Positions 1 to 64,000 of a DNA stretch of 64,000 bases are shown here, piece by piece. Numbering within the stretch: the first letter of the stretch is position 1; every line of letters begins with the position of its first letter. The notes beneath the pieces are model-generated. The model saw only the letters and a program-made list of their open reading frames with translations. It ran no database searches and was not told the origin of the DNA. The stretch comes from Lepiota brunneoincarnata (taxonomy: Eukaryota > Basidiomycota > Agaricomycetes > Agaricales > Agaricaceae): contig JAEBUN010000035.1 in the NCBI GenBank assembly GCA_023014365.1, positions 124,001 through 188,000 on the forward strand, in the 5' to 3' direction. The translations under genes and the position numbers were made by a program.

Positions 1-314
1 TTTCAAAACTCACATCAAAAGTCTCTGCACGACCCATATCAGCTTCGACAATCGCAACACCGCCGCCACTGGCGATACCGAGTAGTCTACCTCCAGCCGG
101 CTTCAAGGACCGTACAACGGCGATTACAAAGGTATTCCCTGAATCCCTGTACTGGCGAACCCATTCGAGCTGGGGAAGAAGGCCATAAACTCGTCAGTTC
201 CTTCGCCCTTTCAAAGAGGGCAGTTTAACTCATTAACCACCAACCACCCCTCACCCCGAGACCTCTAGATGCACCTGTAACAACTACCACACGTTGGCCC
301 TTTGTAGCAGGCAT
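1..314 (-). CDS. Short-chain dehydrogenase/reductase, N-terminal part (runs off the window)
   Basis: Two exons read on the minus strand: 255-314 and 14-169, joined over an 85-nt GT-AG intron; the next donor (GTGAGT) lies at 8-13, so the gene continues outside the window. Exon 1 begins MPATKGQRVVVVTGASRGLG, the beta1-turn-alpha1 of a Rossmann fold with the TGxxxGxG dinucleotide-binding motif typical of classical SDRs. Exon 2 continues with a hydrophobic beta strand (NTFVIAVVRSL) and an acidic turn (VEADM) where NAD(P)-binding SDRs usually place the residues that choose the cofactor. The family is NAD(P)H-dependent oxidoreductases; substrate cannot be told. The catalytic Tyr-x3-Lys lies beyond the window edge. 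The start is the first ATG in frame with the Rossmann motif. Confidence 0.72.
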
Positions 315-871
315 ATGTCAAGACTCAAAACTGGAGTGCGCACAGGGAGAGAGAGAGAGCAGATAACCTACGATCTTTGACCAGTGTGGCAGCGGACACG
401 CGAAGCCACCCCTCTTCTCTTTCGAATTTCAGCTACTTTGGGTACATTCTTTCCATTCGGTAAAACGGTACTATGGCTGGCCAAGTTGGTTACTCGCTGA
501 GTTTGAAAATTTGGAGGTCCTATTATTGCACATGGACTGGTCCATGGGACGAGCTATCCATCTGTGTGACTCCCTACTGACTTTATGTTTGTTTCTCTAT
601 GTTTTTCTTTCCTCTCGCCCACAATAGTAAACAACCACTCCTAGTAAATAAAAGGGCCCTCGAGGCCCACTCGTTCCTTTCCTTTGTTGTCAACGCGGGT
701 CCATACTCTCAGACTCAACAAAGGCTTAGATCTTGCTGATACCTCCCATGGTCCAAGTCATAATATCCCCCAGGGAGCCAAATTAATTATCTTCGGCCTG
801 ACAAGCATTGAATTACTAATTACAAGAAACAAGTATCGAATTAACCCAAGCATCATTACACACACACTCAT
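315..871. other. Intergenic, nothing recognised
   Basis: Lies upstream of the dehydrogenase and downstream of the sugar transporter stop codon. Contains a short GA repeat near 350-360. I see no conserved reading frame, tRNA or rRNA here. Confidence 0.5.
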
Positions 872-3347
872 TCATTTCCGGAGCTGTCTTACAAGCCCAC
901 CACATAATACAGCCGCTATCGCAGCAAATATACCCCCTAGCCTATACATCAAGTCAGCTCAAAAGTTCTTCCCAATAACAAGAACAACATACACAAAAAT
1001 GATAACAACAGAATTCGGACCCAATTGAGTAGTAGTAGTAGTAGTAGCCATGCCCTTGGTACTCTCCACCGGATCGAAAATTGCAAAAATGACAGAGGAG
1101 AGCGCCGCAAACACAAACTGCGGCACGACAACAAAGATATTATGAATCCCCTACACAGCTCACGATCAGTTAAGAAAAGGGTGAGGGGGGGGAGATAGAA
1201 TGTGGCCCACTAGGATAGCCCCGGCCCTCTCCTCCAATGGCGTGGGAGGTAATCGTGTTGTTCCTGGTTCCTGCTGCTGCCCCCCTTCATTGCATCCGTC
1301 AGTGGCAATCTCCTCCTCATCTTCGCTTCCGAGGAGCGGACTATGTTCTCCGGATGGTTCGTTATCAAGGGGCGATGGCGGGTCGTACTCGTCTCCGAAG
1401 GCAGAAGAAGAAGATGAAAGTATGGCTTCATTTAGCTGTTGACTATCCGAGATCGGCGTCGGTGCAAGGAGAGGATTGATGTGGAGACTGCATCTGCATC
1501 GGCTTACCAGGGAGTAAGGCGCCCAGGAAGCAAGGGCCGATGGAAGACCGAGAATGGCGATCAAGGCTGTTGCTCCTGAGACGCCCTTGGCAAACCTAAC
1601 AACAGACGATCAGCCAGTGGAATTTTAATAAAACCGAATATAGTATACGTACAATGTCCCAAACATGGCCAACGCAAAGACAGCAAGGCTAATGCACCAC
1701 AGCATTTCCAACCTGATCTTGAGAAACTTGGAACCTCTTCGGATACGGGTGGAGAAATTGGAGGACGACGACGAAACGACGAAGGGTAGCAACCAGTTAC
1801 ACATCAGCGCGATCACGGCCATGATCAGCCGGGCTCTGGCGCCGAGTCGAGTGCCTTCTGCTACGTCCTCGGCAGAGTTCGACCCCTTGATGGACAAGTA
1901 TATATCTGTCATATACACGGGAGTGTAGAATGAAACTGGGAACCAGGCGAGCCAAGCGCTAGTAAACCAAAACGCAATGAGCTGCAATAACGGAATATTA
2001 ACATGGTCACTTACAAGAATTGCACAGCGAACTATATGGAGCGCTCAAGTAAACGTCGGGCGGTGATAAGATATGAACATACAATTCGCCCAATGACGCT
2101 CGGAAGATTGAACAAATCATATCGCATCTTGCGCACTTTGTGTAACAAACCCGATTTGTGCTTACTTGCGCTAGACACCAACGCCCGGTTAGATCATTAC
2201 CATGATTACAATGATCCACTCCACCCATTACCCTTTTGAAGGATACGCCACCTCCGTTACTCCAAACACGGGGAACACACGTGTGCCCACCAAGAACAAT
2301 GTACCCAGAATGGTCAAAACTTCCATCTCCGTAGCGCCCAGAAAAGGAAAAAGAGGCATAAGTTTGATATTTCCACTAAGAGGGAGGGCCATTCAAGGCA
2401 TGCCGGCGCGCGATGGAACTGCAAGTAAACGTACATGAAAAAGCCCAGCATGCCACCGACACTACCCATCCTAGCCGCCCAAGCATTCGCCAATGCTTGC
2501 TTAGAAGAAGGCAACTACATCCACCAGGATAGCGCGATCGACGGCCATGACTGCAGTTGGCAGCAAAGTCGATGAAGTAGATAGCTGATATCGCTATCCA
2601 TATCGTGAGAGTGTCGTTGGTGGATGATCCCAGCGCGGTGAACCATGACGCGACCTGACGGGAGTGACCGAAGAGGAGCATCCCAACCGCGCAGATTAGC
2701 ACCCCTACGACCATGTAAGGCCTTCTACGTCCGAATCTGGATGAGGATCTGTCAGCCATGACACCAACGATCGGTTGTACGACGAGGCCAGAGAGAGGGG
2801 CTGCAAGGAGGACCATGGAGATCCAGCTCTTGCTGAGGCCGAGGCTTATAAGATAGGGCGAAGCATAGCTGAACTCGATGCTCCACAGCACCGAGACACC
2901 TAGCTGACCGAGGGTGATGATTGGCATTTGGGCCCACGACGGTCCGTGTATAGTTCCCTGCACCGACCCGCGGGCTTGTGTGGAAGAAACTGGCGTGGTG
3001 GGCATGGTTGGTGTAATAGAGGAGATTCTCCTGAGACCTATGGGTCGCTCGTCGCCCCTTTGCTGTGTCAGCAACAGAGGCAACGCACCCTTATCAAGGT
3101 GAACCATTTCGAGCTGATGTAGGTCAGACACATTGCAAGTGTGTTCGGCCAGAAACGGATATCTGTATTCCGTCATCGCAGGCTTTGCTCCCTCCCACGC
3201 CCACGCCGCCTTCTCCAGCTTTCTAATTTCCGCATTTGCACCCCCCAGGCACGTTTTGGGGGGGGTGGTGCTGCAATTACTATAATCGAGTTCCTGTGTG
3301 GCAGTATCTGTTACCGGGGTCAATTCGGCTCCTTGGTCAGGTCGCAC
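872..3347 (-). CDS. Sugar/proton symporter of the GPH/SLC45 (sucrose-transporter-like) MFS group
   Basis: Multi-exon gene. Exon 1 (from ATG at 3347) has a hydrophilic N-terminus of about 140 residues, then membrane segments with the MFS loop GVMADRSSSRFGRRRPYMVVG, matching the GxxxDRxxxxxGRRRP signature of plant and fungal sucrose/alpha-glucoside symporters (SUT/SLC45). Further exons give the conserved DRAILVDVLPSSKQALANAW stretch (2,500-2,560), a segment GATEMEVLTILGTLFLVG (about 2,300), helix AFWFTSAWLAWFPVSFYTP (1,930-1,980), a long acidic cytoplasmic loop (1,250-1,450) and the last helices (870-1,140), stopping at 872-874 after a short final intron. Two +1 frameshifts interrupt conserved sequence (about 2,554 and 2,515). 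Role: plasma-membrane uptake of disaccharide with protons, by family. Substrate is inferred. Confidence 0.8.
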
Positions 3348-5532
3348 TAGTCAAACTAGATACTCCGCCCAGGATACTAAGGCAACCGTTATTGGCATAG
3401 TCTTTCACAGAGGCCCCCGTTGACCACGGGAAGTAGCTCGTGATCGTGATCACCTACTATGATCTGGAAGGTAAGTATCTCTTCCGAGACTGCTACACCC
3501 TTACCCCCGAGCCAACATCGATAAGATCGAAAAAGATTTCGCAAGACCGCTGACTAGTAGTTAAATCCTCGTGCTCTTATTCAATCTGTAGCTCGAAAAT
3601 GACGATGGGCTCTCAGCAGAGTTGTCTTCTTCGTGGCGACTTATACAGTTGATCCCGGTGATCATGCTGTAGAGGGTGGACGAGTGGCTGCTCATATCGT
3701 GACCACCACTCGTTACCTCTCTTGCAGTGACGAACTTCGATGACGAACCCGGCACGAACCTCGGATCAAAAAATCAAAAACCTCGGAGTGTCCACATTGT
3801 TGCCAAGGGGGGCCGCCATCATTTCGACAACCTGCCCCGTTCCACTTCCTTCCTCGCGTATTCAAATATTTCCCTATTCCTCCCCCCTGAGCACGATCGG
3901 AGAGCAAAATTTTGTCTCTGTTTATCGGTTTCTCCACACCTCGCATACCCTTTCTTTTTTCTGTCTCTCTCGTCTTTCCTTGCAAGCCCTCGGCTTCACA
4001 CGACACTAGGAGACAGCTACAGGAGAAGAGTGTTGAGAATGACATGGCAGGGCAGAAAAGACGAGGAGCAATGGGAGAAGCAGAATCCGACTTAGATTAG
4101 GCAAATAAGAGGATTAAAGTAGATATAGCTTAGGTAGTCATAAGCCTCGGGGCAACAAGTAGCTAGAAAATTAGAATACACGTCCCGTTCCTGCTCTTCC
4201 GCCTGAACTAAGTGTAGTCGTCGCATACCTCACGGCGCGTCGACTTTCACTCCTGATCCCTTGTTCACGAAAATTTCCTATTTCACGTTCCCTATCTCTC
4301 ATTGAAGCCCAGTGATCATTTTGCCATGTCTCGCTTCGTTTCGTCTTGTTTCGCCGCACCCGTTTCGACGTGATTCACCTATAGAAGACCCTGACTCTGC
4401 TCAGCATTCTTCTATATTTGACAATGACACGGCATGATGTGCTTCTTGCATTGCAAACTTGCCTTCTTTCCGAGGGAGGCTGCAACTGGACAAGGTATTC
4501 ATTATCATCACGGCTACGTTAGTTACATAAGGCGCCTGGTTGCTTCTAGAGCTCGGTGGGGTGGGGTTGTTTCGCTGAAAGTGGGGTGGAGTTGTGGTGG
4601 TGGAAGAAGCCCACAGAGTATCGAGGATTGTTGTATGCGTGTAACTGAAGTCGGGCCCTCACACTTGTGATTTTGTTTTTTTGGGGGAGGGGCGCGCTCT
4701 CCGTCGTCCTGTTGGAAAAAATGAGTACCCAGAGCAACTGGTGTATGCGACGTGGGTTGCTGAGAACGTCAATGTTCTACGGGAAGATCAAGATGGCGAT
4801 TGGCGTTCTCTTACCTCATTCCCTGGTTCATCCTCAGTTTCCGTCCGCTGCAGAGCACCACTGAGCTATGGCGCTCCTCTGCCCTCCTTATAACCACCCA
4901 CCCTCTCCTTCTCATTTGGATAGCCCCCCACACACGCTCCCGCTGCACTATCTTTTCCCACATCTCGCCCTTCATTCTTGCATTCCACCACTCTTCGTGA
5001 CCTTACCCAGGGGGGTAGACCCACGTAACAATCTTGAATGGATTAACTCACACTCATTCAGGTAACAAGCTTCGGGGGCCCAGAGAAGTTTGATAGATTA
5101 ACATCCCTCGATGTCTACGTACGCACGTACTCTAGCCCGATCCGCGGCAAGCGAGCTATTATTGCTCACGGGGAAAAGCTTGTTAGCAAATGGGGGCACA
5201 AGGCGAGCTCTCTCCAGTCCCCAGCCGTGACAAAAGGTCGTCCATGTAGTCAGTCGATATGAGACTGATGAGGTTGGCGCCTTGCTGGCTTTGCAGAGGG
5301 AAGCGGGGGATTGTCGCCGAGAAAGGGAAGAATGAGTCTCAAGTGATAATTTTAGGGTCCCCAGCGCCACACTACGAGATTCGAACTTTATGTAAATTTC
5401 TGATCGGAATTCATGAACACTGGTTTGCCTATCAAACACCCTCTTGCTTATTTGGAGGTGTCGAATGTTAACAAGAACAATATTATTAAGTAGGACATAA
5501 CAATTGCTTCATGTGTTCATCATCCCCGTCGG
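3348..5532. other. Long intergenic stretch with weak coding hints
   Basis: Holds a pyrimidine-rich tract (about 3,840-3,990) of the sort found in fungal promoters/5' leaders, followed by an 18-codon frame at 4,044 that ends at TAG and then continues open for ten basic codons. A possible two-exon gene on + is suggested by an ATG at 4,424 with a good donor near 4,497 and a long open stretch at 4,690-4,890, but I recognise neither. 5,100-5,470 looked at first like a tRNA because of a GTTCGAATC string, but no stems form. I assign no function. Confidence 0.35.
4424..4893 (+). CDS. Possible small intron-containing gene, unrecognised
   Basis: ATG at 4,424 opens a 24-codon exon (MTRHDVLLALQTCLLSEGG...) that ends at a GTATTC donor. 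A second open stretch at about 4,705-4,893 reads NEYPEQLVYATWVAENVNV and onward to a stop, with amino-acid composition like real protein. The join between them is not resolved and there is no family match that I know. It could be chance open frames in a GC-balanced intergenic region. Confidence 0.22.
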
Positions 5533-7989
5533 CTATAATACATACCGAAAATCGCGATTCTGGATGTCTGTGAGATCCAAGAATTCCTATAGTGGGAGGT
5601 CTAAGCCTTGGCTCTCAGCACACACACACACAAGCGACAAACACACCTTGTCAACCCGAATCTTCTCAACACTACCATCCTCACTGTTGACCCTTTCAAT
5701 GTACACTTCATCATACATCGTATCTCGCGTTTCTCCGTCACGTCGACTATTCTCCCTATCCATCACGATTCGAAGTCCATACATAATGAGCATGCAAGCC
5801 AAGTAGCAAATCCCAATAATTATCCACGGAACGTGATTTCTGGAATTCAAAATGAGTAACTGGACTTACTACAGTATGCAGCAGTAAACTTCACCGAGGC
5901 TTGTACTTTGCCTGCCACATAAAGGGTCCCGCAGAGTTACCAATACAATACGCGCAGAGCATGATAGCATTGACAGTGACTCTTTTGGTATGGCCTGCAG
6001 TTACGCTCGACATCCAAGATAAATCCAAGTACGAATGCGGTTGTACCAACACCTTTTTGTGTGACAAAAATTAGGAGGAAAAATCAAATTCCAAAAGGTC
6101 AAAACTTGCGAGGACGCACCAGTGATCCACACTGCAAAGAGCAAACCAACTTTGTTCTCCCAAGGTAAAAAATTGATCAAGAACACTCCGAGAAGATTCG
6201 GTACCATGAATATGATACCGACATAGGCGCGGCTGTTGGGAATCCGGGCGGCAATGGTAATACCTACCCAGATAGTGACAATTTCAACGACACCGTCAAC
6301 ACATCCGAGTAGTGTGGTCTGGAAGGGTGTGAAGCCAAAAGACGAAACGATGATTTGCCTTTGGTTGGTGAGTGAATTGGGAATATTGTCGAGCGCAGAG
6401 AATAGAGCAAAGAGCCACGTCTTTGGATCTTTGCAGGCCTCAATCATCCTGTTTATCCAGTGAGTGTAGTGTATGAGGGTAACCATATTGCCTGAGACGC
6501 ACTGTTCCTTTTTGAAATGCTTATTCTCCACTCCAGTTTGGTTTTCCTACAAGTCGTGTTCATCATGCGGTGAGTTTGAGGGGCTACCAGGGGGAAGCTT
6601 ACCTTGATTCTCCGGATCGCACCCGCTCGTTCTTCCTTTGTCAAGAACCATGCATTGGTCGGCGAGTCAGGGAACAAAAACCTAAACGCCTGTTTATGAA
6701 TTGGAATTAGCGCTGGAACTGACGTCACTTCACCAGAAAGCCAAAGCGGTTAATAAGGTGAGGATGCCCGTGATTATCATCAACCTAGGCGACATTGTCA
6801 GATTTCTGGTGGACCCTACAATAAATGAGTTTACCATTGCCAGGGCTCGAATGTCGTAGTATGAATGTGAAGCGATCCGAAGCTGATGAAACCCGAGATA
6901 ATTTGTGCTAAGCGTTATCAGGAATAGTCAGGGAATGTCATATTTTCTGTTCAAATTACGGCACGCGAACCTGTTCCATTCATCAAGACTGTATGCAATA
7001 AGCACGGATAAGCCAAAATACGAAATCAGAAATCTGCTTACACCACCACCCCACTCGCACTGTTTGCTCATTCCTCGTGTAAAACATTGACGTGACGATA
7101 AGGAAGCCGGCTGTTATCGAACCCTCGCATGCGCCCAGGATCAATCGGACCGACAAAGAGACCTGCGAAGTTCTTGCAGGCAGCGTGGGCACAGAGTGCT
7201 ACTGCCCAAATGGATATATTTAAACTATAAATATGAAGAAAAAAAAACGAGGCCAGCTGAGTGCGATCAAACGGCGATTAGAATGATGCATTTACGTACC
7301 TCATCCATTTAGCGACAGGGAACCTCTGCAGACACAAGTTCTGTGGAAACTCGAATACGAGATAGCTTAGGTAGAAGATCGTTCCAAGCCTGTAGGGCGA
7401 TGAGGATCCCTTGGGTTAATACTAGGGGGGGGGGGTAGTCGTACCAGTTATACCTGTTTGAACGTGAGCCATCAATATTATAATTGTGTGAAAGTGTGCG
7501 CACTGGTTTGTGGTCAGATGAGTGGACTCCCTGGGAAGACGGTGTCAGGAAGGGGGTCGACGGGGTTAGGAAGGTAAGACCTGATGCCTAGGATCGCAGC
7601 GCTTCCCAGTGTGGTTTTATCCATAAATTGAATCCTTGGGGAGACTAAGCAATAGCGTATATCACAAGCAGCAACTGGCCATACCAAGTAAAGGACTTGA
7701 ACGGAGCGGTTAACGTATGCAAAGCTGAGGGGAACAAAATTACTTACTGCACATAAGAGGTATAATATGTCTGTCGATCTTCCGGCTTTGACTCCAGTCA
7801 AGACGCTGAGCGCTGAGCTGGAGGACATCGAACATACCGAATCCTAATAGCCTCTTTCGGATCGAGTTCACCATGCACCCCTGCAACTAGCTCGGCACCG
7901 GTATCGACCGCCTTTGAAGACATCAACGCATTGTGGCTGTCGGTGTCAGTGTACTTCTCATCCTTTTCTGAAAACGACGAGGAACCCAT
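5533..7989 (-). CDS. Dal5-like MFS permease (anion:cation symporter family)
   Basis: Multi-exon minus-strand gene starting MGSSSFSEKDEKYTD at 7,989 and ending QNRDFRYVL at 5,533. Landmarks in order: IQFMDKTTLGSAAILGI (TM1 with the DKxxLG motif of allantoate/pantothenate-type permeases), VRLILGACEGSITAGFLIV and TSMFYTRNEQ (TM4-5 region), PDSPTNAWFLTKEERAGAI (central loop), DPKTWLFALFSALDNIPNS (TM7), VTAGHTKRVTVNAIML and AYCIGNSAGPFMW (TM11), then a cytoplasmic tail. These are family signatures of fungal Dal5/Tna1/Fen2-type ACS transporters, which import organic anions such as allantoate, nicotinate or pantothenate at the plasma membrane; the substrate is not decidable. Two +1 frameshifts at about 7,150 and 6,020 break otherwise perfect motifs. 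A GT-rich short intron precedes the last exon (5,533-5,586). Confidence 0.8.
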
Positions 7990-8665
7990 GATGGTGGGGT
8001 GAAAGAGAGGGGGGGGTGACGTCCAACGGGGCACCAACACTCGAATTGCCTTACGGCCTGAGCTCCATTCTATTTATGGGGCTCCCTGATAACGGTCTTC
8101 AAAAGGATAGTCTTCGAAGTCCTCCCATGTGTAACATTCAGTTTGATGATGGGTGTTCGGATACGTATCCTGCTTGTGATTGGTAATTCTGGATGGACAG
8201 ACCAGACAGACCCGCTATTCCGAAGAGGCGGTGGGACCCGTGACCCTCTCACATCCCTAAATCTCGGAGTTCTGAGCTTTCAAGTCAAGGTGTATGAGGA
8301 GCTCAATCCTTTGAAGGAGGGCTGAGGAGTGTGGGAAGAGTTTGTATGGTTTCTCACGGGGAGTTCACGTGGCATAGACTTCCCAGCACACAGGGGTTCA
8401 GTGTAGCTAACTCCTACACAGGAAAGCCGAACAGTATTCTGCATTTATGTTGGGACCGTCTTCGTACATTCAGGTCAAACCCATTGATGATGTGCTGTTT
8501 CGGGAGATGGCAAGGCCTGGCATGCACGAATATAAATTCAAGCAGGAGAAAAAAAAGACGCTGGCTTGAGCGTCGATGCTTTGTCAGCAAGATGGTGTAC
8601 CGAAATGCACCGCCGGCTCCCCCTGCATCTATATACCCACTACTTTCTTTGCAGCAACGACAATC
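7990..8665. other. Intergenic between divergent genes
   Basis: Divergent upstream region of the permease (-) and the SNF2-like fragment (+). A purine-rich tract (8,544-8,560) and a TATATA (8,629-8,634) lie upstream of the plus-strand ATG. No coding signal seen. Confidence 0.4.
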
Positions 8666-9558
8666 ATGGCTGCAACAGCAGATCCGACGACCCCAACATC
8701 ATCTCTCCCCATTCACTCGAGGTCTAACCCAATTGACCTTACTCTCGACGACGATGACGACACATATATCACCCCTAGATCTAAACGCGCATCCACCGAC
8801 ACGCTGGACTCGACGGACGAACGCTCCCCATCACCCTCCTATTCGTCCACTCTTGCATCCCAGGACCACCCCAATCCATATCTTGGACCCGTCCCTACCT
8901 CCCTTGTCGTCCGAACGACAAGTGATAGACCTCACCGGTTCACCTTCACCCTCACCACCTGCAGCGCAAAACGTACCGCCGGGCCTCGCCCCAATCAATC
9001 CCGATGACCCTCCAAAGACGCCTATTTGCATTGGTCAACTTACTGCCAAAGCTCTTATTCTTTGTCACATTCCCTATCTAATTTCTTGCGATCCTGCAAA
9101 AGAAGTTGAATGGGCAACCGTTAAGTTGCATTATGATCACAATCTCGACAAGATTGGTGGTAACCCAGATATGATACATATATTGGCACCCAACGTAAGG
9201 GCGCCAAACGGTGATATAATACCGGGAGTCAATTTTGGTGTTGTCGAGCAGAGAGTATCAGCGAACCTGGGTGGGATGCTCGGGAAGGGACTAATTCGGC
9301 TCGAGGCCAAGATACTCAGAGGACAACCTAATGTGCGTCTTCTTTCACAATCCTCTCTGCGTGCACAGCCCATTCTTCGCATAGTTGCCAGCCCTGCCGA
9401 TTCAGCTGCTCGTCTATACGCCCAAGGGGAATATCACAGTTGTTGGCAACTACCTACGGCAGTGCAACATGCTTCTAGACCATCCTACTCCCCCTTATGA
9501 TGATTTTCGCGTTGCCGTATGTCCTTACTTCAACCCACACAACCCACCCCTCCGATAA
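8666..9558 (+). CDS. N-terminal fragment of a SNF2/Rad5-like protein: two SIMs plus N-terminal domain, no ATPase
   Basis: Starts MAATADPTTPTS at 8,666. An acidic, low-complexity leader carries two SUMO-interaction motifs: NPIDLTLDDDDD (about 8,730) and QVIDLTGSPSPSPP (about 8,925). The conserved domain follows: IGQLTAKALILCHIPYL, PGVNFGVVEQRV, GLIRLEAKILRGQPN, then across a 73-nt intron (9,333-9,405) LLVYTPKGNITVVGNYL, LLDHPTPPYDD and PYFNPHNPP. From memory this order matches the N-terminal region of Agaricomycete Rad5/SMARCA3-like SNF2 ATPases. Here the frame ends at 9,556-9,558, so the helicase and RING parts are absent. The two SIM halves are in different frames (+1 shift near 8,915) with no usable intron between them. 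Either a truncated gene copy or a free-standing regulator. Confidence 0.6.
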
Positions 9559-10498
9559 GCAATGGCGAATAAGAAACTGCCCAATAAAAATTCAATAAAT
9601 CGTATAATCGGCAGGTAATTTAACGGACACGCTTAGAGGGGCCCGCGTCAGTGTACCTATTTCTTTACAACAACTTATAACCAGATAATTCTTTCTTACG
9701 AATAACCATCCCCGACAAAAAATACCTTGTGTAGCAGCCTTATGACGTAGTTGAAAGTTGGAATTTCCAACAGTGACCGACCACTCCCACAATCAGTGAC
9801 TAGCGCTAGGCGGATGACAACGGTAATTTTCGCAGAGCCTCCGTCCCCTTCGCCCTCGGGGGGTAGCTGACCAAATTTTCCCTCGTCGATGTAACCACAC
9901 CCACTTGAAGCCCAAGCTTGAGTGTAATATAGGGATCAATCCCTCAGCCCCCCCCCCCCCCCCCCCAAAAAAAAAAAACCAAATGAAAGTCATACCCAGA
10001 TCAGTGCTGAGGGAGACTATACTGGTGGTTCGGCCACCGTGCTCCCCAACTGCTCCCCCGTGAATTGAATAGGAGCTTGCGAGCGGAGGATGACCAACTC
10101 TGAGCTTCTTGTCTTCCGCAATCTTCTTCTTTACTCATGACCTAGTATACACGCTAGCGTTTTGACGAGCACTGAATTTTAACCCATCCGCTTCGCAAGG
10201 ACGCGGGCTGTACATACTGTACACACAATACATTGCACGAGGTCATAAGCGACCTTTTGCCGATCATAGTGACACTGACAACTAACCAGCGTAACTCTCT
10301 TACGCGCTGTCTGCTCTCGCTTACCCTGATTTAGATTCTCGGAAAAAATATAAGAATCGACAATCCTAAACATCCCCAATTCCCTATCAATCCCTACCAG
10401 CCAGCGAGCGCGTTCACTGGTACATATTAGCTCCCTTCACACAGCTTTCTTCAACCCCGTCTTTTCGTATCATCGTCCCCCTCTCCTCTCCTTACCAA
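9559..10498. other. Intergenic with a C20-A12 homopolymer junction
   Basis: No gene recognised. Contains a run of 20 C followed directly by 12 A at 9,947-9,978. Confidence 0.5.
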
Positions 10499-10962
10499 AT
10501 GTCCTGGACGAATCATCACCGTCAACAAATTCAACTTTTGTCCTCGATCACGGCAACGAGCTATGCTACGCCTGCGACCAAGACTATCCGCGGTCTCAAC
10601 AACGAAAGTGCCAACATCCAAGGCCAGCTCATACAAAAGCTCGGTCCCAACTTTGAACAAGACAATGGCTTCCTGCTCGAGGTAAAACGCGCATTTTCAA
10701 TATGATCCCCTAACTCCGGTTCGGACATTGATCGAAGAATGATTCTTTCCCCCCCTTATTTAGGAACGTCACCCAATCAACATCTACGCATTGGGCGTAA
10801 AGGCCAACACTCACCACCGTGGTCCGCGGGCCACCGGTTCTTGCACAGACCATGCCAAAGATCGATTGTGGTAAATGCTACGAATGGCCTAAATTCATCG
10901 AGGCCGAAGCAACAGGAGATGGATTCGATGCTGTCCGTGGAAGGCAGATTAGGAGCGCGTGA
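10499..10962 (+). CDS. Small hypothetical protein with a CGKC motif, three exons
   Basis: Exons 10,499-10,681, 10,764-10,796 and 10,849-10,962, with introns of 82 and 52 nt (GTAAAA...TTTAG and GTAAAG...CACAG). Both junctions are phase 0 and keep one frame, giving about 109 residues. The N-terminal half is Gln/Asn/Thr-rich (SWTNHHRQQIQLLSS); the third exon has MPKIDCGKCYEWPKFIEAEA, a CXXC pair next to aromatic residues that could bind a metal or be redox active. No signal peptide or membrane segment. No family recognised; the clean splicing and codon-like composition are the argument that it is a gene. Confidence 0.45.
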
Positions 10963-11335
10963 AGAGGGGAGGGGAGGGGGATCATGCGGGGGTGGCCATT
11001 TGTAAACTAGGGATCGTGGGACAAGCTTATGATTATGAATAATTTTGGATGCATGCTTGACTCGAATCGCTTGAATTAATTGATCTCTGGTCTTGCTTTC
11101 GAGCTGTCGACTCTTACACAGGATTATTTTTGTTAGCAAAACTATTCGCCAAGAAGCAAGATATTCAATACAGCACAATAAGCACGACAAAGCATAATGG
11201 CAACAAGGAAATCCGGAAATACGCCCAACAGAGTCCTGAGGTCAAAGAGCGAGCAGCCGGTCCCGGTCAACGTTCACCCAACTGTCTCTTCTTCTCCGGC
11301 TGAAAAACAATGATCGACATGAGCTAAGGAAGCCA
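10963..11335. other. Short intergenic region between convergent genes
   Basis: Convergent 3' ends of the small protein gene (+) and the mannosidase (-). A 38-codon frame at 11,196-11,312 (MATRKSGNTPNR...) is too short to support. Confidence 0.4.
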
Positions 11336-14300
11336 TCAGAATACGTCCACGAAAATGACTGACTCTTTTTTGGTTGGAGATGGAGAGGGAGGAGGCGCAC
11401 CGATGACGAGTTTAACCGTCTTCACCTCAAATCCTCGGAAATTTAGGCTCAGACTACATCCAGGTACCTCACCGTTAGCACCTGAATCACTCAGGGAACG
11501 GTTGATAGCCAATTCCTGTTCTTCATCTTCCAACAGATTTGTAACGAATGCTTTCGCGATGGATATATGACGCGCGACATGTAGCTGCACTTTGCCGTGT
11601 CCGCCGAACGCCTCGTACAGTCTTAGGACGACCGTGATGGGCCCAGAACTAGAGTCCATAATAGATGCGCTAAAGTCATCATATTCTCCTCGTTTCACTG
11701 TCTCCAGAATGATATTGCGTGACCCTGAGAGTGTGAAAGGTGATTCGAGAGATGATAGAATTGATTCTCCGCCAGTTGGGTAATACTGCGAACTAGAAAA
11801 TCGGTCTGTTGAGTATGGAATGACTAATGTACCCTCACAAGTACGCACCGCGCAGAGGAGAATTATACATGTACGCCGCTTGTGGAACATCAGATTCAAG
11901 GAAATGTCCCTCAGTGGGGAAGAACAGCCCAAGAGAAATTGTGTGTTCCTGGGGAGGACGTTATTACGTATTGCAGAGGGCTGGTCCGTGGAGACGTACC
12001 TTGGTCCTGCTCGGCATCGGGAGCAGTTGCCGCTCTCAAAAGAGAGATGCAGAGCACGTTTCCAATGCACGAGAACCCATATTTGGATTCTGATAGGATA
12101 GCAACACCGTATCCAAACTCGCTTAAGTCGGCGTACTGCAAGAGATGTGAGCGTCGGGAAAGGTTAATTGAGAATGGATATGATCAACCTTGTGGCCACA
12201 GACTTCAAACTGCAGAGGGAGCGGAGACAGTTAGTGGATCGGCTTGGCCTAGGGCGGGAGGCTCTTACCTTGGCAATATCCCAGGTCGTATTCTTGTGCG
12301 TTGGCCTTTGGACATATCCAAACTGCGTCTCGTACGTCGCATTCGGATTATGGACATCCAATGGTATTTCAACTGGGTCCAGCAGTGTAAGCGGGTCCCG
12401 GACCGTCAGGATACTGAATAACGAATAACGCACATTTAAGCAGCTCGTGACGTTGATGCCAATCTACAACTGCCTCAAAGTTGAAAAATGATCGCGAGTT
12501 CGACTTTGGGGTGGCTGTATTGAGGCGGGGTTAACGAGGCTTCGAGGAAATCAGGAAGAAGGTAATATACCTGGAAGAGCATCAAGAGAGATCTTTGCAA
12601 CCGTCCATCTACATCAGTCTCGCCGAATACAATCCGCTAGATAACTCACTGTAACAGTAATCAGACTCTGCCCGTATCGAACTTCAGCCTTTAACGCATG
12701 CACGCAAAGGTCCCTGCGCAACGACCGAGATGTTCGTAAACTCGAGCTGATGAGCAGTTTCCAGATGATGAATTTCAACATCTGGGATGCCACGAGTCAG
12801 GCCTGAGCGAAGAGTGAAAGGCATTGGTCACGTACCCCAGGCATCCCAATAGTTCGGCCGGTCTTCGAAAATGGTGAGGCCACCGGTGTGACCCTCTGCT
12901 ATCAGCTCGCGACTAAGAAGAGCTCAGTATCGATAGGAGTCGGGGATGGAAAGCTGCACTTACTTAAGCTTGACATCAAAAAGACTGCTAATTCGGCCCT
13001 TTGAAATGGTCAGCTGAACACTCGAGTTCCGAAGGACGAAATGATCCGAGCCATTGGTATATACTATTATCAATCATCAGCCGAATTAACTCCGCAAATG
13101 AGCGTCAAACCAAAGCATACCAGACGCGGGTGATAGCTGCGCATGCAGAGAACTACTCGGGCTTTCTGAGCTGCCCAATATGCGCACCGGCCGGGCAATG
13201 CATAATAGCATACCCGTCTCTCCCATCATCAGAGGCTTGGAGTATTTGTGACTTCAGTGAGGAATTAGCCCCTGAGAGAGGGATTCTGATAATATCCCAG
13301 CGAGGGAAGAATGTTGTGTTGTACGCTACGATCTTGTTGAAGCCTTTGAGAGTCTTCATTTTAGTATATGGAGTGAGTGCGACTGAACCAGGGAAGAGGA
13401 TGTCGAACGCTTCATCGAGCAGGGCCCTCGCCTTCTCCTTTGACTTCTGCGTAGAGCTTCTCTGCGTCGTCGTAAACCATACCACTAAAGACCTCGCATG
13501 AACTAGCATATACATGAACAGACACAGGATCTCACATTGCTGAGCCAGGGAGCACATCATGGACTGTTGATGATTTCGAGTGAGCAGAGGGAAGGAGGCA
13601 AATAGATTAAGGGTACCTACACTGATTCAGAAGGACCCTCTCCCAGGAGTCATCAATCCTGTGCTTCGGATAAACGTAGTCCTTATTTTTCTCGGTTTTA
13701 TACAGAGATGCCAAAGTCGTAATGTGCTCAACATCACGGAGCAGAATTTCAGAGTGACGATTGCCTTTCTTGATAGAGCCTACCTCAAATGAGCATAAAG
13801 GAAACAATGGCGAGCGCGGGTTAAGAGCATACCATGAGATGTGTATGTACCACGATGAAACTACCCGATCTTATATCAGCATTATTCCGTAACAACAACC
13901 TTCATTCATTACCTCTAGGTAGAGTTCACCTTGCCTGCCAGCGAACACGAGCAGGCATCAGCAACGAGACAGCCGCATAAAATGCTCAGGAGTAGAGCTC
14001 ACCAATTCGGCAAAGTCTTTCCCTCCTTCGTTGACTTTTCAATATCCGCAAAGAATTCGTCGACAGAGCGCCCCATGCTAACGGGAGGGAGCTCGCGATG
14101 ATTATTGGTAACTGCCCGAATACGGCGTAACTATATGAGGAACAGAGTAAGAGACTTTGCTTTTTCACAAATAAGGCTGTAAAACTTACATTCTCAAGCA
14201 TCTTGGCAAGTGGGCCTCCTCCACCATCGCCATTCCCAAATACCAGCAATGCCGTATCAGAAGATTCAAGGATTCTATCAAGGACAAAGTTAAAATGAAT

Positions 14301-16446
14301 CCATAGAGTCATTGAAGAGTCCATCCTACTTTATGGTTGGTCAGGCCTTTATTCACGTCGCCGACAGTTGCTTGAGCAGTGTAGGTGTCAACTGTAAGGC
14401 CACATGATGAGCGTCTAGAGGAGGATTGGCATGGGCTGTCCTACCGGGCGTCATGTGGCAAAGCACCTGGGTGCCATCAATGCCGACCCAGTTGAAAGTG
14501 GAGTGGGGGAAGACGTTGCTATGTAAGGGTCAATCGGGGAAATGCAAAGCGGAGATGAGTGTTACATATTGTTCCTGATAAATTGCGGGGTGGTAAGCCG
14601 ACATGCGTAAGTCACAAGCATGAATTAATGTACCATGACAACTTTTGAGTAAAGAAATAGGTCATGCCTGGTTTCCCATGGGTCAGAGGTACAAGGGGTA
14701 GTCAACCAGAACTCACCTGCGCCTCGAATAAGCTGAGGCAAAGCGCCAGTAAGCCCGAACGAATCTGGCAGCCAAGCGGTCTCACAACGCTTTCCGAACC
14801 TAGTCTCAAAGAATCGCTGGCCAAAGAGGAATTGCCGCACGAGGGCCTCACCGGACGGCATATTCGAATCATTCTCCACCCAAGACCCTCCGACGGGGTG
14901 GAATTTCCCGTCGAGAACCTTCTCCTTGACGCGTTCAAACAAGGGTGGATAGAGCTGTTCTAACCACTTGTATTGTTGTGCCGAGCTGCAGGTGAAGCGA
15001 TGTTCCGGGTAACGCTCCATGAGATCGAAGTTGAGTTGACCACGACCGCGCAACTTTTTGTTGGGTGACGGAATACGGCCAGAGCCAGGCGGTGTCGATA
15101 TGACAGCTACAGACGCTTGAGACAGTGGAGATGCAGGAGAATATGAATAAATGCTTACTGCCCAATGCCCCAAACGTTCGCTCTTTGTGGGCCTTCCTTG
15201 TAGATATCAGCTCCCTTCTTTTCCCAACCTTCACCAAAGACCTCTGCCGCCTGCTTCCTGGCCGCGGCAATTCTGGAAGGATCACCTCGTTTGAAGACGT
15301 TCATTATCTCGTTAGCAGTGGTTAAGGCCTTGTTTTGTAGCCTGACTCAAGTCAGCCAAATGAGCAAATTGTTCTCATAAAGCACGTACGGAGTGTTCCC
15401 AGGCAGCGTATCCACGAGCTCCCGAAGAGTCTGAAAGTCCCAGAGAAGACCCCATGCCTCTTGGTTGGGAACGACGAGATCAGCCGAGGCAAGGGCTGAA
15501 GTAACGATTCATCTAGGGCGAGGGACAGATTAGTTGGACAGCATAACAAGGTTCATGAGACTCACGTCGGGAGGTTGAATGGTGTCTCCGTTCCATGGTA
15601 CGCCGAACATGCCAGTTGCAGCTGGACTCGATCACGAACTCATGGAAGCCCTCCTCTCTGGCCTCGGGCGGAATGATGTATTCGACACGGCGGTCTCCGC
15701 CAAAGCCACCAGTGATTCCCTTTGAGAGGTAAGATGGTTCAGTCATATCCCTCCAAGTCACAGGAAATCGAACCTTGCAAGGGTACACCATCGACGGTGT
15801 AAATCATGGCCTCACACCCTGGGTCAAACTCAACTAGGTCGACCGATTAGGACCGGACAACCTGTTAGCGGTGGGACCACTCACATTGAACACGTTCATA
15901 TTGCTTGAAGTATTCTGGGATAACAACAGCGACTTTCCACCAGTGATTTGTCTAGAGGCTGATGAGGGACATCCTTGGGTGTGATCGAAGATTCAGGCTT
16001 ACCCCTGGCTTGGGAATCAGCCTTAGTTAGAGAGGACAATGGATGTATTCACTCACAGGACGGGCCAAATGAATCTCCCTATCTGCCATTTCAATACCTC
16101 CTGCTTTCCGTGTGACCTACTCACGCACCTTCTTGGCCGTCTTGAACTTTTGCTTCATTGCCTCCTCGAACGAGGGCTTCGACAACCCAGGGGCGCTCCA
16201 CCTTCGAAGCATCACTCTCAGCGTACATTATCTCCGGAAAGACATTTGAACCGCTTACACTTTCAGCTTCACAAAGTCTGGCCCATCGAGTCGATGTGTG
16301 AAGAGGACCGAGGAAAGGTTGACATCCGAGAAGTGGCCACCAAGAAAGTTGGACAGCCTCTCTCGGGTGAGGTTCTTGATCCATTTTGCACCTGCGCCGT
16401 GATTTAGCTCAGGATATGAGCTGTGAGAGTGGGGACTGCAGCTCAT
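11336..16446 (-). CDS. Vacuolar-type alpha-mannosidase, glycoside hydrolase family 38 (Ams1-like)
   Basis: About 5.1 kb with many short introns. The start [17 protein letters not shown] at 16,446 is followed by the Ams1-type N-terminal segment [20 protein letters not shown]. The catalytic GH38 domain shows [14 protein letters not shown] (His and Asp are Zn2+ ligands) made by splicing over an intron ending [22 protein letters not shown] (the Asp of the PDSFG motif is Zn ligand/nucleophile); [25 protein letters not shown]; and CHMTP (third His ligand). Later exons give LAKMLENLRR-like sequence (14,200), [18 protein letters not shown] (13,750) and a beta-rich C-terminus ending VIFVDVF at 11,336. 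The family removes alpha-mannose from free oligosaccharides in the vacuole/cytosol. A 9-nt microexon lies at 14,566-14,574. One +1 frameshift (about 15,030) falls just after the HID motif. Confidence 0.88.
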
Positions 16447-17185
16447 GGTTTTGGTTCTAAATCTGCAGATGCAAACAACGGCGCCTGACGGCCATAGACG
16501 CCGTGAGAAATGTTGATGTTGACCCTGACTGCTGACGCGTCCAATTGTGCACTCCTGTGCATGGCAGGTACTCTGGACCACGTTCTTTCAAAGTCTCCGC
16601 TGCAGACGTTCTCATGACTGCTCTTCTCTTGGAATGAAATAGTACCCGCGGTCCGGAAGTATCCCAGCGAAGACTGGAGCGATGAACTCATTCTCACCGA
16701 AAATACACCGTTTTGTTTGTTTTATCTCACCCTGAAGACCTGAACATTGGATTCCTATCTTCATCGTCCTGCGCCACCGGAGGTGAACAGAGTAGCACTG
16801 TGCTCCGAATGGCTTCTCTCCCCTGGCTGGAATAGTGCTCACAATTCAACACGCGAGGGCTACGGCACCGTAGGACAACGGCCCCAGCACTGTTTCGCAT
16901 AATACGCTAACGCAACAGCCTGCCACTTATCTTATGCTTCGCGACGAATCATTGTCCACCGCTTGAATATTGGACGGACTCCATTCTGGCACTCTTCCCA
17001 GAACCTAATACATCGGCTAACGAACACAACGGCTCTGACGTAAGTGATCTCCACCCGAAACTCGAGCCGATCCCCTCCCCCCAATGCAGGACGGCTCCAT
17101 CGAGAATAATAGAAGATAACTGCAGTATATAATAAGACTCCAGGGTCCAGATAAATTCAGGCTTACCAACAGAATCAGCAGCACA
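16447..17185. promoter_or_regulatory. Divergent promoter region, mannosidase (-) / P450 (+)
   Basis: Spacer of about 740 bp between two divergent start codons. A TATATAATAA box at 17,126-17,135 lies about 55 bp upstream of the P450 ATG, the distance expected in fungi. A 76-codon minus frame at 16,612-16,842 shows no similarity I know and is probably chance. Confidence 0.5.
17126..17135 (+). promoter_or_regulatory. TATA box of the P450 gene
   Basis: TATATAATAA placed about 50-60 bp upstream of the start codon at 17,186, on the same strand. Confidence 0.45.
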
Positions 17186-19372
17186 ATGGGAACGATCCTA
17201 CTCGTATTGGTCGCTCTCCTGACAGCATTTTGGGTCAAGAAAAAAAGGCAGTCAGCAGTTGCCTCTTCCTCCAGGTCCTCCCGCAGACCCAATCATCGGT
17301 CATCTTCGACTTATCCCTCAAGAGTCCCCAGAGGATAAGTTCGCCGAATGGTCAAAGATATACGGTTCGTCTTGTTCCATGTGCCGCAGAGGCCTGTGAC
17401 CAGCCCTCCTTTCTCGAACGCACAGGAGATGTTATGCATCTACGCGTCTTCAACCGAAACATGATCATTCTTAACACAGCCGAAGCTGCCTTTGATCTCA
17501 TGGACAGGCGCAGCTGGAACTACAGCGACAGACCAGACTTCCCAATTCTCAAGCTGTAGGTAGTCCGATTGATACGGGTACCCAGTCTGACATATTGTCG
17601 TTGGTGATATTTACAGTATGGGCTGGGTACCAACACTCACCTTCACACGTTATGGCAAGAAGTTCCAGAAACACAGACGGCTCCTTCAGCAATATTTTAG
17701 TCGTCAAAAGGTGCAAAAGTACCAACACATTCAGCTTAGAGAAGCCCGTCGGCTTGCCGTCAATCTTCTCGAGAACCCAGATGAGCGAGAAGCTATGTTA
17801 CGCCGGTTCGTCTAAACCCCTGGAGAAAGCGCGCCCCCTGACTTGAAACTCGGCATTTAGCTATTCAACATCAATCATTATGCGAGTAGCGTATGGACAC
17901 CAAATACTCTCTGACGACGACCCATATGTCGAGATCGCTAAAGATAGCGGACATGCGCTTACCCATTGTGGTCCAGCAGGGAGCACTCCTGTCGACCTGT
18001 TCCCCATCCGTAAGTACACGCAGCATACGCATTCCAATTGCCACATTCCCACTGAACTTCATTCGAAGTCCAATATTTCCCATCATGGTTTCCCGGTACG
18101 TTCTTCGCCGAAAGGGCGAGAGAGTTCAAAGGCGCTATTAGGAGGATGCACGACTATCCTTTCTCCGAGGTTCAAACACAAATGGTATGCATCATTGTTT
18201 TGTTCTATTTTACCATATTTTTCTAACTGCCGACCCGCGGTAGGCTGAGGGTACCGCAAAACCTTCCTTCCTTTCCTACCACCTCGAGCGTCTTCACCAA
18301 GAGAACCTGGAGACGTATGAGGAATTTGACGATGTCAAGGGTGCAGCAGCTGTTATCTATTGCGCAGGTGCTGATACGGTGGGTGGTTTGCGATGCTCAT
18401 TACGTGTGCTCAACAGCCATGGGATATTCTTAGACTTGGTCAACATTATCTACTTTCATGCTCGCGATGACGTTACACCCAGATTACCAAACGCGTGCTC
18501 AACAGGAGCTCGATGAGCTCCTCCACGGCTCACGGCTACCTGAAGTAGGCGACAGAGATTCTCTCCCGCTCGTGGAGTGCATTCTCCAAGAATGTCATAG
18601 GTATGCACGTCGATTTTCATTATATACTAATTGTTGACAGCGGGTTTCCCGTGATTAAGATGGTTAAATGCAGTACCACTCGGTATGACCTTTGATTTCC
18701 TTTATCCACACCTCTCACGAGCGTGCACAGGCATCCCTCACCGAGCAGTGAAAGACGATATCTACAAAGGGATGTTCATCCCCAAAGGTTCTCTCGTTTT
18801 CGCCAACACCCGGTATGTTCTTCCATCACAATGCTCCAGGAAGAAGGAAAAGACCTAAAACCAGCACTCCAGGGGCATCTCACTAAACGACGCCGTCTAC
18901 CATGATGCTCGCTCCTTCAAACCCTCGCGCTACCTCCCCAAATCCCAAGGCGGACAGGCAGAGCCGCATCCAGTAGCACAATTCGGATTCGGACGCCGGT
19001 GCGTACTTGTCCCCCAGTCGCCCCCGCCTTGTGCCAAGTAGATATAAACTCATGTCTAAATCATGAGCAGCATATGTCCGGGGCGTCACCTCGCTGATGC
19101 GAGCCTCTGGTTCGCCATCGCAACTATTTTGACGCTGTATGATATCAAGAAGGCCATTGGGCCGGATGGCAAGGAGATTACACCTGTGGTGGCTCTGAGT
19201 TCTGGTCTCACTAGGTCTGTCATATGTTAAAATGCGGTGCAAGGCAGTGAAACTAATGGGCTTGGGAATTGGCAGTCATCCGAAACCGTACAAGTGTGTT
19301 GTGCAGCTGAGGAATGAAAGAGCGCGAAACTTGGCGGATCAGATCAAGATGGAGCTGATGAGTGCGGATTGA
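17186..19372 (+). CDS. Cytochrome P450 monooxygenase
   Basis: About nine short introns. The N-terminal signal anchor MGTILLVLVALLTAFWVKKK leads into the proline hinge LPLPPGPPADPIIGHLRL, so the enzyme should sit in the ER membrane. Then HRRLLQQYFSRQKV (helix C), YFPSWFPGTFFAERARE, the I-helix oxygen-activation motif CAGADT (about 18,360; AGxDT), the K-helix ExxR as ECHR (18,590-18,600), the PERF-like stretch FKPSRYLPKSQ, and the heme loop FGFGRR / ICPGRHLADA split by an intron so the axial Cys is at about 19,077. All key residues are present. The layout is that of Agaricomycete clan CYP64-like P450s, often secondary-metabolite or xenobiotic oxidases; substrate unknown. A run of seven A at 17,240-17,246 puts anchor and hinge in different frames (six A would join them). 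Confidence 0.85.
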
Positions 19373-19384
19373 GGTTGGAAATGG

Positions 19385-21720
19385 ATGACGCAGAGTTGTG
19401 TTTGATGGCACGAATATCTGTGATTATATACCACTCTATGTACATCGTTATCGCATGGAGACCACATCGGTAGATAACTGGGAAGCACTTCGTTAGACGA
19501 CCGGGAAAGAGAAGAGAGATGTGTTCTCGACGAACACAAAGCAAGAGCACGAGGGGTGAGTCGAGGGGAGCAGGAAGAATAGACGCCATCAGATAGGTAA
19601 AGCCCGTCCCTATTACATGTAACAAGGTAAGGTGGTGCCGAACGGGCGAGATCAGCGCTACGCAAGGTGCGCAGCTCATCTGAACTGCACCTGTGGTTAT
19701 CCTCATCGGCGTTTTGAAACTGGAAGAATCGTAAGAAATTTTTTTTCTGGGAACAGCTTATAAACGCCAGGTGATCACATGACCTGTCCACGCTGTCACA
19801 AAGTCAACTACGCGGCGTGACACAGCATACACGATCATCAGCGTGACGCACAACCTCCATACCTAATTAATCCGAACAGCAACTTACGAGGCCGCGTACC
19901 CTTCAAGAGGAAGAATGTCATTTTATGGACGCATCTACCGTCTCAGAATCAACTTTCCTGCCCAAAACAAGGGACGAATGAGTTATGAGGGGTAAGCCTC
20001 GGGACTATTGCTGGAGCCGCCTCCCTCTATGAGCATAACACCTACGGACAAGTGTCAGTTGTCCTCTTGGCCCTCATTCCCGGACTATGATGGGGATCCG
20101 TCATGAGGCTGAGAGTGCGACTGCGGTTGACGCCAAATATCTCCGACTGAGGCGGATAATCGCAGCTGCACACATTCCGAAGCGGATAGCCACTTTTTTC
20201 CACAAACATTCAACGCGTTTGGTTTACTGGCCAGGTGGAAGCTGAGAAATAATCATAACTATCAGAGCTACCAACAGGGATCCACTGAGCGCCAATGGCA
20301 CCTGAAAAGGCTGCCTGCCAATTACATTTGGTGGCCTCGCCCACAGGTGCTATGTATATCCAAGATAACAGCATCCACTTCCAGTGCACCGAGGCAGTGG
20401 TCGCAACTCCGGAAGTCCAATGGAGAAAAGATTACGGTGACGTGGTCCCCGAGATCATCCACCAGTTAAAAAGACCTCGTTGCTGACTGAGGAAACTATC
20501 CTCACCCCCTCATGTCATTATTCGAAATCCGAACCCCAAGAATCATTCTCGCTCCCTTCCCCCAGTACATCCGGGAGAATCTCGTCCCTCCTGCTGGGCA
20601 GCCCCCCCTCCCTGACATGGACACACTTCCCGAGTCTCGCCCCAAACGATCCGTGGCCAGTTTCCGCCACGTGCGCTTCTCGAGCTACATATCCACCCCC
20701 CCATTCCCGATGTCGGATCTCGCCCCTCCTTCCGGCATTCACCATCCCCTTCGTTATCTCTCGCGGGTTCGCGACCTACCGTACGATACAGCATGGCGGC
20801 CCCCTTCCATGACCAAAGCGCCTACCCTTTCCCATTTCTGGTCTGACAGGTGAGTTAACTTTCCAGCTGCACACAATTTCTCGATCGCCGAACTTGCATC
20901 GCACTAGGACCAGATATTCTGGGACTAATGTGACTTATCCAGCTGCTCCCCAACAGGAGCCTTATGCAGGCCCAAAAATTGAGTCAGCTCACGGGATACT
21001 AGGCGAGCTCATGGAAGCGATCAAGTCGTTCTCCCTCCTAAAAACAACAGAATTTGAAACGGCACTTCCGTGTAGAGAGAAACATATCCAGGGCGATTCA
21101 TATCAACTACTCCGACATTTAGACGATATTTCACTCAGAACAGTGAGACCAAACCAGCATGAGCAATTCACATCATTCCGCAATAGCACTACGAACGTAT
21201 TATCAATGGCGACCAAGCCGACAGGAACGAGCGCGGAACCGGGATTCGTTAGTGGAATCCAGATTGCAGTCCAATAAAAGAGAAGGATGGGGGATCTTTT
21301 CTATATTTACAAGGCACGATCGGAGTAGAAGCAGAAGGAGGACGGACATGCGTGATGCATCCCTCCAAGGAGATTGGACATTCTGAGGATATTTCTATAG
21401 ACTTTTGGGTTTTCTCTTTTTGACAATTTGCGTGTATGTATAGTGATATCATTAAAAAGATGTCAAACTAGCGCCAAATGGCCGGGAGTAGGCCATGCAG
21501 GTAGCAGTTTGGAAGAACGTGTTGTATGCAAAACCAGATATAAATGTGAAGGAGTTAAAAATCCTAATCAATTAATTCATGGTTGCAACTGAGGTCTGGC
21601 CATCAGGTATCGACAGAATCGGCGATGTTTTATCACTTCACACAATATGATATCAAAGCAGGGAGTCTTACGCGGGTCTCGCCCTTGCGGAGGGGCTCAT
21701 CAGAAGGCGTAGCGACAGAA
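19385..21720. repeat. Tandem duplication unit, copy 1
   Basis: Shares blocks with copy 2 in the same order: ACATGTAACAAGGTAAGGTG (19,614 and 21,848), the GCGTTTTGRAACTGGAAGAA block (19,706 and 21,943), a block near 19,870-20,030 with 22,130-22,290, then the orphan gene and a 3' block around GATTGGACATTCTGAGG (21,370). The spacing between matching blocks is about 2.2-2.5 kb. The copies are clearly diverged, so the duplication is not recent. Confidence 0.65.
20295..21277 (+). pseudogene. Orphan tandem-family gene, copy A (probably frameshifted)
   Basis: Reads MAPEKAACQLHLVASP ... PEVQWRKDYGDVVPEIIHQLK in one frame, then LTEETILTPS in a second and an open stretch with RHVRFSSYISTPP, YDTAWRPPSM and LSHFWSDR in a third. 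A clean intron (20,850-20,907, GTGAGT...CACTAG) leads to TRYSGTNVTYPAAPQQEP and LLRHLDDISLRTVRPNQHEQ, ending at 21,275-21,277. The alignment to copy B shows two single-base indels between the first three blocks. A shorter intact gene starting at 20,512 is possible. Proline/serine-rich with a basic RHVRFSS core. No known family. Confidence 0.45.
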
Positions 21721-24120
21721 TTAGACCGCCGGGGTGCATCCGGGACCCGTACAAGTAGGGATAGGGGATTCAAAGCGAGAGCGCGAGCAATAGTCGAGGG
21801 GAGGAAGTTGAATAGACATCATCAGATCGGTAACGCCCGTCCCTACTACATGTAACAAGGTAAGGTGGTGCCGAACCGGCGAGACCAGCGCTTCACAAGG
21901 CACGCAGCTCATTTGAACTACACCTGTGGTTATATCGGCGTTTTGGAACTGGAAGAACAAAGAAAGAAAAAATTCCAGGAACGGCTTATAAAGCCAAGTG
22001 GTCGCATAACCCGCCCACTCGGCCGCCTGGCTGCCATAAAATGAACTACGCGGCTGTCGCAGCATATGCCATGATTAGTGCGGCGCACAACCTCTATTAT
22101 GTTCGGTGCCCAAGTATCTACTATCTTACCATTCAGTCAATCCAAACAGTAACTTACGGGGCCGCGTTTCCTTCTAGAGGGGTGTCTTATCCTCTGAATA
22201 CATCCACCGGTTTTCCTGCCCAAACAAGGAACAAAAGAGTTATGAAGCAAGTCTCGGGATTATTCTCTTTTGGCGGGGGGATTCGGGGCGAGCCTTCTCT
22301 TTTTTGGACGGGTCATAAGTTTCCCTTCGGCCCTCATTCCTGCATTGCGACAGCCATCCACCATAAATCCGAGGCATAGCTTTCGGGGAGATATCTCAGC
22401 AAAAATATACACTGATGCATAGTGCTCCAAAAAGTGCAGCGTAAGTGCGGCGTGGGTGGGGTCAAATATCTCCGACCGAGGCTAATAATCGTGGCTGAGT
22501 GTATCCTGGGGTAAATCAACTGTTTTTCGAGATAAATATTCAGTGCGTTCAGTTTACTGTTTTTCTGGAAGCTGAAAAGCATCATGACTGTCGGAGCCAC
22601 CGATAAAGATCTGCTGAGTGCCAATGGCGTCCGAAAATTTATTCGTTTTTGATTGTTATCTTACTGGCGCTTCTGGGCGATCCACCATTCCCAAATTTAA
22701 ATGCGCACATGACGGCCCCACGTACAGCTGTGTATCTCGAGAATGATAACGCGTAGCTCTGGAGTGTTGAGGCAGTGATCAGAACTCCAGGAGCCCAGTG
22801 GGTAAAATATCGCGGTGTCACTGCCAACGAGATTTTTCACCAGTTAAAAGGCTCGTCGCTGACCTGGGAAACTATCCTCACCCCCATGTCAGGCCTCAAG
22901 AGCGTAGAACCTACCCCTGTCCCCTCCTCCCAGTTCAGCCGGGAAGGTCTCGACCCTCTCGATGAGCCACCCTCCCTCCTTGGCATAGGCACCCTGCTTG
23001 AGTTGTCAGACCTCGTGTCAGACCTCGAGAGCCTAGAACTTACCACCATTCCCGTCTCCCAGCTCTGCTGGGAAGATCTCGCCCCTCTCGATGAGCCACC
23101 CACCCACTCCTGCATAGGTACCCTGCCTGAGGTTCCCCCCGAAACATTATCTGTGCGCCGCAGTCGCTACGCACGCTTCTCGTCGTCCCCTCCTGTTGCT
23201 TACTACCCCCAGACCGTGGTTCCCGGTTCCCCTTCCCACGTTAATTGTTCTCTTTCCGATGATTCACTGAACTCCGGGAGCGTCGCACCCCTCGATCACT
23301 CGTTGTTTGCCGACTCATCGTATGACGAAGCATGGAGGGTTGCGCTTCCCATGTCCCATTTTTCGTCTGACAGGTGGGTCAACTTGCGCTGCATAAAGGA
23401 AATTCTCTCAATCGCTGAATCTCTACACCAATAGGACCAAACACTCCAGGGCTGGTGTAACTCATCCAGCCGCCCCGCAACAGGAGCCCCGCGTACCCCT
23501 GTCAGAGCTGGAGATTGAGGCAATGAGCATGTATTTGTTCTTGCAATGGCTCTCCTTCTCAAGCCCAATGGATTGTCGAATCGCCCTCCAGCGTCCCCGG
23601 ACGAGTTTACAGGGCCATTTAGACAAACTACTCCAACATCTAGAAGAGAACTCTCTCAGAGCAGCGAGACCAAAGCAAGCATGAGCAATACACACCATTC
23701 TGCAATAGCGCTACGAACGTATTATCAATGGCGACCAAGCCCACAGCAGCGGCCCTGGAACCGAGGCTCGCTAACGGAATCCAAATTGCAGTCCAATAAA
23801 AGGGCAGGGTGGGGGGCCGTGTCTATATTTACAAGGCATGATCGCAGTAGGAGCAGAAGGAAGATGGATGAATCCCTCCAGGGAGATTGGACGTTCTGAG
23901 GACGTGTATATGGGCCTGATAGTTTCTCCGTTACTGTCTCAATTTTCATAACCGTGTATGTATGTACATTTATATTAATTTATATATACCCAAGATGAGA
24001 AAGGACCGGGTGTAGGCCATGCATAGCGCAGCTTGAGAGAGCACGTTGTGGGCAAAACCAGACATAAATGTGAAGCGGCTAAATCCCTAATCGGCTAATT
24101 CATTGTTATGACTGTTATAG
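21721..24120. repeat. Tandem duplication unit, copy 2
   Basis: Repeats the same order of blocks as copy 1 (see there), including the region upstream of the orphan gene, the gene itself and the downstream block GATTGGACGTTCTGAGGA at about 23,883. Confidence 0.65.
22775..23690 (+). CDS. Orphan tandem-family gene, copy B
   Basis: A single open frame from 22,775 contains GAQWVKYRGVTANEIFHQLK, SSLTWETILTP, two in-tandem repeats of a Q-F/L-x-R/W-E-x-L-x-P-L-DEPP module (about 22,935 and 23,055, 100-120 bp period), RYARFSSSPP, YDEAWRVALPMSHFSSDR, then an intron at 23,371-23,432 (GTGGGT...CAATAG) in the same position as in copy A, and an exon TKHSRAGVTHPAAPQQEP ... LLQHLEENSLRAARPKQA to about 23,683. 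The conserved exon-intron structure between copies argues for a genuine gene. Acidic/proline-rich, with no signal peptide or membrane helix. Function unknown. Confidence 0.5.
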
Positions 24121-24620
24121 TACTGGGGTTGTGAATGGCAACTGGGCCGAACCACAGATACCATGGGAAGTTCATGGTTGGCGAACCATCCCCTTATTAC
24201 TCCCACCCTCAACTTTGGGCTCTCTGGTACAGAGTCTCGATCATGCTGTTCCCACAAATACTCCTCCATTTTCAACGGAAGTGGGCTATACTATGCTGCC
24301 AAGAGTCCCAAAGACTGTTGTTGTCCGATACCAACAATCAATTAATTCAAAGTATCATCCCTCTAGTTTGGCGCTACGAGAAGGACCGAAGGTAGACCGG
24401 GGGCTCTCTAACAAAGTCTAAATTGCAGTCCAACAAAGGGGTAAGATAGGGAGTTTTCTCTACTCTATTTTCTTGGTATGAGCATCGTAGGAAAAAAAGT
24501 AAGACAGTGATGCACAATGTGTCCTTCCAAGGAGGTTGGACCTTCTGAGGAATTTTCAATGCATACGGACTTTCTGGTTTTCTCTTCTGTTGTTCATTCC
24601 CAATAGAGACTGGTCCCCAA
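24121..24620 (+). pseudogene. Orphan tandem-family, copy C, 3' remnant
   Basis: Only the 3' end of the unit is recognisable: CTAAATTGCAGTCCAACAAA (24,418) matches the AAATTGCAGTCCAATAAA that ends copies A and B, and GAGGTTGGACCTTCTGAGGA (24,531) matches their downstream block. The upstream part (24,130-24,400) is diverged. Shows at least three rounds of the local duplication. Confidence 0.5.
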
Positions 24621-24971
24621 GAGTTGTGCACGGTGGTTCGGGATAAGTTGCGCGGTTATCTGAATTCTCCATCATATAGCACTAGATGAAAGGAAAATGA
24701 CATTAGCCAATCACTGTTTGCTCATCGGCTACTTGTCTCACCAAAATAGATCCCGGCCATTCCAAATGGAACTGATCCATCCAGTTCTTTTTTTTTTTCG
24801 CTCTCCCATGCCGTCGAATGTGTGGCAATATCGGTCCCGACTGAACCGGCTTACACAAGCCCACTCTGACAATAGCTTAAGATGCAACATTGCTGAGTAA
24901 CGTCCCACCCCTTGTGAACTAGCCGATTTGAGGTTGGGGTATAACTAGCAGTACATCAAGAGCACCCTCAC

Positions 24972-27444
24972 ATGTCCTCACCAGACGAGTTCCAAATCCC
25001 GGACATCCCCCTCCCCACACTCCCCTTCTTGAACACCACTCTTCCATCTCAAATTAATGCCCGCAAAGTGGCTCAAGACTGGTTCTCGGAATTCTCAGCC
25101 GTAATAGAATCTCAAAGCGGTCAAGCTGTCGCCAGTCTCTTCCTCCCGGACTCCTTCTGGCGCGACATCCTTGCGCTCACATGGGACTTTCGTACATTTC
25201 GTGGACAGGGCCAGATTTCTCAGTTCTTACAAGATCAGCTTCCTATCGTCAAGTTTGCCAATATCAAACTCAGGGATGATGAATTCCTGAGATTGCAACG
25301 CCCGTACCCGGATTTGGTGTGGATCAGCACCATGTTCGACTTTGAGACGGAGGTTGGAGTTGGCTCTGGGATTGTGCGTCTTGTGCCCACACAGAGTGGG
25401 GAGTGGAAGGCATATGTAATATTCACGAACTTGGAGGATCTAAAAGGCTTCCCAGAGAAGATTGGTCCGTTGAGGAACTCGTTGCCGGATCATGGAAATT
25501 GGACACAGAAGAGGCAGAAGGAAGCCGAGTTTGAAGATACGGATCCAACAGTGTTAATCATCGGTGCAGGCCAGAGTGGACTCGCGTTGGCCGTGCGCTT
25601 GAGGGCTATCGGTGTTTCTGCTTTGATTATTGAAAAAAATCCCCGGGTTGGAGATAACTGGAGAAATAGATATGAGGGATTATGTCTGCATGATCCTGTC
25701 TGTAAGCGCTACTGCTTTGGCTGTCACGAAACTAGGGGCTTACCTTGAATCTTGGGGAAAATATAGGGTATGACCACATGCCTTATATGCCGTATTTATC
25801 CCTCCGCCCCACGGCCCAGCACAAACTGATTCTTGCAATAGGTTCCCACCCACATGGCCTGTGTATTCCCCAGCTCAAAAACTTGCCAACTGGCTCGAAC
25901 ACTATGCTGAAGCAATGGAGATTCCAATATGGACCTCATCCAACATTACGCATTCGTTTCAGGACGGGAATAGCAAATGGCACATCACCATTAACCGTGG
26001 TGAAAGAGGAACCGAACGCAAGTTTATCGTCAATCACTTGGTGTTTGCAACTGGCTTCGGAGGAAATATGCCCAAGCCGTATTTCTATCCCGGACTGGTC
26101 AATTAAGCCCCGATCAGCCAAAACAAAAGTGATACTGAAGAATATTATAGGACAGGTTCAAAGGCCAACACCTTCATTCGGTGCAACACAAACGAGCAAT
26201 GGACCACGCCGGAAAGAGGGTCGTGGTTGTCGGCGCTTGCACGTCAGGTGGGTGGTGATTTGACGCTGCCCCCCCTTCGAACACCCGATATCCAACGTCT
26301 GATATTCGGTTCATTTCTCAGCCCACGATATTGCCGTTGACTATTACAATCATGGTATTGGTGCGTAACCATACCTGCCTGCGTCGATCCAAGGCCAACA
26401 TTTACTGGTAGATGTGACGATGGTGCAACGCGGGCCAACCTACATTATGTCTTGTAAGCATGGTTGGGAGACGCTCTTTAAAGGTATGCATACCTCTGCT
26501 TCTTCACCAAATAATTGCAATAAGGATCACCTTTGGAGGTCTCTACTGGGAGGATGGACCATCTGTCGATATCGCAGACCGAATCAGAGCTTCCAATCCC
26601 CTCTTTATGGCCGTGAAATCTCAGCAACGAAAAGTAAAGGAAATTGCTGAGCTCGACAAGTTCGTCATCCCCCTTCTGATATGTTCAGTGAGGGTGTTCA
26701 CGCGTACTGTGCTCTAGAAATATCCTCGACGGACTACGAAACGCTGGTTTCAAACTCACGGATGGCATCAAGGGAACTGGTTTTAGTCTGTTAGCGCGAG
26801 GTAAAGCCGGTGGATATTATCTCGGTGAGTGTCCTTCGATATTGGGCCTCATGGAGCGCGGGAAACCGACAAGTGCCGTGACAGACACCGGTGCATGTCA
26901 GTTGATAATTGACAAGAAAATCAAGCTCAAGAACTCGAGCCCGATTTCTGAAATAACAGCGACGGGTCTACGGTTCGAGGATGGGTCAGAGCTGTACGCG
27001 GATGTGATTGTTTTTGCAACCGGGCAAGTTCATTTTCTTCAAGGACTCCCGCCACTGGTTGTTTGTTTACTCATACCATAACACGTCAGTCTGGGGGATG
27101 CACGGGATGTGATTCGTAGTGTATGCGGTGATGAGATTGCCAATAGAACCAAGGAGATCTGGGGATTTGATTCAGAAGGTGAGATGAACAGCGCTTGGAG
27201 AGATGTTGGTGTGCCAAATATGTGGTATATGATGGGTGCGTTTGGTGTTTATTCTCCTGAATGATGTGGTTGAACTGTGTCGCAGGTAATCTTGCTCAGT
27301 GCCGTTTCCACTCGAAGCATGTTGCTCTTCGTGAGTATACTTGAGTAGTTACTGGTAGATTTTAGTTTGCTCACTTTCCTTCCCGTAGAGATAAAAGCAA
27401 TGGAGGAAGGTGTATTTGGGAGACGTTATAGTTCTCAAGAGTAA
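24972..27444 (+). CDS. Flavin-dependent monooxygenase with N-terminal NTF2/SnoaL-like domain
   Basis: Starts MSSPDEFQIPDIPLPTLPF. Residues 30-165 form an NTF2-like domain (ARKVAQDWFSEFSAVIES, DSFWRDILALTWDFRTF). A class-B-type flavin monooxygenase follows: FAD motif VLIIGAGQSGLALAVRLRAI (GxGxxG), RVGDNWRNRYEGLCLHDPV, then, over introns, WYDHMPYMPFPPTWPVYSP, FATGFGG, an NADPH-type second Rossmann motif VVVVGACTSAHDIA (GxCxS, with Ala where GxGxxG has its third Gly), VTMVQRGPTYIM, DVIVFATG, and ends FGRRYSSQE at 27,444. I could read it through about nine introns with no frameshift. In Agaricomycetes such two-domain proteins are common; they are annotated as FAD/NAD(P)-binding oxidoreductases of unknown substrate. 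ATAACTA at 24,941 may be a weak TATA element. Confidence 0.85.
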
Positions 27445-28879
27445 TCCACACTTAACAATCCCAAATAAACCCTCTAGTTAGACTGTGATCTCGGGCCGGG
27501 GCTAGCCTCTAATTAGAGTGGTTTAGGCCCAAACCCGCAAGTACAGAAAAAGTATGTGGATAGTAGTGAAAAAACTTAGCAAAATCTTTGGCCTCTTGTT
27601 CCCACCGGCTGCGCCCATCACGTATTCACTGCACCAGCGAACTGATAAGACAAATGGCATATTAAAATAATATTTATTTATAACCTGAGCATGAATCTGA
27701 TAAGCCACATAACATATCAAATACATATCATAAAGAATATTCTGGTATGTCAAATGGGATATCAGATATACTTTTTTTGAGTTATCAAATATAATTTCAC
27801 AAAATTAATGTAAAATATACTCTTAATAATGCAGGTTGCATATCAAATTCTTATCAGGATTAGGTTTAAGGTATATACAAAAAAAACCAGCTGGACTAGT
27901 GTTTCTAAAATTGAGAGGTACTGAAAGACATGCATTTTGGCAATCCCATGTTAAAGCCATGATATGGTTTTGGTAGGCCTGAAGCAATATTAAAATAAAA
28001 TTGTGACAAAATGTTACTGTATATTCATAATAGGGTCAGGTTGGATGCAATGCAAGGACAGGAGAGATATATGCATCTGGGCTGAGCTTGAGCTAGCTAA
28101 CACCATGCTCAATGTCCTGGCCATTCCCAAGATTCTGTGCAATTAAGTGGTAATCACTTGGATTTGTCACAATTCGGGGGGTGAATGTTGATCATGTACT
28201 ACACAAGTGATACATGGATTGTTGAGCTAAGGGTGTGCTTACCTGGAGCAGGTCCGAGCTACTTCCAACTGTGACAGAGAGCAAATTGCTGGGTATCCTC
28301 ATCCAGAAATGCTTTGTCTGATGGGTGGTTGATATATTTAGCACACACTCACTCAGAGCACTACATCAGGAAAACTCACAATGTCCATTCCCCTTCTCTT
28401 TGTCAGACAAAAATGGTGGGCATGGGTGGGATTCCATATATTTATCTAAAGGGAATCTATCTGAAAGATTGACAAAGGTCAGATAATCTTACCCCCACAG
28501 GAAATGAGACATTGTACTTACTTACCAAACAGCCTTCAGATTTCAGCCAACATGTGTACCCTTCTCTCCCTGTCATGGTTGGTAATGATCATGCCAGCCA
28601 ATGCAAAACTGTCTCCACTGCCTAGGCAATTAGATATTTATGCTGATCCCAGGGACCTAGAACTTACCACTCCAACAATCCTCCTTGACATATAGTCATA
28701 CCCCTGGAAAGTCACTTTAATCCAGTGACAATTGATGTAGACCTCCATGCAGTGTTTGTGCTGGAACCATTCTGTGAGTATGTATTATGATCAGATACTG
28801 AATGGTTACCTACCTTGAATGGTCAAGGGTGAGATTCAATGGGCCTCCTGGCAATATACCACACCATTGTGGTTGGGTG

Positions 28880-28965
28880 GTGAGAGATGAGAGGTGAGAG
28901 GTGAGAGGTAAGAGGCAAGAGACAAAAGGCAAGAGGCAAGACATGAGAGGTAAGAGGTAAGGATC
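28880..28965. repeat. Purine minisatellite (GAGAGGT/GAGGCAA units)
   Basis: About eleven imperfect 7-9-nt units of the type GAGAGGTGA, GAGGTAA, GAGGCAA, almost entirely purine on the plus strand. Confidence 0.7.
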
Positions 28966-29989
28966 AAACAAAGTCTTCTAACGATTGACTTATGAGTCCA
29001 TGTCTACTGTTTGTGTATTCCATCTGGCAGAGCCCTTCAGATTCATCTAGATTCTGTGGTAAGTGTAATGTATTTAGGTTCTCAATACAACAGTGTCTAT
29101 GCACTGCAAAAGATAGACTGGCATGCCCACTGGGGCTGGGCCAGTGTGATTCCAATTGCAAAGAGGAAAATTTGAACAGTTTGTATGCAAGAGCTTGCAG
29201 ATTATTTGAGAATCTGAATTAAGCATTGACATTCCTTTAGTCCTCTTCTCTTTGTTTGTTATAGAGCTGAGGAGCACCCCACAGATCCAAACAGAGAGGT
29301 GTTACCATTTTCCCCTTTCCCATACCCATCCGCTTATTTTTGCTTATCACATGTCACTGCCCATTATCAGCACCTGTCTATACTTAGTTATCACATGTTG
29401 CTGCTCATCTATAGTTAGTTCTCCTTTGGCTTGTGATTTCCACTTGTATGTATGTGATTCTTTTGTTTATCACATGCCAGTTCGCCCCAGTAGTATATCT
29501 GGGCTTAGGTATTATTTGTAATCCCTAGCTTTGTCTTGTTATACACAGTATTTGTTCCTGCTCTTTGGCATCACCTTAGACTTGCTTGCATTAACCAATG
29601 TTCTACTTGTTGTAGATCACATTGGTCCTTGCAGATGCCTAACCAGTGTAACAAAAGACAAAGCTACTCATTGCCTCTCTTCTCTCTTCTCATCCTCTTT
29701 GGTTTGCACAGTACCATTAACTGTGAGGTCTAGACAGAACTGAAATCTGTTGAGGATCATCGCTTGTCTATTTGAGCATCTGACACAGTCTTCACCCTGA
29801 AGAACTCTGGTTGTTGTTCTTCTGAACCTTTGCACCCCAGCATCTCTATAGGTTCTTGGATTCATTGTTCATCTTGTCGAACTGTCTTAGTGGATCTTAA
29901 ATTCTTGTTGGTTCCTCTTTACTGGAAAAGACATTGTTGCCCATCACTGTAAGGGGAACTCTAGGTCATTGCTCACAACTGCAGATTCG

Positions 29990-30140
29990 GAATTCTGATT
30001 CCCAGACTTCCTGCACTTGGAAATCTAATCCCCAGCCCTCTTGCACTTGGAAATCTGATCCCCAGCCTCCCAATGCTTGGAAATCCAATTCCCAGCCCCC
30101 CTGGGCCCGGAAATCTGTCCCCTGACACCCTAGTACTCGG
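29990..30140 (+). repeat. About 30-bp tandem repeats (five units)
   Basis: Repeats of the type GCACTTGGAAATCTGATCCC with CAGCCTCC spacers. If translated, each unit reads close to CTWKSDPQPS. They lie just upstream of the gag-like region and may be the 5' untranslated or N-terminal gag part of the element. Confidence 0.6.
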
Positions 30141-30329
30141 AATTCCCTCCTACACCCCTCTGATGCAGATGTGAACCCTCACTGGCGTGCACAACCCTAT
30201 CCTGAGCCCATTCCTGACTATACTTACTTTAGGCATCCCTGACACCTCACAGCCATTTATGTAGAGTAGATTACTCAACTTGGACCTTATGGCAGGTAGT
30301 ATAAGTAGTGTAGGTGAGCTTGGAGAAAC

Positions 30330-30876
30330 CTTACTCAATTCTCTAAGGTTTCTCCCTGCTCAGCCGATGCAATATGGCAACCAGGTTGCTCTTACAGAAG
30401 AATCAAGTCTATTCCCAGAGGACTGGCCATTGACAACTACCTGGACAAGTTATACCACTTCTCCTGTGCCAACTACACCCCTTCTCTACCTCCCAGTGCC
30501 CTTGCCATCATGTCCCAAGAGCAGCAGCAGCAACTACCAACTCAAATGACCATTGAGCAGGCCATAGGCTCACTTCTCACAGACATGGCAATGGTACAGG
30601 CCCTGACAAGCTGAAGCTAAATGAAACATGATGGACATGGTGAATAACATACGTAACATGCTCCAAAACCTCATGGACTCAATAGGATGACAGCACCCCA
30701 ACACCCCCCCCCCTCCATCTCAGCCATGCCCCTCAATAGAGCAGAGTATGAGTCCCGAGCCACTGCCCATGAACCCCCCCCTCCTGCTCCACACCCCCAT
30801 CCACCATCACCTCCACTGTGCACCTCCACCAAGGCCAAGGTGGCAACCCCACCTGAATTTGACAGAGAACACACCA
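30330..30876 (+). pseudogene. Degenerate gag of a Ty3/gypsy-type element (element 1)
   Basis: Fragments in shifting frames: ALAIMSQEQQQQLPTQMTIE (30,500-30,555), proline-rich PPPPAPHPHPPSPPLCTS, then KAKVATPPEFDREHTM, which resembles the VAxPxxFDG entry into the retrotransposon Gag domain. The domain is cut at 30,877 by an LTR. Stops are frequent and CpG is nearly absent. Confidence 0.5.
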
Positions 30877-31586
30877 TGTTATGAACAGTCCAGATTGAGA
30901 GGAACAAGAACAATTATTTGACTTTACAAGATGGGTACAGGAGACCACAGACCAGTTGTGAGCACAGGAATATGAAGATGAAGAAGGGGAATACTACAAC
31001 GCCATGCAGGACTTGGCAAGAGATGCGGGAATGGAGATAACTCTGGAGGATATTCTGGAATACCCCAAGGACAAAGAAGATAGCCATGGATCAACTGATC
31101 CAACCTCCAATACAGATGGAAGCACTGAGAGAGTGGAGACCAAGAATGGAGGAGAATCCATGGAGATAGAATCAGGAGAAGAGAATTATGAGTCAGAGGA
31201 AAGTGATGGAACATTGCACAGCAGTGGAATGGAGAACGAGGACACTGACTCATTGTAACATATAAATAACAGTAGGATGCCATCAGCTAGGATGTGCATC
31301 ATGGTCAAGACTGCACAGGACAAGTAGAACAGCCCAATAACCTATAACAAGTATATAGTATTTCATAGGTATATAAGGTCTGTACAAGTAGAGATTAAAG
31401 CCCTAAGCTTTAATCTTGTTAACAGTGGTCATTAACCCTCTCTGCCTTAACTTGGCGTGTTCCCTCATTATCTCATTGAGTGCAATCCACTAAGCTCTGC
31501 AAGGCCAACCGTCTCGGACACCTTGTAGAGTGATTGAAGGCCATCTCCAGATATTTTTAGATATAGAAGGAGCACGGATCATAACA
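30877..31586 (+). mobile_element. LTR of family 2 (TGTTATGA...TCATAACA), copy 1
   Basis: A 710-bp copy with the same ends as the copy at 58,268-58,962, in the opposite orientation. The ends are 8-bp inverted repeats TGTTATGA/TCATAACA. Internal landmarks: acidic frame (below), TATAAGGTCTGTACAAG near 31,375 and GTTAACAGTGGTCATTAACC. Flanks are CACCA and ATGGC, so no target-site duplication is left, suggesting ectopic recombination or deletion. Confidence 0.7.
30881..31258 (+). pseudogene. Acidic LTR-encoded frame, copy 1 (two stops)
   Basis: Same reading frame as the intact copy at 58,581-58,955. The ATG is at nucleotide 5 of the LTR. Two in-frame stops occur near the start (codons 6 and about 25), one from TGG to TGA. 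The rest, from MQDLARDAGMEITLEDILEY to ENEDTDSL, is open and very acidic. Confidence 0.6.
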
Positions 31587-31744
31587 ATGGCAGCTCATGC
31601 CAATTCTTCATTTAGTCAGGTGCTAGACATCGCTGATCATCCCACACAATGATGTTTGGGATACTTATTACAGCTACTGAATAGATATATATATACAGAT
31701 TATGATTCATCACATGACTGATTGATCTTTCTCTTATCAACCAA

Positions 31745-32691
31745 GTGATCTTGACCTTTGCCAAATTTTTCAACCACACAATGCAGCAAACTTCTTCACG
31801 TGCCCCAAGTGATGAATCTGACTCTGTCCCATCATCACAAGAGATCGTATTCTATTGTTACTCATGGCTCCATGCAATATTACTTGCTATCCAAAATTCC
31901 ACTGGTGAGAAGGAAGCATGGATTACCGAAGGCATAGAAAAAGAACTGGTATGTGTGTGATGATTGACATTTTCTCAGCTCATTCCAATTGTTGCCATTT
32001 GATGTGATGTTAGCATTTCTCGATGATTGCTGTTGGCTTGGCCACAGCAAGTGGCTGATTGCTGAATGTGCCACTGGTTACACAATACCTGGCCTGGCAC
32101 CACCTAGCCCCCCACACAGAAAACATGCTAGATCTGGCCATGCTTCTCTCCCTCAATGCCAGAAATCATTCGAGCTATCCAACTGGCACTGCCCCAAGCT
32201 ACATTGCTGATTGGTGGGAACATAACACAGTGCCGAGTGAGGACAATTTTATTAATGTTACAAATGTGATTGAATGCCTGGAGCATCATTACAAAGTGAT
32301 GCAGTCAAGCTATGCTGTGGCCTCCTCCTATTCCACCTTGGATAAGCACCCATTTGCACCTGAACCCCACCTTGACAAAGGGTGCCCCAGATGCAAAATG
32401 TACCGTGGTGCTGCCATGGATGCACTCCATCAATTACATAGCCTCCGAATAAAGATACAGACTGCCGAGGCTTCTGCCAAGAATGAACGGCTCCTCATAA
32501 TGCGGCGAGCCTCTGCATTTCATCAGCTTCATGAGCAGGCCACTCTAAAGGAAACAGAAGTCCCATCGCTTGGGTATCAATCAGGTTCAGCCGACAGCAA
32601 TGCACAAGGCAGCTTGCTGGCCACGACACTAGCCACCAGCACCTCAAGCATAAGGGCCAGAGCTTCAGCAATGATGGCAGCCACATCATGA
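31745..32691 (+). CDS. Unrecognised reading frames, possibly 5' exons of the repetitive gene downstream
   Basis: An opening exon-like stretch MQQTSSRAPSDESDSVPSS (from 31,781) runs to a GTATGT donor at 31,948. A 210-codon frame at 32,059-32,691 contains YIADWWEHNTVPSEDNFINV, HPFAPEPHLDKGCPRCKMYR (two Cys as CxxC) and a predicted helical LHQLHSLRIKIQTAEASA. I do not recognise the family. The open frame has survived in a CpG-poor region, which suggests either a younger insertion or selection. It may belong to a non-LTR or DNA transposon. Confidence 0.35.
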
Positions 32692-32778
32692 CCTCAACAG
32701 TGCAAAACCCGGAATACTTTGGCACCTGTGACACTGAAGCCAATGCCTTCTTGAATCAAGGCCCCAACAAATTCTGAA

Positions 32779-34104
32779 TTGGCCAAACAATTCAGGGAAC
32801 ATTCAAGCACTGAGCACCAGCAGCTTCAGAGTGAACCATCACTCAAATGGACGTGGGGAGTGGATCTTGATAACAATGATATCCAGCAGATGTGCCATGC
32901 TGCCGACAATAATTACAAGGTCCCTCACTCTGGGTACAATTGTTCCCTCCGGCAAGGTCATTTCCAAGGAGAGGATTCCATAATGCCTTCTCTCCCAGGC
33001 TCAGGTACATGGCAACCATCTTCTATCCTGTCAAATCAACCCAGCCAGACCGAGTTACATTCCAATGATATACCGGCACACTTTCAGGCCTTCTTCCTTT
33101 CCTGTGTGCATCAGGTGGACACTCATGCACCCCATTCACCATCATCATCTTTTGCATTGGGCCCATTGCCATCTGCTGTATTCACTTGCTTGTTGCTGAG
33201 CACTTGGCCTGCTGGCAATGTTGTTGCCGAGCCTGCCGCTGCCAGCAATGTCATTGCCAAACCTACTCTTCCTGTGCTGCACAAAGGAGCCTCAGATGCT
33301 CCCTTTCCCATCCAACCATTGCCACCCTCTCCATCCCCTGAGATTCACCACATGGACACTGCCAGTGCACTCCAACGCTTGCTGAGACTACCCATTCCCT
33401 GCAATGCCCCTGACATACAGTTTAGGACTCTTTCCTTGTCCTCGGCCAACTCATCCAATGATGGTCTTCTTTCTGCAGCTGCATTAGCACTCCATCTTGA
33501 TGCTCCCTCGCCAACTCCCATCTTGCCTGAAGCCAGGTCTGCCACAGCTGGCTCATTTGCGCATCATTGCCTCAGGTCAGGCTCAAGTGGCTGGAGCCTG
33601 GACTCCAACATTCTTGCAAATGCCACTTATGCCCTCGATAATGCTGCTGCCATGCTATCAGCTACAGCAGCTGAAGACATTGTGTCAATGACTGGCTCCC
33701 ACTCCTCAACCTCTTCTTCTTCAACTGGCTGGAGCTTAAGCTCTGCCATTCTTACAGATGCCACTCATTGCCTGCATGATGCCTCCCTTGGTCTCTTGAA
33801 TGTATTCAATCATGGCAGCCTTGCTCTCACCAATCCTCACTCCCCAACTCCCAGTTCAAGTAGTAACAGTGTGACCTCTGCCACCCTTGCCGATGCTGCT
33901 TATGCCCTCAATGTTGCCATGGACATGGCAACCCTCTCATTATCTGCATCCAATAATCCCCTGGCAGCAGGTGACCAGGGCCACAACATCCTTGTGGAAT
34001 CTCCTCAATCAGTCGCAAGTGGCAGCAGTCTTGATTCCAGTGTCCTCGCTGATGCCACCACTGCCCTTCACAATGTTACCACATGTGAGTTGGCTGGCAC
34101 CTGA
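32779..34104 (+). CDS. 441-codon repetitive Ser/Ala-rich orphan frame
   Basis: Uninterrupted frame. The C-terminal third has four imperfect repeats of about 50 residues, each centred on S-L-x-S-x-I/V/T-L-A/T-D/N-A-T/A-Y/H-x-L: GWSLDSNILANATYALDNAA (33,590), GWSLSSAILTDATHCLHDAS (33,730), a third at 33,865 (SATLADAAYALNVAM) and a fourth at 34,030 (SSVLADATTALHNV). The middle is Pro/Ser-rich. No signal peptide or catalytic motif. It ends at 34,104. The gene sits in a block otherwise full of decayed transposons; no function can be assigned. Confidence 0.4.
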   Translation: MAKQFREHSSTEHQQLQSEPSLKWTWGVDLDNNDIQQMCHAADNNYKVPHSGYNCSLRQGHFQGEDSIMPSLPGSGTWQPSSILSNQPSQTELHSNDIPAHFQAFFLSCVHQVDTHAPHSPSSSFALGPLPSAVFTCLLLSTWPAGNVVAEPAAASNVIAKPTLPVLHKGASDAPFPIQPLPPSPSPEIHHMDTASALQRLLRLPIPCNAPDIQFRTLSLSSANSSNDGLLSAAALALHLDAPSPTPILPEARSATAGSFAHHCLRSGSSGWSLDSNILANATYALDNAAAMLSATAAEDIVSMTGSHSSTSSSSTGWSLSSAILTDATHCLHDASLGLLNVFNHGSLALTNPHSPTPSSSSNSVTSATLADAAYALNVAMDMATLSLSASNNPLAAGDQGHNILVESPQSVASGSSLDSSVLADATTALHNVTTCELAGT

Positions 34105-35394
34105 ACCCTACTGAAACTTACGAATTTCCTCCCCACTCAGATGACAATCATAGTTCAGGTGGGGAAATCTTTGATGAATCAGATACATCCTCCTCCCCTT
34201 CTCTCTCCCCTGTCCTTACTTTCCAAGCACTTTGCCTGCCTCCCTGCCCCCCCAGCTCAGCCCAACTTCTTTCGTCAGGGGAAGCAGCTGATCAAGGTAC
34301 ATCACACTCTGCTGCCTATACTGCCAAGGACTTTCAGACATTTCGCAACCCTGATAACTATGCATAAATACCTCTAGTTTGTTTTTTATGTATAATAAAT
34401 AAACCAAATGCATGGTATCTGTAGTCCCCTGTATTTTTTAAATGCCGCATGGCCTCCTGCCCAGTCTGTTGCATTGGCTTTTGCCATTGACATTTTACCA
34501 ACTTACATCCCGGCAATTCTTGAACCAATGCCAGCCGACCGCCAGCTGGCCTTGGTACAAGCTATGGCTTGCAGAATGTATGGTTGGTGGTGTGCTGTCA
34601 TATGGACCATTGTAGTACCCATGCCACTGGTTCCATCCCATTGTCTGGCACCTGTATCACATCCAGCATTCAATTTGTCAATATTTCTGGCATTCGTGAA
34701 TGTATCATACTTGTCACTTTGCCACATACATTCTAATATGGAAGGACGGTTATATCTAGGTTGTGCCAGCCCACCCCTCCCAGATTGCCACTTTCCACTC
34801 CCTAACCTGGAATTTCTAGTACCTGCGATCCTGACCCCTTAGGACCTCTTTGACCGTGGGATAAGACTCAGGCATGAAGATTTATGGTGAGGTAGCAAAG
34901 CCAGCAGGCCCGCTGGCTCCCATTCACTCAATACAGTGTATGCGTTCACTGGCCCCACTCACTTGATACACTGTAGGTTGACTACCTGGAAGAAGATAAT
35001 AATGACCAAGAGGATGAGAAGACAGAGGATCTTACAGAGGATGATGACTATCCTGACTCTATACCTGCTGTAAGTCATATTCATTTATATGTTATCTATA
35101 CACTAATATTCCTTGTTTTAGTGCAAACATATTCATCATGGTCAGAGTGAACAAACCAAGGACATTTGTGCATGTTGGCAGATGGAAGAATGTCTGAAAG
35201 ATGGTGTTCAGACAAAGGAATGGTGGTGTGAGATCTACTGGTAAGAAAATCTATTCCTATATTGTGTTATGTCTAACATGTACTGTTTTTGCAGTCACCT
35301 TGCAAAACACAAAGGGCAGGAGCTAGATGAGAGTTTCTGGATGATTGGAAGTGTGACAACTTGTTGTAAATATATTGGGCAGTATGTAGTATTG
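34105..35394. other. CpG-poor region, no gene recognised
   Basis: Several short frames, none recognisable. A run of acidic codons near 34,990-35,070 with possible short introns (GTAAGTCATATTC..., GTAAGAAAATC...) may be the decayed 3' part of another element. Confidence 0.4.
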
Positions 35395-35645
35395 AAGAGA
35401 ACTAGACTCCTCAGCACGTGAAAGGTGCCGAAACAAAACTGAAACAAAACTGAAACATGATCAAAACATGATCAAAACAGTGCTAACACGAACAAACAAA
35501 AGGGGCAAGTGTGGTTGGCGAACCAACCACTGGGCTTCGAAACCAGGAAATACGAGATATTTGAGAGAGAGAGAGAGAGATTGAGATTGAGAGGGAGTTT
35601 TGGGTTGTACATTGACTGGAGAACAAGTCTTCAAGATCTGCTATT
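35395..35645 (+). repeat. Dispersed repeat X, copy 1 (CpG-depleted)
   Basis: Aligns over about 245 bp with 38,276-38,520 in the same orientation: AGCACGTGAAAGGYGCCGAA, CAAACAAAAGGGGCRAGTG, GACTGGAGAACAAGTCTTC. Copy 1 has CA/TG at several positions where copy 2 has CG. It is followed by GAAGGAGGGGATGTTGATAA, which looks like a polypurine tract next to an LTR start. Confidence 0.65.
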
Positions 35646-35660
35646 TTCTGAAGGAGGGGA

Positions 35661-36240
35661 TGTTGATAATGGAAAGATGTACATGTGAATCAGCTTGTAA
35701 ACACTTTTTGTTTATTCTCCTGGAAGTTAGGATGTCAAGGAACAAGTGCACGCAGTTTTTTCTTCATGTTCTTTATTAATTCAAGTGCCATTTCGGCGCC
35801 GAACCATGTCCCAAAGCTTTTTCCAATACCGGCCATTTATGGCTGTTAATACCTGTGTAAGGATTTAAGTGTGTTTGAGTGAGGAAAGAAAGATTGTAAG
35901 ATTATTGGATGATTCTGTCTGTACTACATGCCAGGGTTTATATTCCACGTGCCTAAGCAGAGAAAACAAATTGTGGTCTAAGCTACCGAGCCCAAGCTCT
36001 TGTCCTCGGATAGTCAGGGTACTACTGAAAGAGAACAAGTTGCGTTCGCGACAAAGATAAAGAAGTAACGAGTGGGACAGACGAAGCGGTCACCAGGCTC
36101 GTCTTCCCGACCTCGAAACTGGGTACAAGTGCAACTCGGGTTGAGTGAGGGACTTTAGAAAGAGAAACCCCCAGAGAAAATTACGGCAGGGTCGATATAC
36201 TTGTAGTTAAGAGCTAAGTACGCATTATACGTGCATAACA
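35661..36240 (+). mobile_element. Possible LTR (TGTTGATAAT...GTGCATAACA)
   Basis: Begins TGTTGATAATGG just after a purine tract (GAAGGAGGGGA) and could end at CATAACA at 36,240, giving a 580-bp TG...CA segment with TGTT/AACA ends. No second copy in the window and no target duplication identified, so this is tentative. Confidence 0.3.
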
Positions 36241-36450
36241 CCCCTCGTTGAGCACATTTGGAACAACTGTGAGGAAATATGCCGTTGCATGCTATATTAT
36301 CTGCAAACAATTAGCGTCTCAAATTTGCAATTGGACACCGTATACTTACCCCCACAGGGATCACACCCACGATGATTCTGCTTCATCGTCGTGCCGCTGG
36401 GGGTACTGGGATGCGACGTGCTGGGAGGTACCTCGCCTCTGCTATTACCG
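36231..36450 (-). pseudogene. Zn2Cys6-like domain, unit 1 (diverged)
   Basis: HRGCDPCG, intron, then NIACNGIFPHSCSKCAQRGV and LCTYN: six Cys retained but with CX2CX5C in the first half instead of X6, and a different linker. Less like the others; may be diverging in specificity or decaying. Confidence 0.45.
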
Positions 36451-36485
36451 CATGTCAATCAGGGGATCAGTAGCAAACGCTGGAC

Positions 36486-36735
36486 CTACGCAGTGTCATA
36501 CGTGCATAACACCCCTCTTCGATGACAATTGGAACACTTGTCTTGGTTTTTCTTGCTGCACCGGAGCTTCATCGCTGTAAGCAATTAGCGTCTCAATTTT
36601 GCAGTTGGGCATCTTACTCTTACTTCTACAGCGACCACAGCTGCTAGGTTTCCTCCGGGGCTTCTCGCCGCCTGGGACGGTACTGGGATGCGACGTGCTG
36701 GGAGGTACCTCGCCTCTGCTATTACCGCATGTCAA
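36486..36735 (-). CDS. Zn2Cys6 binuclear-cluster domain, unit 2
   Basis: Exon PSTVPGGEKPRRKPSSCGRC plus R, intron 36,575-36,623 (49 nt), then MKLRCSKKNQDKCSNCHRRG and VLCTYDTA before a stop. Spacing CX2CX6CX7CX2CX6C. Same layout as unit 3. Confidence 0.6.
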
Positions 36736-36749
36736 TCAGGGGATTAGTA

Positions 36750-37075
36750 GCAAACACTGGACCTAGCAATGTCATACGTGCATAACACCCCTTTTCGATG
36801 ACAATTGGAACACTTGTCTTGGTTTTCGTCGGTGGAGCACCAGAGCTTCATCGCTGTAAGCAATTAGCGTCTCAATTTTGCAGTTGGGCATCGTACACTT
36901 ACTTCTACAGCGATCACAGCTGCTAGGTTTCCTCCGGGGCTTCCTGCCGCCTGGGACAGTACTGGGATGCGACGTGCTGTGAGGTACTTTGCCTCTGTTC
37001 GGATTCTGCCATCTAGTTATATGGGGTTCTGCACCATATTCTCGGGGAACGACGTACCGACGGCGACTTTCCCTT
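36750..37075 (-). CDS. Zn2Cys6 binuclear-cluster DNA-binding domain, unit 3
   Basis: Minus-strand exon (down to 36,903) reads STSHPSTVPGGRKPRRKPSS then CDRCRT, splices over 36,854-36,902 (GTAAGT...TTACAG) into MKLWCSTDENQDKCSNCHRK and GVLCTYD. The spacing is CX2CX6CX8CX2CX6C, the fungal Gal4-type cluster, with a basic stretch before it. An open frame precedes the cluster back to about 37,090 without an ATG, so an upstream exon is expected. It ends soon after the cluster at a stop near 36,755. This would be a nuclear DNA-binding module lacking an activation or dimerisation region here. Confidence 0.6.
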
Positions 37076-37697
37076 TGACATTACACAATCGTGGTGGAGG
37101 GGAGAGAGGGAGAAAATGTGGTTATTTCCCAGCAAGGTGCTAAAATGTCCATGGCGCCCAGTTTAATATACTCTGCAAGGGGAAGTCATACCATTCGGAA
37201 ACCAACCAGGGTCTCAAGAAAACCTGTGTGGTCTTGTGTACTTCGTTACTAGGATCGGACCTCTCCTTTCTGTTTCAGCGGGTAGCACTATTGGTATATA
37301 GTGGGTATGATGCACCATAATATGAGCCGAAGTTGTGGGCTCGAGGGTATGGTGGTAAAGCTCCTTGAGGTTGATTTACCGTCCGAAAGACCTTTTAACC
37401 ACTCTAGCGTCACACAATATTAATAGGGAATTTTTCTTGCCATATCCCTGCCAAGAAGGCCTCTTCTTCCATATGGTTGTGTCAGGGCATTGGGCACATG
37501 GGTGGGTAATAACAATAACATCTGCAGGCAATTTAAGAACATCTCCGGTCAGAATGATCAATGATCCCCAGCACTGGTGGCACCAGGGATGCCGAGAACG
37601 AATGCCAAATGGCGCTGTTCTCAATCTTGATCCCCGTTTTGTAATCATAGTCAAATCGCCGTGATAAACACACATAAAACGAGTAAAAATCAGGAGG
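37004..37697. other. Spacer between zinc-cluster array and MFS fragment
   Basis: CpG-normal sequence with no recognised gene. It may hold the upstream exon or promoter of the zinc-cluster gene on the minus strand (open frame to about 37,090). Confidence 0.35.
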
Positions 37698-38190
37698 CTA
37701 ACATACATTTCCCCAAATTCCACCTCGTACCCACAGTACCCCACACAACCACACTGTCGCCTTTTCCCTAGCATCACCAGCCTTCTCATTAGCATCCTCT
37801 GATGTCCGCCGGAAATCACTACCCGACGCTCCCCCAGATGAGTCCTGGCGCTGTTCATCTGAGTCTTCCAGCAACTCTCCTCGTCCACCACCTTCTTCAA
37901 ATGCCATCTTGGGCTTTTCGAAGTGGAACCCGTGGTTTCTGTTGAAGCATGATGGGGTGAGTAACAACCTAGTGGGAAGAAAGATCCAGAACCATACTCC
38001 GGCCCGAGGATGGTAACAGTGATGCCAAAAGCAGTGATGACACTAATCACGATCCCTTGTACCTATAGTTAACAGTGGATGTGAGTGAGACGTGTAAATA
38101 GAGAGGGGTGGTCGGAATACATCTCACTGTAGCATAATCCGGTATGTCCCGTGGTTGTCCGTCAACAATGATCGTGGTTCGCAGGTTGTC
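37698..38190 (-). pseudogene. 3' end of an MFS transporter (carboxylate-permease-like), truncated
   Basis: Minus-strand exons: NHGTYRIMLQ (about 38,130-38,165), then over an intron VISVITAFGITVTILGPE (last transmembrane helix), then over a second intron NHGFHFEKPKMAFEEGGGRG and a hydrophilic acidic tail ending at 37,698. The helix-GPE-x-HG-x-x-FE order is that of the C-terminus of fungal Jen1-like MFS carboxylate transporters as I remember them. The upstream eleven helices are missing; dispersed repeat X begins at about 38,276, so transposon insertion or deletion removed the 5' part. Confidence 0.45.
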
Positions 38191-38275
38191 ACCACCCACT
38201 ATCCGTAGCGCTCAGAGTCATGATCAACTGCATTTAACAAGCCCAAAAACATACTAGCTTCAATTTGTGCTGAAG

Positions 38276-38520
38276 AGAAGCAGATTCTTCAGCACGTGAA
38301 AGGCGCCGAAACGAAACTGAAACGAAACTGAAACACGATCGAAACACGATCGAAACAGCGCTAACACGAACAAACAAAAGGGGCGAGTGTGGTTGGCAAA
38401 TCAACCACTGGGCTTCGAGACCAGGAAAGACGAGATATTTGAGAGAGAGAGAGAGAAAGAGATCGAGAGGGAGTTTTTGGGTCGTACATTGACTGGAGAA
38501 CAAGTCTTCGAGATCTCTAC
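38276..38520 (+). repeat. Dispersed repeat X, copy 2 (CpG intact)
   Basis: Pairs with 35,395-35,645. Contains ACGAAACTGAAACGAAAC and ACACGATCGAAACACGATCG direct repeats where copy 1 has lost most CpG to TG or CA. GA-rich microsatellite at 38,440-38,465. Confidence 0.65.
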
Positions 38521-40693
38521 TTATATACAAACCTGTATACTATGTTATAAATCCTTTCCTATGCTCAACAGCAACAAGAAAATTAAGAGAAAATAGATCT
38601 AAGCTACTTGCGAGACAGAGAAGGTGAAACAAGGGGTGAAATGTGAAGTTTTCATAGCTACGTGAGGAGAGGATTATGAAATATGAAGGATAATTATCAA
38701 AATAGTGGTCTGTGAGGCATACAGAGGTCTATATACAGGGAGAAAACTTATTTTATAGTTCATGATCAGGGAAAAGAATAGAAATGGAGTGAAAATATAT
38801 CTGACAAAGAATGAAGGAGGTTTTGAGTGAAAATGGATATGTTGCAAAATGATAATGGCTCTGATCAGCTGGGCACTCCAAGTTTCTTGATCCAGGGTTC
38901 AATCTGGGTTCAGGTTTCAGGTTCCAAGTCCTATGAGAGGTGGCATAGGGTGCCTGTTGCAGGTGTAGCTGCTTCCCCACCTCTACATCTCCTAGGTACT
39001 TAAGAAACTGACCTCCCGGTCAGAGCAATGGTGGGTTTGCAAGCATTTGAGGGGAGCCAAAAATTTGTGGGAAAGAGAGGTGGAGAGAGTGTCAAAGAGT
39101 TATTGAGGGCAGAAATGGTGAAGTTGGCAGCAACAGGAGGACATGGTGAATGAGGTGGCTGAACACCTAATTCAGCTTGAGGGGAGCTAGTGCTAGGGTA
39201 CCAAAGTTCAGTTCAGGGTTTGAACAGGTTCAAACTTGAACTTTTTTGTTCTATGTCATAAAAAGTGTTTATATCAGTAATACACTAATCAAAGTTCCAT
39301 TCCTTGAGCTCCTATTCCTTTACTTCTACTCCCCTATCTAAAAGTCCAGTTTTATACCCATCTTTTCCATACACATATATTAGCCCCCTCCAAAAAAAGA
39401 AAAATCAGGTACAAATAACCAAGGATGGGTAGGAAGGGTGAATAAGAGTAAAATGTTAGAATATGAGTGATCATTAGCCTCAGACACTCATATATGCAAG
39501 AACTGATGTATTCTATACCTGTTAGAAGACAAGTAATAGTCATAAGAGAAAAGTGAAAAAGACTACTCACAGCCTCAGAAACTTGTATGTGTGACTCTGT
39601 TAGAATTGAGACTGCAGGGAATTCTTGCTATGGTATTTAAGGTAAAGCCAGAACAATAAAGGGAGTAGATAATGATCCTGGCATGCTGGCTACCTTCTAC
39701 ATAGAGGGTGAGAGAAATAAAATGCTCAGGAGCTAAACCACAGGGAGGTGGGTGATCATGGGGACAAGCAGTCAATGCTTGGACCCCCTGTGTACCATGA
39801 CACTCACAATTGGTTTTTATTTCCAACATAAAAAAGATAAGCCCAAGTATGTTGAAGAAAGGCAGTGGGGCCAGAAGCCTTGCAAGGAGGGAAAGTGATG
39901 AGACAACAAAGATCCTCAAATTGCAGGACAACTGCCAAGCACAACTGGACATGAGTGAGCTTGTTGGAAGGGCACAGTAGAGACCTTCCAGATGTGAGTT
40001 AGTGTGTCCCAAGGTGTTGATAAATGGCCCCAGAACAGAGACATCTGTGTGGGGATGGTGATCAGCAAGGAAAACATGTTTTGCTTTACTGAAAGAGTGT
40101 TTCCCAGGATGTGCAATATGGCATTGGAAAGCCCTTAGAGCTGCACATTTAAGAGTGGCAGTTGTATGAAGGTTGGCAAGTCCAAGAGGGGAGGCAAGTG
40201 TCACTGAGCTGAGTCAAGGAGAGGGAGAGATTGTGACAGAACTTTCGAGATAGAGGGTATATATTTTTCACTCCCAGATGAATCCCCTAAGGTCCTACTT
40301 AAATACTGTAGAGAAAATAATGCTACATTATTTGCCGGCTACCAGAGAAGACAGCAAATGCATGTGAAAAGGAGTGAAATTATATAACTACAAGAGGCCA
40401 TGTAAGTGAAACAAAAATGTAGCAAGGACAGTTTTTCGTGAAACAGGAACATGTAGAAAAACTTACAAGTATGCTAGGAAGGAAAAGGTAGCTAGAAGGA
40501 AAGAGAGGGAATGGCTGAACTAAAGGTGTAGAAAAAAACTTAAGGAATGAAGAAAATTTTACATATTTTTCAACAGGAGGGAACTTATCTGAAGACTGGG
40601 GGTATGTGTGGTCCAGGGTTGTTGCTCTGTTCCATTGTTTGTCATCTGAGTCTGATGCTCATCTTCTTCTGTACCATTTCCATGTGTAGCTGG
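38521..40693. other. CpG-poor region, nothing recognised
   Basis: Almost CpG-free, TG/CA-rich. A 209-codon minus frame (39,575-40,204) has no recognisable motif and is probably a by-product of stop-codon depletion. Likely decayed transposon. Confidence 0.4.
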
Positions 40694-42003
40694 TGATATG
40701 CCAATTTCACGCCTATACATGAATTCCATACTCCGGAACGATTCTCTACATAGAATCATTGGCTATATCATTAAAGAACTCTATAGAGGATTGGTACTAT
40801 ATCCCGTAGTAGCCAGTTCGACTGAACTGAGGATATTCAAGCCTCGGAAGTGTTCAAACCAGCTCATTATCACTAAGCTTAGTGAACCAAGCTATCAGAA
40901 CGCTCTCCAGAGGGATTCAGGACTCTACATAGCCTATCGAGTATACCCCGGTCGCATCAAGGGACCTTACAAGCAGTTTTCTGATGAACCCGAATGCGTT
41001 TGAACATAAAAGAATGTACCTAGCGGCTGTCGCAGGTGTATTACGTCTATAGCAAGTTCAATAATGATGACCGGACCATGGAACGGAACGTCCAACGTTT
41101 GGGAGGCAATACCCGATGCCCAAAACCCTAGATCCCTAGAAATATCAAAGACTCCTAATTAACGAGTGCTTTGGGGGTCCCAGCACTTCGGCATACTACT
41201 TAACTGAGATTAATTACAACGGATCAAGGAATTGTCCATCCGCTATACATTCCGATCATAATTGATCAGGAAACTTAACGCGCTTGCGTGGACGCAGAAT
41301 AATGCGGACGAGCATGGAACACGTCTGGCTGGATTGCCATTCGTTAATCAGAGAAAAACCCATAACCCAGGGTGAGGTAGAAATGCTGCCGAACCTTCCA
41401 AAATGTTCTACAGTGCCTGTAACAATTAAGCTTATTGTTTTCTATTTCATATTTACTATCTCTCGTATGTATCCAAACAATATAAATACAGTCGCACTTG
41501 TTCGTGGAGAAGCAAGAGGTCTCACCCCCGCTTCCACACTGCAAGTCTGCGAGCCGTGATCAAGAACGGTTTCAGAGGGCTATTTAGTGTGTGTCGTTAA
41601 GTGTGATTTCTTCGGTCGTCAACCAACCCAGAGACAGAGACAGAGACCAGAGTTCAGAGTTTAGAGTTCCAGAGTGCTAGAGACAGAGACAGAGACAGAG
41701 ACCAGAGTTCAGAGACCAGAGACCAGAGACCAGAGACCCAGCGCTTTGAATTGACAGGGATTGTCCTTTCATTGTTGCACCGTACGGCTAAGATAACTTC
41801 AACAGCTGTTTGTTAACCTCTAAAAACACTACTCTCTTGAATTTCGCTGTCAGAACGCACCCCCAGAACACCCTAAAAGATGAAACTGTTCGTTATCTAT
41901 CTCATTCCACTTGTATTAGCTTAAGCTTATCGAATTGCGGCTAAGCTTAGTGAAAACAAGCCCACTATCTATATTAAAACCTACGGAAGTTTCTACCTTT
42001 TCA
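40694..42003 (+). repeat. 5' LTR of element 3 (LTR A)
   Basis: Runs TGATATGCCAATTTCACGCC ... CTACCTTTTCA (TG...CA). Nearly the same as LTR B, C and D. It carries a TATA box at 41,481, a GACAGA/GACCAGA purine repeat (41,627-41,745), and TAAGCTTA at 40,874, 41,427, 41,922 and 41,942. Confidence 0.85.
41481..41488 (+). promoter_or_regulatory. TATA box of LTR A
   Basis: TATAAATA, conserved in LTR B, C (55,475-55,482) and D. It likely sets the retrotransposon transcript start and so the U3/R boundary shortly downstream. Confidence 0.5.
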
Positions 42004-42005
42004 TC

Positions 42006-42022
42006 TGGAGCCCACCGCGAGG
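42006..42022 (+). other. Primer-binding site
   Basis: TGGAGCCCACCGCGAGG begins two bases after the 5' LTR. Starting with TGG, the complement of a tRNA 3' CCA end, is the normal form. The priming tRNA cannot be named without a tRNA search. Confidence 0.6.
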
Positions 42023-42277
42023 GGGGTTTTCAGTTGAATTTCACGAGACAAACACCAAAAGACTTGGACACTAGGCCCACCTTTCACCTGCGAAGCAGAA
42101 AAAGGTTCAAGCAAAGACCGTAAAGTCACCCAAAACGTCCTTCAAGAACAGTCTCAGGAAGGTCGACCCCCCAAAACAGAGAACTACTCGGAATTCCAAT
42201 CGTCCAGAAGGTTCTGAAGGCCTCATCGCCGCTAGTACCTCTCTGAAAGCTGAAAAGATCCCGTTAACTCTTTAGCT

Positions 42278-44943
42278 GTGAACACAGCGAGTGGTTCAGC
42301 AGTTGCAGTATCGAGAGAAGTCGCACCGCCGACCTCTACTGCTCCCAGAATTACTATAAGGCTTCCAGCCTCAGCTCGCAACATAGCGCATATTCTGCAC
42401 ACCGAAAGCCAGGACGGTCAGACCGTTCCTACGCTAAGCTTAGCGTTTACAAACCAAAACTCGTTTCATACAAACCCTCCTGGTGCCTCTACGGTACCAC
42501 AGATATCACAGTCAACTCCAACTGTACAGACAAACCAAACTATGCTGTCTACGATGACTACAGCTAGTAAAATGGGACACGAGCGTATGCCAATTCCCTT
42601 TAGCAATAATGCTCCCAGATGGGATGCATCAAAACCACAGACATTGAGAAATTATCTCTGGACGCTTGAACGGCTCTTCATGATAATGAAGACGATGGAC
42701 GATGCAGAAAGGATAAATTGGGCAGTGTCATATGTGGACCAGGATATCCATGAAGAGTGGATGAGTTTTGCTGGAGTTCCCAGCAGGAAGCTGGACAGGC
42801 TTCATAGAGAGATTGAAGAAAGAGTATCCCGAGACTGTGGCAGCCGAGCAGGGCTCAGTGCGACGATTGAGGGAACTCTGCACAGAGAGTAGAGGCATTG
42901 CGATGAATGAGGAGCATAAAGTCTTGGACTTTAAAAGGCGATTCATTCTCGAGGCAGAGAAGTGTCTGAAGTCGCCGGCGGTAGTCTCGAACCGAGAACT
43001 AGTCGAGTTATTTACGAGCGCACTGGACTCGGTGTTCCAGGATGTACTCAATACGAGATTAGCCGATCACCTGGGGCGTGTAGAACCACGAGCGACGGGT
43101 CGGCACTAACTGCTGAAGGATTTACGCGAAGAGGACCCCTATGATGGGAGGATCGTCGTGGATAAAGCCATCGAAATTTCGATTGGCAAAACACTTATGC
43201 AATCCCTTCATCAGGATTCAAGGCCGGTGAAAAGGAAGAAACTTTCGTAGATTTTAATATAGATAGTGGGCTTGTTTTCACTAAGCTTAGCCTGCAATTC
43301 GATAAGCTTAAGCTAATACAAGTGGAATGATATAGATAATGAACAGTTTCGTCTTTTAGGGTGTTCTGGGGGTGCGTTCTGACAGCGAAATTCAAGAGAG
43401 TAGTGTTTTTAGAGGTTAACAAACAGCCGTTGAAGTTATCTTAGCCATACAGTGCAACAATGAAAGGACAATCCCTGTCAATTCAAAGTGCTGGGTCTCT
43501 GGTCTCTGGTCTCTGGTCTCTGAACTCTGGTCTCTGTCTCTGTCTCTGTCTCTAACACTCTGGAACTCTAAACTCTGAACTCTGGTCTCTGTCTCTGTCT
43601 CTGGGTTGGTTGACGACCGAAGAAATCACACTTAACGACACACACTAAATAGCCCTCTGAAACCGTTCTTGATCATGGCTTGCAGACTTGCGTGTGGAAG
43701 CGGGGGTGAGACCTCTTGCTTCTTCACGAACAAGTGCAACCGTATTTATATTGTTTAGATACATACAGGAGATAGTAAATATGAAATAGAAAACAATAAG
43801 CTTAATTGTTACAGGCACTGTAGAACATTTTGGAAGGTTCGGCAGCATTTCTACCTCACCCTGGGTTATGGGTTTTTCTCTGATTAACGAATGGCAATCC
43901 AGCCAGACGTGTTCCGTGCTCGTCTGCATTATTCTGCGTCCACGCGAGCGCGTTAAGTTTCCGGATCAATTATGATTGGAATGTATAGTGGATGGACAAT
44001 TCCTTGATCTGTTGTAATTAATCTCAGTTAAGCAGTATGCCGAAGTGCTGGGACCCCCAAAGCACTCGTTAATTAGGAGTCTTTGATATTTCTAGGTTTT
44101 TGGGCATCAGGTATTGCCTCCCGAATGTTGGACGTTCCGTTCCGTGGTCCGGTCATCATTATTGAACTCGCTATAGACATAATACGCCTGTGACAGCCGC
44201 TAGGTACATTCTTTTATGTTTAAATGCATTCGGGTTCATCAGAAAACTGCTTGTAAGGTCCCTTGATGCGACCGGGGTATACTCGATAGGCTATGTAGAG
44301 CCCTGAATCCCTCCGGAGAGCATTCTGATAGCTTGGTTCACTAAGCTTAGTGATAATGAGCTGGTTTGAACACTTCCAAGGCTCGAATATCCTTAGTTCG
44401 GTCAAACTGGCTACTACGGGATATAGTACCAATCCTCTATAGAGTTCTTTAATGATATAGCCAATGATTCTATGTAGAGAATCGTTCCGGAGTACAGAAT
44501 TCATGTATAGGCGTGAAATCGGCGTATCACCGGTGAACTCGGCATCAATGAGCCATCCACCTGCGACGTCTGGAACAGGGACTTATGACCCTGTAGTAAA
44601 GTGAGAGCTGCAAAGCTTAAAACAGAAGTTTCAGGATGAAGTCTCGCAGATGGCAGGTGGTCTTGCTGAGCTTAAGGACCTCATGAATATCCAGGGGCAT
44701 ACCTTAAAATCATATTTAGAGAGCTTGGCGAAAGACGGACATAATCATGCCGGTTATAACCACGCTCAGAGGAATACCGGAAGTGGGTCGGCAGGGTCGC
44801 TTTCTGACCGCAAGTGTTTCTACTGCTGGTTATTAGGGCATAGTTGGTTATTCTGCCTGGACATGGAGGTGGATAAGCAAGCTGGCCAAATTAGAGTCGA
44901 AGGGAACAAAATATATATGGGAGATGGCTCGAGTATCCCTTGA
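42278..44943 (+). pseudogene. gag of element 3, split by a nested solo LTR
   Basis: First part 42,278-43,228: APRWDASKPQTLRNYLWTLE, YVDQDIHEEWMSFAG, then after a +1 shift near 42,770 PAGSWTGFIERLKKEYPE, HKVLDFKRRFILEAEKCL, LGRVEPRATGRH (stop TAA 43,107). The second part resumes at 44,530 after the LTR: QKFQDEVSQMAGGLAELKDL and a CCHC zinc knuckle CFYCWLLGHSWLFC (CX2CX4HX4C), which binds the RNA genome. TGA stops at 44,602 and 44,941 fall where R (CGA) fits. No ATG start was found; the opening frame is also broken. Gag forms the virus-like particle. Confidence 0.75.
43229..44529 (-). mobile_element. Nested solo LTR (LTR B), inverted
   Basis: 1,301 bp, minus orientation, flanked by CCGGT at 43,224-43,228 and 44,530-44,534, a clean 5-bp target-site duplication. 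Removing it and one CCGGT restores the gag frame. TAAGCTTA at 43,280, 43,301, 43,797 and 44,342. Its CpGs are intact, so it inserted late or escaped mutation. Confidence 0.85.
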
Positions 44944-45500
44944 GGAGAAGGGCCTATTAAAGAGAAAGTGGCAAAGTACTATGCGACAAAGGGACAACTC
45001 TTCGTTCAGATACCAGAACTGCCGGAGGTTGAGCCTGAGTTACTGCAAGTGCCAACTTCAGTGGTGTTTGCACAGAGAGCGTTCCTGAGGTCAGAAAACC
45101 AAAGGTCACCAGCGGAAGAAGAAGTCCGCCGTCTGAAGCAGTGCATGGAAATGTTGGAGACAGTTGCCATCCATGCTGGGAGTGCCCCAAAGGTTAAGCT
45201 TATGACCAGAAAGGATGATAATGTCAAGATACAGTCTTTGGCCGAGCAATTGGCCCAGATACAGGCTAAGCTTAGCAGTTTGACGGATGGTACACCCTCG
45301 GCAAGCCAGTATTTGGACACCAGAAGTGGCGCGAAGACTAGGAACTCGGAGTCGGGTTTCTAAAGGGTTCGAGGAAGGAGCCGGCTCTGAAGAAGAAGGT
45401 CGCCTTTGCCAGAGGACAGACTCCTGAGGACATGTCGGATTCCAAGCGATCAGAAGAATCAGAAAATGAGGAAATAGGGCAGACAATGGAGAAACCAATG
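44530..45500 (+). pseudogene. gag-protease linker region of element 3
   Basis: After the knuckle: GPIKEKVAKYYATKGQLFVQ, a coiled-coil-like stretch around 45,115-45,280 (EEEVRRLKQCMEMLETV, SLAEQLAQIQAKLSSL), then KGSRKEPALKKKVAFARGQ in a second frame. Single-base shifts lie near 45,350 and 45,490. TAAGCTTA occurs at 45,195 and 45,267. Confidence 0.6.
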
Positions 45501-45502
45501 CT

Positions 45503-46474
45503 GTGCCAGCAGCAGGAGAATTACCATATAAAAATGTGAAACCACTGCGCCCGGTCGTTGAGGTACCACCACTGCCTGTCAGAAGGATGGAACCATCCAA
45601 GAAGGAGCCTGCGTATAAGCACCAGGCCCCTATAGAGAGGAATGTCGATGTTGAGGAAGTACTCAGCAGGGTATTGAAGCGAGAAGCCTCAGTATCGCAT
45701 GGAGAACTCTTGGCATTGTCACCGATATACAGGAATGCTTATAGAGAGCGCATTATGAGAAAACGGGTACCCACGAGTCAAAGCTTAATAGCAGGAGTAG
45801 GGCCCGGGGACGATGATACAGAAGATATAGAGATTAATAGTGGGCCAGTACAAGTCATGATAACGGAGCTAGCAGACGGTCCTCGGAAGTATGATACGGT
45901 GCTCCGAGAAGGCTCGGCAACCCAAGCCTGGGTAGCTCAGGATCCAATCATGCAGTACTTGGAGTCACTACCCCGAAGAGACAGGGGACAACAAGTGTTT
46001 ATTGCGAAAGAATGCGAGCCGTTGAGAGTAGTGCCAACTCTGATAAATGGGATTCGGCAGGAAGAGGCCTTGCTAGATAGCAGGTCACAGATCGTCTCCA
46101 TGAGTCAGGAAGCGGCGATTGCATGTCAAGTTTCTTGGGACCTAGATACTACGATAAATTTGCAGAGTGCGAATGGGCAGGTTGAAAAGACTTGTGGATT
46201 GGCAAAGAACGTAGGCTTTACCTGCGGGAGAGTCACAATCTATTTGCAAGTTCACATCGTTCGTAGCCCCATGTATCGAGTACTCCTGGGACGACCCTTT
46301 GATGTAATGACGGCTAGCAAAGTCAGGAATAGCGCCAGTGGCGAGCAAACCTTGGTTATTACGGACCCAACTACCAGAGAAAGGGCTGTGTTACCAACTT
46401 ATGCTCAAGGAGAGTGTAATCCTCCTAAGCTTAGGGAAAACAGTCAAAATTTTCAAGAAACCTCAACGAGTTGA
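45503..46474 (+). pseudogene. Protease domain of element 3 (active-site Gly lost)
   Basis: Contains LINGIRQEEALLDSRSQIVS: the aspartic protease signature should be LLDSGSQ, so the D-S-G triad is D-S-R. AGC GGG to AGC AGG is a CpG-to-CpA change on this strand, i.e. C to T on the other. Further on MYRVLLGRPFDVMTASKV is the usual (L)LGRP(F/W) downstream element of gypsy proteases. The frame changes to the RT frame at about 46,470. Confidence 0.7.
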
Positions 46475-47653
46475 CTGAGGGACAAGGAGAGGTGGCTTGT
46501 ATAATAGACTATGATGATGAGAAGGGCCCTGTCGTCGCACAAACACTAAGCTTAGCAAAAGGAAGCTTCTCAGAGGCCAAGCTACAGCTAATGTTTATTG
46601 ACCGAGTCATATGCGATGAGGACTGCCCACAGGAAGATAAAGCAACAGCGTTATTGTGCCTAGGACGCATAGCCAACGCGCAGGGCACAGAGGACCAGGG
46701 AATAACTGTCTTCGAAACAGAAGAAGATGACGAAGATACGGTACAATGCCTGGCTGGGAAGAAATATAAACCAGTAGCCTTAAAAGTGAGGCCAGTGTTG
46801 GGTGATCTACCGGAGAGATTCAGGATAAAACGAGAAATAAAAGGGGACCCACTGGCAGAAATGCCTGAGCTTAGCGTGCATCCTCCAGAGTTTGTCCCAA
46901 CAGGCAGATATACGGAGGAGTGTAAGCTTAAGCTGGACGAAGCCCATGCAGGGAATTTCTTGTGGCCAGAGGAAAGAAAGCTGATGCACCACATCATGAT
47001 GCTTCAAGAAAAGGCATTCGCCTGGACAGATGAGGAAAAGGGATGTTTTAGGGAAGATTTCTTCCCACCAATCGAGATACCAATGGTAGAACATACTCCG
47101 TGGGTTGAGAAGCCCATTCCGATTCCACCAGCGATCTATGATGAAGTTTGTGCCATTATAAAGAGAAAGATTAGTGCTGGTGTATATGAGCCGTCGAACT
47201 CATCCTATAGATCCAGATGGTTCTGTGTGGTGAAGAAAGATGGGAAAAGTTTGAGACTGGTATACAGCTTGGAACCGCTGAACAAAGTGACGATAGCGCA
47301 TTCAGGACTGCCGCCAGCAACAGGAAGATTTGGCAATGCACTTCGCAGGCAGAGCTTGCGGAGGCATTCTGGATCTATATGTTGGCTATGACGAACGACT
47401 GTTAGCTGAGTTGTCTCGGGACTTAACAACGTTCCAGACGCCTTTTGGAGCGCTACGCTTAGTGATGTTACCCATGGGATGGACCAATTCAGTGCCTATA
47501 TTTCATGAGGATGTAACAGCGATCCTGGCCAGTGAGATACCAGAATACACGATGCCGTACATAGATGATGTACCTATCAGAGGACCCAAAACTAGATATG
47601 AGTTGCCAGATGGCACGGAAGAGACGCTGAAAGAAAACCCAGGGATCCGATGA
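46471..47653 (+). pseudogene. Reverse transcriptase of element 3
   Basis: PPIEIPMVEHTPWVEKPIPI, then KRKISAGVYEPSNSSYRSRW FCVVKKDGKSLRLV split here for length, LDLYVGYDERLLAELSRDLT, TFQTPFGALRLVMLPMGWTN, and the catalytic MPYIDDVPI (YxDD, two of the three metal-binding Asp; the first is in LDLYVGYDER). A +1 insertion near 47,325 and a TGA at 47,651 (IR*FVWEH, an arginine codon CGA by context) interrupt it. Copies element RNA into DNA in the particle. Confidence 0.85.
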
Positions 47654-47668
47654 TTTGTATGGGAACAC

Positions 47669-49171
47669 ATGCAGACGGTCAATAGGATTCTACAGAGGAT
47701 GAAATATGTAGGAGGAACCTTCTCTGGGCCCAAGACGACTATCTGCGCTGATGAAATCACCGTAGTGGGTTTTGAATGCTCTTATAAAGGACGGTTGCCT
47801 GCCACAGACACCATTGGGAAGATATTAAGATGGGGGGATTGCAAGAATGTCTCCGAGCTAAGGGGTTTTCTAGGAACAGCTACGCGCTGCAGGAATCATA
47901 TCCCGAAGTTCATAGCCATTGCTGCACCTCTATACGAAAAGCTTAAGAAAGGGCAAGAGTTTGAATGGGGAGAAAATGAACGGAAAGCACAGCAGGAGCT
48001 GAAAGATGCGATTCAACGCTGTTTCCCGACCAGGAACCCCGAATTCCCGAGTAAACAACCCATAGTAGTAGCCGTGGATACCTCATGGAGGGCAGTGGGA
48101 TACTACATATATCAGCGAGATGGAGAAGACGCTAAGCTTATACATTATGCGAAGTTTGGGTCAATATTATTGGACGAGAGACAGCAGAGGTATTCTCAGC
48201 CCAAGCGAGAGCTATGCGGCTTAAGAATGGTGCTGGAACAGGAGAAATATTTGTTGTGGGGATCGAGAAATCTAGTAGTGGAAACAGACGCGAAGTTTCT
48301 CTTTGGGATGTTAAACAACCCAGGAAAACTCCCAAACACTACTGTAAACCATTGGGTGGACTTCATTAGATCGTTCCACTTCACACTAGTACACAAAGAA
48401 GGAAAGACATTTGGGCCGGATGGACTGTCCAGACGACGTTACTATCCCGGTGATGAGACAGCCCGTCGTTTCGACGATGGATCCGAGGACGAGGGAGAGG
48501 AGTTCGAGTTGATCAAAGAAGATCCGGGGGCTGCAGATCCGTTACCCTTGGAAGCCTTCTGTGATAAGATCGACAGTCGCTCTGGCTTCTACCAGGGTCT
48601 GGCGCATGATGTGTATGATTTTGAGTATGAGCTGGATCAAGCTCGGGAAGAGTACTTGGATGAACAACAGGCTAAGCTTAGGGTTATAGAAGACCCAGCC
48701 TGTCCAGAAAACCATCGACAAGTACTAAGCTTAATGACGGATGTCAGGCTAGTGCCAGATTTCGAAGAGGAAAAGTTGACCGAGATAGAGGAAGCATATG
48801 ATGAGTTGCGCAGGACAAATACAGCACGAATACAGGACAAAAGAATACCCAAAGTCAGGGAATACCTGAAAACAGGGGGCAGTAGCGCAGCTGAAGGCTT
48901 GGATGAGCCGGATCTGCGTAAGCTTAAGCATATGGTGGAGCATTTCTTCTTGGACAAAGAGGGGAGACTGTATAGGATGAGCCCTAGTGGTCAGCATCAG
49001 CTAGTAGTGGATAAGGAGCAATGTATGTATATGTTGCGAGCCAGCCATGACTTCCTAGGACACAGGGGAATATACGCAGCCACTAAGCTTATAACGCAGA
49101 GGTTCTGGTGGCCGGAAGTTGAAGGAGATGTAGCTTGGTATGTGCAATCGTGCCATCTATGCCAGCAATGA
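47669..49171 (+). pseudogene. RT connection, RNase H and integrase N-terminus of element 3
   Basis: 500 open codons: FLGTATRCRNHIPKFIAIAA (RT thumb/connection), AVDTSWRAVGYYIYQRDGED and ELCGLRMVLEQEKYLLWGSR (RNase H), VETDAKFLFGMLNNPG and GPDGLSRRRYYPGDE, an acidic linker, then the HHCC zinc domain: SHDFLGHRGIYAATKLITQR FWWP (split) and SCHLCQQ. It ends at TGA 49,169 in [12 protein letters not shown] where CGA fits. Nine exact TAAGCTTA are found in the pol coding region between 46,426 and 49,841. Confidence 0.85.
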
Positions 49172-50221
49172 CAAAAGGCGATCATCGAGACACCGCCAAT
49201 AGTAACGCCCACGCTGTCGATATTCCAAGTGCTACATGTGGACACACTACATATGACGCCAAGTTCTAATGGGTGTAGTTATATTGTGCATGGAAGGTGT
49301 GGACTGTCATCCTGGATGGAGGCAAAAGCTTTGAGAAAAGAGAATGCTAGTTCGATTGTGCAGTGGTTATTTGAAGATATCATTTGCCGATGGGGCTGTA
49401 TAGTGAAGATTGTCATGGACAACGGTTCTCCATTTAAGAAAGCTGTTCGATGGCTGGAAGAAAAATATGGGATAAAAGGAGTAATGATATCTCCTTACAA
49501 TTCCAAAGCGAACGGGATTATTGAAAGAGCCCACTGGGATGTGTGGCAAATGTTGTACAAAGCTACAGATGGAGATGTCAAAAAGTGGTATTGGCACCTA
49601 CCGCACGTTATGTGGGCAGATCGGATAACCATTAGAAAAGGAATGGGGTGTTCCCCGTACTTTCTGGTAACCGGAGCGCACCCAACACTACCTCTGGATG
49701 TCAAAGAGGCCACTTGGCTAGTACAACTACCAAATAAGTACTTAACCATGGCCGAGTTGATAGGATACCAAGCTCAGGCTTTGGCAAAACATGTTTGGCA
49801 TGTTGAGGAGGTGCGTCAGCGTGTTTCAGACACTAAGCTTAGTGAGGCTTGGGAGATGGAACAACAAGCAGCGCATAAGATAAAAGATTATCGCTTCGGC
49901 CCGGGAGATTTAGTATTAGTGAGAAACACAGCTATAGAGAGCTCAGCGGACAGGAAGATGAAACCCAGGTATCTAGGACCCATGGTGGTCATATCTAGAT
50001 CAAAGGGAGGATCATATATCCTGGCAGAGTTGGATGGCTCTGTATGGCAGAATAAAGTGGCAGCGTTCAGAGTAATTCCCTACTTAGCCAGAAAACATAT
50101 GCTGTTGCCGCTGGAGTTACAAGAGTTGTTAGATCTGTTGCCAGAGGGACTGAAGACCCTGGAGGAGACTACTGAGGATGAGCCTAGTGACAGATGGGAG
50201 CCAGAAGAGTTGGAGGGATAG
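49172..50221 (+). pseudogene. Integrase catalytic core and C-terminus of element 3
   Basis: The DDE triad is visible: LHVDTLHM (D), IVMDNGSPF (D), NGIIERAH (E, 35 residues after the second D). Then [36 protein letters not shown] and [20 protein letters not shown], the GPY/F module typical of gypsy integrases. No chromodomain follows; the acidic tail ends at 50,219. Inserts element cDNA into the host genome. Confidence 0.85.
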
Positions 50222-50297
50222 AAAAAACCTGATATTGTGGACAGAACTATCTACTTATCGAAGGAAAACTATCCTGGGGACTGTAAAAGCGTTAAGC

Positions 50298-51645
50298 TTA
50301 AGCGGGGGAGGGCTTGTTCAAGTCGGAAAGGTTGCGCAAAAGACTTTTGAGATGGATGCGCTCTTGAATAAGGAATTGGAACCTCTTTAAGTTAGCTTCG
50401 AGCGAGGGAATAGCCTCGATGAAGTCCCGGCTGAGCGAATTGAGGTCGCATTTGACAGACCGAGCATCGTCACTGCAAGATTCGGACTTGTACTTGTCGC
50501 AAGAGTAAGACAGGAGGTTTTGGAGTTCCTGGAGCAAACGAGCTGCCCGGAACAAGTGTCAGAACCACTAAGCTTAGCAAACAGAAGTGAGAAATTGCCC
50601 ACCGGATAAGCCTGCGAAGGTGCGCTCATCGGAAGCAGACTTGGTACGGGCACGCTTGGCAGTATTGGCGCTGGCTTTGGCTAGAACCTGTTCAGCCCGG
50701 ACATAACAGCAGTGTTTAGTGTTCATATTGGGAACTTGACAATAGGAAAGAAGACAGACGGTGCCTTTAGACGATGAGGACTTTTTGACAGGTCTCCTAA
50801 AGAGGGAGGAAGTCAGAATCAGTGGTTGGGGGGAGTGGAGCTGGCGCACCACGTCGGAGGTAGACAAACGACGCTTGCGATAAGGCGAGACTACACGAAC
50901 CTCTTCGACAATAGCTTGAGAGACCTCCTCATCGACCATCATGTCCTGGAGGTGAGCGATTATCTCAGCCAATGTAATAGGTTGAGAAGCAGCTATATTA
51001 CCGTGTCAGCACCGGTTGCTCGGGAGTTGGATGCACTGGTCATACTCTCAGCAAGCTCGGTATCGGTGTCTACCACAACAGCAGCAGAGACAGGGGCCTT
51101 GCGACCTTTGCGAGGCTAAGCTTATACATGAGGAGACGATTGGAGCCAAAAGAACGCTAAGCTTATGCGTTTGGGGACAGTAGAGCCTTCGGCAACATTG
51201 GAGGAGGTAGAGCCAGTCGTGGATGATGGGTTCTGAGCCTCTTCGGTCCTGGATTTGTGGGATTCTTCAGAACAAACGCGATTAATGCGGCTACAGCATT
51301 CAGAGAGCGCCTTATAGATCGCGGGCATCTCATAAGACAAATGGTAGTTGTTTTGGTAAATTTCGTAGAGCTTGCGGATACGGAAGACGTAGTCCTGGTT
51401 GACATGAAGCTTGATAGCCTCATTATCCTCCGATAACGCTTCAATATAAGCAGACTAGAAATGATTTAGAAACGGCGAGAGAAGCATGGAAAGAGTAGAC
51501 ATACCCCAGGGGCGTCGAACGCAAGGAGAGCCTTCTCGACGAGGGGACGAGCGACTTGGCCATTTTGCAGGCGCTGAAGATGACCTTTGGCGTTGCTGAT
51601 GAGATCGTCGAGCTCGACCTGGAGATGGGGGATAGAAGAAGCCAT
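50298..51645 (-). CDS. Antisense accessory gene 1 of element 3 (helical, basic, cysteine-containing protein)
   Basis: Minus strand. Exon 1 51,505-51,645 (47 codons, MASSIPHLQVELDDLISNAK ...), 50-nt intron 51,455-51,504 (GTATGT...TTCTAG), exon 2 SAYIEALSEDNEAIKLHVNQ, YEIYQNNYHLSYEMPAIYKA, CCSRINRVCSEES, then Ser/Thr-rich sequence and PRKGRKAPVSAAVVVDTD. Later open stretches (exact joins unresolved): ITLAEIIAHLQDMMVDEEVS, SPYRKRRLSTSDVV, CCYVRAEQVLAKASANTAKR, and ARLLQELQNLLSYSCDKYKS to a stop at 50,298. Mostly helical with basic nuclear-signal-like patches (KRARTK, YRKRR). It is not gag, pol or env; no family recognised. Head follows the same-strand gene 2, so the two may be co-expressed. Confidence 0.55.
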
Positions 51646-51920
51646 TTTCTTGCAAAGGGTGTCTGCTAGAATGAGGCGTCACTCCCTCGCTTTTATAAGA
51701 AAAGGCCAGTAGGCAGTGATGACGAATCATAACGAGTGGATGAAGAGCACCCTCCACCCTAAGCTTATGACCTGAGGGGCCTAGGAAACCTGTAATCTTG
51801 AGTAGCCAGCCTTCAACAGACTTGCTGAACCACAGTTGCCTTATTAGGTAACATGTCACCAGGGTCTCGCAGTTATCAGTGTGCACAGGGATTCTGATGG
51901 AACGGTGAGGGCACCGATTT

Positions 51921-51941
51921 CAATTTGGCTAGGGGGAGATG
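51921..51941 (+). other. Internal copy of the polypurine tract
   Basis: CAATTTGGCTAGGGGGAGAT G matches CAATTTGGTTAGGGGGAGAT G before the 3' LTR (54,676-54,696) at 20 of 21 positions. It lies in the gap between the two antisense genes. Confidence 0.65.
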
Positions 51942-52332
51942 GGCCCCAAGTGGCACAAGTGGCACTTCAGTTTTGTTTGACGCGACCTTTTTCGCAGCGA
52001 ACACCGTGTACAGGCTAGTTCGGGTCCGGGCTTGTAAGAAAACCAGAACGGATGACTGGGTCACTACGCGTTGTGGGTCACGGCGCGCTGAGATGTCAAT
52101 AAACATCACTGATAGATCAGAGAGGCATATAATGAGTATATAAGTGACTGGCAACCTAAACTAGCTTAGGAGTCTCCCAGGAGGTCTTTAGCTTAGCTTT
52201 AGGAGATGACAAGAAAGTCAGAAACAGTTTAGCTTAACTCAGTAGGAGACAAGGAACAACAAGATGACTATTGGGATGTATATACATGACAAGATTATAT
52301 ACTACATCCAAGAAGTAAACTAGGCGCAGAGA

Positions 52333-54367
52333 TCACTCAAGGTCTTCTAGAACAGACTCCGGATCCTGAGTCATCGGGAAAGCAAGGAAGAGAAGCGATT
52401 TGAGCTCCTCGAATTCCTCGTATGTCGGGACCCCTGGAAAGTTGTTGGCGAACTCAAAGAATGCCTGGACGTCTTCAAGGGAGTCGGCCATACCCATCTC
52501 TACAAAAGCCACGTCTTTACCGTCCAAGGCAGTCCTGGTAGCTTGCATCTCCTGGACAAATTGGTAAACTACACGGCGGTGGTGAAACGCCGAAGCCTCA
52601 GTAAGCGACGCGGTTCACCTCCAGGCTGACCAAGCTAGAGGACACAACACACGCGAATGCGGCCAGATCTAGAAAAATAAAGAGAATAAGAAAAGGGAAA
52701 AATAGTGAACAGAGAAACTTACGGTATTCACTGGTCAGTGAGGATGTGACCAGGGTGTTCGCAACGCCAGCCGAAACCCGGGGATGGTCCGCGAAGGTAC
52801 AAGGATAGTTGTACAAGTCGCAGCTGCAACACTTCTTACCCTTGCCCAGAGGCTCGCACTCCAACTTACGAGCAGCACAAGAAGGACACCGAGACCGAGG
52901 TGGCACGTACTGGAGCAGATGTCAAAGCTGTCAGTAAGGAACCACGAGAAAACTTGGAGAACGTACCAAAAGCTGGCTAGCTGCCAGCAGCCTAGGAAAG
53001 TCCTCACAAAAGAGCGGGACTGGGTGCCGGTATCCATGGTCCCGAATAATTTCAGCCTCAGAGCGCTGAACGTGAGCCTGGGGAACGTATTTCTTCGTCC
53101 GCATGTTGGAACTCTTCTTGGACGAAAGGACGCGTTGTTGACACGACGGGCCAGCATGAGGGGACTCTTGAGGGATCTCCGGAACCACCGGGCTAGGCAA
53201 ACGAGAAAGGATGGGGGTCGGAGAAGCTAAGAACGTGTCTTGAAAAACAAAAGTCGGTTCTTGAGGGGCAGGCGAAGGCTTCAGAAGGAGCTCCAAATCT
53301 GGAGAAGGAGAAATCTCCACAGCGCTTGCGGGAGACTCGACTGGAGCGCCAGCTAAGTGAGGTGGTGATGGTGTTGGGCACCTAGGCGAAGCCAGCACAT
53401 GTTGCCCATCCAGAGAAGAGGACCAGCTCAAGATTTTGAAGAGGTCGACTTGAGAGACCTCAGGGACTGGAGAACGCGATGCCGAGTTAGAACCCGCCAG
53501 GAATAAGGGGAGAGGGGGCGGCGTCGATGATTTCGCCCTCTGTTTGCCTTTAAGGGCAGCTGGTATACACTGCTAAAACAGAAGTCAGCGGAAAGAACAA
53601 ATATATCATGAAAAACGACTAAGCTTACGCGTTGAAGTAGCAGAAGAGAGTACGGGGGAAGAAGGCCGGTTTGTTGAAGGGCCCGGCACCTCCGAACCTG
53701 ATGCAATACCCAAGGGAGGGAGCACCAGCGAGTCTTCCTTGTCCAGGGTGCGCAGAGAGACGGCGAGAGGGGGCAGTGACATTGAACTGGACAAAGCCTC
53801 TGTGGATAATCCACCAGAGGGCCCGCCAACGGGGATACCTGACGAGGGTTCTGCGGAAAATCCGGCAGAGCTGCTCGTTGGTTGGATTGCACAACGAACA
53901 CAATGGAAATCACGTGTCTTGGCACTGGAGCGTACAAGGGAGAGGCCGGCGGAGGAGTTGGTTTGCGGGGTGGAGAGTATGGTGGAGGAGGGGTCCTTGC
54001 CACACCCACCTGACGATTTCCGCAAGCTCCTCAAGCTCCTCACCCTCCTCTAGCCCTCCTAGTACGCGGTGCTGGTGGTTCCCATTGAGGTAGGAGGTTG
54101 CGACGCGCCGGGAGGCGAATAGTGAGACCTAAAAGTAGAGAAAACATAAGTAAAGACAACGAGAACAGGGGAAAATGTGACTTACGTTGCGCGATCAATG
54201 ATGAAGGCGCACCTTGGGAAGCCATTGAGGCGTTGCTCAGCCCAGGGTAGCCTGAAAACAGTGTTAAGAAAACAGACAAAACTGTAACTCAAACTCTACT
54301 TACTGGAAGAAGAGTCTGAGTCCTCCTCGTAGCGAGCACGTTTGCTGCTGCGCGTGTTTCTGTCCAT
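52333..54367 (-). CDS. Antisense accessory gene 2 of element 3: Zn2Cys6 DNA-binding protein
   Basis: Minus strand, at least six exons. Exon 1 54,304-54,367 (MDRNTRSSKRARYEEDSDSS), exon 2 54,186-54,251, then Pro/Ser-rich exons (53,640-54,050; 52,980-53,575 with IPAALKGKQRAKSSTPPPLP and SEAEIIRDHGYRHPVPLFCE), exon 52,723-52,909 with the cluster CPSCAARKLECEPLGKGKKC CSCDLYNYPC (split): spacing CX2CX6CX8CX2CX6C, exactly a fungal binuclear cluster. C-terminal exon VYQFVQEMQATRTALDGKDV, ADSLEDVQAFFEFANNF, ending at 52,333. The joins at exon 3 and before the last exon are not frame-clean, so it may be damaged. Zn2Cys6 proteins bind DNA as monomers or dimers; here the likely target is the element or its host locus. 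Confidence 0.6.
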
Positions 54368-54675
54368 TGTTGATAGAAGTGGGCTTTGAAAAGTGAATAT
54401 GCGAGCAGGATAGACAAGTAAGAAGTGAGAGGGAGAATGAAAGAGATGAAACGAGACCTTGGGACATTTAAAAGACCCAATAACGAGATAAAAATTTAAG
54501 CTATAGCGACAAGAAGTTGATCTATACATTTAAACTCGGTGACATGACATCATTCTGAAATAAGCTTAGCGAAAGTGCGCTACCCTCGAAGCTGGTGAAC
54601 GTTCTAGACCATAGAGCGCGTCAGAGAGACTCAGATACTGCGAATTTGAAGGAGATAATGACTGAGGACAGTCAG

Positions 54676-54696
54676 CAATTTGGTTAGGGGGAGATG
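54676..54696 (+). other. 3' polypurine tract of element 3
   Basis: TTAGGGGGAGA directly precedes the TGATACG start of the 3' LTR, the usual plus-strand primer site. Confidence 0.7.
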
Positions 54697-55948
54697 ATAC
54701 GCCGATTTCACGCCTATACATGAATTCCGTACTCCGGAACGATTCTCTACATAGAATCATTGGCTATATCATTAAAGAACTCTATAGAGGATTGGTACTA
54801 TATCCCGTAGTAGCCAGTTCGACTGAACTGAGGATATTCGAGCCTTGGAAGTGTTCAAACCAGCTCATTATCACTAAGCTTAGTGAACCAAGCTATCAGA
54901 ACGCTCTCCGGAGGGATTCAGGACTCTACATAGCCTATCAAGTATACCCCGGTCGCATCAAGGGACCTTACAAGCAGTTTTCTGATGAACCCGAATGCGT
55001 TTGAACATAAAAGAATGTACCTAGTGGCTGTCGCAGGTGTATTACGTCTATAGCAAGTTCAATAATGATGACCGGACCACGGAACGGAACGTCCAATGTT
55101 CGGGAGGCAATACCCAATGCCCAAAACCCTAGAAATATCAAAGACTCCTAATTAACGAGTGCTTTGGGGGTCCCTGGCACTTTGGCATACTACTTAACTG
55201 AGATTAATTACAACGGATCAAGGAATTGTCCATCCGCTATACATTCCGATCATAATTGATCAGGAAACTTAACGCGCTCGCGTGGACACAGAATAATGTG
55301 GACGAGTACGGAACACGTCTGGCTGGATTGCCATTCGTTAATCAGAGAAAAACCCATAACCCAGGGTGAGGTAGAAATGCTGCCGAACCTTCCAAAATGT
55401 TCTACAGTGCCTGTAACAATTAAGCTTATTGTTTTCTATTTCATATTTACTATCTCTCGTATATATCCAAACAATATAAATATGGTCGCACTTGTTTGTG
55501 GAGAAGCAAGAGGTCTCACCCCTGCTTCCACACGCAAGTCTGCAAGCTGTGATCAAGAACGGTTTCAGAGGGCTATTTAGTGTGCGTCGTTAAGTGTGAT
55601 TTCTTCGGTCGTCGACCAACCCAGAGACAGAGACAGAGACCAGAGTTCAGAGACCAGAGACCAGAGACCAGAGACCAGAGACCCAGCACTTTGAATTGAC
55701 AGGGATTGTCCTTTCATTGTTGCACTGTATGGCTAAGATAACTTCAACGGCTGTTTGTTAACCTCTAAAAACACTACTCTCTTGAATTTCGCTGTCAGAA
55801 CGCACCCCCAGAACACCCTAAAAGACGAAACTGTTCGTTATCTATCTCATTCCACTTGTATTAGCTTAAGCTTATCGAATTGCAGCTAAGCTTAGTGAAA
55901 ACAAGCCCACTATCTATATTAAAACCTACGGAAGTTTCTACCTTTTCA
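54695..55948 (+). repeat. 3' LTR of element 3 (LTR C)
   Basis: TGATACGCCGATTTCACGCC ... CTACCTTTTCA. 1,254 bp; shorter than LTR A mainly because the purine repeat (55,622-55,682) has fewer units and CTAGATCC is missing near 55,130. CpGs intact. Confidence 0.85.
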
Positions 55949-57966
55949 CCAGGGGGCTACTCCCACATCTCCCCCTTTCTTTCAGATCACAACTGTCCTC
56001 AGTTGCCCTCACCATCATCTTCCACTGCTGCCAAATCTTCTGAATCCACAAATTCTGTAACTTCCAAATGAATGTGAGACCAAGGGTGATAGGGGATGAG
56101 ATGGTGCTGCACTGCAAAATCATTTTATTCATGAAATCACTAGCTAATAAAGTAACTAACTCTCCATTACTGAATAATATCAGTATATGGCCATGGTCAG
56201 ACACTGGGTGCGAGAGATTTAGAATACTATCTAAAATATGTGAAGGCAGACATCTCAGAAACAGAACCAGAACACCCAGACAAGTAAAAGTGATGTTAAC
56301 TAACTTATGGGTGACAAGGCTATGGAAGAATGACTCTGGTATGAATGTACCCAAGCATTGTATCCAATACTGTGTTAACTAAGATATTAGTTAAGATACT
56401 CATGACTGCACAAAAGACCCATTTCTTTGCCTCTGCCCTAGAAAGTGGACCAGTCGCAACACCTATGTCATCCGGATGGTACCTAGTCATAATAACAGGT
56501 CCAGGAGTGAATCTTGACAAAAGAATGTAGGGATTAGCTGAATGCCCTGACAAGAATGTCCCCTTGAAATGGTTCTGATGATATTGAAACCTAAGGGATT
56601 GAATGGGGGTATCCCAGAGGGTACTCAGGGAAGGATGCCCCCTCATAGAAACAAAAAGAGATCAGAAATGATGAACTAGAAAATGAAGATTGATAAGAAT
56701 AGAATAAGCTAATTAATTCTAGTGTTAGTCTACTACCTGAAGACTATGGAAGTGGACTTTAGAACATTAGGGTTGAAAAGCTCAGGTGTGGAGAGTCCGA
56801 GAATAAAATAAAAACCAATAGATAAACGTTAGCGAGGAAACTTGCTAACCCGGCTGGCTGTGATATAAATAGCCAGGCACCTAGGGAGCAAGTCCCTGAG
56901 AGCAAATTGATGTCGCTGATAATGGAACTCCTAGAATGATGCTCCTAAATGATGAGGAGACAATAAAATGATGAAGCTGAAGGCTTGTTTCAGGTATACC
57001 CATAAGTTAATTGTATATTGTTATAAAAACTTGTCTGTAAATTACATGGGAGGCAGGAAACTGCTTGCCTATTCCCCCCCCCTGATTGTATGGTCGATTA
57101 GGATAGGAATATAAAGCAATTTTACACGATTTTCTTCGGTCATAAGACCACCAGAGACTTAAAGAGTTATACTCTTTAAAACCAGACCCTTTGAAATGAT
57201 TGAGATATTGACAGACCCTTCTGCTTGACTTGAGAACTGAATACGAGTTGCTACGCCTCTTCGGTTCTTAAGTAGAAAGTTCACTAACTTCCGTTTCTTT
57301 GGGTTCCTCTTAGAGGCCTTGCCTCAGAAGTATACCATTGAATTGTAGAGCTGTTTAATTGAGAAGCGAACATAGTATGCTAGGGCCCATTGAAAACGCT
57401 GTCCACTAGGTCTATCTAGTTTAAAGATACTTACTGCAGGAGCTCGCTAGAAGCCTGTCTTGCTGAGTAGTATAAAAGTTTTATTGCCTTGTTCAGAAGC
57501 TGCAGTGCACTAGGGCCCGTTAGATAATGCTGTCCACTAGGCCTACTAGCTTAAAGACACTTACTGCAGGAGCTTGTCAAAAGCCTGTCTCGCTGGGTAG
57601 TGTAAATTTACAGTATTGTCAAGAGAAAAGGACATAGTATGCTAGGGCCCGTTAGAACACACTGTCTGCTAGGTCTACGGAGGTTCACTGATTGCAAAAG
57701 CTTGTGTTTTGCCTGACTTATTGAATTGTGAAGATATTAGTTAACATATTATATAGTAACGACCGTCAAAGTTCCCATTGTATTCAGATAGAACAACTGT
57801 CTGTCTAGTTGGAGACTAAGAGAATAACATACCAAAACCCTAAAAACACTAGAATCGAATATATTTCTGGAGATCTGTGACAACCTCTCCCCCACAAACT
57901 TATAAAGTCGGAATTAGCAAACCTGTTAACAAACTTTGTATTCAATCTGGTAAAGTAATCCGCATT
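55949..57966. other. CpG-poor region with decayed frames
   Basis: Short minus frames (55,938-56,354; 56,320-56,646) look like remnants of a membrane or unknown protein and are not assignable. CCCCCCCC at about 57,078 precedes an AT-rich stretch. Contains the tandem repeat at 57,372-57,730. Confidence 0.4.
57372..57730. repeat. About 133-bp tandem repeat, three imperfect units
   Basis: Units begin near 57,376, 57,510 and 57,640 with GCTAGGGCCCRTTRRA or GCACTAGGGCCCGTTAGA, followed by CTGTCCACTAGG, CTTACTGCAGGAGCT and GCCTGTCT. The third unit is more diverged at its end. Confidence 0.65.
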
Positions 57967-58262
57967 TCAATGGAAGGCGGCAAATTTGAGGCAAGAGACT
58001 GCACCATTAATCTCAGCAAGTGTATATGCTCCACTATGCAACCGCTTGACTACCACCATAGGACCAAAATAATGAGGCTTGCATTTGCAGTCAAGTTCCA
58101 GTTTGATGTATTTGTTTAAGACCAGCACATGTGCTCCCCAGTTCAAACTTATGGTTGCAAATTCAGCCTTGATTTTTCTTAGTGAAATCCCCTGTAGACC
58201 AATATTGTACAGCCAGAACCTTGTCTTCCATGGCCTTGAGGTCGTCATTGCATTTCTTGAGG
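57967..58262 (-). pseudogene. Integrase C-terminal (GPY/F) part of element 2
   Basis: Reads CKPHYFGPMVVVKRLHSGAY and TLAEINGAVSCLKFAAFH, the same module as [17 protein letters not shown] in element 3. It is separated from the core domain by the inserted LTR. Confidence 0.65.
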
Positions 58263-58267
58263 GCTTG

Positions 58268-58962
58268 TGTTATGATCCATGCTCCTTCTGTATCTGAGGA
58301 TAACTGGAGACAGCTTTCAATCACTCTACAAGGTGTCCGAGATGGTTGGCCTTGCAGAGCTTAGTGGATCGTGCTCAATGAGATAATGAGAGAACATGCC
58401 AAGTTAAGGCAGAGAGGGTTAATGACCGCTGTTAACAAGATTAAAGCTTGAGGCTTTAATCTCTACTTGTACAGGCCTTATATACCTATGAGATACTATA
58501 TACTTGTTATAGGTTATTGGGCTGTTCTACTTGTCCTGCGCAGTCTTGACCATGATGTGCATTCTACTGTTATTTATATCTTACAATGAGTCAGTGTCCT
58601 CATTCTCCATTCCACTGCTGTGCGATGTTCCATTGCTTTCCTCTGACTCATAATTCTCTTCTCCCAATTCTATCTCCATGGATTCTCTTCCATTCTTGCT
58701 CTCCATTCTCTTGGTGCTTCTGTCCATATCGGAGGTTGGATCAGTTGATCCATGGCTATCTTCTTCGTCCTCGGGGTATTCCAGAATATCCTCCAGAGTT
58801 ATCTCCATTCCGACTTCTCTTGCCAAGTCCTGCATGGTGTTGTAATATTCCCCTTCTTCATCTTCATATTCCTGTGCTTGCAACTGGTCTGTGGTTTCCT
58901 GTACCCATCTTGTAAAGTCGAATAAATGCTCCTGTTCCTCCCAGTCTGGACTGTTCATAACA
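58268..58962 (-). mobile_element. Solo LTR of family 2, copy 2, inside element 2 integrase
   Basis: 695 bp, ends TGTTATGA/TCATAACA, flanked on both sides by GCTTG (58,263-58,267 and 58,963-58,967), a perfect 5-bp target-site duplication, so this is the full LTR. The integrase frame resumes on either side. Confidence 0.85.
58581..58955 (-). CDS. Acidic 125-residue LTR-encoded frame
   Basis: Open frame lying wholly in a solo LTR. The ATG is at nucleotides 5-7 of the LTR (TGTTATG). Reads MNSPDWEEQEHLFDFTRWVQ, AQEYEDEEGEYYNTMQDLAR, EVGMEITLEDILEYPEDEED and ends SGMENEDTDSL. Extremely rich in Glu/Asp. The frame is open here and has two stops in copy 1. It may be the N-terminus of a protein that begins in the 5' LTR, or a 3' LTR-borne accessory protein. 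No family recognised. Confidence 0.5.
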   Translation of the reverse strand, partial: NSPDWEEQEHLFDFTRWVQETTDQLQAQEYEDEEGEYYNTMQDLAREVGMEITLEDILEYPEDEEDSHGSTDPTSDMDRSTKRMESKNGRESMEIELGEENYESEESNGTSHSSGMENEDTDSL

Positions 58963-58999
58963 GCTTGGGCATGGACAGCCAGAAGCTTGGAGTTGGAAA

Positions 59000-59522
59000 G
59001 TCAATTAGCAATGGGAGGGAACAGGAAGGTTGCCTTGGCAATGTTGAATAGAAGCAATGGCTCAATTCCATGGATGCCATAGTAGGGTGTCATACCAGTA
59101 GCCTTTCTTGTAGTAACTTGGTTGGCCCAAAAAATGTATGCAGTGTGTTTGTACCATTTGCATGCATCACCATTGCAAGCCTTGATGAGAGCATCTCAAA
59201 TAGTCCTGTGCATCATTTCTACCACTATGTTGGATTGGGAATTGTAAGCTGAAATACAAATGTGGCAGATATGATACTTATCAGCTAACCAGTCCAGCAC
59301 AGCTACAAACACTGTCCCATTATCTGTAATGGTCTCATCTAAACCTCCCCATTGACACAAGATCTCTTCAAATATGAAGGCCCCAAGCATTTGGCCATTT
59401 TCCTTCTTGAGAGCTTGCCATTCCAGCCAACCTGTGAGGCTACAATGGGCTTGTACAATATACTTGAAGCTGTGGGAGGGCGGCATATGCATGGTATAAA
59501 CATATACCTTCCAAAAAAGCAT
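59000..59522 (-). pseudogene. Integrase core of element 2
   Basis: VYVYTMHMP (first Asp position changed), TITDNGTVFVAVLDWL (second D), SAYNSQSNIVVEMMHRTI (E of IERxH changed to VEMMH), then ANQVTTRKATGMTPYYGIHG. Same layout as element 3 but degenerate. Confidence 0.7.
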
Positions 59523-59654
59523 TGCTGGGTGCTGGATTATGGGGGGAATTACAACATGTTGAGTAGAGCAGATCTAGCATTGATGACATGTCTTGAGGTA
59601 CCAGTGTAGGTCTTGGTCAGGAGGAGGCCACCAGAAACAATCCAATAAGGTACA

Positions 59655-59861
59655 TCATGTCGCATAAAATCCCTTGTGACAGAACTGATCATGTGCCACT
59701 TTCGACAAACCCACCCTTGTATCCATTCCCATCACCACCTGTTGATGCTGCCCTCTATGTTCCTTCCTCCACAACTTGTCCCCTCTAACGAAAAACCTGC
59801 CAGCATAATGGAGAAACATTACTTTGGCCTTATCAGTGAGTCCTTGTGGCATTTTCATCAT
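59655..59861 (-). pseudogene. Integrase zinc-binding region of element 2
   Basis: DKLWRKEHRGQHQQVVMGMD and KVAHDQFCHKGFYAT; the H-x4-H pair (HDQFCH) aligns with HDFLGH of element 3. Confidence 0.6.
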
Positions 59862-60001
59862 CTCCAGGAAATTTCTGACTGCTTTTAGTTTCTTGTCTAT
59901 CTCTTCTGCTCAAAAATCCGCTGCTTCATCACCAATTTCTAGCCTACCCTCCCCCTTTCTTTCTGATATGACATCCCTGTCATTCCCCTGACCCACTGTC
60001 A

Positions 60002-60295
60002 TCATCCAAGCCAACCAATTCCCCCAGTTGATCCTGCCACCCAAACCCCACATCCAATCACCTTGTCAACCCAGTCCTCTGCTTCATCCACACCTTCCCC
60101 TGCCTCTTTGCCATCCTCCTCCACTGCCCAGCATCTTGATAATCCATCTGGACCCTTGTGCTTTGCCCCCAGAACATGTACCAAGTCAAAACCAAACATC
60201 AAGATGGCTGAGATCCAATGATTCATGGCTGCATTTGGGTGTATGTCAGGTTTATTCACCATACCCCTGATGTATTGTGCATCAACCTCAACCAC
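60002..60295 (-). pseudogene. RNase H end of element 2
   Basis: MVEVDAQYIRGMVNKPDIHP and LGAKHKGPDGLSRCWAVEED, matching VETDAKFLFGMLNNPG and GPDGLSRRR of element 3. Confidence 0.65.
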
Positions 60296-60598
60296 TAATT
60301 TTTTTGCCCCAATTATCCAGAGTTTTGTTGCATTGAGTGCTTGAAAGAGGCTATATAATTTGAGCTTGGCCTGTGAATATTGTGAAATCCATTCACTCCA
60401 TGCAATTGATCCAAAATGTGCTGGGCATCATCATTCCTCCTCATCCAGCTGCACTAAAACAAACCTGACTACAATCACTGAGGCATCCACCGACAGAATA
60501 ATTGGAAAGGGGAGTGTATGATTGATCAGTCAAATTGTCTTGTACATTGCAACATGTTTCTTCACCTCCTCCATCACTACCTTCTGTTCATCCTCCCA

Positions 60599-61535
60599 TC
60601 AGAAGGCCTCCTTCATCACTCTCGTTAGCTTTGTTAATGGATTGCACACCTCCACGAAACCCTTGATCCAATTCCTTACTGTACCCACCATCCCCAAGAA
60701 TCCTTGGACTTCTGACACATTCCAGCATTCTGGCCACTTCAAAATCTTGTCCACAGTTGTCCCATCTGGTTCCTGACCCTCATATGTGCATCGCCATCCC
60801 ACCACAATGATATCTGGCTGACATAATTGAAGTTTCTTGGCTGATATGGTTGCACTTGCATGTTTGAGCTGATGAAGGACCCAATTCAGGTTGTTGGTGT
60901 GTTCCCAGATAAAATGCTGAATGCCTGGGTTGTCCAGAATGGTCTTGTAAGTACCGTCATGCTTCTCATACTGGTATTTGGGTCCTAACAAGGTGACATC
61001 ATCTAGGAAGTTTGGTGCACAATCAGTTTTGTTTTGCAGGATAAAGGCCACATTGTTATGGAAGATTCCTACTGAGCCCATCCAGCCCTGAGGAAGTACT
61101 GTGAGATACATCATGCCAAGTGGTGTATCAAATGTTGTGTAATTGCAAGACCCCTCTGCCAAGGTACTGGTGATCATAGCCAACAAAAAGGTCCAATCCT
61201 GAGTATATTGCACATGCTGAGCATTGTTCTGCATACAGATAGATGAGGGGGGGTTCTTGTGAATTGTGAATTGTGACTGCATTGAGGGGAGTAAGGTTAT
61301 GAATGATACATTTATTCCCATCTTTCTTGGCAACTATAAACCACTGATGTCAATAGGAGCTGTAAGATGGTCCATATACTCCTGATTTGACCTTCTGCTT
61401 GATGAGGTTGATGACCTGTTCATGAATGCCAGGTGGGATTGGCAGAGTTCTCTGGGTCCATGGTACATGTTCAATAACTGGAATTTTGACTGGTGAGAAG
61501 TTAATCATCCCAAAAACATCCCTTTTCTGATTCAT
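60599..61535 (-). pseudogene. Reverse transcriptase of element 2
   Basis: FSPVKIPVIEHVPWTQRTLP and KQKVKSGVYGPSYSSY (61,350-61,535), then TFDTPLGMMYLTVLPQGWMG, NFLDDVTLLGPKYQYEKHDG (xLDD in the place of YxDD) and VSEVQGFLGMVGTVRNWIKG. A frame break separates the two segments near 61,340. Confidence 0.75.
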
Positions 61536-62692
61536 CCCATGCTAACCCCATCTTGTTCTTCATTAGTACCTCTGCAACCAGCTTCTGCTCCTCTGGTCAC
61601 AAGAATGCATTTGAAAATAGTCCCAGTGCAATCCATCCATTCCCAAGTCAACCTTACACCTGGCGAAAATGATGGAGGGAAGGGGGATAAACCAGGTAGG
61701 GACCTCAAAGGATCTCCAGGGAAATGGTGCAGAATTTGGATATCACTTGGCATTGTTCCAGGGACTGGTTGCACCTTGTCAGCTACCTTCTGGTAGGCCA
61801 GACACCTCGACTCTGTATTGTAGGAAAAGGATGATCCCAGGATTACCTCTGTAAGAGAATCCATACATGCCTTGACTTCCACTCTGTAATTCACCACCTC
61901 ACTTCCTAGTACCATCAGGCCTTGTTTCATCCTCCCCCCAACTCATTCTCTCATTGGCATTACCACCTTCCTTTCTCCTTCCACTAGATCTGTGATCACT
62001 ACATCCACCCCTCCATCCTCTCATTCCACTTTTCCTAACCTCATGCTCTTTTGCCAGGGCCTCCCTAACAACAGTTGATATGCTGCTGTTTGGGGTGCAA
62101 CAAATGCATGTGCGTAAGTCTGGATTCCTCCCACTTCAATTTCCAACCACTCAGCACATCCTCTCAGGTCCTCCTTTGCCCCACTTGCTACCTGCATCAT
62201 CATTTGTCATCCAGGATTGACTCCCACTCCCAATTCTTCCCACAGATCCCTTTGCACCACCACAATTTCAGACCCCTCATCCAAAAGCCCTACCTCTTTC
62301 ACCTTCCCCATTACAAATACATCCACTTCCCAAAGTGGTGTCACAAACTTGAGTGGAATACCTGGTGTCATGGTCACTGTGGCTCCAATGGACTGCCTTC
62401 TGGGTACATGTGTTTTCCACCATGACTTTTCAAAGATCCCCACTGAGTGACAATAAGTCCCAAATCACAACTTCTGGGACCTTGGTTTCCAGAATTCAGT
62501 CAAAAACCTGTTGTGCAGCTTGAGAATTGGTGAGCTTTGACTCAAGTTAATATGCTGGTTGGTGAACTGCTGTTGAACTCCCTCCCTTTCCCTTGCTAAC
62601 TCTCTTGCTCTACAGAGCCTGCTCCTCCCCTTTCTCCATTGATCCCCCACTTGATCCCTTCTTTTCCTGAGCTTGGGTGGTTGCAAACCCAT
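61532..62692 (-). pseudogene. gag/protease region of element 2
   Basis: LLDEGSEIVVVQRDLWEELG (protease, DEGS in the place of DSGS) at about 62,300, APQTAAYQLLLGRPWQ (LLGRPW) at about 62,070, then a linker toward RT (SDIQILHHFPGDPLRSLPGL). Short basic frames further out may be the end of gag. Confidence 0.6.
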
Positions 62693-62762
62693 CTGCTCCT
62701 CCTCTTCCTATTAACCCTTCTAACTCTGCTACAGCTCCCCATACGAAACCTTTGACTTCTGT

Positions 62763-64000
62763 TGATATGCTGATTCACACCTATACATGAATTCTGTACT
62801 CCAGAATGATTCTGTACATAGAATCATTGGCTATATCATTAAAGAACTCTATAGAGGATTGGTACTATTTCCCATAGTAGCCAGTTTGACCAAATTGAGG
62901 ATATTCGAGCCTTGGAAGTGTTCAAACCAGTTCATTATCACTAAGCTTAGTGAACTAAGCTATCAGAATGCTCTCTGGAGGGATTCAGGACTCTACATAG
63001 CCTATCAAGTATACTCCAGTTGCATCAAGGGACCTTACAAGCAGTTCTCTGATGAACTCAGATTTGTTTGAACCCAAAAGAATGTACATACATAGTGGCT
63101 GTTGCAGGTGTATCATGCCAATAGCAAGCCCAATAATGATGACTAGACCACAGAACAGAATGTCCAATGCTTGGGAGGTGACACCCAATGCCCAAAACCC
63201 TAGAAATATCAAAGACTCATAATTAACAAGTGCTTTGTGGGTCCTGGCACCTCAGCATATTGCCTAACTGAGATTAATTACAACAGATCAAGGGATTGTC
63301 CATATGCTATACATGCCAATCAAAATTGATCTGGAGGCTTAATGCACTTGTGTGGACACAGAATAATGCAGACAAGCATGGAACACATCTGGCTGGATTG
63401 CCATTCATCAATCAGAGAGAAACCCATAACCCAAGGCAAGGTAGAAATGCTGCCGAACCTTCCAAAATATTCTGCAGTACCTATAACAATTAAGCTTATT
63501 GTTTTCTATTTCATATTTACTATCTCTCATATGTATCTAAACAATATAAATATGGTGGCGCTTGTTTGTGGAGAAGCAAGAGGTCTCACCCCCTCTTCCA
63601 CACACAAGTCTGCAAGCCATGATCAAGAACAGTTTCAGAGGGCTATTTAGTGTGTGTTGTTAAGTGTGATTTCTTCAGTTGTCAACCAACCCAGTGACAG
63701 AGACAGAGAACAGAGTTCAGAGGTTAGAGTTCTAGAGTGCTAGAGACAGAGACAGAGACAGAGACAGAGAACAAAAGTCAGAGACCAGAGACCAGAGACT
63801 AGAGACCCCACACTTTGAATTGACAGAGATTGTCCTTTCATTGTTGCACTGTACAGCTAAGATAACTTCAATGGCTGTTCATTAACCTCTAAAACACTAC
63901 TTACTTGAATTTTGCTGTCAGAATGCACCCCCAGAACACCCCAAAAGACGAAACTGTTCATTATCTATCTCATACCACTGGTATTAGCTTAAGTTTATCA
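62763..64000 (+). repeat. LTR D, related to element 3 LTR, CpG-depleted (runs off the window)
   Basis: Begins TGATATGCTGATTCACACC and follows LTR C collinearly to the window end. TAAGCTTA retained at 62,942 and 63,491; the site equivalent to 55,867 has become TAAGTTTA. Most CpG of LTR C are TG or CA here. Contains a GACAGA-type purine repeat at 63,695-63,800. Whether a full element or solo LTR follows is outside the window. Confidence 0.8.

Follow-up and report, generated by a model that had tools for sequence, protein, structure and literature searches.

An 8-bp palindrome dense and conserved in a fungal Gypsy-type retrotransposon, and its possible role in self-recognition

The element and the distribution of its palindromes

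The window, by which we mean the whole stretch of DNA that was analyzed (64,000 nt), contains 33 copies of the 8-bp palindrome TAAGCTTA, of which 31 lie within 40874-55894 in one retrotransposon and the other two in a further LTR (Table 1). The initial annotation had divided the 31 into 12 in three LTRs and 19 in the internal region and had seen none in the window's first 40 kb, and our recount agreed exactly. The 12 LTR copies are the same four sites repeated in three related LTRs; because the LTRs are copies of one another, only 23 sites (4 + 19), rather than 31, count as independent.

LTRs together with protease-like, RNase H, integrase zinc-binding and integrase core domains occur in Gypsy order, with the reverse transcriptase placed by position, and on this layout the element is identified as a Gypsy-type (Ty3) LTR retrotransposon. 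RNase H and the integrase zinc-binding domain scored above the Pfam cut-off, and the protease-like domain and, narrowly, the integrase core scored below it. A Pfam scan of the putative reverse-transcriptase ORF at 46435-47391 returned no match; the second ORF of this region is 47297-47653. The solo LTR nested in the gag region carries CCGG on each flank, as read from the sequence. Two further genes, A and B, are predicted on the antisense strand. TAAGCTTA occupies the LTRs, codons, predicted introns, one stop codon (the TAA of gene B at 50300-50298) and one predicted splice donor.

Table 1. Features of the element and positions of TAAGCTTA in the window
Feature	Coordinates	Strand	TAAGCTTA positions	Remarks
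5' LTR	40694..42003	+	40874, 41427, 41922, 41942	TGATA...TTTTCA
gag-like ORF	42254..42892	+	42435	by position; no Pfam match
Inverted solo LTR	43228..44529	-	43282, 43303, 43797, 44342	same family; nested in gag region
Two gag/pol-region ORFs	44605-44943, 44944-45363	+	45195, 45267	by position
Aspartic-protease-like ORF	45470..46474	+	46426	gag-asp_proteas 25.8 bits, below cut-off 28.2
Putative reverse-transcriptase region	46435..47653	+	46547, 46923	two ORFs; by position only
RNase H and integrase zinc-binding domains	47654..49171	+	48133, 48673, 48726, 48919, 49084
Integrase core (rve)	49172..50221	+	49834	31.0 bits, cut-off 32.6
Predicted antisense gene B	50298..51645	-	50293, 50569, 51117, 51158	ATG 51645; exons inferred from GT-AG signals
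TAAGCTTA upstream of gene B	51760..51767	.	51760
Predicted antisense gene A	52333..54367	-		ATG 54367
Zinc-cluster-like exon of gene A	52736-52915	-		C-x2-C-x6-C-x8-C-x2-C-x6-C
TAAGCTTA as predicted gene A 5' splice site	53620..53627	-	53620	GTAAGC
TAAGCTTA between gene A start and 3' LTR	54561..54568	.	54561
3' LTR	54695..55948	+	54875, 55421, 55867, 55887	97% identity to 5' LTR
LTR of another copy	62762..64000	+	62942, 63491	89% identical; ended by window edge

Density and exactness of the site

A second-order Markov model predicted 0.28 copies of TAAGCTTA for the whole element and 0.18 for its internal non-LTR part (11,381 bp), which contains 19. Within the plus-strand ORFs (5,886 bp) there were 12 copies, whereas 5,000 synonymous-codon shuffles averaged 0.14 and never exceeded 3, which rules out codon bias as the cause of the density, as the initial annotation had argued. 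A similar density of other palindromes was also ruled out; the runner-up in the element, GCTTAAGC, occurs six times and overlaps TAAGCTTA in all six. The HindIII-type 6-mer AAGCTT could likewise be dismissed as the real unit, since 31 of its 37 occurrences in the element fall inside TAAGCTTA, and the enriched unit is therefore the full 8-mer. The flanks of TAAGCTTA vary, which rules out a requirement for a 10-mer with fixed flanks. The suggestion that many sites extend to 12-16 bp stood in part, with 8 of the 33 sites reaching at least 12 bp and 7 reaching 10 bp, whereas 18 end at 8 bp. The extended form ATAAGCTTAT was near background (34 compared with 24 for the reversed control) and CTAAGCTTAG was strongly enriched (2011 compared with 39), so that G or C beside the core seems to be preferred. 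A tandem-repeat search of 40000-56500 yielded three arrays of a 7-bp CCAGAGA-type unit, all of them located in LTRs and free of TAAGCTTA.

Genome-wide, TAAGCTTA totals 5370 occurrences compared with 419 for the isomeric palindrome TTAGCTAA, and among the first 100 genomic sites listed, which cover the first 0.88 Mb of one contig, 96 have a neighbor within 3 kb. The rarity of TAAGCTTA elsewhere is judged from these 100 sites and from the window's first 40 kb; the latter bear on the density outside the element, a point raised in the initial annotation, and the answer, absence, has the scope of those neighboring 40 kb. Both samples also bear on the proposal that a host transcription or chromatin factor recognizes TAAGCTTA and that the element has accumulated its sites, for which the Su(Hw) sites of the Drosophila gypsy element are a comparison case. 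Although a palindromic 8-mer within LTRs is the kind of site that a dimeric host factor typically uses, such a factor would usually have solitary sites in host promoters as well, and TAAGCTTA looks nearly confined to clusters in the two samples; we consider this explanation unlikely.

Conservation and turnover of sites

In aligned stretches between the window and three divergent copies, 14 of 19 TAAGCTTA sites were intact, compared with 36% (435/1216) of control 8-mers that were composition-matched and CpG-free, and in the reverse direction 14 of 17 were intact, compared with 24% of controls (436/1783). With stricter controls that contain a GC dinucleotide, the window-to-copy comparison became 14/19 versus 34/66 (binomial p 0.04, Fisher 0.07), whereas the contrast in the reverse direction (14/17 versus 35/143) was not lowered. 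The four LTR sites were intact in 7/7, 8/8, 5/7, and 5/6 aligned LTRs, a set that includes the three near-identical window copies, and the site at 49834 was intact in 67 of 68 among the matches listed (115 matches overall). Additionally, synonymous third positions were variable at 2 of 27 places inside TAAGCTTA and at 240 of 1075 outside (matched p 0.028, Fisher 0.043; p 0.054 with singletons set aside), and permutation within young copies gave p-values of 0.027 and 0.048. The p-values from divergent copies are optimistic because those copies share history.

The sites also turn over. The 30 pol copies split evenly, 15 with TAAGCTTA at 46866 and 15 with it at 46923; no copy has both or neither, and 27 of the 30 pol loci have exactly 11 copies of TAAGCTTA. 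The initial annotation had envisaged relatives in which positions differ at a kept density, and this one exchange at constant number is an instance of it. Furthermore, copies L070 and L072 carry TAAGCTTA at 52958, where the window has none, and the pol segment of L071 has kept 0 of 3 window sites.

The abundance of TAAGCTTA might instead be mutational or inherited without selection, through an early origin followed by passive copying or through slow decay of AT-rich, CpG-free 8-mers. All copies share descent, the GC-dinucleotide controls narrow the window-to-copy contrast, and old copies show an excess of C-to-T and G-to-A changes, because of which CpG-free words last longer. However, the composition-matched CpG-free controls were less conserved in both directions, synonymous positions were quieter inside TAAGCTTA than outside, and copying leaves the initial 19 sites, where 0.18 were expected, unexplained. 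Slow decay was judged insufficient as a cause of the conservation, a judgment for which the GC-dinucleotide control is the weaker part, and we hold abundance without selection to be very unlikely.

Taken together, the density, the conservation and a single positional exchange that left the number constant, which are established here along with the sharpness of the 8-mer, and the quietness of synonymous positions support the earlier suggestion that TAAGCTTA is under selection as a nucleic-acid recognition site. Such a site could act in genomic RNA, for example in packaging or in dimerization by self-complementary contacts; a full-length plus-strand RNA would contain all internal sites, and two RNAs could pair with each other through an 8-nt self-complementary sequence. 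Known dimerization signals, however, need far fewer than 23 dispersed sites, and in local folds the 23 sites were not more unpaired than 150 controls (0.44 compared with 0.51 on the plus strand and 0.41 compared with 0.55 on the minus strand, as a plain comparison of values), so that RNA contacts were not supported and a role of this kind appears highly improbable. This lack of any preference for unpaired positions in folded transcripts mildly favors DNA over RNA as the recognized form.

Antisense genes and a possible address code

The predicted product of gene A includes a zinc-cluster-like domain. The Zn(2)-Cys(6) binuclear cluster (PF00172) has the spacing C-x2-C-x6-C-x5-12-C-x2-C-x6-9-C, and the six cysteines of the gene A domain fall within it. 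This spacing is kept in four of six aligned copies (the window, L040, L069, and L071; one lies outside the element); the aligned exons of L070 and L072 have lost the first and the second cysteine, respectively, and their copies retain TAAGCTTA. Against Pfam Zn_clus the domain scored 11.5-13.3 bits, below the cut-off of 21 (best E 0.002, in 2 of 6), and it was outscored by zf-ChsH2 (best E 1.7e-5, in 2 of 6), a partial match covering 17 profile positions and below cut-off where bits are given. A PDB sequence search with the domain returned only a chance haemoglobin match, a single-sequence AlphaFold model of the exon was poor and of low confidence, and neither a GTDB genome scan with the Zn ORF of a relative nor an IMG/VR scan with the integrase ORF found a relative. 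Between the window and divergent copies, gene A exons had dN/dS of 0.06-0.29 where computable; for the Zn exon the range was 0.08-0.14, at saturated dS. In the window itself gene A is apparently frame-interrupted, with a Zn open frame of 107 aa compared with 195 aa in many relatives. The TAAGCTTA that coincides with a predicted gene A splice site was intact in all 4 subfamily copies and in all 30 Zn-locus copies.

In our preferred reading, which we place slightly short of probable, the 23 TAAGCTTA are candidate binding sites for a DNA-binding protein predicted to be encoded on the element's antisense strand, with the gene A product as the best candidate. A zinc-cluster protein is a plausible binder, although known Zn2Cys6 proteins mostly bind CGG-type triplets and the lack of such a triplet in TAAGCTTA counts against it. 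What ties gene A to the motif is an association within one family, so that the data are also compatible with the gene B product or a host protein as binder. Of the window sites, four lie inside gene B or at its end, and its exon 2 is conserved between the window and divergent copies (dN/dS 0.23-0.32), so that TAAGCTTA may be the selected recognition sites of the gene B product, acting alone or with gene A for the same self-addressing purpose. Gene B has no Pfam family above cut-off, which we count in favor of this reading, but no DNA-binding domain is recognizable in it, and the single-sequence structure model of exon 2 is of low confidence; a homologue search with the gene B exon found none among proteins of similar length. 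A role for gene B as the binder seems quite unlikely to us.

Under the preferred reading, in which gene A encodes the binder, its zinc-cluster-like product would bind TAAGCTTA as a dimer, the high local density of sites would mark element DNA among host DNA, and binding would sustain transcription of the copies or spare them from silencing, as VANC does for VANDAL. Because TAAGCTTA is palindromic and reachable by one-base changes, selection could place it in coding frames, introns and LTRs; in coding sequence either frame that avoids the stop TAA would serve. With sites possible in codons, introns and LTRs, the whole element would thereby become an address. In its fullest form the proposal is that the Gypsy element writes an address code: point substitutions would have created TAAGCTTA in LTRs and introns, at a stop codon and a splice donor, and in a dozen codon places, and by this code an antisense zinc-cluster protein would separate self from host and all copies would escape silencing; this we regard as possible but, on balance, doubtful.

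Transposon escape from silencing without unmasking of the host genome has one well-worked sequence-specific case, in Arabidopsis, where the VANDAL elements concerned are DNA transposons. The best reading of the system proposed here is that it would work like this VANC/VANDAL anti-silencing, but in an LTR element. VANDAL21 and VANC21 are described as a sequence-specific anti-silencing system whose motif, YAGTATTAY, is non-palindromic, lies mainly in noncoding sequence, is frequently arranged in tandem and in a single orientation, and whose binding is proven (PMC5735166; PMC10398659). As far as these descriptions go, the two cases are alike in having a short motif that is dense in a transposon family and rare elsewhere, in encoding additional proteins (predicted in our case) and in the turnover of motif number and position between subfamilies. 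They differ in that the putative binding sites here are exact palindromes dispersed singly in a Gypsy-type LTR retrotransposon, with 12 in plus-strand ORFs and none in tandem repeats rather than in noncoding tandem arrays; in place of a VANC protein in a VANDAL DNA transposon there is a Gypsy-type pol, as judged by Pfam scan, and the antisense exons scanned gave no VANC-like match in Pfam.

If the proposal is true, the element would possess the first sequence-specific anti-silencing system of any LTR retrotransposon and of any fungal genome, and no earlier system would have its address in the protein-coding sequence itself; protein-coding DNA would also have been shaped by a transposon's own DNA-binding protein. 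As a second, independently evolved case it would make the idea of self-recognition general, and the sharp 8-bp site with two candidate genes would make that idea testable by simple binding assays. No report of TAAGCTTA from a retrotransposon, nor of antisense genes of this kind from a Gypsy element of a fungus, appeared in a search of titles and abstract openings, with preprints outside its coverage.

Two other systems share parts of this arrangement. In Sireviruses, LTR retrotransposons that belong to the plant Copia elements, a palindromic box can recur up to about 22 times within a single element; nearly all of these boxes have a CGG-CCG core, they lie upstream of the LTR promoter and near env, and the published account of these boxes mentions no element-encoded binder (PMC2829016). 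The likeness lies in many copies of one palindromic box within an LTR retrotransposon; relative to that account, the core here is AAGCTT rather than CGG-CCG and the sites lie throughout the element, including ORFs. Additionally, fungal DNA transposons are described that carry TET/JBP dioxygenases, an extra gene thought to counter silencing (PMC12730594). These resemble our element, on that description, as fungal transposons with an extra gene of such presumed function, and they differ in that the extra gene there encodes an enzyme, whereas here a predicted DNA-binder-like protein and a second protein are accompanied by a cis motif.

Density of the palindrome in the element and across the genome

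A recount of the 8-bp palindrome TAAGCTTA (core AAGCTT) in the Gypsy-type element gave 31 copies at 40874-55894, 12 in LTRs and 19 internal, exactly the figures of the initial annotation; two more in a further LTR bring the window total to 33. Since the three LTRs share the same four sites, the element holds 23 independent sites. A second-order Markov model predicts 0.28 copies over the whole stretch; for the internal sequence, 11,381 bases long, it predicts 0.18, compared with the 19 present. The codon-preserving shuffle that the initial annotation had proposed was run on the plus-strand ORFs (5,886 bases), which hold 12 copies; when synonymous codons were shuffled 5,000 times, the average was 0.14 copies and the highest count 3. 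None of the 12 occupies the frame that would read TAA as a sense-strand codon; they use the other two, encoding K-L in nine cases and L-S-L in three. No other palindrome approaches this density, a point on which the initial annotation had staked its reading, and all 6 copies of the runner-up, GCTTAAGC, overlap a TAAGCTTA. With 12 one-mismatch forms versus 31 exact copies in the element, the word is sharp. The signal is real, strong and unusual.

In the searched genome (55.6 Mb, 95 contigs), which from its size, its short predicted introns and the zinc-cluster-like gene is probably fungal, TAAGCTTA occurs 5370 times, compared with 842 for a letter-reversed control and 419 for the isomeric palindrome TTAGCTAA. 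The first 100 occurrences listed all come from the initial 0.88 Mb of contig C1, and 96 of them lie no more than 3 kb from another copy (for the last of the 100, the right-hand neighbour falls beyond this set). CTAAGCTTAG is enriched (2011 versus 39 for its reversed control) whereas ATAAGCTTAT is found only 34 times versus 24, and thus a G or C adjoining the core seems to be preferred; G directly follows CTTA in 26 of the 46 half-sites of the window's 23 sites.

On the simplest account, the element would encode a DNA-binding protein that acts as a dimer, and selection would have built up that protein's palindromic sites along the whole element. It is possible that a host factor binds TAAGCTTA instead, but in the places examined the word is nearly confined to the element's family. 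The folded RNA contexts of the sites gave no sign of exposure. Selection for recognition is strongly supported by density and moderately by conservation, with both the binder and its function putative.

Conservation and turnover of sites

Relatives of pol numbered 86 matches (from 85 of 1271 candidates scored) and those of the zinc-cluster-like (Zn) exon of antisense gene A 150 (150 of 204 scored, several being pieces of one copy). The closest 30 of each were aligned with three divergent copies of the element, L070, L071 and L072, which are 75-82% identical to the window across the antisense genes. Pairwise diversity was 0.016 inside motifs (12 sites) versus 0.037 outside among the 30 pol loci (permutation p 0.027), and 0.022 (4 sites) versus 0.058 among the 30 Zn loci (p 0.048). 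Synonymous third positions were variable at 2 of 27 inside motifs versus 240 of 1075 outside (matched p 0.028, Fisher 0.043), or, for common variants only, 1 of 27 versus 175 of 1075 (p 0.054).

Window sites were intact in the divergent copies in 14 of 19 cases, compared with 36% of CpG-free 8-mers of the same G+C (p 9e-4), and divergent-copy sites were intact in the window in 14 of 17, compared with 24% of controls (p 9e-7), both p values being optimistic because the divergent copies share history. Under a stricter control of 8-mers also containing a GC dinucleotide, the first comparison became 14/19 versus 34/66 (binomial p 0.04, Fisher 0.07) and the reverse contrast stayed (14/17 versus 35/143, Fisher 5e-6); the odds of the recognition reading are unchanged, because the density result, their main basis, stands. 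Sites 51117, 51158 and 53620 were each intact in 4 of 4, and the four LTR sites in 7/7, 8/8, 5/7 and 5/6 of the eight aligned LTRs, three of which are near-identical window copies (87-91% identity between subfamilies). At site 49834 the word was kept in 67 of 68 places with letters shown (115 matches, 100 listed, ordered by flank match so that older copies are under-represented), followed by GTG in the window and by GCA or ACA in the others. Counting against conservation, the L071 pol segment kept none of three sites, with one base changed in each. Relative to the window, C-to-T and G-to-A differences are in excess in all three divergent copies, which are old; methylation-linked decay or a RIP-like process would be expected to leave such a pattern.

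An exchange of TAAGCTTA between positions, with the number of sites unchanged, can be read directly from the 30 pol copies: half of them (15) carry the word at 46866 and half (15) at 46923, a distance of 57 bases, with none having both or neither. Each position characterises a separate subfamily, the two differing at many linked places, and so this represents one exchange, not fifteen. Exactly 11 sites were present in 27 of the 30 pol loci, 10 in one and 9 in two; three of the five absences are missing stretches and two are changed words. A site at 52958 is common to L070 and L072, where the window reads AGAACGTA, and one near 52221 is in L071 alone.

Antisense genes as candidate binders

Gene A is the best candidate for the binder. 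Comparing the window with the divergent copies gave dN/dS values of 0.08-0.14 (Zn exon, where dS is saturated at >1), 0.19-0.29 (gene A middle exon), 0.06 (gene A C-terminal exon, in the single case with computable dS) and 0.23-0.32 (gene B exon 2). From these ratios both antisense products look maintained, though L070-L072 are themselves decayed copies. Among young copies dN/dS was 0.17-0.56 for gene A exons, 0.35 for gene B and 0.08-0.10 for pol. Between window and divergent copies dS was about 0.4 to >2 for gene A exons, 0.3-0.4 for gene B exon 2 and 0.2 for integrase (one copy); this far greater divergence of gene A suggests mosaic subfamilies formed by recombination (50298-54367 versus 49172-50221).

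The Zn exon scored below the Pfam cut-off for Zn_clus, fitting zf-ChsH2 better over a short part of the profile, and a PDB sequence search with it returned no meaningful relative. Gene B has no recognisable domain. In a lone gene A homologue (locus L069) all six cysteines are retained and the predicted exon chain is open; LTR matches, pol matches and TAAGCTTA are all absent from its 10 kb. It may be a host-retained copy that could influence the element in trans.

PMC5735166 and PMC10398659 describe how VANC proteins bind short motifs that are found at high density in VANDAL elements, and how they erase silent marks. The likeness lies in a short motif dense in one element family, and by analogy binding here would keep element copies expressed; the present case differs in element class, palindromic site, sites within ORFs and lack of tandem motif arrays. 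Sirevirus palindromic boxes resemble TAAGCTTA in copy number but, according to PMC2829016, lie in LTRs and near env, nearly all with a CGG-CCG core.

Anatomy of the element

Features of the element and gene A relatives elsewhere in the searched genome (G000)
Feature	Position	Strand	Remarks
Outer LTRs	40694-42003 and 54695-55948		97% identical to each other
Inverted solo LTR	43228-44529		CCGG at both edges; between outer LTRs
Gag-like ORF, protease-like ORF, RNase H, integrase zinc-binding, integrase core	between LTRs	+	
Gene A	54367-52333	antisense	predicted spliced; exon with C-x2-C-x6-C-x8-C-x2-C-x6-C
Gene B	51645-50298	antisense	predicted spliced
Lone gene A homologue	L069:3917-5474 (G000:C35:352701-362700)		48-62% identical to element gene by aligned piece
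Zn exon twin of L069	G000:C60:120568-120807		96% identical

The plus-strand domain order is that of Gypsy elements; the matches to protease and integrase core fall short of their Pfam cut-offs, and reverse transcriptase was assigned by position. Introns of both antisense genes were inferred from GT-AG signals; a predicted gene A splice donor coincides with the TAAGCTTA at 53620, and the gene B stop codon is the TAA of a TAAGCTTA. The window's own gene A seems interrupted: the Zn open frame is 107 residues long here, versus 195 in many relatives. The bases outside the outer LTRs (AGCTGG, 40688-40693; CCAGGG, 55949-55954) form no direct target-site repeat, and so the element may have arisen by recombination between two insertions. 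A weak reverse-transcriptase (RVT_1) match at 60602-61333 on the minus strand (E 0.0038, below cut-off), without the palindrome, is possibly a piece of another retroelement. Within the three LTRs, a tandem array of the 7-bp unit CCAGAGA (41628-41738, 43494-43604 and 55621-55683) differs in unit number, from 9 to 16.
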